Part shown: piece after piece, positions 1 to 32,546 of the stretch | How the letters are laid out: every line of letters begins with the position of its first letter | How positions within the stretch are numbered: the first letter of the stretch is position 1 | Source: a virus | IMG/VR virus record: IMGVR_UViG_3300020190_000227 | Span: 1 to 32,546 of that record | Strand: one strand, 5' to 3' | DNA: 32,546 nt | Notes under the pieces: model-generated | Database searches by the model: none | The model's input: the letters and a program-made list of their open reading frames with translations, nothing else | What the model was told of the DNA's origin: nothing | Position numbers and translations under genes: made by a program

Positions 1-222
1 AGACGAACCAGATGAACCACTTGTGCCGCTAGAACCGCTTGTGCCGCTAGAACCGCTTGTGCCCGACGAACCAGAAGTTCCAGGCGAACCAGATGAACCG
101 CTTGTGCCGCTAGAACCGCTTGTGCCGCTAGAACCGCTTGTGCCTGACGAACCAGAAGTTCCAGACGAACCAGATGAACCGCTTGTGCCACTGGAGCCTG
201 AAGTCCCGCTTCCTCCAGAACC
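1..222 (-). repeat. 81-bp higher-order tandem repeat coding Gly-Ser-Ser/Gly-Thr-Ser triplets
   Basis: Short 18-base units (coding GSSGTS) are nested in a larger unit of 81 bases. The same stretch, cgaaccagatgaacc, recurs at 4, 85 and 166, exactly 81 bases apart (27 residues, nine triplets). The repeat is in frame and continues beyond the left edge, so copy number is unknown. One triplet is Gly-Pro-Ser; the rest lack proline. Such repeats commonly vary in copy number by slippage or recombination. Confidence 0.9.
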
Positions 223-1962
223 AGTTTGTTTTTTAATTATATTATTTTCTATTACTAAATATTCAGTAGCGGTTGTTGTAACATCTGGTAGTTCTGTAAA
301 AACTAAATTATTTGTTCCGCTATAATATAAAGTTCCAGTTGTGAGAGTATTTTCTCCATTAAATACAGAAAGATAACCACTAACGCCTGTTCCTTCTAAA
401 AAGTTTAATTTTTTGACGCCTGTTGTGGCATAATCAATTCCACTTTGAGAAAAACGAACAATATCAGAAAAATCAGTATATACACCTTCAGCAACAATAC
501 CTCTAACTTTAACCTCGTAATTAGCAGCAATTGAAATTGGTATATAAAAACAAGGTTCATTTTCAGCAATAACAATTGAACCGCTTGGAAACGTAAAATT
601 AAGTCTTTGCGCAACTAAAACACCAGTATAATCAGTAAAGAAATTAACTCCAGTTCCACTTGTATTGGTTCCGGTAACATATCCATTTAAATAACCAGAA
701 TCATAAGAGCAGTTTTCTGATGAAATGTTGGGTAAAGAAAAAATAAAAGAACCCGAACCAGTATCGTAATAATAATTTAAATATATTTTATTCGAATTAA
801 TCGACCCACTGTTAAAAGTAAATCTATCTAACTCATCTAATGCCCCAGTTGGATATACTCCTTGAGGAAAGGAACCTCTACTATCAGTAAAAAGAGTATG
901 AGGAATCCACTGAATACCGCTTTCACCAGAGGGAGAAAAAACTGGAATATAATTATTTCCAGAATAGTAAGGATTGATTCCTACTTGAGAATAAGAAATT
1001 AAATCGGTTCCAGTATTTTGTACTATATAATCAATATTACTAATTTTAGGAGCATGATAGAAAAAAACATTAGACGGTTGAAAAACGCCGCTTTTATTTA
1101 AATAGATTTCATAATCAACTTCAATATTAGAAACATTTTTAGCCCATTTAACAAACAAAAATCTTTCAAAAGAATCAGCTACAGGATCATGATTAACAAT
1201 AATTGCTCCAGTAATATTTTTTGGTTTTAAATCAAAAAGATCCGTATTTAAAGGATCTAATTTTATTTGACCTAAATTATAAAAATTGCCAGTATTATAA
1301 TAATCAGTAGTTACTAAACGATAAAATTGTTTTTCTTGTGCGCCAGCGGGATAACTGATTAAAGATCCATTTTCAATTGAAATTTCATCTTTGATATTAT
1401 CAAAACCATCAAATGCGCTTTTTTGTATTGCAATGGAAGAAACTGAATCTCTATTTTCTAAATCGTAACTAACAAAAATACTTCCACCCAAATGAATTTG
1501 CACATTAGAAAATTTAGATATTTTATATTCTAAAACAAAAATCGCTTTTGAAATTTTTCCGTCATAAGTGTATGAAGTAACAGCTATTCTACAATTTCTT
1601 AAATAATTAACATCATTATAAAGCCCTATGGATAAAGAAGATAAAGAAGAATCGTCAAAATAAAAAAATGACTGCTTTAAACATGGATTTAATACTCGAA
1701 CAAGATTATTGTTTTCATCTAATAATTCAACTTGAAAACATGAAAAAATTCCATCCTCTAAATTAGCCTGTTCTGTAGAATTTGGTTTTAATACTTGCCA
1801 ATTTAACTCAACATCATTTTGATTTACATTAACATAAATCATTTTGACATCAGTTGTGAAACCGTATGTCTGTTGATTATCAATTTCTAAAAAGCTCAAA
1901 TTACAAGATAAATTAGTTATCTTGTAAGGACCATCACTAATTACTTGAGGAGGCTGAAACAT
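1..1962 (-). CDS. Partial central-fibre/adhesin protein with FN3-like domains and Gly-Ser-Thr triplet repeat, 3' end missing
   Basis: The frame is open from the ATG at 1962 to the left edge, giving at least 654 residues with no stop; the C-terminus is outside the window. The start follows the J stop codon with no gap (TAAATG), so translation is probably coupled. Residues about 1-570 look like beta-sandwich modules of fibronectin type III style, for example FVKWAKNVSNIEVDYEIYL and later YEVKVRGIVAEGVYTDFSD. From about residue 581 the protein is a Gly-X-Y run in which X and Y are almost always Ser or Thr, after a KKQTGSGG lead-in. In lambda the FN3 modules belong to J itself; here they sit in a separate gene directly after J, so this is probably the distal extension of the tail tip carrying receptor-binding parts. 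The FN3 call is by pattern only; the tail-tip role is inferred from position. Confidence 0.75.
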   Translation of the reverse strand, partial: MFQPPQVISDGPYKITNLSCNLSFLEIDNQQTYGFTTDVKMIYVNVNQNDVELNWQVLKPNSTEQANLEDGIFSCFQVELLDENNNLVRVLNPCLKQSFFYFDDSSLSSLSIGLYNDVNYLRNCRIAVTSYTYDGKISKAIFVLEYKISKFSNVQIHLGGSIFVSYDLENRDSVSSIAIQKSAFDGFDNIKDEISIENGSLISYPAGAQEKQFYRLVTTDYYNTGNFYNLGQIKLDPLNTDLFDLKPKNITGAIIVNHDPVADSFERFLFVKWAKNVSNIEVDYEIYLNKSGVFQPSNVFFYHAPKISNIDYIVQNTGTDLISYSQVGINPYYSGNNYIPVFSPSGESGIQWIPHTLFTDSRGSFPQGVYPTGALDELDRFTFNSGSINSNKIYLNYYYDTGSGSFIFSLPNISSENCSYDSGYLNGYVTGTNTSGTGVNFFTDYTGVLVAQRLNFTFPSGSIVIAENEPCFYIPISIAANYEVKVRGIVAEGVYTDFSDIVRFSQSGIDYATTGVKKLNFLEGTGVSGYLSVFNGENTLTTGTLYYSGTNNLVFTELPDVTTTATEYLVIENNIIKKQTGSGGSGTSGSSGTSGSSGSSGTSGSSGTSGSSGTSGSSGTSGSSGSPGTSGSSGTSGSSGTSGSSGTSGSSGSS

Positions 1963-4900
1963 TTAATTTAAAAATTCATCATTGATACCTATTTTATACA
2001 CTCTTAAACTCTCAAAAGATATCGACACTTCGTTTATTGGTCTCGCAATAGTTGTGGAAGCAGCATCGCCCACCCTCCAAACATATGATATTTTTTTTGA
2101 ATTCAAAACATATTCAATAACTAAACCAACACATGCTGTAGATCCCGTGTTATTCACGTCTTTAAAATCATTAAAAAGCTTACCATTGTTAATCTTTAAA
2201 ACTGAAACAACGGAACTATATTTGTCATCAGAATAATCAAATGATGGAATTATATAATCATATCTATCATTAATATTAAATGTTTGTGATACGTTAGATA
2301 CGTAGTCAGATCTGGATACATCAATATCCGGAACTTGATTTTTAGGAATTATTTGAGTTATATTGCTTGTATTTTCCGAAAATAAATTATTAGTACTTAA
2401 ACTTTGTTTGTTTTCTATATAATTAAACTTAGTAACTTCATATTCAGCAGCAGTAATTTCAAACTCCACTTGACTTTTTTCTTTTATCCCTAAAATTCTA
2501 TATTGTTTACTATAAGCGACAGATGGATTTGAATCATCTTTATCATAAACCCATAAAGTCGATGGAGCGATAGAAAAAAGAATATTTTGCTCCGCATCTG
2601 TTAGCCCAGATGTCTTTAAAGTTATTTGTGTTCTGAAATTTCCATCAAGACCCGTACCTTCGACTTCAAATTTATATAAATAAACAGCATTCAACTTATC
2701 TATTTCAGAATCTGAAATTTCTTTACCTTCGTTGCTTTTTTTATTTAAATATGACGGAGTAATAGATTCTGTTGGAATAATAAAAGACAAAATGTCGCCA
2801 CCCTGAATAAAATCGTATTTATCATCCAAAACAATTATATTATTAACAATACTAACTACGCGACCACCTTTTCTTCCTGATACTTTTAATTCATCAGTAA
2901 TGGAAATTACATTACCCGGAGATAAAAGAAGAGCTTCAGGACCAGCAGTAAAAATCACTAACTCTTTTTCTATTTGATTTGTTATCAAAAACCATTCACC
3001 GATTCTACGGGCTTGAGATTTTGATGTAACACCAAAACCTAAAATTTCTTTTTCTACATATCCGTATCGTCTAATGTTAATTTGATCTTCAACATAAACA
3101 GTTTTATCTTTGAAACCATCTGTTTCATCAGCGTATACAATTTTAGCAACAGTATATCTTGTATCTTTAGAGGATCCTATATAATTAAAAATACCATCTT
3201 TGACGTTAGAATTTGTAAAAAAGTAACAAGAAGGTTTCGGCCTATCATTATCAAAATTAACGAAATTATTTGACCAATAAGTTAAACCTTTGAAAGTAGA
3301 AGCAACATTATTTAATAAATTAATTACATCTGTTTCTGTTATTAAGGAAATATTAGCTCTAAATCGAGGTTCTGTTAAAGGAAAGAAACCCGGAAATTGA
3401 GCCGCCGCCTTACCAGAATTATAAACATACTCTAAATCTGGGAAAACGGATAAATTTTTTATATAATTTATAAAATTAAAAAAAGGATTATCGGGGCTTA
3501 AAGCGGCAGCAGCAGTAAATGCATTAATTAAAATTTTCATCGCTGTTTCATATTGATTTGCGTCATCACCACTACCTGAGCCTAGAATTGCTTCTATTTC
3601 TTTTTTAACATCTGGAAATTTACTAAAAATTTTATGAAGCCCAAATTCCGGTATAAATCCAATTTGAGCGCAAGTCTGTGTTGCGGGATCTTCAAATTTA
3701 ACAGACGTAATAATAACTCTAAAACTTTTGAAAACATTTATTTGTTGACCATCTTCATCAGTATCTAAAAATTTTAAACTTACGAGATCTAATTTATAGC
3801 CTACATTGAAAAAGCCATTCATTGAAGATGAATGAGACAATCGAATTATATTTTTAACATTATCTTTTGCATCAGATACGCTTCCAGAGGGACCGGCTGG
3901 AGTTCCTGTTGCCGCAGCATGAAGAGAAAGAATATTTACCGCAGGAAAACGAGAAACGTTGTTTGTTGGAACAGATTCATCACAATATTTAGCTATTCGA
4001 TATAAATTCCATTTATCAGCTAAACTCTCCTGAAATGTGAATTTACCTAATCCATATCTATAGTTAGTAATTAAATCATAAATAATCCAAGCTGGATTAT
4101 CTGTCCATCTTAAAACTGAATCAAATTCTCCATTCCAAAAACCATCATAATATTTACCTTCTGCATCATAGTTTTCTGGCACTTTAATTTTTAAAAGTTT
4201 TAAATCATATGTGCGATTTGGCGGTTGAGAAAACCCTCTACCATCAAAAACACTTAAAAAATAACAGCTGTTTGGATATTTAAATGTTAAACTAGTTACT
4301 TCTGTTACGTAACTAACGCCAACAGATCTATTACTCTTAAAATCCGCAGGATCATTTGCTTTTGATAAATTATAGACCTTAATATAAGGCCCCAATGCAA
4401 AATCGAAATCACTTACATCAAAAAATAAATCAAACGCATAAGGAGACGTAGCAATACCAGTAACTTTGTGTAAAACATAACATTTATAAAGAGGATTTAA
4501 TTTATATCCAATTTCAATTCCAAGAAGACAAGTATTAGTCCCTGTGCTTCCATCACCACCGACAGTATACAAAGCGTTTAATTTAAAACTCAAAAATAAA
4601 TAATCAGTAGAGGGATCTTTGATTTCGTGATAAGCTCCGAAACATTTCTCGAAATTGGCTTCAGTAAAAATCTGGCGACCATTAATAAGCTTGGCACCTA
4701 TCGTAAAGTTAGCAGCGCCTCCTTTTATTAATTGGAAAACAGAAACATGTCTAGCTGTATGAAAAAAGTTGATTGAGATATCATCTGTGATTCCGTATAA
4801 AGTTTTTTCAATGCTATAACTAACTCCTGGATTTGAAAAAGTAAAACCATTTAAACCATATATAGGTAAATAACTTTGAAATTCTGTACCAAATCGACCG

Positions 4901-5232
4901 TACATTTCTAATCTACTATAATTAAACTGGTTAGTATGAAAATTTTTTACAGGATAATTATTGTAATAAACACCTTTAAAAATTTCAGAATTATTAACTC
5001 CTTTATCAAATAAAACTAATTCATTTCCTTTTGGATCAACAAGACCCGCAATAGGTCCTTCACCTATTAAATCTTGAACGAAATATTTGGTTGTAGACTC
5101 CAAGAGATTACTTTTATCCCGTGCGACAAAAGGAGCAAAATTAGCTAATGTTTTTTGTGAATCCTCCAGTGGAGGAACCTGTTTTTTCATAGCGTTTCCA
5201 AAAGCATCCAACGATTTAAGTCTATATTCCAT
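1963..5232 (-). CDS. J: Tail tip central protein, lambda gpJ-like
   Basis: This 1089-residue protein is the hub and host-specificity protein at the distal tail tip. The N-terminal part has the family's opening pattern (DLIGEGPIAGLVD, about residue 55). The diagnostic block is at about residues 360-395: WNGEFDSVLRWTDNPAWIIY followed by DLITNYRYGLGKF, which matches the lambda J signature 'WDG.....T.NPAW...DL....RYG.G'. It lies directly downstream of two I-like genes, as in lambda (K-I-J). Unlike lambda J it shows no obvious C-terminal FN3 series; that material is in the next gene. A GPSG-containing loop at about residue 450 may be an insertion. The start follows the preceding stop by six bases. 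The role is well supported by motif and synteny; receptor specificity is inferred. Confidence 0.9.
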   Translation of the reverse strand: MEYRLKSLDAFGNAMKKQVPPLEDSQKTLANFAPFVARDKSNLLESTTKYFVQDLIGEGPIAGLVDPKGNELVLFDKGVNNSEIFKGVYYNNYPVKNFHTNQFNYSRLEMYGRFGTEFQSYLPIYGLNGFTFSNPGVSYSIEKTLYGITDDISINFFHTARHVSVFQLIKGGAANFTIGAKLINGRQIFTEANFEKCFGAYHEIKDPSTDYLFLSFKLNALYTVGGDGSTGTNTCLLGIEIGYKLNPLYKCYVLHKVTGIATSPYAFDLFFDVSDFDFALGPYIKVYNLSKANDPADFKSNRSVGVSYVTEVTSLTFKYPNSCYFLSVFDGRGFSQPPNRTYDLKLLKIKVPENYDAEGKYYDGFWNGEFDSVLRWTDNPAWIIYDLITNYRYGLGKFTFQESLADKWNLYRIAKYCDESVPTNNVSRFPAVNILSLHAAATGTPAGPSGSVSDAKDNVKNIIRLSHSSSMNGFFNVGYKLDLVSLKFLDTDEDGQQINVFKSFRVIITSVKFEDPATQTCAQIGFIPEFGLHKIFSKFPDVKKEIEAILGSGSGDDANQYETAMKILINAFTAAAALSPDNPFFNFINYIKNLSVFPDLEYVYNSGKAAAQFPGFFPLTEPRFRANISLITETDVINLLNNVASTFKGLTYWSNNFVNFDNDRPKPSCYFFTNSNVKDGIFNYIGSSKDTRYTVAKIVYADETDGFKDKTVYVEDQINIRRYGYVEKEILGFGVTSKSQARRIGEWFLITNQIEKELVIFTAGPEALLLSPGNVISITDELKVSGRKGGRVVSIVNNIIVLDDKYDFIQGGDILSFIIPTESITPSYLNKKSNEGKEISDSEIDKLNAVYLYKFEVEGTGLDGNFRTQITLKTSGLTDAEQNILFSIAPSTLWVYDKDDSNPSVAYSKQYRILGIKEKSQVEFEITAAEYEVTKFNYIENKQSLSTNNLFSENTSNITQIIPKNQVPDIDVSRSDYVSNVSQTFNINDRYDYIIPSFDYSDDKYSSVVSVLKINNGKLFNDFKDVNNTGSTACVGLVIEYVLNSKKISYVWRVGDAASTTIARPINEVSISFESLRVYKIGINDEFLN

Positions 5233-5238
5233 TTTGAA

Positions 5239-5844
5239 TTAAATTTTTACACTAATTGAACCTAAAGATGATGCCAAAACAACAGAAGTGATCGATGCAT
5301 TAGAACTATCAAAATTATATAAACAAGCATTAATAACAGAAGATCCAGTTTTTAATCTTCCATAATTAAGCGCAATCGGAGTATTTCTTGCTGCAACATT
5401 ATCTTTGCTTGAAACAATATAAGAAGATGTTTTAAGCTGTTTTGGATCACCAGGTTTTAACAATAAAGAAATTAAATAACTTATACCAATACTTATCGCT
5501 ATTAAGATTATGAACGAAACAACATAAGCTAAAAATTTAGACAATCCTATCGCAATTAATGCAACCACCAAAGCGCTAAATCCAAACACTAAACAAGGTA
5601 TAATTTCAATAGTATCAACGTCAGTTAATAAAAAATCTAATTCATCAATATCTTTATGAAAAATTTTGCCATCCAAAACAATCACAAAACCACCAAATTT
5701 TTTATACAAAGATTTCATTTTAAAATTGTAATTTGCATAATTAGAACACAAAGCAAAAAAAATATCTTTAAATTTATTGACCTTTAAATCAAAAGAGCTG
5801 CAAAAATATTTTTTCAACAACCCATGTAAAATAATTTTTTTCAT
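5239..5844 (-). CDS. I: Tail assembly protein I-like, second tandem paralogue
   Basis: 201 residues, clearly paralogous to the gene just upstream. Layout: N-terminal beta-grasp-like region (MKKIILHGLLKKYFCSSF, then KSLYKKFGGFVIVLDGKIF), two strongly hydrophobic segments at about residues 85-128, and a C-terminal RNTPIALNYGRLKTGSSVIN, which resembles the conserved C-terminus of lambda gpI ('P...GYGR..VGS.VI'). Lambda gpI helps form the J-containing initiator complex and is thought not to remain in the mature tail. The ATG overlaps the TGA of the upstream copy (ATGA), giving translational coupling. It differs most from its twin in the hydrophobic region and the last 25 residues. It could have specialised for a different partner; that is speculation. 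Confidence 0.8.
   Translation of the reverse strand: MKKIILHGLLKKYFCSSFDLKVNKFKDIFFALCSNYANYNFKMKSLYKKFGGFVIVLDGKIFHKDIDELDFLLTDVDTIEIIPCLVFGFSALVVALIAIGLSKFLAYVVSFIILIAISIGISYLISLLLKPGDPKQLKTSSYIVSSKDNVAARNTPIALNYGRLKTGSSVINACLYNFDSSNASITSVVLASSLGSISVKI
5247..5253 (-). promoter_or_regulatory. Upstream motif AGTGTAA before J
   Basis: AGTGTAA, 14 bases before the J ATG, overlapping the last codons of the second I copy. Part of the recurrent A(G)GTGTAA set. Confidence 0.35.
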
Positions 5845-6458
5845 TTTATTCTAGCCGAAATGAAATTGGACGCCACACTAGTAGGTGATGAACTATTAGC
5901 TGATGCTAACGGACTTGTTAAATCAGAATTTAAATTTAAAAAATTAATCACATTGCTTCCTATTTTTAATCTTCCGTAATTTAAAGCTATAGGCGTATTT
6001 CTGCTTACTCGATTTTCTTCCGCTTTAAAAATATATGAAGAGGTTTTTATTTGATTTGGTTGTTTTGGACTTAATAATTTAGATATTAATAAACTGATAC
6101 CTATTGATATAGCAGTAAAAATAACCGTATTAATTACTAAAGCCAAAAGAGCATTGACCTTAATACTGGTAAAAGCAATTGTTGCTGTCGCAACAGCGGA
6201 AAATTTTAAAACAGGGATTAAATCTATTTTCCTGGCTCTTTGTATAATTAAATCAATTTCATTCAAATTAGAAATCACTTTATCATCAACAACAATAATA
6301 AAACCATCAAATTTTTTATACAACGATTTGACTTTACTTTCAAAACCTTCAAAATTAGAACATAAACAATGTAAAAGTTCATCAAATGAACGAACATTGC
6401 TTTTGAAAGACTCGCAAGCCAACTTTTTAAAAAATCCATGTAAGACAATCGTCTTCAT
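5841..6458 (-). CDS. I: Tail assembly protein I-like, first tandem paralogue
   Basis: 205 residues with the same architecture as the next gene: beta-grasp-like N-terminus (MKTIVLHGFFKKLACESF, KSLYKKFDGFIIVVDDKVI), hydrophobic segments at about residues 88-132 likely to be membrane-associated or buried, and the C-terminal RNTPIALNYGRLKIGSNVIN signature of the lambda gpI family. It lies between K and J as in lambda. The start at 6458 lies inside the last 32 bases of K, and an AGTGTAA motif sits 10 bases upstream of the ATG. The C-terminal 30 residues are Ser/Ala/Thr-rich and unlike those of the second copy. Family assignment rests on the C-terminal motif, size and gene order. Confidence 0.8.
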   Translation of the reverse strand: MKTIVLHGFFKKLACESFKSNVRSFDELLHCLCSNFEGFESKVKSLYKKFDGFIIVVDDKVISNLNEIDLIIQRARKIDLIPVLKFSAVATATIAFTSIKVNALLALVINTVIFTAISIGISLLISKLLSPKQPNQIKTSSYIFKAEENRVSRNTPIALNYGRLKIGSNVINFLNLNSDLTSPLASANSSSPTSVASNFISARIK

Positions 6459-6831
6459 TGTTATATTTTACACTTAAAAAACTATCGTAATTCAAACTAT
6501 ATATTATAATTGGAATATTGAAATTTTTAATAAAAAATAAATCTTGCTCTGAAGGTTTTAAAATATGTAAATGACTATGAAAGCTACAAATGATTTTATT
6601 TTTAATTAAAGAAACATAAAATTCTGGAGGTGGATAGTAATGATGACAATTATTATGCAAAGATTCATAAAAATGAATATTTTTAAATGAATCAATTAAA
6701 CCACCCGCCTCAAATGGATAATGAGATAAAAGACCTTTTTTAATATCCAATAAAACTTTTTTATTACACCTCGTAATTGTAAGGTCTTGTACCTGGAAAT
6801 CCCCCATAAGGTAATCCATCTCTATGTCCAT
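6427..6831 (-). CDS. K: Tail tip K-like protein, JAMM (MPN) metallopeptidase domain only
   Basis: 134 residues from the first ATG. A JAMM zinc-peptidase signature is visible: Glu41 in YPFEAGGLI, then FHSHLHILKPSEQD with His85, His87, Ser94 and Asp97. In lambda gpK and archaeal JAMM proteins the spacing is HxH-x7-S-x2-D; here there are six residues between the second His and the Ser. Lambda K also has an NlpC/P60 domain, absent here. The ATG at 6831 overlaps the end of L by 68 bases. A TTG at 6750, 13 bases after an AGGTGTAA motif and just before the first domain helix, is a plausible alternative start giving about 107 residues. It lies between L and I as in lambda. Whether it is catalytically active is unknown. 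Confidence 0.75.
   Translation of the reverse strand: MDIEMDYLMGDFQVQDLTITRCNKKVLLDIKKGLLSHYPFEAGGLIDSFKNIHFYESLHNNCHHYYPPPEFYVSLIKNKIICSFHSHLHILKPSEQDLFFIKNFNIPIIIYSLNYDSFLSVKYNNEDDCLTWIF
6468..6474 (-). promoter_or_regulatory. Upstream motif AGTGTAA before first I copy
   Basis: AGTGTAA inside the end of K; nine bases lie between its last A and the I start codon region at 6458. No other ribosome-binding site is visible for this gene. Confidence 0.35.
6764..6771 (-). promoter_or_regulatory. Upstream motif AGGTGTAA at the L stop
   Basis: AGGTGTAA contains the TAA stop of L. It is 13 bases before a TTG at 6750, which would be an unusual but sensible start for the JAMM protein K, and the main reason to consider that start. 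Confidence 0.35.
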
Positions 6832-7819
6832 ACCATCTTAACTTACAACCTCTCAAGTCTTTAGAACAGTTATCTTTAACCCAAAAATCTTTATGGTATC
6901 TTGGATCTTTTCCTGAATTACCTGTAGAAATTGAAACATAAATCGAATTAGTTATATTGTCTTCAGAAAATTGAAATTGCGTTCCAAAAAAATCATAGTT
7001 TACAAAATCTGAATATAAAACAAAATCACCAGTTGTATATTGAACGTTACTAGACCAACTACCTGCAAAATTTATACCAGACAAACCATAACCATCAGCA
7101 GAATAAAATTGTTTATTATTTTCATCAGCAATTGGAATACCTATATTAATTTTACTTCCAAAAATATCAGACTCTGTATACTGATCGTCATTTATTTGTA
7201 TTGTTTGGCCTTTTGCATTTGAATTTAACCACGGAATTTTTCCATAATTACAACCACAACCACGATAAGACCAAGAGCATAAATTGTCTGAAATTTTACG
7301 ATTTGGCAAAAATTGATTTTCGAAGTCTAAAGGACTTGAAAGTTCAAAATCGATGACGTATTTATTTTCATTTGTCTTTCTATTAATAATATAGTTTTCT
7401 TCAAAAAACGATGCTCCATATCCATTAATCTTATTCCTTTTTTTTCTATATCCAAAAAATGGATTTAAACCTTCTGAAAAATTTTCATCGTCTAAATTTT
7501 TAACAAATATTTTTATTCTTTTAAGTTTTGAATTAACTAAATCATTTTTATTTTTAACAACATCAGTAATGGTTCCGTTAATATTTGCGACCCTGATGGT
7601 TGGGCGACTTTGTTTACCATCAGAAGAAAACTCAAAACCACTATATTCTATTGGAGCAGGTATATATTTATTTCCTCTGTAAACAATAAATTTAGCAAAA
7701 TTTTTACCAGCATGAAAACGCAAAATACCTGTTGTTTCATCAATATAAATTTCGAATAAATCCACAAATGAATCTGGATCTAAATCGATAAGAGCTTGCG
7801 TTGAAACGATATCTGGCAT
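6764..7819 (-). CDS. L: Minor tail protein L-like with Fe-S-type cysteines and an inserted carbohydrate-binding-like module
   Basis: 351 residues. The N-terminal half (ATRL-type barrel, RPTIRVANINGTITDVV at about residue 75) fits lambda gpL. Cysteines are arranged as Cys181-x6-Cys188-x-Cys190 and Cys318-x6-Cys325, matching the paired cysteines that bind an iron-sulfur cluster in lambda gpL. The two halves of this cysteine domain are separated by about 127 residues instead of the few tens expected. The insert ends with a segment (about 249-316) of CBM5/12 appearance: SWSSNVQYTTGDFVLY, then DPRYHKDFWVKDN. The gene starts one base after the previous stop. It sits immediately before K, as in lambda. 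The L assignment is strong; the ligand of the insert is unknown. Confidence 0.85.
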   Translation of the reverse strand: MPDIVSTQALIDLDPDSFVDLFEIYIDETTGILRFHAGKNFAKFIVYRGNKYIPAPIEYSGFEFSSDGKQSRPTIRVANINGTITDVVKNKNDLVNSKLKRIKIFVKNLDDENFSEGLNPFFGYRKKRNKINGYGASFFEENYIINRKTNENKYVIDFELSSPLDFENQFLPNRKISDNLCSWSYRGCGCNYGKIPWLNSNAKGQTIQINDDQYTESDIFGSKINIGIPIADENNKQFYSADGYGLSGINFAGSWSSNVQYTTGDFVLYSDFVNYDFFGTQFQFSEDNITNSIYVSISTGNSGKDPRYHKDFWVKDNCSKDLRGCKLRWYGHRDGLPYGGFPGTRPYNYEV

Positions 7820-7820
7820 A

Positions 7821-9437
7821 TTAAGATTTTTTTACTTTGCCTAATATATTTATTCTATCTGCACTTGTATAATACATATCTGAGTTTTGAAATTCAACAG
7901 AAGAAAAAAATGCTCGATTTTTATATTTATTAATTAAAGACGAAATAATCAAATCGACTGGATCTACGCCTAAATTAAAATTCAAGTCTTTATAAACTAA
8001 AACCTCATATATTTTATTTGAATAATACATGTGATTACCACCTTTCGCTTGATTAGAAATTCCATTGGCTATAACATAATCAAGACTATCAGATCTAAAA
8101 GGAGAGGTGGATCGAAAAGTTTCAGTATAAATTTCATTATGATTTAATCCACATCTAAATGTAAAAGTAGAATTGTCATTTACAGTGCAACCGTGATAAA
8201 CAATACCAAATTTACTTTTATTTTTAATAGCTAATTTATTGGCGTCTGACCCATATTGATCTTGAACGTATTTTCTAGATCCAATTCTTTCAAAACCCTG
8301 ATTAATTGACGATCTAAAACCATCGCTATAAGAATTAGATTTAAAATATAAGTTATTGAATATTTCTTTTGTAACTGCTCCAGCACCCGAAGATCTTTTC
8401 TTATCTACGCTTAATATAAAATTTAAACCATTTGAAAATGAAGAAAAAATAGCTTTTTGCTCTTGAGTAGGAACAAGAGGATCATTATTAATAGTATTTT
8501 GCTCTAAAACAGAAACTGAAGATCCAGGCGGAAAAATAATCGAATCGCTATTTGGTAAATTTATTTCTTTTATTATATCATCAGCATTTTCTTCTCCTTT
8601 GATTGTAAGAGGACTAGTACTTTTTACTATTCCAGCTATTGCATAATAACCTTCAGGATGTTCTATTTTTATTCGATCATTAACGGTAAAACCATTTGTT
8701 GAAATATTTGATATTATAACTTCTTTGCTACGTTTAGTATATGTTAAACCATTACTAGTTAAATATGGTGCGAAAATATCTAGAATATCAAAATCCACAA
8801 CATGAAACATAAATAAATTCTGTAAAGAATTTAAATTTGTTAGATTTTTTTTTAGTTGAACATAAGTTGTAAAAGGAACATCGCTAGAATTAACATAACC
8901 AGTGGGTCTTAAATCGATATAATATTTATTTAATGATAAACTAGTATCTTGAACAGGAGTTATAGAACCATCAGTAGATTCTAAAGTGAAATCACCGTAC
9001 GAACCTGAATTTGAAATTGGAGAATTTGAATTCGTAATCCCTGAATATAAATAATCATAAGAAAACAAATTACTTTTTTGATAAATGTTTAAATCTGGAA
9101 ATTCACTATATGCTCCTAAATTTAAAGTACATGAAGCAGAATTTGCAAAACGAATAGCATAACCAGCATCGTTTTCGGATTTTATTTCATTAAAAGAAAA
9201 GAAATTTTTATCGATTGCTGTAAAATCTGGTCTTGTGCTTGCATCAGTAAAGTCAGCTTGAGAAAGAAAAACTTGCGGTTTAAAACTTTTTTCACCTAAT
9301 GCACCTCCGTTACCGCCAATTAATTTCAAAAATGAAGATTCGTTTGGCAGCGCTTGAAACACCGTTAGAGGTATTGAGGGAATTGATTGCTTATCGTATA
9401 GCGATACTAATGGATTTGGTTTTGATGTAAATGGCAT
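7821..9437 (-). CDS. Tail tip protein with C-terminal concanavalin/LamG-like domain
   Basis: 538 residues with no single recognised family across its length. The middle and C-terminal part read as a beta-rich jelly-roll: YVQDQYGSDANKLAIKNK, a FTFRCGLNHNEIY strand pair, and near the end NHMYYSNKIYEVLVYKDLN followed by LISSLINKYKNR, the pattern 'aEvlvYdr.Ls......I..YL..KY' that closes many LamG-like domains in phage and bacterial adhesins. No signal peptide or transmembrane segment is seen. It lies between an M-like gene and L, an extra gene relative to lambda, 22 bases after the upstream stop. A likely role is a tip-attached glycan-binding or receptor-binding protein. Confidence in the LamG-like C-terminus is moderate; the role is inferred from position. 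Confidence 0.55.
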   Translation of the reverse strand: MPFTSKPNPLVSLYDKQSIPSIPLTVFQALPNESSFLKLIGGNGGALGEKSFKPQVFLSQADFTDASTRPDFTAIDKNFFSFNEIKSENDAGYAIRFANSASCTLNLGAYSEFPDLNIYQKSNLFSYDYLYSGITNSNSPISNSGSYGDFTLESTDGSITPVQDTSLSLNKYYIDLRPTGYVNSSDVPFTTYVQLKKNLTNLNSLQNLFMFHVVDFDILDIFAPYLTSNGLTYTKRSKEVIISNISTNGFTVNDRIKIEHPEGYYAIAGIVKSTSPLTIKGEENADDIIKEINLPNSDSIIFPPGSSVSVLEQNTINNDPLVPTQEQKAIFSSFSNGLNFILSVDKKRSSGAGAVTKEIFNNLYFKSNSYSDGFRSSINQGFERIGSRKYVQDQYGSDANKLAIKNKSKFGIVYHGCTVNDNSTFTFRCGLNHNEIYTETFRSTSPFRSDSLDYVIANGISNQAKGGNHMYYSNKIYEVLVYKDLNFNLGVDPVDLIISSLINKYKNRAFFSSVEFQNSDMYYTSADRINILGKVKKS

Positions 9438-9459
9438 AAATTATTTTTGAATTTACTTC

Positions 9460-12312
9460 TTATGGTCTTCCTATGTTAGGAGGGAAAAGATCCGCTTGCA
9501 TGTTATTTAACATATATAAAGAGTAAGGCGACGATGGTGATAACTGATTAGCATCAGATACAAATATAGAATTATTTTGAAAATTTACACCAGTACCCAC
9601 TCCATAAGAAGCGCCCGGAGAACCATAAACAACAGGAGAAGCTGAATTTACCACATCAAAGAAATCATTTAGAATTACAGATCCTAATGTTGAAAAATTA
9701 TCATTTGGTACTATGGGTGGGGAATTAAAAGCTCTAAAAAAGTCGGTTGTTTTTTTGGCATTATATTTAACATTATTTCGAAGATCTTTTAAACCAGAGT
9801 TGTTGTATTCAATATTATTATATTCAGTTTTTAATTGACCATATTTGCTATCCTTTATTTCTACTACATCGATAAAGTCAATATTTTCACCCGCACCACC
9901 ACCTCCTGCAATAATTGAATTTTTATCTAAATTAATATTCAAAACGCCCACACAATCAATGTAAATAGCATTTTTTCCTTGCTTTGCAGACGAATTATTT
10001 GTTTTATTTATAGATCCACCTTGCCCTAAAACAGTTGTTCCATCAATAAAATTTAACGTCAAACCAGAAGACATCGCAGAATAATTACCATTAATAAGTA
10101 ACGATCCATAATTTTCATAAAAAGGATGATTAATATCAGCCCTTGAAGGACCAATAGAACAATTAGAAAAATTCAAAACAATGCCAGAAAATAAAGAATA
10201 ATTATTTTTTGCTGGCCCCACTTGTTTTATATAGTCATCTATAATCAAATAATCAAATTTTCTATTAGTTGTTGTTAATTTATAAAAATCTTTTGTTAAT
10301 GTAATCGATGGAGCAGAAGCTCCTATTTGTGTTAATATTTGTTGAGTCAAACCAGATTGAACAGCTGGATACAAAACAGTAGGATTTGGCCACGCATCAA
10401 CATCACTCACGCCTGATGCATAAACTAAAGTTCCACTTCCATTGCTATAATCATCATTTTGACCACTAATTCCGACATAATAAGGAGTATCAAATGATAA
10501 ATTATTAAAAATTAATTCATAAGTTGTTTTACCCGGTTGACCAATATCATATAAATTCGTTGAACTATTTAAATCAACAGATAATGTTTTTTCTGTCGCA
10601 GATGTTAAACTAGAATTTGTAGCCAACTTACCTATAAATTTAGTAAAATAAAAACCACTTGTTGGAATAGTCCATCGAACTTTCAAACCAATTGAACTTG
10701 TATCAAAATCATAAACTTTAGAAGCGACACAATTTTGAACTCCAGATAGAAAATTATATGGAGCAGCAGATCCAACATTTACTCTTTGCCCAGTAAACAA
10801 TCCCGTTAAAAAAGGACCAAAAACACCAATGTTTTCGCTTTCTTGAAAAATCTGAAAATAACCAGTTATATTTGTATCAGCTGAATTACTAACAGTTTGA
10901 GGGATAGCAAAATTAACGTCAAAATATCCCGATCCACCAGCTGCTACGCTTATTGATCTTCCCGCTTCTTCGCCAATATTAAAAAAAGAACTTGAGTTAT
11001 TTTGACCTTCTTGTTTGTTACCTATACCATATGAAACTGGATATTTTCTATTTTTATTTATTAAATAATAATTATGTGTTTTAGAAAAACCAGCTGGCAA
11101 AAATCCAAAATCAAAACCTGTAGGATTCAAAATTGTATTAAAATCAATAGTTTTTTGATATGTAAATTTCGATTCAACAAATTTCGCGGTTATTGTATTA
11201 TTATCAATAAAATTATACGTATGACTCCATTCAGGACAATAAAAACTTCTTGTTCCAGTGAAAAAGGTATACATGTCATACTGAAACAAATCAATACCAT
11301 TATAAAATTCTAAAAAATGCAACAAAGCTTGTGCTTCTTTATCACTACGATTACTAAATGTTAAATTAAAATCGAAAGAATTAGGATTAATACTTGTGTC
11401 TTGATATAAATAAAAATTACCTAATTCATTTTTAAAAACTTCAGACTCAAAACCAATTTGCTGAACCAAATCAGGTTCAAAATAAAATTTACGAGTCCAC
11501 GAATTTGGATCTGTTATTGGATTAGAATTAGACGGTTGATCTCCAGAAAAATAATAAAAACCATTATTGCCGTTTGTGTCTCTAATTAAAATGTAATCGT
11601 GTTTTGAATATGTTGTATTAACATTATAGTTTTGTTTATTTGTATATGGAATCAACTTTTCACGCCAATCTGTAACAGAAATAAATGGCATCTCTAAGTT
11701 TAAAGTTACATTATTTAAGTTAACGTTTTCAAAATCATTTTCTATGCTTTTTAAATAATAAGGACGCTTTTTAGTGTGTGGAGGAAAAATATATAAATCA
11801 ATTGTTTTATGACCTTGACCATCCGGCAATGAATCTTTAACAAAACTATTCTGATAAAAATGGTTTAAAGCTTTCGCCTCATTATCTGAAACGCCCTTAA
11901 ATACTAACTTAGCTTCCGCAAATAAAACATTCGCGCTTTTTCCTAAAACAACATAATAATTATCCTGAAATTTATTTTCGAAATAGTTTGCTTTGAAATT
12001 TATTGACGAACCATAACACGGAACGAAAAAATAGTCTTGCGTCCAAACGTTAGGTCCTGAAGGCCCACTAACAATAGAATCAGGACGCATGTAAAAATAA
12101 TTTATTCCTGATGACAAATTCCCCTTAGCGTAATAATAACCTGTTGCAAATGGACCAGTACTAATCGTTTCTGTTGGCGTGCCACCCGGATCTATATAAG
12201 AACCCGCTGGTATACCCGTGTAATAAACCACATCAAATTGATTATAATTAACTCCCGTTTCATAATACGGGATGTTAGGCATTAATATTCTATAGTCATT
12301 AACGGCTTTCAT
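9460..12312 (-). CDS. M-like minor tail protein with duplicated domains and a glycine-rich adhesin-like C-terminus
   Basis: 950 residues from the ATG at 12312, chosen because it overlaps the previous TGA (ATGA); a GTG at 12342 would add ten residues. The first 400 residues are a duplicated unit. Each copy has a CBM5/12-like module (residues 16-98 and 228-281, e.g. YNQFDVVYYTG ... NVWTQDYFF and YSKHDYILIRD ... NSWTRKFYF) followed by a domain with the helix pattern DNEAKALNHFYQN or DKEAQALLHFLEF and closing strands, resembling lambda gpM-type distal tail proteins. The remaining 550 residues are beta-rich with FN3-like strands, then a segment with IIAGGGGAGENIDF near residue 805. Glycine clusters of this kind occur in phage receptor-binding tips. 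It lies downstream of the tape measure, upstream of L. Confidence 0.6.
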   Translation of the reverse strand: MKAVNDYRILMPNIPYYETGVNYNQFDVVYYTGIPAGSYIDPGGTPTETISTGPFATGYYYAKGNLSSGINYFYMRPDSIVSGPSGPNVWTQDYFFVPCYGSSINFKANYFENKFQDNYYVVLGKSANVLFAEAKLVFKGVSDNEAKALNHFYQNSFVKDSLPDGQGHKTIDLYIFPPHTKKRPYYLKSIENDFENVNLNNVTLNLEMPFISVTDWREKLIPYTNKQNYNVNTTYSKHDYILIRDTNGNNGFYYFSGDQPSNSNPITDPNSWTRKFYFEPDLVQQIGFESEVFKNELGNFYLYQDTSINPNSFDFNLTFSNRSDKEAQALLHFLEFYNGIDLFQYDMYTFFTGTRSFYCPEWSHTYNFIDNNTITAKFVESKFTYQKTIDFNTILNPTGFDFGFLPAGFSKTHNYYLINKNRKYPVSYGIGNKQEGQNNSSSFFNIGEEAGRSISVAAGGSGYFDVNFAIPQTVSNSADTNITGYFQIFQESENIGVFGPFLTGLFTGQRVNVGSAAPYNFLSGVQNCVASKVYDFDTSSIGLKVRWTIPTSGFYFTKFIGKLATNSSLTSATEKTLSVDLNSSTNLYDIGQPGKTTYELIFNNLSFDTPYYVGISGQNDDYSNGSGTLVYASGVSDVDAWPNPTVLYPAVQSGLTQQILTQIGASAPSITLTKDFYKLTTTNRKFDYLIIDDYIKQVGPAKNNYSLFSGIVLNFSNCSIGPSRADINHPFYENYGSLLINGNYSAMSSGLTLNFIDGTTVLGQGGSINKTNNSSAKQGKNAIYIDCVGVLNINLDKNSIIAGGGGAGENIDFIDVVEIKDSKYGQLKTEYNNIEYNNSGLKDLRNNVKYNAKKTTDFFRAFNSPPIVPNDNFSTLGSVILNDFFDVVNSASPVVYGSPGASYGVGTGVNFQNNSIFVSDANQLSPSSPYSLYMLNNMQADLFPPNIGRP

Positions 12313-13814
12313 GGATAAGGTATAGTTAAACTGCCTACCCACCTACAATAAAATTTATTTACTCCGTGTGTAGCGCGAAGAGTATTAGCTTCAATAATTA
12401 TACTTTTTAATTCAGCTGCCGTAAAACTAAATATTCCTTCTGGATCATTTGGATCAGGCAGGCCGCATTGAAAAGGAGGGCTATAATCTAAAACTCTAGC
12501 TTTATAACTTTTTATAAAATACTCTTCACCATCTGGTAAAGGATCTGGATAATTAATCACATAATTAACGTCTGCTTGAGTTAAACTAATAGTGCCAACC
12601 GAATACCACGGTGCGTCAGAAGAAAGTTTTAGCTGCGTGTCTCCATCTTGCAAAGCTGGATTCCATATTTTAAATTTAACTTTATTTTCATTTACTTTTA
12701 AAGCATTTTTTAATTTAAATGTATTACGAAACTGTCCATTATTTAAATATCCTTCGTATCCCGGAGATGAACCATTGCAATAAAAACCTGCGCTTTGAGT
12801 GCCAAAATCAGTACTTCTGTCTGTATTATCGTAAAATCGACGTATATCGATTATTAAAATTCTTTCATCTTTCGGAGGAGGTGGAGGCGGCTGATTATCT
12901 GATGATTGACAACCACAAACAGGTGGAGGATTGGGCTCTGAATTCGGAATATCTGTATCGTCTTCTGGTATAAAAATAGAATAATCTTCAATTTCAAAAG
13001 GTATAGTAATTAAATTTCTTTTTCTATTAATTGTTTGTGTTAATTTAATACTTGCTTCACCGATATTTGAATCTGAAACATTATAAGACTGATCTACAAT
13101 AATGCCTGTCAAAGATAAATTTGTTGATGTATTTAAATTTGTATTATCCCTCAAAACTGCCGTTAAAATCGCATCGTTTCCATAAATAGATAAAAGACCG
13201 TCTAAATTGTTAGCTTTTAATTCAAATTGAGCGTTAATTTGATTAAGAGCTACGCGAGACGGTATTTTTTGTTTAACTCTCATAACTGGTTGTCTATCAA
13301 CAGAAAATGAATAATTAAAATTACTAACAATAAAATCATTTGGATTTTGATCGTATGTTGTTCTATTGTTAGTTAATACATAACTCGACAAACCGTTAAG
13401 AGTTTTTAGAGAATTAGAAAAACTAGTATGATTATCATTTAAATCTGTGCGCAAAGCAGTTAAACCATGATAAAAAACAAAAGAAGTATTGACCAATATA
13501 GGCTGAAAAGGATCTACAGAAAAACTTAAATCCGATAAATAAGCATTTGGTACAAAAAAAGTATTGAATGAAACATTTATTGATTTTTCATTTTGATTTT
13601 CTAGTTTTAAAAAATCCGGCAAAGCACCTGTCAAATAAAAAGATGTTTTCAACTGCCCTTGAATCGGCGCTGTTGGGCTATAATATAATAAATCACCATC
13701 TATATTAAAAACTGGAACGGTATTTGCTTGCAATCCAAATCCCACAGAGTTGCAAGGAAAAACCGAATCATTCAGTTTCAACGCTGTCGTTTCAAATGTT
13801 AAAAATTTTACCAT
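12309..13814 (-). CDS. Minor tail protein with proline-rich hinge
   Basis: 501 residues, unrecognised as a whole. Residues 1 to about 285 are beta-rich (FETTALKLNDSVFPCNSV, SVDRQPVMRVKQKIPSRVAL, IPFEIEDYSIFIPEDD) and somewhat resemble tube-like tail domains. Residues about 288-315 form a hinge, NPPPVCGCQSSDNQPPPPPP, with a CGC pair and six consecutive prolines. The C-terminal part begins ERILIIDIRRFYD and is a separate globular domain. The start overlaps the previous stop by one base (TAATG). Its position between a fibre-like gene and the M-like gene suggests an attachment or adaptor function in the tail tip. No function can be claimed beyond structural. Confidence 0.5.
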   Translation of the reverse strand: MVKFLTFETTALKLNDSVFPCNSVGFGLQANTVPVFNIDGDLLYYSPTAPIQGQLKTSFYLTGALPDFLKLENQNEKSINVSFNTFFVPNAYLSDLSFSVDPFQPILVNTSFVFYHGLTALRTDLNDNHTSFSNSLKTLNGLSSYVLTNNRTTYDQNPNDFIVSNFNYSFSVDRQPVMRVKQKIPSRVALNQINAQFELKANNLDGLLSIYGNDAILTAVLRDNTNLNTSTNLSLTGIIVDQSYNVSDSNIGEASIKLTQTINRKRNLITIPFEIEDYSIFIPEDDTDIPNSEPNPPPVCGCQSSDNQPPPPPPKDERILIIDIRRFYDNTDRSTDFGTQSAGFYCNGSSPGYEGYLNNGQFRNTFKLKNALKVNENKVKFKIWNPALQDGDTQLKLSSDAPWYSVGTISLTQADVNYVINYPDPLPDGEEYFIKSYKARVLDYSPPFQCGLPDPNDPEGIFSFTAAELKSIIIEANTLRATHGVNKFYCRWVGSLTIPYP

Positions 13815-15766
13815 TATAGAATATAAGTTCCAGATGCCGAATCTGTATCTGAAGCATAAAAATATTCTACTGTTGTTGTTAAATTCATTGCGCCAGTCAG
13901 AGGAAAAAATCCACCTGTCGAATTAACACCATAAGCAACCCAAGATCCTAAATCATATCTATCAAAACTTAAATTATTTGTATTACCGTAAAACTTACTT
14001 CCAACAACTGTATTATTTATTTTGCCTTTTAAATTGAATAAAGATTGACCTGTTAAAGCACCACTGATAAATGCGTGATTATTTAAAGACGGATTAACAT
14101 ATGTATTTGTATTTGTGTTCCATGTTTGCAAATAACCACCAGCCAAACTACTCGTTAAACCGCTTATGTAATAATTACCACCAACTCCAGTATTAGTTAA
14201 ACCTGTATAAGAAGTAAAAACTAAATAACCAGTAGAATTAGAAATTCCCGTATTTGTTTGACAAATAAAATCAACGCCAATAACTCTACCAGAAGCTGGA
14301 AACAATGAATGATATGCAACACTGCCATATTGGCTTTGAGTATAATTAGTATTATCTAAATTTAGATATATAATATCACCAGTTGGATTGCTAGTTCTAT
14401 GTATTTGTAAAAATTTACCATAACAAAAATTATCATCACTAGTATAAATACCTTTTGTATTAATATCTCCTTGATCTGAAATTGTAACTATATTTCTGGA
14501 TGAGCTATATGTATTTGTAGAGTCGCCAGTTTGGAAAAAGAATTGGCCATTTCGAGTTATTGGACCAGAAGGACCGCTTGGACCAGATGGTCCGGCTGTT
14601 TCTTTATTAAAATCATATCCAATTATAAAAGAGTTATAATCACCTGAACCATAAGCACTAGCAACAAAACTTGTTGTGGTTGCTGCATTGCTTTGAATTC
14701 TAGTAAAAGCGTTAGATTGATTTGTTTGATATCTGCTAATGAGTGTTTGATTACCGCTGACATCTAGCGTATAATCAGGATCAATACCACCAACACCTAA
14801 ACGACCATTTGATAAATCTGCAATTAATTTATCTGTAGAAACAGCAGAAGCGGAAGCTTTATTCAGCCCGAAATGCAATTGAGATTGCGGCTGATTATAT
14901 AAAAGAGAAATTGTGTCAGTTGATCCAGTTGTTCTGAAAAATAAATTTGGAACAGACGAATCTTCTAATACTAATGTTTTATATGGAGCGCCAGCGACTG
15001 GCAAATTAGAAACCATCAAACGACCATCTGAAACTCTTTCTAAATTAGAGATTCTTACAGTTCCATCATCTTTATCGACAAAAATAGAACCGCTAATGCC
15101 AAAAAACGATCCGCTTACAGCATTTGCTGGTAAAGAATATCCTAAATACAGATCATGTGTTGTGTTAATTCCGTTTTGATTAAAAATTAAATCATTGGCA
15201 GTCGTATTATCGTCAAAACTTAATTTGATTCCTTTTTCTGCTGATAATTGAATGTTAACGCCAGAATCTACAACCGTCTTAGAATATTGAGAACCATCAG
15301 TTATCAATAAATCTCCAGAATTATTAATATACAAACTATTATTTACAATTGTGGTGCCATTATTACCGTTAATAGCAAAATTATTTAAATAATCTTTAGA
15401 AACGTACCAAGAACCAGTTGCATCGTAAAATCTAATAGCCCCTAAATATCCACTTGGATTTTCTATAGTTAAATTCACATCCGATCCCGAAACGCCGCTT
15501 ATATGCAGCAAAGAAATCGGAGAAAATGAAGCGGAATTAGCAATACCTACAAATTTATTATTGTTTGTTATTCTTACTATTCCATTATTAGAATCGTCAA
15601 CGCCCAACAATAAATCATTTCCAGATGGACTTTGTAGAAATTTAAAGTTTTTTGATAAATCTTCAAATGTTACTATTTCAGATGGAGATCCAGCATAACT
15701 TAATAAAAATAAAGCGCTATCGGGAATTTCTGTAACTTGTGGTAATTCTGGAATTGAACTTGCCAT
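13814..15766 (-). CDS. Tail fibre-like protein with collagen-type triplets
   Basis: 650 residues. The N-terminus (MASSIPELPQVTEIPDSALFLLSYAGSPSE) resembles attachment regions of phage fibres. The middle has the repeated beta-structure typical of trimeric fibres: NGRLGVGGIDPDYTLDVSGN matches the common 'G.vGIG...P...LdVsG' motif. A short collagen-like stretch, GPSGPSGPSGP, is at about residues 392-402. The C-terminal quarter is Gly/Thr/Asn/Tyr-rich and may be a globular tip; no intramolecular chaperone (S74) domain is recognised. Start at 15766 follows a 35-base gap, the largest gap in this part of the block, containing a partial match to the upstream motif (CGTGTATA). Likely a side or tip fibre for host recognition. 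The fibre character is reasonably clear; the receptor is unknown. Confidence 0.65.
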   Translation of the reverse strand: MASSIPELPQVTEIPDSALFLLSYAGSPSEIVTFEDLSKNFKFLQSPSGNDLLLGVDDSNNGIVRITNNNKFVGIANSASFSPISLLHISGVSGSDVNLTIENPSGYLGAIRFYDATGSWYVSKDYLNNFAINGNNGTTIVNNSLYINNSGDLLITDGSQYSKTVVDSGVNIQLSAEKGIKLSFDDNTTANDLIFNQNGINTTHDLYLGYSLPANAVSGSFFGISGSIFVDKDDGTVRISNLERVSDGRLMVSNLPVAGAPYKTLVLEDSSVPNLFFRTTGSTDTISLLYNQPQSQLHFGLNKASASAVSTDKLIADLSNGRLGVGGIDPDYTLDVSGNQTLISRYQTNQSNAFTRIQSNAATTTSFVASAYGSGDYNSFIIGYDFNKETAGPSGPSGPSGPITRNGQFFFQTGDSTNTYSSSRNIVTISDQGDINTKGIYTSDDNFCYGKFLQIHRTSNPTGDIIYLNLDNTNYTQSQYGSVAYHSLFPASGRVIGVDFICQTNTGISNSTGYLVFTSYTGLTNTGVGGNYYISGLTSSLAGGYLQTWNTNTNTYVNPSLNNHAFISGALTGQSLFNLKGKINNTVVGSKFYGNTNNLSFDRYDLGSWVAYGVNSTGGFFPLTGAMNLTTTVEYFYASDTDSASGTYIL

Positions 15767-15801
15767 ATATCATTATAATATACACGATAAAAACTTTAAA
15801 A

Positions 15802-16899
15802 TTAAGTTTTATCTGTTTGATAATCGCCAATAGAATCCGCGAACTGGTTAAAAAGCGATTTTTTCTTGATACTGCTTCGATAAATAGCATCGATTACAAA
15901 TAAAGTATTATTTACTGGAGCATTTACATAACTTACATAACTTAATTTCACAGTAGTAAGATCATCAGCGGTTGATGAAATTTGTTCTGATATTAATTTC
16001 GTAGTATTTGGATCTGAATTAAATGAAAAAAGCTTTATAGTTGAATTACCTGCTCTATAAAATAACAAAGGAGTTCCATCACCAGCGGTTAATTCATTAT
16101 TCTGAAAAACAGTGTCAACCGCAACTGTTCCATAAATTGGAGAATCTTCGTAAACAGTACCATATATATCAATCGAAAAACTTTGATTAACTCCTGTAAA
16201 TAAAGCATCAGTCATTCTTTTGCTTTCGTAATCATCAACTTCTAATGTAAAATCAACTAATACTTGAATTGGATACTTAGGTGAAACTTGAAATGGCAAA
16301 GCTGAATTTGTTATATACATTTCTTCATAAGCAATATTTGTAGAATATGAAAAATTAGTTACTCTATTAGTAGAACTATTATCACAAGTTAAAATAATAT
16401 TCGCTGGATAAATTGGAAAATCATAACTATCAGGTTTTTGACCAGTCGCATTTAATGTTCCTACTTCACCGTAAAGATAAGCATTAGGATTAGTATCTGT
16501 TATATAAATACCGCTTCCTATGTCTCCATAAACTTTTATTCCTATATTGGATTGTGGAAAGTTTCCATAACTAACGTTATAAGAATAAGAAGTTAAATAT
16601 CCAGTTTCAAAACCAAAAACTTTAGTTCCATAATTTAATGATCCTCTTAAAGTTTTTGTTCCATTTTTTGTAATACTAGATGTAATAAAAGGATCAAAAT
16701 AATCTACATATCCAACATTTCTTGTTATAGAAAAATCCGCTTGAGGAACTTCAGCTAATACATTTTTAACAACTCCTTGACCAAGAATATTGATTGGTTT
16801 AAATGTATGGCTATAAGAACCATCGACAGAAGCAACGCCTTTTAATTTAATACCATTAACAAAAACACTTTGTTCATATTGCGCTACAGCGTTTTTCAT
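15802..16899 (-). CDS. Tube-like or distal tail protein next to the tape measure
   Basis: 365 residues. The N-terminal part reads like a tail-tube fold: QSVFVNGIKLKGVASVDGSY, ILGQGVVKNVLAEVPQADFS, ITRNVGYVDYFDPFITSS, i.e. a beta-hairpin-rich domain with the 'R....DPF' pattern seen in tube-type proteins of other phages. A middle part (about 120-270) is a beta insertion. The ATG directly follows the tape measure stop (TAAATG), and the C-terminus ends in a charged tail (SSIKKKSLFNQFADSIGDY). Located where lambda has the first tip ring protein, it is probably a hexameric distal tail or tube-cap ring joining the tube to the tip. This is inference from fold pattern and position; it is not the main tube protein, which is at 29132-30595. 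Confidence 0.45.
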   Translation of the reverse strand: MKNAVAQYEQSVFVNGIKLKGVASVDGSYSHTFKPINILGQGVVKNVLAEVPQADFSITRNVGYVDYFDPFITSSITKNGTKTLRGSLNYGTKVFGFETGYLTSYSYNVSYGNFPQSNIGIKVYGDIGSGIYITDTNPNAYLYGEVGTLNATGQKPDSYDFPIYPANIILTCDNSSTNRVTNFSYSTNIAYEEMYITNSALPFQVSPKYPIQVLVDFTLEVDDYESKRMTDALFTGVNQSFSIDIYGTVYEDSPIYGTVAVDTVFQNNELTAGDGTPLLFYRAGNSTIKLFSFNSDPNTTKLISEQISSTADDLTTVKLSYVSYVNAPVNNTLFVIDAIYRSSIKKKSLFNQFADSIGDYQTDKT

Positions 16900-19800
16900 T
16901 TATTTTTTCTTAGTTGAGTCTAATAAACCGCCGCTTCTTTGTTCGTTTGTAATAACCTGCATACAAACTTCTTTAATTTTCTGACCTAATCTAGCATTTC
17001 TGTCTTGAAGTTCTTCATTTGTAGAAGTGCCTTGTTCATTAGTTTCGGTGTTGTTGTTAGCATTAACAGTAATATTAATATTAAAATTATTAGGAGCAGA
17101 AGATTGAGCTGTATTGGAATTGACATTAGCTCCAGAACCGCCAACCATTCCGCCGTCTTCAAATCTAGCAATTCCCGAATTAATTCTATTTAAACCGCCA
17201 ACACCGTATCTACGAACAGCGCGACTATTAACAATATATTCGCCGCCGCTTAATAAAGCTGGTATTGTATCATTTAAACGATTTCCATAAGGAAGATAAC
17301 CACCTGAAGCGAAACGCATTAAACCACCTGTTTGACGACCATATAAATTATAAGAAAGACCTGTTAAATTACGACTTGGAGAGTATGGTATATCATAACT
17401 CATTTTAGCTAAATTAGAAGTGGAAACATTACTCATCGTTGGCCTCATAACAGTATTTCCGTAACTTAAACCAACTTTGCCTTCAGAAAATATATTTTCA
17501 ACTCCAGATGTTGATGTAGCAGTTTTACCAAACAATCCAGAACCAGCTAAAGATCCCAATGCAATACTAAAACCAGCACTTATAGCGGTAGCGATTAATT
17601 GATTTGTAAACGCTTTTTGTTTTGCTTTCTTTTCTTGATCTTTTTGATATTGTTCGCGCAATCTATCAACATAAGCTCTGAATTCTGGATTTTGTTCTTT
17701 TCCAAATTCACTAAGATTAGCAAAAGGTTCATTCATACTTATTTGACCTGAAACAGAACCAGCATTTTGACCTCCATTAGCAAATCTTGGAAATCTATTA
17801 AAATTCAATTCATTCAAAATATTTGGTCCACCCATTGCATCAACAGCATTACGATTTAATACGTATTCGCCGTCTTCAAGTAACGCAGGATTAACATCGC
17901 CAGTACGACCAAAATCTGATATCGCCATTCCGTTTCCGCCTGCGTTGGATGGAACATAAATACCATCTTGGGCGTGAATAATTCCTCCTCTTTGCGCACC
18001 TAAATTTACTTTTGTAAAACCAGGCATTGCTGATCCAATACCCAACATTAAGTTATTAGCAATTTGTTGATTGAATGCGCTCTGTATCGTTCTTAAAAAT
18101 CCAGAAGCAACATCCATCAAAGCGCTATTCAAATTATCTGTTCGGCTTATTGCTGCATCAATAGCACCTGTCAATCCATCTCTAAATGCTAAAACAGTTG
18201 TTTTTCCTAAAGTATTTGGAAATGTTTCACTTTGTTGTTTTATTTCATCAAATGCTGATTGAACGCCAACTCTAAAAGATTTAGCATCACGAATTCTTTG
18301 TTCTTCTTGTTTATTTTTTAATCTTAATAATTCAAGCTCTTCTTCTGATTTTGTATTTATGCTCGCTTGAATTTTTTCTAATTCTGTTAATGCGTTTTTA
18401 GCTTTTGCATATTCAGGATCATTTTTACTCAAACTATCAGAATAAGTTTTTTGAGCTTGTACTAATTTATCAAGATCTTCTATATTTTTAACTTCAATAG
18501 GTTGAGCTAATGGAGCTTTATTTAATTTTGCAACTTCTTGGTTAAATCGTTCACTTCCTTTGCCAAAAACTGTTGCTAATTTCTCTCTTTCCGTTTCAAA
18601 TCGAATAGCTTCAGATCCAATTACTCCACCAACTCCTTTAGCAGATTGAATTTGTGTTTTTGCAAATAAATCAATGTCTCTACCAACTTGACGCTGCATA
18701 ATCTCCATTCTTTTTTGAGATTTTTGCTGCATTCCAAGACCATAAAGATTAGGCTCATAACCTAGAAATATTTCTTCTTTAGCTGTTTTAATTCTTGCTA
18801 AACTTTGTTCTTTATTCAAAGTGTTAAGCCTTTGATTCTCTAAATTAGAACGATCAGCAAGTATTTGTTTTTCAAATAAATTAATTCTTTCTCTCAAAGC
18901 ATTCTGAGTAGTATTAGAATCAACATTTTTTTTATCTCTTTCTAAATTTTTCGCTCTATCAGAATTCTCTCTTTCAAAATCTTTAAGTAAACCTTGTAAT
19001 TTTAATGTTTGTTCTTCTGAAAGAATCCCTTTAAAATCTTTTATAAATTGTTGTAATTGTTCTAAACTTGCTCCTTCGGGTAATTCTGAAAAACTTTTTA
19101 ATTGTTCTATCACTCTTGGATTTCTACTGATTTGTTGATTTCCAGAAACATTTTCAACAAAATTTTTAGTTAAAGAAAGTATTGCCTTTTGATTAGCTCC
19201 TTCGAATTCTTTTTGTAAAATATCTTTATTTCTCTGTCCTTGTTCAGCTATTACATCCAATGGATCTAAAATATTTTGTAATAAACTTTCTTGAAAAGAT
19301 CTGTATGAATTTGTTAATTTAGCTGAAAAATTTTCTTGTTCAATTTTTTGATTAGCTATGTTGATTTGATCAGCAAATGTTTGATTAATTTTAAAATATA
19401 TTTGTGCTAAATTTTCTTGTTCTGGTTTACGAGTTTCTGCTTGCGTTTGAATTTCTTGAACTATATCTAATTGATTTTGTAAAGCTCTTCTATTAATAGT
19501 TCCAAAAGTTCCGCTTCTACCCATAGAACCTCTAAAACCAGATCTTAATGATTCAGCAAAAGTTTTTTGTTCTTTTGTTGTTAATTTATTAAAAGTTTCA
19601 GATGTTTTTAATAAACTTTCTAAACTTCCAGAACCTTGTTTTTGCAATAAAGTTGCTGCCTTATCTCTATCAGCTAACTGTTCTGCGATTTGTTTAATAA
19701 CTGGATCTTCAGATGCAAGTGCTGCTAAATTTTTAATAGCTTCATCACTTTGTTGACGAGTAATATCTGCACCGCCTAAAGGTATAGTTCTTCTAGCTAA

Positions 19801-22800
19801 TTCAGTCTTGTCTATTTGATTGCCAAAATTTTCAATTTGATCTCCAATTTCTTTAGTTGAAGAAGTAAGAGCTAAACCGGCTCTTGCAGTAGCAGGTATT
19901 TGTTGAAATAATCTTCTTTGTTCTTTGAAAGCTTGAAATTCTTCTTTTTGAGATAAACCGCCTCTTTCTATTTTTTCTGTAATATTTAAAAACTGCTGTA
20001 AATTTTGTTGAGATTCTTTATCTTTCTTAATTGAATTTTCAATAACTTTTTCTAAATCAGAAAATGTGCTTCGAGCATCAAAAAATGATTTAGTAAGAGC
20101 AACGGTTGCGCCAGTTAAGCCGCCTATTACTGTTCCAACTGGACCAAAAATAGAACCTATAGTTGCTCCTGTAGACGCTAATGATGAAACGTTTGAAATC
20201 GCAGATCCCGCAAATCTTTGACCAAAACTTAATTCTTCTCTTGGTTTATTACCGACAAATGTTTGTTCAACTAATCCGGCAGCTAACGGTAATCCTAAAT
20301 TTAAAGCGATACCTCCAGATCCACTAAAAAATTTATTTGCTCCTTGACTAAAACCAGTTAAACCACGGGGTGATGTCGGAGTATTTTGTTGAGCAGCGGT
20401 TAGTTGTGCCGATAATTTTTGTTTCTTTTCGGCTTCTAATCTTTTAACCGTTGATTCTTTTAATGCTGATTGAACTGCTGTAGCTGCATTACTAGTTTGA
20501 CTAGCTCTATCAAGAGCGCGAGCGTATACTTGAGCTTGATTTTTTAATTGATTAATCTGTGTGCTTGTTAATGTTAAATCTGTAGCTAGACTTGCTAAAA
20601 TTTTATTTAAGTTGTCTATATATTTTCGATTAGTCGCATCAAAAACAGTGCCAGCTGGTAAACCCTTTAATAATTGAGATTCGCTTACTTCGGGTCTAAC
20701 GAAATTAGGAATAAATCCACGCGCTGTTTTAATTAAACCCACAGACATTTGATTGCTCATGGAATCCTGCAAAGCTTTTTTCTCGCCACCATGATCAGCT
20801 ACCGCAGCGGCAAAATTAGGTTGGCCGCTATTTCTTATAAACGGATAAGGTCCAGTTGTAGTGTCTAAAACAGCGTTGTTTCCGCTTATGTTTTCTTCTA
20901 ATTGCATTACTGAATCTGCATAACCAGCAAAATTTGGAACAAAACCTGAAGCCAATCTTTTACTTTCATATGCTTTAAAATTAGGAATAAAACCATCAGA
21001 AAGTGGAAAATATTGATAACCGCCACTAACCTCATATTCAGGTTTATCTTTGATTTTTAACGCGCTTAATTGCTCCCTAATACCGGGCATATTAGCTCCC
21101 AATATACTAACCTCTTTATGACCACCTCTACGAAGATCTGAAATCAATTGATTCAATAAACCTAACTGCACAACACGATTGCGCATGTTATTCTTTTTGT
21201 CTGTATAAGCAATTTTAATTTGACCCGGATTAGATTTAAAATCTAATTCAGGAGCGTCAATATCTGAAATATCAAGAAAATCAAAAGCAGTTTTTTTGCC
21301 TGTTAATTTGTTTAAAAATCTTCGAGCATTATCCATCTCTCCAAGGGAAGCTCCAGAACCTGGTTCAAGAAGTCTTTCCATAGCTTTTATTGCATTTTCA
21401 GAAGCAAAATTAGGAATGAAACCTCTTGATGCTAGTGATATTCCTTTGAAACCCAAATCCATTAAAAGTTTTTGCAATCCGGGTTCGTTTAGTGGCGCTC
21501 CTTTACCTCTTGTAACTCCTGTAGTAGTTTCTCTATGAAGTCTTCGGCTTTGTATTAATTCATCCGAAACTTCTCCAAGCCATTTATTACCACTTGTTTG
21601 GTTTACAGATTTAATTTGTTCGCTTAAATAACTGCTAATACCTCCTTTTTTAGTTAAATTGGCTCCAGATAATAGCAAAACTCTATCGCCATCAGTTAAT
21701 TGACTAAAATCGGTAATTGTAGAATAACCTTTTTTCTGAGCATATGTTGTTTTGCCAGCTCCTGATGGAGCTAATAAAATATCTTTAATTAATTTTGGAT
21801 TATCTAATATATATTTTTTAAGATTTTCAAATTTACCTGCATAACCTCCTTCAAAAACATCAGAATCATAAACCCAGTTTTTAGCAAAATTAGGTATAAA
21901 ACCTTTTGCTGAATTAAATAAATTTAAATTCTTTTCGTATTTTGCAGCATCCGCTTCGCGATATAAAAGTGGTTTATCGATAGATTCTGGCGCAGTTATT
22001 AATTTTAAATTTTTATTTTTATATAACTGTATATTATCTATGCCGGGTGAAAATTCTTTTAAGAATTGATTGTATTCTGGATTAGTATAATTCTCGAATG
22101 GAAATCTTAAAAATTTCTCTTCAACAGCTTTTTTACTATAATTTCCAGATTTTCCTTCAATTAAATCGGGACCATCAGAAATAAAATCCAAAGCCGAAGA
22201 ACTAGAAAATTTTATTTCTCCGCTAGAACTTGTTGGGTTTAGATAAGGATATTTATCTTTAATTTCATTTTCAAATACTTTGCCTAAACTACTGTTTGCC
22301 TCGCTTAATTGAGATAAAATCTTTTTTCTTTTTTCTACAGCAGCTTTATATTTAGGGGTTGCGGGATCAAATTTTTCTGTTATTATTTCTGGTATAAATA
22401 ATTTATCGTCGAGCTGAATCTTATCAGCATAACCTTGCTTTTTTAATTCTGATAAAGATTGAGCGACACGACCATAACCAAGAATGCCAGCCACAGATGA
22501 TTGCGCAAAATTAGGTATAAATCCTCCAGCAGAAATCCCCGGAGTAACTCTTTTTGCTTCTTTTAAAATTTCTCCTCTAACATCTGTTATAGCTTGTGGA
22601 CCGAAACTTTTTGTTGATGTTCCAAAACCTTCTTTCAAATATAATTTAGGATCAAGTTGATCAACTGGATTTATATAAACTACTTTATTGCCAGACTTTG
22701 CGGCTTCATTATATTCATTCGCAACTAAAACATTCTTCCAAACTCTTTTAGTTAATATATCGAAATTACCGGGATCAGTTCTAACTCTCTGAAATTTATC

Positions 22801-25359
22801 ATTAATATTTCTATTTTCTACTTCGCCACCTTTGATTTCGAAAAATGTTTTTGTCGCAAAATCAACTGCGTCAACAGCAGTTTGACCAGATCCTGCACCA
22901 AATAAACCTATTGATTCGGCAGTAACTGCACCACCAAAACCCATTTTCTTTATTTCTTTTAACGCAAACTCTTCATAAGCTTTACCGAAACCTTGCTTAA
23001 GAACGTTTTGAACTTTATCTCTTTCTTCTTGAGAAATATTTGGATCATTAATTATTTTTAGTAAATCAGGATAAGCAGCTTCGTAAGATTTTGAACTTTT
23101 CCATCTCGCAACAACAGAAGCGGCTTTTATTTGCGGTGCTACAGAAGGAGTTTCAGGAACAGCTTTATATTGTTTTTCTGCCGTGAAAGTTGACTTACCA
23201 ATTTCAGCACTTGTTGTTGGCGTGAAACCTCTTTCTGTTTGTTTAAGAAAATTAGTTAAAGTGGCCGGTACATATTTTTCTTTTGTTTCTACTTCGTATT
23301 GACCTAAATATGTTTGTAATTGAGCAACTAATTGAGGATTTTGTCTGTACCAATTTATATCGCTTAAATTTGCTTGATTTAAAAACGCCGCACCACCTGA
23401 TTTACCTCTCAACCATTCTTTGAAATCTCCGATACCAAAATTAGGAATATAACCTGCTGCGCGATAAGGATTTACACCAGTCTCTCTAATCGCATTGGAT
23501 TTATGCATCATTCCTGCTCTTGAATATTCCGGAGGATTAATAAAAGGCTGCGCAAATCCAGGAACATATTTAATAGTTTCAGCAGTGTTCATGACACCAC
23601 CAACTGGAGAAGGAACTACTGTACCCGGTTTATAGCCTCCCGAAATAGCTCCAGCCATTTCCGCTCTTCTTGCTCCTTCTGGTACGTATCCACCGCCATA
23701 TATTGGAATATAACCACCAGCTTTAATGTTTCCAACTTGTAAACCAGCACCACCGACTTGAATATTTTTACCAACCAATACAGCAGAAAGTTGTTTAGCT
23801 ATGTTTAATTGCTGTTGATATTTTGCTGTTTGATTTGCAGCTAAATCTAATAAAATTTTTTGTTGATTAACTAAATTCCCCTGTTCTCCTTGTAATGCTA
23901 TTGAAACTTTAGATTGACCTTGTAAAATATCTAATATAGCAGCTTCAACATCTTTTCTTTTTTGAGCTTGTGTCGTTATTCCTAATAATGTTGGTATAGC
24001 TGTAGTGATATCTTTGAAAGTATTACCAATAACTTTTGTAATAATAGCAACAGTACCAAATAAAACAGGACCACCCAAAACATTTTTAATTCCTTTTAAT
24101 AATCCACCCGCAAATTGCGAACCTAAACCTTCTCCTTCTAAAATTTGATTTATATAACTTATTGCATCGTTAAATGGAGAAATTAAATTTTTAAATACAG
24201 GTTCAAAAGTTACTTTGCCAATATTACTGCTTAGTTGTTGTAAATTAGTTCCTGTTTGAGAGATGAGCGCTGCAAGAGTAACGTTTAATGCAGCGTTAGC
24301 TTGTTGCGCTTCATTAGTTGCTTTTGCACCAATTTCTAAAGCTTTATTATAATTTCCCTGTTGATCATTTAAATCAGATAAAATTGATTTAAGAATGTTT
24401 ACTTGATAAACACCTGCAACCTGTTCTGCTAAAGCGGATCTTGAAGTATCAGCGAGTGAATTATATGACGCGGCTAAATTTTGTAAAATTTGTACTGCCG
24501 GTAATACATTTCCCTCAATATCTCTAACAGCGATATTAAAATTTTCAAGTTGAGTTAAAGTTTCGGGACGTTGTAAACGTGTAAAAATTGTTTTTAATGC
24601 GTTACCGATGACAGCACCACCACGCGCAGTTTTTTCTTGAGCTGAAGTTACTAAAGCATTTAATTGATCAAAATTAACACCAGCTTCTTGAGCGGCCTGA
24701 CCAGTACGAGATACAGCGCTTGTTAAATCTGCTGCGGAAACGGCAAATTGTTGTTCTACGGCAACGATTTTATTTAAAATAGTTGTTGTATCTAAAGACG
24801 ATTGGGCATAAGCGTTAGTTACAGCTGTTAAATCTTCAACCGCTTGTTTGGCCGAAACACCAGTTAAACGAACAAGAGTTAATGCGTCAGAAACTCTTTG
24901 AAGCGTTTGTTCTGTAGATAAACCTTGTCTAGAAAATTCAAGAGCAGCTTCAGAAGCGTCTTGGAAACTCGAAGCCGTAGCTTTTGCAACACCGAAAAGA
25001 TCACTAGAAAATTTTTGTAAACCAGATGATGAAAGAGCTAAAACGCGATTAATATCTACTAAAGCTTTTTCAACTTCAATTGTAGAACTAGCTAAATCTT
25101 TAAACGATTTTGCAACACCACCGATAACCGCTGTAGAAGCGCCGAATGCAAGTACGCGAGCATTGGAAGCAGCAAGAGCAGATTCAAATTGTTTTAAATC
25201 GCCAGTAATTCTACCTAAAGGCTGAGAAAATGTTTTAGGATCAATTCCTAAATTTAATTGGTTTTGACTAGCAAATCTGGCATTATATGCTGCAACACCC
25301 TGTGCTATACTTTGAGCTAAAGCTGTTTGACTCGCTTGTACATTAATCGTGACTGCCAT
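16900..25359 (-). CDS. Giant tape measure protein with internal enzyme-like inserts
   Basis: 2819 residues. Residues about 60-290 match the conserved tape measure domain of the TP901 type (AALEFSRQGLSTEQTLQRV, AQEAGVNFDQLNALVTSAQE, IGNALKTIFTRL). A hydrophobic stretch is at about 440-470. Residues about 549-1554 hold an array of GFIPNFA-type repeats separating inserted segments, listed separately. After it come an Ala/Gly-rich hydrophobic region (about 1680-1760), long Gln/Glu/Lys-rich coiled coil (about 1770-2420), two copies of the 'PALL..GEY..N..AV' motif common near tape measure C-termini (about residues 2490 and 2705), a hydrophobic stretch between them (about 2585-2610), and an Asn-rich tail. 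Tape measures set tail length, are threaded through the tube and are ejected into the host. It follows the chaperone genes by 24 bases with an AGGTGTAA motif before the ATG. Confidence 0.95.
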   Translation of the reverse strand: MAVTINVQASQTALAQSIAQGVAAYNARFASQNQLNLGIDPKTFSQPLGRITGDLKQFESALAASNARVLAFGASTAVIGGVAKSFKDLASSTIEVEKALVDINRVLALSSSGLQKFSSDLFGVAKATASSFQDASEAALEFSRQGLSTEQTLQRVSDALTLVRLTGVSAKQAVEDLTAVTNAYAQSSLDTTTILNKIVAVEQQFAVSAADLTSAVSRTGQAAQEAGVNFDQLNALVTSAQEKTARGGAVIGNALKTIFTRLQRPETLTQLENFNIAVRDIEGNVLPAVQILQNLAASYNSLADTSRSALAEQVAGVYQVNILKSILSDLNDQQGNYNKALEIGAKATNEAQQANAALNVTLAALISQTGTNLQQLSSNIGKVTFEPVFKNLISPFNDAISYINQILEGEGLGSQFAGGLLKGIKNVLGGPVLFGTVAIITKVIGNTFKDITTAIPTLLGITTQAQKRKDVEAAILDILQGQSKVSIALQGEQGNLVNQQKILLDLAANQTAKYQQQLNIAKQLSAVLVGKNIQVGGAGLQVGNIKAGGYIPIYGGGYVPEGARRAEMAGAISGGYKPGTVVPSPVGGVMNTAETIKYVPGFAQPFINPPEYSRAGMMHKSNAIRETGVNPYRAAGYIPNFGIGDFKEWLRGKSGGAAFLNQANLSDINWYRQNPQLVAQLQTYLGQYEVETKEKYVPATLTNFLKQTERGFTPTTSAEIGKSTFTAEKQYKAVPETPSVAPQIKAASVVARWKSSKSYEAAYPDLLKIINDPNISQEERDKVQNVLKQGFGKAYEEFALKEIKKMGFGGAVTAESIGLFGAGSGQTAVDAVDFATKTFFEIKGGEVENRNINDKFQRVRTDPGNFDILTKRVWKNVLVANEYNEAAKSGNKVVYINPVDQLDPKLYLKEGFGTSTKSFGPQAITDVRGEILKEAKRVTPGISAGGFIPNFAQSSVAGILGYGRVAQSLSELKKQGYADKIQLDDKLFIPEIITEKFDPATPKYKAAVEKRKKILSQLSEANSSLGKVFENEIKDKYPYLNPTSSSGEIKFSSSSALDFISDGPDLIEGKSGNYSKKAVEEKFLRFPFENYTNPEYNQFLKEFSPGIDNIQLYKNKNLKLITAPESIDKPLLYREADAAKYEKNLNLFNSAKGFIPNFAKNWVYDSDVFEGGYAGKFENLKKYILDNPKLIKDILLAPSGAGKTTYAQKKGYSTITDFSQLTDGDRVLLLSGANLTKKGGISSYLSEQIKSVNQTSGNKWLGEVSDELIQSRRLHRETTTGVTRGKGAPLNEPGLQKLLMDLGFKGISLASRGFIPNFASENAIKAMERLLEPGSGASLGEMDNARRFLNKLTGKKTAFDFLDISDIDAPELDFKSNPGQIKIAYTDKKNNMRNRVVQLGLLNQLISDLRRGGHKEVSILGANMPGIREQLSALKIKDKPEYEVSGGYQYFPLSDGFIPNFKAYESKRLASGFVPNFAGYADSVMQLEENISGNNAVLDTTTGPYPFIRNSGQPNFAAAVADHGGEKKALQDSMSNQMSVGLIKTARGFIPNFVRPEVSESQLLKGLPAGTVFDATNRKYIDNLNKILASLATDLTLTSTQINQLKNQAQVYARALDRASQTSNAATAVQSALKESTVKRLEAEKKQKLSAQLTAAQQNTPTSPRGLTGFSQGANKFFSGSGGIALNLGLPLAAGLVEQTFVGNKPREELSFGQRFAGSAISNVSSLASTGATIGSIFGPVGTVIGGLTGATVALTKSFFDARSTFSDLEKVIENSIKKDKESQQNLQQFLNITEKIERGGLSQKEEFQAFKEQRRLFQQIPATARAGLALTSSTKEIGDQIENFGNQIDKTELARRTIPLGGADITRQQSDEAIKNLAALASEDPVIKQIAEQLADRDKAATLLQKQGSGSLESLLKTSETFNKLTTKEQKTFAESLRSGFRGSMGRSGTFGTINRRALQNQLDIVQEIQTQAETRKPEQENLAQIYFKINQTFADQINIANQKIEQENFSAKLTNSYRSFQESLLQNILDPLDVIAEQGQRNKDILQKEFEGANQKAILSLTKNFVENVSGNQQISRNPRVIEQLKSFSELPEGASLEQLQQFIKDFKGILSEEQTLKLQGLLKDFERENSDRAKNLERDKKNVDSNTTQNALRERINLFEKQILADRSNLENQRLNTLNKEQSLARIKTAKEEIFLGYEPNLYGLGMQQKSQKRMEIMQRQVGRDIDLFAKTQIQSAKGVGGVIGSEAIRFETEREKLATVFGKGSERFNQEVAKLNKAPLAQPIEVKNIEDLDKLVQAQKTYSDSLSKNDPEYAKAKNALTELEKIQASINTKSEEELELLRLKNKQEEQRIRDAKSFRVGVQSAFDEIKQQSETFPNTLGKTTVLAFRDGLTGAIDAAISRTDNLNSALMDVASGFLRTIQSAFNQQIANNLMLGIGSAMPGFTKVNLGAQRGGIIHAQDGIYVPSNAGGNGMAISDFGRTGDVNPALLEDGEYVLNRNAVDAMGGPNILNELNFNRFPRFANGGQNAGSVSGQISMNEPFANLSEFGKEQNPEFRAYVDRLREQYQKDQEKKAKQKAFTNQLIATAISAGFSIALGSLAGSGLFGKTATSTSGVENIFSEGKVGLSYGNTVMRPTMSNVSTSNLAKMSYDIPYSPSRNLTGLSYNLYGRQTGGLMRFASGGYLPYGNRLNDTIPALLSGGEYIVNSRAVRRYGVGGLNRINSGIARFEDGGMVGGSGANVNSNTAQSSAPNNFNINITVNANNNTETNEQGTSTNEELQDRNARLGQKIKEVCMQVITNEQRSGGLLDSTKKK
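21424..21882 (-). other. Tape measure insert 3: P-loop NTPase/kinase-like segment
   Basis: Residues 1160-1312 between two GFIPNFA copies. IKDILLAPSGAGKTTYAQKK contains APSGAGKT (1197-1204), an exact match to the Walker A pattern [AG]-x4-G-K-[ST], preceded by a hydrophobic strand and followed by a helix, as in P-loop kinases. A hydrophobic DGDRVLLLSG follows (about 1225), a possible second strand. Only about 150 residues are available, small but sufficient for a compact kinase. An Arg/His-rich segment (SRRLHRETTTGVTRGKG) follows. Substrate unknown. Confidence 0.5.
21904..22503 (-). other. Tape measure insert 2: second PD-(D/E)XK-like segment
   Basis: Residues 953-1152 between two GFIPNFA copies. 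A helix GKVFENEIKDKYPYL supplies Glu1030/Glu1032; after a Ser-rich loop, SALDFISDGPDLIEGKSGN gives Asp1058, Glu1068 and Lys1070 (D-x9-E-x-K), again with hydrophobic strands. Order and spacing of these elements parallel insert 1, although the two segments are not close in sequence. A divergent duplication or independent acquisition are both possible. Confidence 0.45.
22525..23433 (-). other. Tape measure insert 1: PD-(D/E)XK nuclease-like segment
   Basis: Residues 643-945, bounded by GYIPNFG and GFIPNFA. The second half carries a nuclease-fold signature: a helix with acidic residues (GKAYEEF, Glu796/Glu797), then AVDAVDFATKTFFEIKGG with Asp833 (or Asp830), Glu841 and Lys843 in the D-x7-E-x-K arrangement, a hydrophobic strand before each, and a following Gln/Arg-containing segment. 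The first half has no recognised family. Expected for the fold: metal-dependent DNA or RNA cleavage. Motif only; activity is inference. Confidence 0.5.
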
Positions 25360-25367
25360 GTTTTAAT

Positions 25368-25375
25368 TTACACCT
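25368..25375 (-). promoter_or_regulatory. Upstream motif AGGTGTAA before the tape measure
   Basis: AGGTGTAA with an eight-base spacer (ATTAAAAC) to the tape measure ATG, in the 24-base gap after the second chaperone gene. Confidence 0.45.
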
Positions 25376-25383
25376 AAAAAATA

Positions 25384-26370
25384 TCAAACTCCCATTAAAT
25401 TCATAAGATCTTTCATATCAAGACTACCGCCCTTTTTCTTCGCTTCTTCAGATAAAGACAATGACTTAACCTTACCTTTCTTCATATTTATGTAATCGTA
25501 ATCTTCTTTTGTTGCGCCTACGATTGATTCAGCTTGTCCTTCTTTAGCTTTACTTTTTACTTCTTTAGCTTTTTCATTTGCATTTACATAATCAATTATC
25601 TTCTCTGGATCTTTCTTGTATTCCTCTGGAATATTATCGTTATGACTTAATACATTTTTGAAATATCTTGAATACAATAACATTTTAATCTGATTAAATG
25701 TTAATTGAACAATCGGGCGACCAAAAAAGTGAATTGGATCTTCACAATAAGGCATATAATAACTATAAAAATCGCGCAAAACCATTTTTTGAATATTAGA
25801 GTCTGAAGAATCTTTATTTAATTTATTGTAAAAATGAATTAAAACACCTAACTGACCAACTGGAATTTCATCGAATTCCGGTTCTGTATACAATGGAATC
25901 TTGCAATCAGAATCTTTAAACAAAGTATTTTTTAAGAAATCTTCTGTTATTTTTTGATCAGCAAAATTCTCACATGTATTTCCAAGAAATGAGTTTCTTT
26001 TATTTTTTAACTCGTTTATTTTTTTAAGTGAATCTTCTATCTGTTTATTAAAAGAATCAATTTGCGATTTAAGATATGTATTTTTCTTTTGATCATATAG
26101 TTTTTTAACAAATAATTCTTCTTGAGCTATTGTGTTTTCTTCGTTTTTTGTCCAATAACCCTCTTCATATAAATCAGCAAGGGCTTCCTCAACGGTAGGA
26201 AGCCCCATGCTTTTTGCTCTTTCTATATATTGCAAACGCGCCTCATCAATAACATTTTGCTCAAATATGCTTACATGTTTAACAAAACCAGTTATAAAAT
26301 CTGTTTTTAAAGGACTTGCACCAAGGCAAATTTCTTTAAATAGCTTTTTTAACTGCAAATCGTCATCCAT
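25384..26370 (-). CDS. Probable tail assembly chaperone, second of pair
   Basis: 328 residues, mostly helical. A coiled coil spans about residues 85-128 (KSQIDSFNKQIEDSLKKINE). A conserved-looking core follows: YSYYMPYCEDPIHFFGRPIV then QLTFNQIKMLLYSRYFKN (about 205-240). The C-terminus is Lys-rich and probably flexible (KAKEVKSKAKEGQAES, KKKGGSLDMKDLMNLMGV). It sits directly before the tape measure, where lambda has G and GT. The start overlaps the previous stop as TAATG and is preceded by AGGGTGA, a usable Shine-Dalgarno. In lambda the second product is made by -1 frameshifting; here termination-reinitiation is the simpler reading. Function is inferred from position, helical character and size. 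Confidence 0.5.
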   Translation of the reverse strand: MDDDLQLKKLFKEICLGASPLKTDFITGFVKHVSIFEQNVIDEARLQYIERAKSMGLPTVEEALADLYEEGYWTKNEENTIAQEELFVKKLYDQKKNTYLKSQIDSFNKQIEDSLKKINELKNKRNSFLGNTCENFADQKITEDFLKNTLFKDSDCKIPLYTEPEFDEIPVGQLGVLIHFYNKLNKDSSDSNIQKMVLRDFYSYYMPYCEDPIHFFGRPIVQLTFNQIKMLLYSRYFKNVLSHNDNIPEEYKKDPEKIIDYVNANEKAKEVKSKAKEGQAESIVGATKEDYDYINMKKGKVKSLSLSEEAKKKGGSLDMKDLMNLMGV

Positions 26371-27125
26371 TATTCACCCTTGACGATTTTATCAAATTCA
26401 TCTTTATTTGCTGTTCCAGAGAAGAACCAGTAGCTAAATATGCTTGCTAACTTCAAATAAACTTCAGCGTAAAGAGGATCTTGAGAATCTTCGAGAACAG
26501 TTAAATAATCTTCTTTATCTTCGAAGTTCTTACCTTCGAAAATTGGAACAAAGTCTTTATGATTCTTTGTTGGATCCTTGAAATAGGACAAATTTAATAC
26601 ATACCATAAAATAGAACGATTCTGCGCTCTTGTGTCAGCTGTATGATTGAATAAATTTAAATAGCTTGTTTCGCGAGCAACGATTTCTTTCTGAAGACCC
26701 AATAATTGAGCTTCTTTACTTAGCAACTCTTCCTTTTGCTCTTCCGTTCTTTCAGCTTCAGCAACAATACGCAAAGAAATAACTGCTGTTTGTAGTTTTT
26801 CAAGTTCTTTATAAAGATCAACTAGTTGCTTTGCATCTGTTTCGCTGGCAAGTCCGCCAGTATCTTTATATTTATTAAGCAACATTGCCTTTGTAAGAAT
26901 ACCTTGCTTAATCGCCTTACTCATTTCAACAGAATAAATTAACTCAGCTTCTTGAACCTGTTTTCTATTTGGTTCTCGAAGTTGAATTTCCACAGGAACT
27001 TCTTTTTCAATCATTTCGGTGATCGTTCTTTCCTTCTCGACTTCACCGTCCATGTATTTTTCTACTCTTTTTTCTTCTACTTTTGTTTTCTTTTGGACAT
27101 TAAATGTGTAAATATTCTTAGACAT
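26370..27125 (-). CDS. Probable tail assembly chaperone, first of pair
   Basis: 251 residues, highly charged and helical. The N-terminal 50 residues are Lys/Glu-rich beta-hairpin-like (KVEEKRVEKYMDGEVEKERT), followed by REPNRKQVQEAELIYSVEMS, a pattern seen in tail-chaperone type proteins that process an early helix before the core. Residues about 100-155 are coiled coil (KELEKLQTAVISLRIVAEAE). The C-terminal part ends in YAEVYLKLASIFSYWFFSGT. It is the first gene of the long minus-strand tail block, 34 bases from the divergent plus-strand gene. The assignment as tape measure chaperone depends on position two genes before the tape measure; no enzyme motif is present. Confidence 0.5.
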   Translation of the reverse strand: MSKNIYTFNVQKKTKVEEKRVEKYMDGEVEKERTITEMIEKEVPVEIQLREPNRKQVQEAELIYSVEMSKAIKQGILTKAMLLNKYKDTGGLASETDAKQLVDLYKELEKLQTAVISLRIVAEAERTEEQKEELLSKEAQLLGLQKEIVARETSYLNLFNHTADTRAQNRSILWYVLNLSYFKDPTKNHKDFVPIFEGKNFEDKEDYLTVLEDSQDPLYAEVYLKLASIFSYWFFSGTANKDEFDKIVKGE

Positions 27126-27159
27126 ACTTATTGTAAATATTATATATTAAATTTCTAAT
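27126..27159. promoter_or_regulatory. Divergent intergenic region, candidate back-to-back promoters
   Basis: Only 34 bases separate two divergent genes, yet both blocks need transcription starts. The region is almost pure A/T. On the minus strand a perfect TATAAT lies at 27139-27144; on the plus strand TATATT lies at 27143-27148. No good -35 is seen at standard distance, and any such element would fall inside the opposite coding sequence. Either start would leave a very short leader, with no Shine-Dalgarno on either side. Candidates only. Confidence 0.35.
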
Positions 27160-27615
27160 ATGGCTACCAGTTTATTATCAGCGAGCGAAAAAGAACAATT
27201 GAATCAAGTAATCGACGACGTGCATGAAACATTTGCACGCACAATTACTGTTTATAAAGAAGCTTCAGAAGTAGTCATTATCACTGATCCTAATTTTAAC
27301 CCACTTTATAATACTGCTGGTCAAACCACATCTATTATCAATACACCTGTTTACAAGCAATTTAAAGCAAGAATTTTTTATAATAACGACATTGGTAAAA
27401 AATATTGGAGCGAAGGTGAAGTTAATACACAAATTAAATTGCAAGCTGTAGTTGGAACCGTCAGATTAAAAATTGCAGCAGAAGATTACGAATTCATAAA
27501 AGATGCAAGACGTTTTGATTTAGACGGTAAACGATTCGTTGTAAATTCAGCTTTTAGAGGACATGGTTTATTTGATAATCAATATTATACTTTATATTTA
27601 AAGCCTGATCCATAA
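27160..27615 (+). CDS. Probable head closure (stopper) protein
   Basis: 151 residues: an N-terminal helix (EKEQLNQVIDDVHETFARTI), then a beta-barrel-like run (YKQFKARIFYNNDI, VVGTVRLKIAAEDYEF, KRFVVNSAFRGHGLFD, YYTLYLKPDP). Size and strand pattern fit small barrel proteins of the connector such as SPP1 gp16. It opens the plus-strand cassette that ends with the tube protein, and head-closure genes often precede neck, terminator and tube genes in this order. The next gene begins one base after the stop (TAATATG). The ATG lies in an A/T-rich leader without a Shine-Dalgarno. No enzymatic motif. Function is inferred from order and fold pattern. Confidence 0.45.
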   Translation: MATSLLSASEKEQLNQVIDDVHETFARTITVYKEASEVVIITDPNFNPLYNTAGQTTSIINTPVYKQFKARIFYNNDIGKKYWSEGEVNTQIKLQAVVGTVRLKIAAEDYEFIKDARRFDLDGKRFVVNSAFRGHGLFDNQYYTLYLKPDP

Positions 27616-27616
27616 T

Positions 27617-28213
27617 ATGAAAATAGACGACAGAGATTTAAATGAGATCTTGGATCAATTAAATACTCAATCAGTATATACTAAGTTTGCTGACGATATT
27701 GTTGAAAAAGAATTTGAAAAAGTAAAAAGAGAAATATTAACTGAGTTTAATAATCATCCTGTAACTGTTGAAATTGAAGGCGGTATTTATGCTAGCAATG
27801 TTTCTAATACTTTAAGTGGTATTACAAATTTGTTTTCTTTTATTGGATTTGAAGCAAACGACAAGCCTATTGAACCTGTACGAAATCTTTTACAGCAATC
27901 AGCAATGCGTAAAAATTTTGGTCGAAGAGGGTTTATTTCATACACTTTTGAAATACCAACTGCAAAAGATATATTTTTAATCACGCCGCTACCTTGGGCA
28001 ATTGGTCGCAGTTGGGCAAAAGGAATCGAAGAAGGATTATCAGGTCTTGGATATTATCTTAAAAAAACAAAAAACAGTCGATCTGGATTGGGCGTTCAAT
28101 CTCAAAAAATAATACGCCCTCAATATAGATATCGAAATATAAAATATATTTCCGATTTAATTAATAAATATAATCAAAGAATCAAAGATATAGAAAAAAA
28201 ATATAAATTATGA
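27617..28213 (+). CDS. Probable neck/tail-completion protein
   Basis: 198 residues. N-terminal helical part (DDIVEKEFEKVKREILTEFN), a central beta segment (NHPVTVEIEGG; FISYTFEIPTAKDIFLIT), then PLPWAIGRSWAKGIEEGLSG, a pattern resembling HK97 gp10-type neck proteins where a Gly/Trp-containing loop links strands to a helix. The C-terminus is strongly basic and helical (NKYNQRIKDIEKKYKL) and may contact DNA or the capsid connector. The stop TGA overlaps the next ATG (ATGA), so translation is likely coupled. The neck assignment is by order between closure and terminator candidates and by weak pattern; it remains tentative. Confidence 0.4.
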   Translation: MKIDDRDLNEILDQLNTQSVYTKFADDIVEKEFEKVKREILTEFNNHPVTVEIEGGIYASNVSNTLSGITNLFSFIGFEANDKPIEPVRNLLQQSAMRKNFGRRGFISYTFEIPTAKDIFLITPLPWAIGRSWAKGIEEGLSGLGYYLKKTKNSRSGLGVQSQKIIRPQYRYRNIKYISDLINKYNQRIKDIEKKYKL

Positions 28214-29073
28214 TACCGAAATATTCGCACGATATAATGACTTCTTTCTTTTTGTGGTTTGATCGTTTTATAATGACAAAAAGCGAAGCTTATCAAACAC
28301 AAACTACAAAATTTTATAATTATTCAGATGACAGACTTGGTAATGGCAAAGTTGTATATGGCAGCCCATACAAACAATGGGTTTATGATAATGGAATCCC
28401 GAATGCAATTATTCCAAGCGGATTAACAATCAATGGAACTTTTGTTCCAACAGGAACTAGTGGTTTGTTTTTTGATTTTGATAATGGTCGCGCAATATTT
28501 AATAGCGGCGTATCTACTGGTTTAAATATAACTGGAACTTATACAGTAAAAGAAATAAATACTTATATAACTGATCAGCCCGAAGATGATTTAATTATTG
28601 AAAATAAATACATTACAAACAGCAGATTTACTGTAGCTGAAAATTATATTAGTCCATATAATCCAGTAACTCCAGCAGCTTTTTGTTCAATTGAAACAAT
28701 GGACAATCAAGGTTATGCTTTAGGTGGTTTAGATGAAACTTCTGTAAGAGTTAAGGTAGTCGCATTTTGTGAAAATTTATATCAGTTAGATGGATTTTTA
28801 AGTACATTTGCGGATTCATATAATACTTGTTTTAAAGTTATACCAATGACAGGTCATCCATTAGGAGAATTTTATAAACTTAAAACAGGCATTTATCCAA
28901 CTGGTTATGATTATAAAAACGCAATAACAAGCTCAACAGTAACTACACCTTGTTATATTTATGATGTAAATACGTCCAAAATACGCGATAGCGTATTGCG
29001 CGAACTGAACCCAACACTGCACATTGGATTTATTGATTTCGAAATAGGCAATACCCGATACCCCAGAATATAA
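28210..29073 (+). CDS. Probable tail terminator protein with an inserted beta domain
   Basis: 287 residues, long for a tail terminator (lambda U is 131). The N-terminal helix (DIMTSFFLWFDRFIMTKSEA) and the C-terminal part (SVRVKVVAFCENLYQLDGFL, then DSVLRELNPTLHIGFIDFEI) look like the alpha/beta terminator core. Between them, about residues 75-170 form a Thr/Asn/Gly-rich beta segment (LTINGTFVPTGTSGLFFDFD, YTVKEINTYITDQPEDDLII) that could be a separate module. It lies immediately before the tube gene, as lambda U precedes V. The gene ends 58 bases before the tube gene, leaving room for a promoter. Role inferred from position. Confidence 0.45.
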   Translation: MIPKYSHDIMTSFFLWFDRFIMTKSEAYQTQTTKFYNYSDDRLGNGKVVYGSPYKQWVYDNGIPNAIIPSGLTINGTFVPTGTSGLFFDFDNGRAIFNSGVSTGLNITGTYTVKEINTYITDQPEDDLIIENKYITNSRFTVAENYISPYNPVTPAAFCSIETMDNQGYALGGLDETSVRVKVVAFCENLYQLDGFLSTFADSYNTCFKVIPMTGHPLGEFYKLKTGIYPTGYDYKNAITSSTVTTPCYIYDVNTSKIRDSVLRELNPTLHIGFIDFEIGNTRYPRI

Positions 29074-29131
29074 TTTCCCATACACATAAAAAATCTGTAA
29101 AAATAAATAACAATTTAACTAACAAAAACAT
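29074..29131 (+). promoter_or_regulatory. A-rich leader of the tube gene, candidate late promoter
   Basis: The largest gap in the plus-strand cassette, just before its most highly needed product. It contains CTGTAAAAATAAATAAC; AATAAATA at 29102-29109 resembles the late-promoter core of T4-type phages (TATAAATA) at a plausible distance from the ATG. In such A/T-rich sequence a chance match is easy, and no T4-type late sigma factor gene is in view, so confidence is low. Confidence 0.25.
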
Positions 29132-30595
29132 ATGTCAAGAAATCGTATAATCTATCAAAGCAAAGCTTTATTCATTGGACCAAATTCAACTGGTATGCAA
29201 ACTTGGCCATCAGGTAATTGGGTACATAATGTTGCTGCGCCTTCTGATCTACTTAGTCCATACACAGATACTGGATACGCTAATTACGCTGATACTGTAA
29301 AACAATTTGTAAGAACCGGAACAATGCCATCAGGTCTAGGAAATGATCAAATTATTAACGGTACAGGTCTTCTTTATAAACTAGATCGCGTACAAAATTG
29401 TAATTTCAACTTCACAATTAATCGTCAAGATATTAATGAATTTGGTAAACTCGCTCGTTTAGCCACAATTGCTAATGAACCACCAACCGTAACTCTTGAT
29501 TTTAGCTATTACCTCACAGACGGTTTGAATGAACGTTTACTTGGATTTAACTTTGGTGGAGTCGAAGGAGGCAAAAAAGGCGCTCCAGATTTTGATACAG
29601 CAATGGCTACTGGAGCAAGCGCTCTTTCTGGCTTTTTAAGAGAAACTCAAGGACAAAATTATTATATTTTAACTGTTGATGAAGGCGAAGACGTTGTTGG
29701 CGCTTCTACAACAAGCTCCACAGATAGTGTTGTTGCAATTGGTAACGGTTTCTTAACTGAATATTCATTTACAGCTTCTGTAGGTGAAGTTCCAACAGCT
29801 AACGTCACAATTGAAGGATTTAACATCAAGAGCGATGTTGGTCGTAATGGCTCATTCGGATATACAGGCTCATCTCCAGCGATTGACACCTCAAATTCTC
29901 CCGCTTCGAGAATTACGGGATTCAATAAATCTTATAAGATAAACGCCAATCAAATTAACAACACTTTTGGTACTGGCGCTGCCTCAGTATCAGCATTGCG
30001 CCCCGGTGATATTGTATTATCTTCTTCGCTTTCAAGTTCTGCATTAGAAGATCCAATGGTTCAAGTTACCAACTTTAACGACAACAGTGTTAGAGTACAA
30101 AGCTTTGGATTCACAATTCCTCTTGCAAGAACAGTTCTTAGCCGCTTAGGTACTTTATTCGGTTATAACAGAGTTGTTCAAGTTCCATTAAACATGGACG
30201 TAACAATTAACGCCCTTGTTAATGAACTCGAAAATAAAGATATGTTTAATATTCTTTGTGGCGATCAACCCGCTAAAGACTTCACTATTACATTAAATAA
30301 ATGCGCTGACATCGGTGAAAGCACCCAAGCTAAAATCGCGTTCGCATTCAAAGGAGCTATTTTAACAAGCGAAAATCATTCAACAGATATTGGTGGTAAT
30401 GAAACTGTTGATCTCACATATTCCATTCAAATCGGTGGTGCAAACGATAATTCCAACGGCGTGTTCATGAGCGGAAGCTATGGCACAGGCATAGCAACTC
30501 CCGGAGCTTCAAACTGGAGTGGAGTTTATCCATATTTAGGCTTATCTGGACTATTAACTAATTTCTACGGTATTGGTACTGCTAGAAATTACTAA
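29132..30595 (+). CDS. Major tail tube protein
   Basis: 487 residues. The tube-type core shows YKLDRVQNCNFNFTINRQDI then NEFGKLARLATIANEPPTVT and LDFSYYLTDGLNERLLGFNF, and a second strand-rich half: EYSFTASVGEVPTANVTIEG, LENKDMFNILCGDQPAKDFT, VDLTYSIQIGGANDNSNGVF. It is larger than lambda V (246 residues), and the middle and C-terminal Ser/Gly-rich parts may be surface domains. Codons look tuned (GGT, AAC, GTT rich) compared with the tape measure, consistent with high expression, though this was judged by eye. A strong terminator follows directly, and an A-rich leader precedes it. As tail tube it would form the rings polymerising around the tape measure. It is on the opposite strand to the tape measure and chaperones. 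Confidence 0.7.
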   Translation: MSRNRIIYQSKALFIGPNSTGMQTWPSGNWVHNVAAPSDLLSPYTDTGYANYADTVKQFVRTGTMPSGLGNDQIINGTGLLYKLDRVQNCNFNFTINRQDINEFGKLARLATIANEPPTVTLDFSYYLTDGLNERLLGFNFGGVEGGKKGAPDFDTAMATGASALSGFLRETQGQNYYILTVDEGEDVVGASTTSSTDSVVAIGNGFLTEYSFTASVGEVPTANVTIEGFNIKSDVGRNGSFGYTGSSPAIDTSNSPASRITGFNKSYKINANQINNTFGTGAASVSALRPGDIVLSSSLSSSALEDPMVQVTNFNDNSVRVQSFGFTIPLARTVLSRLGTLFGYNRVVQVPLNMDVTINALVNELENKDMFNILCGDQPAKDFTITLNKCADIGESTQAKIAFAFKGAILTSENHSTDIGGNETVDLTYSIQIGGANDNSNGVFMSGSYGTGIATPGASNWSGVYPYLGLSGLLTNFYGIGTARNY

Positions 30596-30606
30596 AAATA
30601 AACAAC

Positions 30607-30639
30607 AAAAAAACCCCAGCCGAAAGGCTGGGGTTTTTT
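30607..30639. terminator. Bidirectional rho-independent terminator
   Basis: Perfect 8-bp stem CCCCAGCC / GGCTGGGG (30614-30621 and 30626-30633) with a GAAA loop, flanked by an A run on the left (30607-30613) and a T run on the right (30634-30639). The A/T flanks extend the stem and give a U tract in both directions, so it can end the plus-strand tube transcript and the convergent minus-strand transcript. It is GC-rich against an A/T-rich background. Confidence 0.95.
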
Positions 30640-30674
30640 ATTTATATTATTTAAATTATTGAAGAATAATATTA

Positions 30675-31169
30675 TTAAGGATAACAAAAATATCCTGAAC
30701 CAGTAAAAATAGGTGAACCATCTTCACCTGCAACTTGACGCGGCGCTGCTTGATATATGTTATAAGAACTAACTAATCTCTCCATTTCTTCTCTAGCGTC
30801 ATTAGCTAAACCACGATATGTTTTTGCTAATTCGTTTTTATTTGTTCTTGTGATTGCTGTATCACCTTCGCGTAATGAAATAAAATCAACACTAGAATCA
30901 ATACCTCTTAAAACCTGACGAGTTTTCTTTGTATAAAACTCATACAAATACATTTGCTTATATATTGCGCGCTCTTCTTGTTTAAATTGATCAGTTGGAG
31001 TAAACTCACTATTTTCAACACTAAAACTAGTAAATATTTTATTATTAAGTAGACCAATATTATTGGCTAACCAGCCACTAATAAAATAAAATTGAGCATA
31101 ACCGCTATCATATTCAAACTCATTGGCAAAAATTTCATCCGCCAAATTATGTACGCTGTATGTGACCAT
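30675..31169 (-). CDS. Small helical structural protein, possible head-tail adaptor
   Basis: 164 residues, mostly helical: FISGWLANNIGLLNNKIF at about residue 29, FKQEERAIYKQMYLYEFYTK at about 62, then FISLREGDTAITRTNKNELA and KTYRGLANDAREEMERLVSS. The 'REGD.AITR.N' turn followed by a long helix resembles gp6-type head-tail connector proteins, which are of similar size. The C-terminus ends IFTGSGYFCYP. It is the last minus-strand gene before the convergent terminator, opposite the tube gene. An AGGTGTAA motif precedes the ATG and overlaps the stop codon of the upstream Ig-domain gene. The adaptor call is tentative; a structural role is more certain than the specific one. Confidence 0.4.
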   Translation of the reverse strand: MVTYSVHNLADEIFANEFEYDSGYAQFYFISGWLANNIGLLNNKIFTSFSVENSEFTPTDQFKQEERAIYKQMYLYEFYTKKTRQVLRGIDSSVDFISLREGDTAITRTNKNELAKTYRGLANDAREEMERLVSSYNIYQAAPRQVAGEDGSPIFTGSGYFCYP

Positions 31170-31177
31170 ATATATTA

Positions 31178-31185
31178 TTACACCT
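31178..31185 (-). promoter_or_regulatory. Upstream motif AGGTGTAA before the possible adaptor gene
   Basis: AGGTGTAA with an eight-base spacer (TAATATAT), the same spacing as at the tape measure; it overlaps the TAG stop of the Ig-domain gene. Confidence 0.45.
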
Positions 31186-31732
31186 ACAACATTGGATATG
31201 TACCAGAAGTATATAAATATCCATTACCTGTAATTGTATATTCGCTATTAGAAACAACTACAGAATAAGTACCTGTTTCTGATTCTGCAGCGTTAGAAAG
31301 AGTATATGTATTAGTTGTCGCGCCAACTATATCTATCCCATCTTTTCTCCATTGATAATTAAAACTTCCAGTTGGATAAGATTCAGCAGCACAGCTAAAA
31401 ACATAATCCATTTGACCACTATATAAATAATTTTGTGGATACTGTGTGAATTTTAGATAATGTTGCCAATCTAAATTAACTTTACGTAATATAACGTTAG
31501 AAAGATATTCGTAATCTTGTTCATCTGTTTGATCGCATGGCCAATTTTGCCAATCAGGACCATCAATTTTAACATATTGCGCATCAAATGGTAAACCATT
31601 TGGGTTAAACATTTCAACCCATAAACAAGGTCCGCGAAGTGGACCCATGAAATCGAAATTACCCAATGTGCAACGAAGTTGGGCGACATTTCTTTCGCTA
31701 GTTGGTTGCGTGTTTATTACTACTGTATCCAT
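31184..31732 (-). CDS. Structural protein with C-terminal Ig-like domain
   Basis: 182 residues. The C-terminal 75 residues form a typical Ig-like (I-set style) domain: a first cysteine strand (YVFSCAAESYPTGSFNYQW), then RKDGIDIVGATTNTYTLSNA and ESETGTYSVVVSNSEY, matching 'W.kdG..i.ga....l.na...d.GtYsv.vsn'. The canonical second cysteine is replaced (Val in YSVVVSN). The N-terminal 100 residues (RCTLGNFDFMGPLRGPCLWV, DGPDWQNWPCDQTDEQDYEY) are unrecognised. Ig-like domains are common on phage capsids and tails, where they are thought to bind surface glycans weakly. It lies between a LamG protein gene and the possible adaptor gene. Confidence 0.65.
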   Translation of the reverse strand: MDTVVINTQPTSERNVAQLRCTLGNFDFMGPLRGPCLWVEMFNPNGLPFDAQYVKIDGPDWQNWPCDQTDEQDYEYLSNVILRKVNLDWQHYLKFTQYPQNYLYSGQMDYVFSCAAESYPTGSFNYQWRKDGIDIVGATTNTYTLSNAAESETGTYSVVVSNSEYTITGNGYLYTSGTYPML

Positions 31733-31743
31733 GTATTAATGAT

Positions 31744-31750
31744 TTACACT
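31744..31750 (-). promoter_or_regulatory. Upstream motif AGTGTAA before the Ig-domain gene
   Basis: AGTGTAA with an 11-base spacer, in a 41-base A/T-rich intergenic region. TATATTATTATATAG just upstream could hold a -10 element. Confidence 0.4.
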
Positions 31751-31773
31751 ATATAATAATATATAGAAAAAAA

Positions 31774-32445
31774 TTACAATCCAAATCTACCACGTTGAGC
31801 GTTGTAGTTTTGAAGTACTTCGGCTGCGGTTAGTCCTCTATTATATACCATAACAGATGCTACGTTACCATCCCAAATTTCACCACCATTGTCATAACCT
31901 GATATTCGACCTATACCACTTGTACTTACACTGGTGGTATAAGCTGCAGTTGCTAACAAAACACCATTTAGATACAATTTGATATTTGATTTATCGTATG
32001 TACCACATATATTGTTATATTGCGATGTTGATAAATTGGTGGTAGATATTGCTGCTTGAACACCATTAATACCAAAATAGTAATTGTAAGGAGATGGACC
32101 CAATGAAAAATAAACGCCTGTTATTGATTGTGTACCAGCTGTTACTGTAACAAATATTTTTTTATAAGCTTCTATTACATTTGTTTTAACCCAACAATTC
32201 ACAGTTACACCATTGGCAGAAATAAAATTGGATGCGTTACCCAACTGAACATTATCATCAGTGCCATCAAAAACAATACTTCCTCCATTTGCTGAATTAA
32301 ATATTGGACCATTTGTTAAAACTCCTGTATTATTGTTTCCGCTTAGATCAGTCCAATTAGTTCCACTACCGGGATAACTTTTTTTATCAGCAGCATCGAG
32401 TGCCAATACCAATCCATTTGTTACTATTTTTGGACCATAATTCAT
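31774..32445 (-). CDS. LamG-like (concanavalin fold) decoration or fibre protein
   Basis: 223 residues from the ATG at 32445. An in-frame ATG at 32487 would add 14 residues but lies within the end of the upstream gene, and MNYGPKIVTNGLVLALDAAD is the usual start of this family in environmental phages. The LamG pattern is complete: WTDLSGNNNTGVLTNGPIFN, SIVFDGTDDNVQLGNASNFI, VTVNCWVKTN, IKLYLNGVLLATAAYTTS, SVMVYNRGLTAAEVLQNYNA and the terminal QRGRFGL. Such domains form jelly-rolls that may bind carbohydrate. No signal peptide or anchor is seen. The neighbour upstream ends in the same closing motif, indicating tandem paralogues. Whether it decorates the capsid or a fibre is unknown. Confidence 0.75.
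   Translation of the reverse strand: MNYGPKIVTNGLVLALDAADKKSYPGSGTNWTDLSGNNNTGVLTNGPIFNSANGGSIVFDGTDDNVQLGNASNFISANGVTVNCWVKTNVIEAYKKIFVTVTAGTQSITGVYFSLGPSPYNYYFGINGVQAAISTTNLSTSQYNNICGTYDKSNIKLYLNGVLLATAAYTTSVSTSGIGRISGYDNGGEIWDGNVASVMVYNRGLTAAEVLQNYNAQRGRFGL
31781..31812. repeat. Direct repeat, copy 1 (end of LamG gene)
   Basis: 32 bases identical to 32475-32506 except at two positions. It codes the QNYNAQRGRFG tail of the LamG protein. DNA identity is higher than needed to conserve the peptide, suggesting recent duplication or gene conversion. Confidence 0.8.
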
Positions 32446-32462
32446 AAAATATATAAGAAAAA

Positions 32463-32469
32463 TTACACT
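32463..32469 (-). promoter_or_regulatory. Upstream motif AGTGTAA before the LamG gene
   Basis: AGTGTAA with a 17-base spacer to the ATG at 32445, overlapping the TAG stop of the upstream paralogue. This is the longest spacer in the set. Confidence 0.35.
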
Positions 32470-32546
32470 AAATACCAAATCTGCCACGTTGAGCGTTGAA
32501 GTTTTGCAAAATTTCAGAGCTTGACAAAACGCGATTATAAATATGA
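32468..32546 (-). CDS. C-terminal end of a second LamG-like protein (partial)
   Basis: Only the last 26 codons are in the window. They read HIYNRVLSSSEILQNFNAQ then RGRFGI before TAG at 32468-32470, closely matching the end of the neighbouring LamG protein (VYNRGLTAAEVLQNYNAQ, RGRFGL). The stop lies 22 bases before the next ATG. The rest of the gene is to the right of the window. Confidence 0.75.
   Translation of the reverse strand, partial: HIYNRVLSSSEILQNFNAQRGRFGI
32475..32506. repeat. Direct repeat, copy 2 (end of upstream LamG gene)
   Basis: Partner of 31781-31812, 694 bases away in the same orientation, coding the QNFNAQRGRFG tail of the partial upstream paralogue. Recombination between the two would delete exactly one LamG gene plus its leader. 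Confidence 0.8.

What the first reader, a model, noticed from the sequence alone, without database searches (positions are those of the whole stretch)
20698..23715. Tape measure carries a GFIPNFA-punctuated array of inserted domains
Seven near-identical GFIPNFA-type heptads plus three degenerate copies cut about 1000 residues of the tape measure into segments of 303, 200, 153 and 136 residues and some very short ones. Three of the four long segments have enzyme-like signatures. Seen directly: the heptads and the motifs. Known: tape measures pass down the tube and can enter the host; some carry lytic or membrane-active domains. Inferred: the heptad is a docking, folding or processing linker, and the array is a set of exchangeable cargo proteins delivered with the genome. 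Near-identical DNA at each heptad would also help domain swapping by recombination. I know of no described system of this layout.
Basis: partly seen in the sequence, partly recalled or inferred. Interest (0 to 1): 0.88.

Follow-up and report, generated by a model that had tools for sequence, protein, structure and literature searches.

The report
Swappable enzyme cassettes in phage tape-measure
The tail-ruler protein of this uncultivated phage, and of a large family of relatives, carries a row of exchangeable enzyme-like modules separated by one constant seven-residue peptide, which looks like a magazine of effectors carried inside the virus tail, although delivery into the host has not been shown.

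Summary
The 2819-aa tape measure (16900-25359, -) has seven G[FY][IV]PNFx heptads dividing aa 636-1554. Heptad patterns and a heptad-independent neighbour-gene search recovered a large family of uncultivated phages: 233 multi-heptad ORFs, 787 heptads; every ORF with an intact N-terminus is a tape measure. Of 80 loci found through the neighbour gene, 76 have at least 2 heptads. The 560 segments form about 149 sequence families.

Relatives with 92-98% identical N-termini carry different cassettes, and identity stops at the heptads: 156 of 192 sharp breaks, with heptads masked, fall in 12% of the alignment. The closest relative (L338, N-terminus 86% identical) has the window's four cassettes in another order, plus two more.

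Window cassettes: two PD-(D/E)XK nuclease-like domains with invariant catalytic residues, one P-loop kinase-like fold, one unknown. Elsewhere: GNAT, SNase, cytidyltransferase, GHKL ATPase, HAD-like. Heptad codons match background usage, so the peptide, not the DNA, is selected. Array length varies 300-1070 aa without compensation, so it is probably cargo, not ruler.

Delivery into the host and the heptad's function (docking or processing) are inferred. No cultivated phage or paper found matches this layout.

The parts
16900..25359 (-). Tape measure protein, 2819 aa, carrying the cassette array
   Evidence: PhageMin_Tail 1.7e-23 at aa 125-316; PHROG tape-measure families
23740..25359 (-). N-terminal tape-measure part, aa 1-540, constant in relatives
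   Evidence: 86.5% identical in L338; 60-76% in 36 other members of the clade
23455..23727 (-). First constant module, aa 545-635, with decayed heptad 0 (GYIPIYG, 23695-23715)
   Evidence: Profile of aa 545-642 has 216 hits, among them the last module of some members such as L109 and L039
23434..23454 (-). Heptad 1 GYIPNFG, aa 636
22525..23433 (-). Cassette 1, aa 643-945: PD-(D/E)XK nuclease-like domain (core about aa 790-870)
   Evidence: Invariant E, D, E-x-K with L006 and L093; homologue in L338 at 45%
22504..22524 (-). Heptad 2 GFIPNFA, aa 946
21904..22503 (-). Cassette 2, aa 953-1152: second PD-(D/E)XK nuclease-like domain
   Evidence: Invariant E16, D44, E54, K56 in five sequences 26-33% identical to it; in L338 at another position, 46%
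21883..21903 (-). Heptad 3 GFIPNFA, aa 1153
21424..21882 (-). Cassette 3, aa 1160-1312: P-loop kinase-like domain
   Evidence: Invariant P-loop and lid arginines in 22 sequences; model mean pLDDT 73.7; structural matches to polynucleotide kinase, zeta and adenylate kinases
21403..21423 (-). Heptad 4 GFIPNFA, aa 1313
20995..21402 (-). Cassette 4, aa 1320-1455: unknown domain
   Evidence: Only relative found is in L338, 49%; no Pfam or PHROG family
20974..20994 (-). Heptad 5 GFIPNFK, aa 1456
20926..20946 (-). Heptad 6 GFVPNFA, aa 1472
20719..20925 (-). Constant cap module, aa 1479-1547
   Evidence: 59 profile hits; its family (c4) is in the last slot in 33 of 35 cases
20698..20718 (-). Heptad 7 GFIPNFV, aa 1548
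16903..20697 (-). C-terminal part, aa 1555-2819 (weakly hydrophobic stretch near aa 1737-1755, then mostly helix-prone sequence by eye; probable ruler)
   Evidence: Length 1378 +/- 107 aa across 38 members of the clade; best 19-residue hydropathy after the array is 1.57
25384..26370 (-). 328-aa gene directly upstream, conserved neighbour; candidate tail-assembly chaperone and candidate heptad partner
   Evidence: Present in 87 of 91 loci with 1.3 kb upstream held; no Pfam family
26370..27125 (-). 251-aa gene, conserved neighbour
   Evidence: Present in 87 of the same 91 loci; no Pfam family

Best explanation
The tape measure contains a cassette array between its conserved N-terminal part and its long C-terminal part. 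Each cassette is an independently folding domain, often an enzyme of the kinds phages use against hosts (nuclease, kinase, acetyltransferase). Each is fenced by a flexible linker whose core is the constant peptide GFIPNFA, and the array ends in a constant cap module. Shown: cassettes are gained, lost, replaced and reordered with breakpoints at the heptads, while the N-terminal part stays nearly identical. Shown: the heptad is conserved as peptide, not as DNA. Inferred: the array is cargo rather than ruler; tape measures leave the tail during infection, so the cassettes would enter the cell envelope or cytoplasm with the genome and act there at once on host or competing nucleic acids, or on host defence. 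Inferred, weakest step: the heptad is a short docking motif that one common partner recognises at every junction (tail-assembly chaperone, tube wall or a neighbouring tape-measure chain), so that any cassette flanked by heptads can be packaged. A processing site is the alternative.
For: Every multi-heptad ORF with an intact N-terminus is a tape measure; 76 of 80 neighbour-anchored loci have at least 2 heptads. Different cassettes on 92-98% identical N-termini. Breaks at heptads: 139/188, and 156/192 with heptads masked. Cassette order changed between the window and L338. PD-(D/E)XK residues invariant; P-loop family and fold. Pfam GNAT, SNase, HIGH_NTase1_ass, HATPase in other members. Heptads disordered in the model. 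Array length free, N-terminal length nearly fixed, C-terminal length 1378 +/- 107 aa. The lambda tape measure associates with inner-membrane proteins at injection (PMC13190303).
Against: No virion proteomics and no delivery experiment. Folded domains of 15-30 kDa are hard to fit in a tube lumen of about 4 nm (general knowledge), so they may be unfolded in transit or sit at one end. No Pfam family for the window's own cassettes. The structural matches of cassette 3 are modest: Z up to 7.3, and Foldseek best E 0.013 with TM 0.2-0.3. The second model failed, pLDDT 44. No binding partner of the heptad is known.
Confidence: 0.62

Rival explanations
1. The heptad is a proteolytic processing site: a phage or host protease cuts at each heptad, releasing separate enzymes, as head proteases do in T4 or as DarA of phage P1 is cleaved.
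For: One constant peptide at every junction, conserved as peptide, in a disordered linker.
Against: The heptad is hydrophobic and unlike known phage protease sites (general knowledge). No protease matched among the window genes tested, but the window is a fragment. Heptads also close the constant cap, where release of cargo needs only one cut.
Confidence: 0.22
2. The cassettes are host-range adaptors: they bind envelope or inner-membrane proteins of particular hosts to help DNA cross, and change with the host rather than acting as enzymes.
For: Lambda-type tape measures determine the need for ManYZ and interact with host membrane proteins (PMC13190303). Exchange is rapid.
Against: Catalytic residues are invariant in divergent cassette families, and recognisable SNase, GNAT and HATPase domains occur.
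Confidence: 0.12
3. The cassettes are selfish in-frame inserts, such as homing nuclease elements, using the heptad codons as target.
For: Several cassettes are nuclease-like, and insertions occur exactly at heptads.
Against: Codon use at the heptad is background, so no DNA target is conserved. Many cassettes are not nucleases. Cassette ends read x-G-F-I-P-N-F, not intein ends. The cap modules are constant.
Confidence: 0.04
4. The array is simply a variable part of the ruler, with no separate function.
For: It lies within the tape measure.
Against: Array length varies 3.5-fold in the clade with no compensation in the C-terminal part (rho 0.03, p 0.87), which itself varies by 8%; cassette 3 is predicted globular.
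Confidence: 0.05

Closest known systems
Polyvalent proteins of phages and conjugative elements (Iyer et al. 2017, PMC5512222)
   Same: Several effector-type enzyme domains in one polypeptide, thought to be injected with the DNA; the related jumbo-phage survey (PMC7824862) names GNAT domains among them.
   Different: That paper does not mention tape measures or linkers. Here the domains sit inside a structural tail protein, are fenced by one constant heptad, and are exchanged singly at it.
Polymorphic toxin systems (Zhang et al. 2012, PMC3482391), including MuF-type phage forms
   Same: Constant carrier with exchangeable toxin-type or enzyme domains.
   Different: There the variable domain is C-terminal with an immunity gene next to it. 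Here there are several variable domains, internal, and the next downstream gene is a conserved phage gene.
Tape measures with lytic domains (for example SPbeta-type lytic transglycosylase and T5 pb2)
   Same: Enzyme domains within a tape measure.
   Different: Those digest the cell wall; no wall hydrolase was found among the 95 cassettes scanned here. They have no heptad array (general knowledge).
Phage protein mosaicism study (PMC10684548)
   Same: Ongoing domain shuffling within phage proteins; tape measures showed a mosaic signal by sequence.
   Different: That study could not confirm recent genuine mosaicism in tape measures; this family shows it clearly.

Membership tests
Tape measure protein | PhageMin_Tail or tape-measure profile in the N-terminal part, in a tail gene block | tested here: met
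Tape measure protein | Length sets tail length | not testable with these tools
   No micrographs; array length is not compensated elsewhere
Polyvalent proteins | Several effector-type enzyme domains in one polypeptide | tested here: met
   Two PD-(D/E)XK-like and one P-loop domain in the window; GNAT, SNase, HATPase in relatives
Polyvalent proteins | Injected into the host with the DNA | not testable with these tools
   Needs proteomics of infected cells
Polyvalent proteins | Homology to the described polyvalent domain families | not tested
   Their alignments are not held here; Pfam names few cassettes
Polymorphic toxins | Variable toxin at the C-terminus of a constant carrier | tested here: not met
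   The variable part is internal (aa 643-1455 of 2819); constant cap and long C-terminal part follow
Polymorphic toxins | Immunity gene next to the toxin | tested here: inconclusive
   The next downstream gene is a conserved phage gene found in 144 loci; an immunity gene elsewhere is not excluded
PD-(D/E)XK nucleases (cassettes 1 and 2) | Catalytic E, D and (D/E)-x-K in order | tested here: met
   Invariant in both families
PD-(D/E)XK nucleases (cassettes 1 and 2) | Nuclease fold | not tested
P-loop kinase (polynucleotide kinase / zeta / NMP kinase class), cassette 3 | Walker A with conserved lid arginines and the P-loop fold | tested here: met
   GxxGxGK[ST]-type loop and R128/R131; the best rows are P-loop kinases, Z up to 7.3; subfamily not resolved

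The most novel reading that the evidence does not exclude
A general cargo system of an uncultivated lineage of tailed phages: any domain flanked by GFIPNFA linkers can be loaded into the tape measure and sent into the host, so that one constant short peptide acts as the address of a phage effector magazine. Many uncharacterised early effectors would then be readable from environmental phage genomes by finding the heptad.
Probability: 0.45. Interest if true: 0.95.

Novelty: new variant of a known kind. Interest (0 to 1): 0.86.

Why it matters
Which proteins phages deliver with their DNA is poorly known, especially for uncultivated phages. A constant peptide that marks the boundaries of exchangeable tape-measure domains gives a simple search key for candidate first-minute effectors: about 149 sequence families from 233 ORFs, most without a Pfam match. 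It also supplies clear cases of recent mosaicism in tape measures, which a systematic study could not confirm. If the heptad is a docking address, it could be tested as a signal for protein delivery by phage tails in laboratory strains.

Tried and rejected
(1) Close relatives by whole-protein search: none; heptad patterns worked. (2) Cultivated phages: the constant modules, the window array, three relatives' arrays and the upstream gene all gave no tblastn hit in 50,697 records. (3) Prophage hypothesis: in 84,980 species genomes only two MAG contigs carry the family; the other heptad matches are chance frames or repeated unrelated ORFs; 1 of 396 genomes of the order of one of these MAGs has the upstream gene, and it is that MAG itself. 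(4) Heptad DNA as recombination site: not supported by codon use. (5) SGQPNFA as a degenerate heptad: rejected, relatives read NSSQPTF. (6) Whole-array alignment for folding failed because MAFFT stacked all fragments on the cap. (7) Structure of a c2-c0-c1 mini-array: mean pLDDT 44, not used. (8) PADLOC and NCBIfam scans of 95 cassettes gave almost nothing. (9) ADP-ribosyltransferase reading of an L338 cassette (aa 1200-1390) by eye: not supported by Pfam. (10) Literature: no paper found holds the heptad or describes this layout; only open-licence PMC papers were searched, no preprints. (11) Foldseek in the viral library: nothing significant. (12) Profile searches of solved structures with cassettes 1 and 2: only chance-level hits.

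Full report
Observation. The ORF at 16900-25359 (-) encodes a 2819-aa tape measure (PhageMin_Tail 1.7e-23; PHROG tape-measure families). Seven heptads with at least 5/7 identity to GFIPNFA lie at aa 636, 946, 1153, 1313, 1456, 1472 and 1548; shuffled proteins give 0.04 on average, 3 at most in 1000. The window is a virus record of 32,546 bases with a lambda-like tail block: J, two copies of a tail assembly protein, and minor tail protein matches.

Family. Two further spellings brought the set to 233 multi-heptad ORFs with 787 heptads. The 69 ORFs without a tape-measure N-terminal match all start at a locus edge. Over the first 392 heptads the consensus is A[AS]xG[FY][IV]PNFA; G is 99%, while P, N and F were fixed by the search pattern.

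Check independent of the heptad. The gene directly upstream (25384-26370) occurs in 87 of 91 heptad loci with enough upstream sequence. Used as bait, without the heptad, it returned 80 loci. The downstream tape measure has at least two heptads in 76 of them. Of the four exceptions one is truncated, one is a short ORF, one has a single heptad (L414) and one has none (L381). The heptads are therefore close to a property of this tape-measure lineage.

Architecture. The 560 segments fall into 149 sequence clusters, 92 of them singletons. Two families of about 64-70 aa are nearly always last (71 of 73 and 33 of 35), and others, such as c2, are always first. The profile of the window's first module also finds the last module of some members. 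The variable cassettes lie between.

Exchange. Tape measures with 92-98% identical N-termini have different cassettes: for example L016 (c12-c6-c10-c4), L085 (c11-c6-c10-c4) and L099 (c12-c6-c4). In alignments the identity drops at the heptad and returns at the next one. Over 90 pairs, 139 of 188 sharp breaks lie within 5 residues of a shared heptad, in zones covering 6.9% of columns. With all heptads masked before alignment, 156 of 192 do, in zones covering 11.8%. The pairs share ancestry, so these are not independent events, but 89 distinct conserved-side tags were seen near heptads. The closest relative, L338 (upstream gene 90%, N-terminus 86.5% identical), carries the window's four cassettes at 45-56% identity in the order 1+3 (fused, no heptad between), new, 4, 2, new, cap.

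The heptad is selected as peptide. Codon use at heptads is close to the background of the same genes. A DNA-level recombination site is therefore not supported, although shared sequence around the junctions may still help crossovers.

Cassettes. Cassettes 1 and 2 have the PD-(D/E)XK pattern with invariant E, D, E-x-K among relatives 26-41% identical and are weakly similar to each other (domain E 0.03). Cassette 3 has an invariant P-loop and lid arginines in 22 sequences. Its model (mean pLDDT 73.7, most of the core 70-90) leaves both heptads disordered. The structural matches are P-loop kinases: polynucleotide kinase Z 7.3, rmsd 3.5 over 109 residues; zeta toxin Z 7.0, rmsd 4.1 over 140; adenylate kinases Z 6-7. 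These lie near the level such searches reach without true relatives, but they agree with the sequence motifs. Foldseek alone gave no significant match. Cassette 4 has no assignment. Among 95 representative cassettes Pfam finds GNAT, SNase, a cytidyltransferase-associated domain and GHKL ATPase; HAD-like and HExxH motifs also occur.

Cargo or ruler. In 38 members of the window's clade the part before the array is nearly constant (mostly 629-635 aa), the part after it is 1378 +/- 107 aa, and the array ranges from 300 to 1070 aa with no correlation (rho 0.03, p 0.87). This favours cargo, but tail lengths are not known.

Mechanism. Shown: cassettes exchange as units at heptads; heptads are conserved as peptide and are predicted disordered around cassette 3; several cassettes keep catalytic residues. 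Established elsewhere: the lambda tape measure associates with inner-membrane proteins during genome injection (PMC13190303), and phages are thought to inject multi-effector polyvalent proteins (PMC5512222; PMC7824862). Inferred: these cassettes enter with the genome and act early. The heptad is most likely a docking motif for a common partner, candidates being the two conserved upstream genes; a processing site is second.

Known or new. No cultivated phage record matches the arrays, the constant modules or the upstream gene, and no open-licence paper found contains the heptad in this context. The nearest concepts are polyvalent proteins and polymorphic toxins. The second fails a defining test here, since the variable part is internal. 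The first is met in layout, but family homology and delivery were not tested. A systematic study of phage protein mosaicism stated that it could not confirm recent mosaicism in tape measures; this family supplies clear cases. I class it as a new variant of a known kind, with a fair chance of being a new kind of delivery system.

Noticed in passing
window 15802-16899 (-): The 365-aa gene directly downstream of the tape measure is conserved in 144 of the fetched loci but matches no Pfam or PHROG family.
   Followed up: partly
window 13814-15766 (-): The 650-aa protein contains a short collagen-like GPSGPSGPSGP stretch and is found in only 15 loci of the window's closer relatives.
   Followed up: no
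window 31774-32544 and 31184-31732 (-): A Laminin_G / concanavalin-like lectin domain (3.6e-22) and an Ig-like, Hoc-type decoration domain lie side by side.
   Followed up: no
window 27160-30595 (+): Four consecutive genes on the opposite strand have no Pfam or PHROG match at all.
   Followed up: no
L087 and L232, near the C-terminus of ORFs of about 1270 aa: Long ORFs that look like other tape measures carry one heptad within the module GFIPNFA-x-GNLSPGEAAG...NTSEAIIP...KGFIPNYA, which resembles the cap module by eye and may show where the heptad came from.
   Followed up: partly
L338 aa 1200-1390 (locus 10805-11377): A new cassette with RG and STS-like motifs that suggest an ADP-ribosyltransferase by eye; Pfam gives no match.
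   Followed up: partly
L381: A 2452-aa tape measure next to the conserved upstream gene has no heptad; it could be the empty or ancestral state.
   Followed up: no
Region after the last heptad, for example L016 against L085: The part after the array diverges to about 15-30% identity between tape measures with 97% identical N-termini, and identity returns near the C-terminus; it may be exchanged too.
   Followed up: partly
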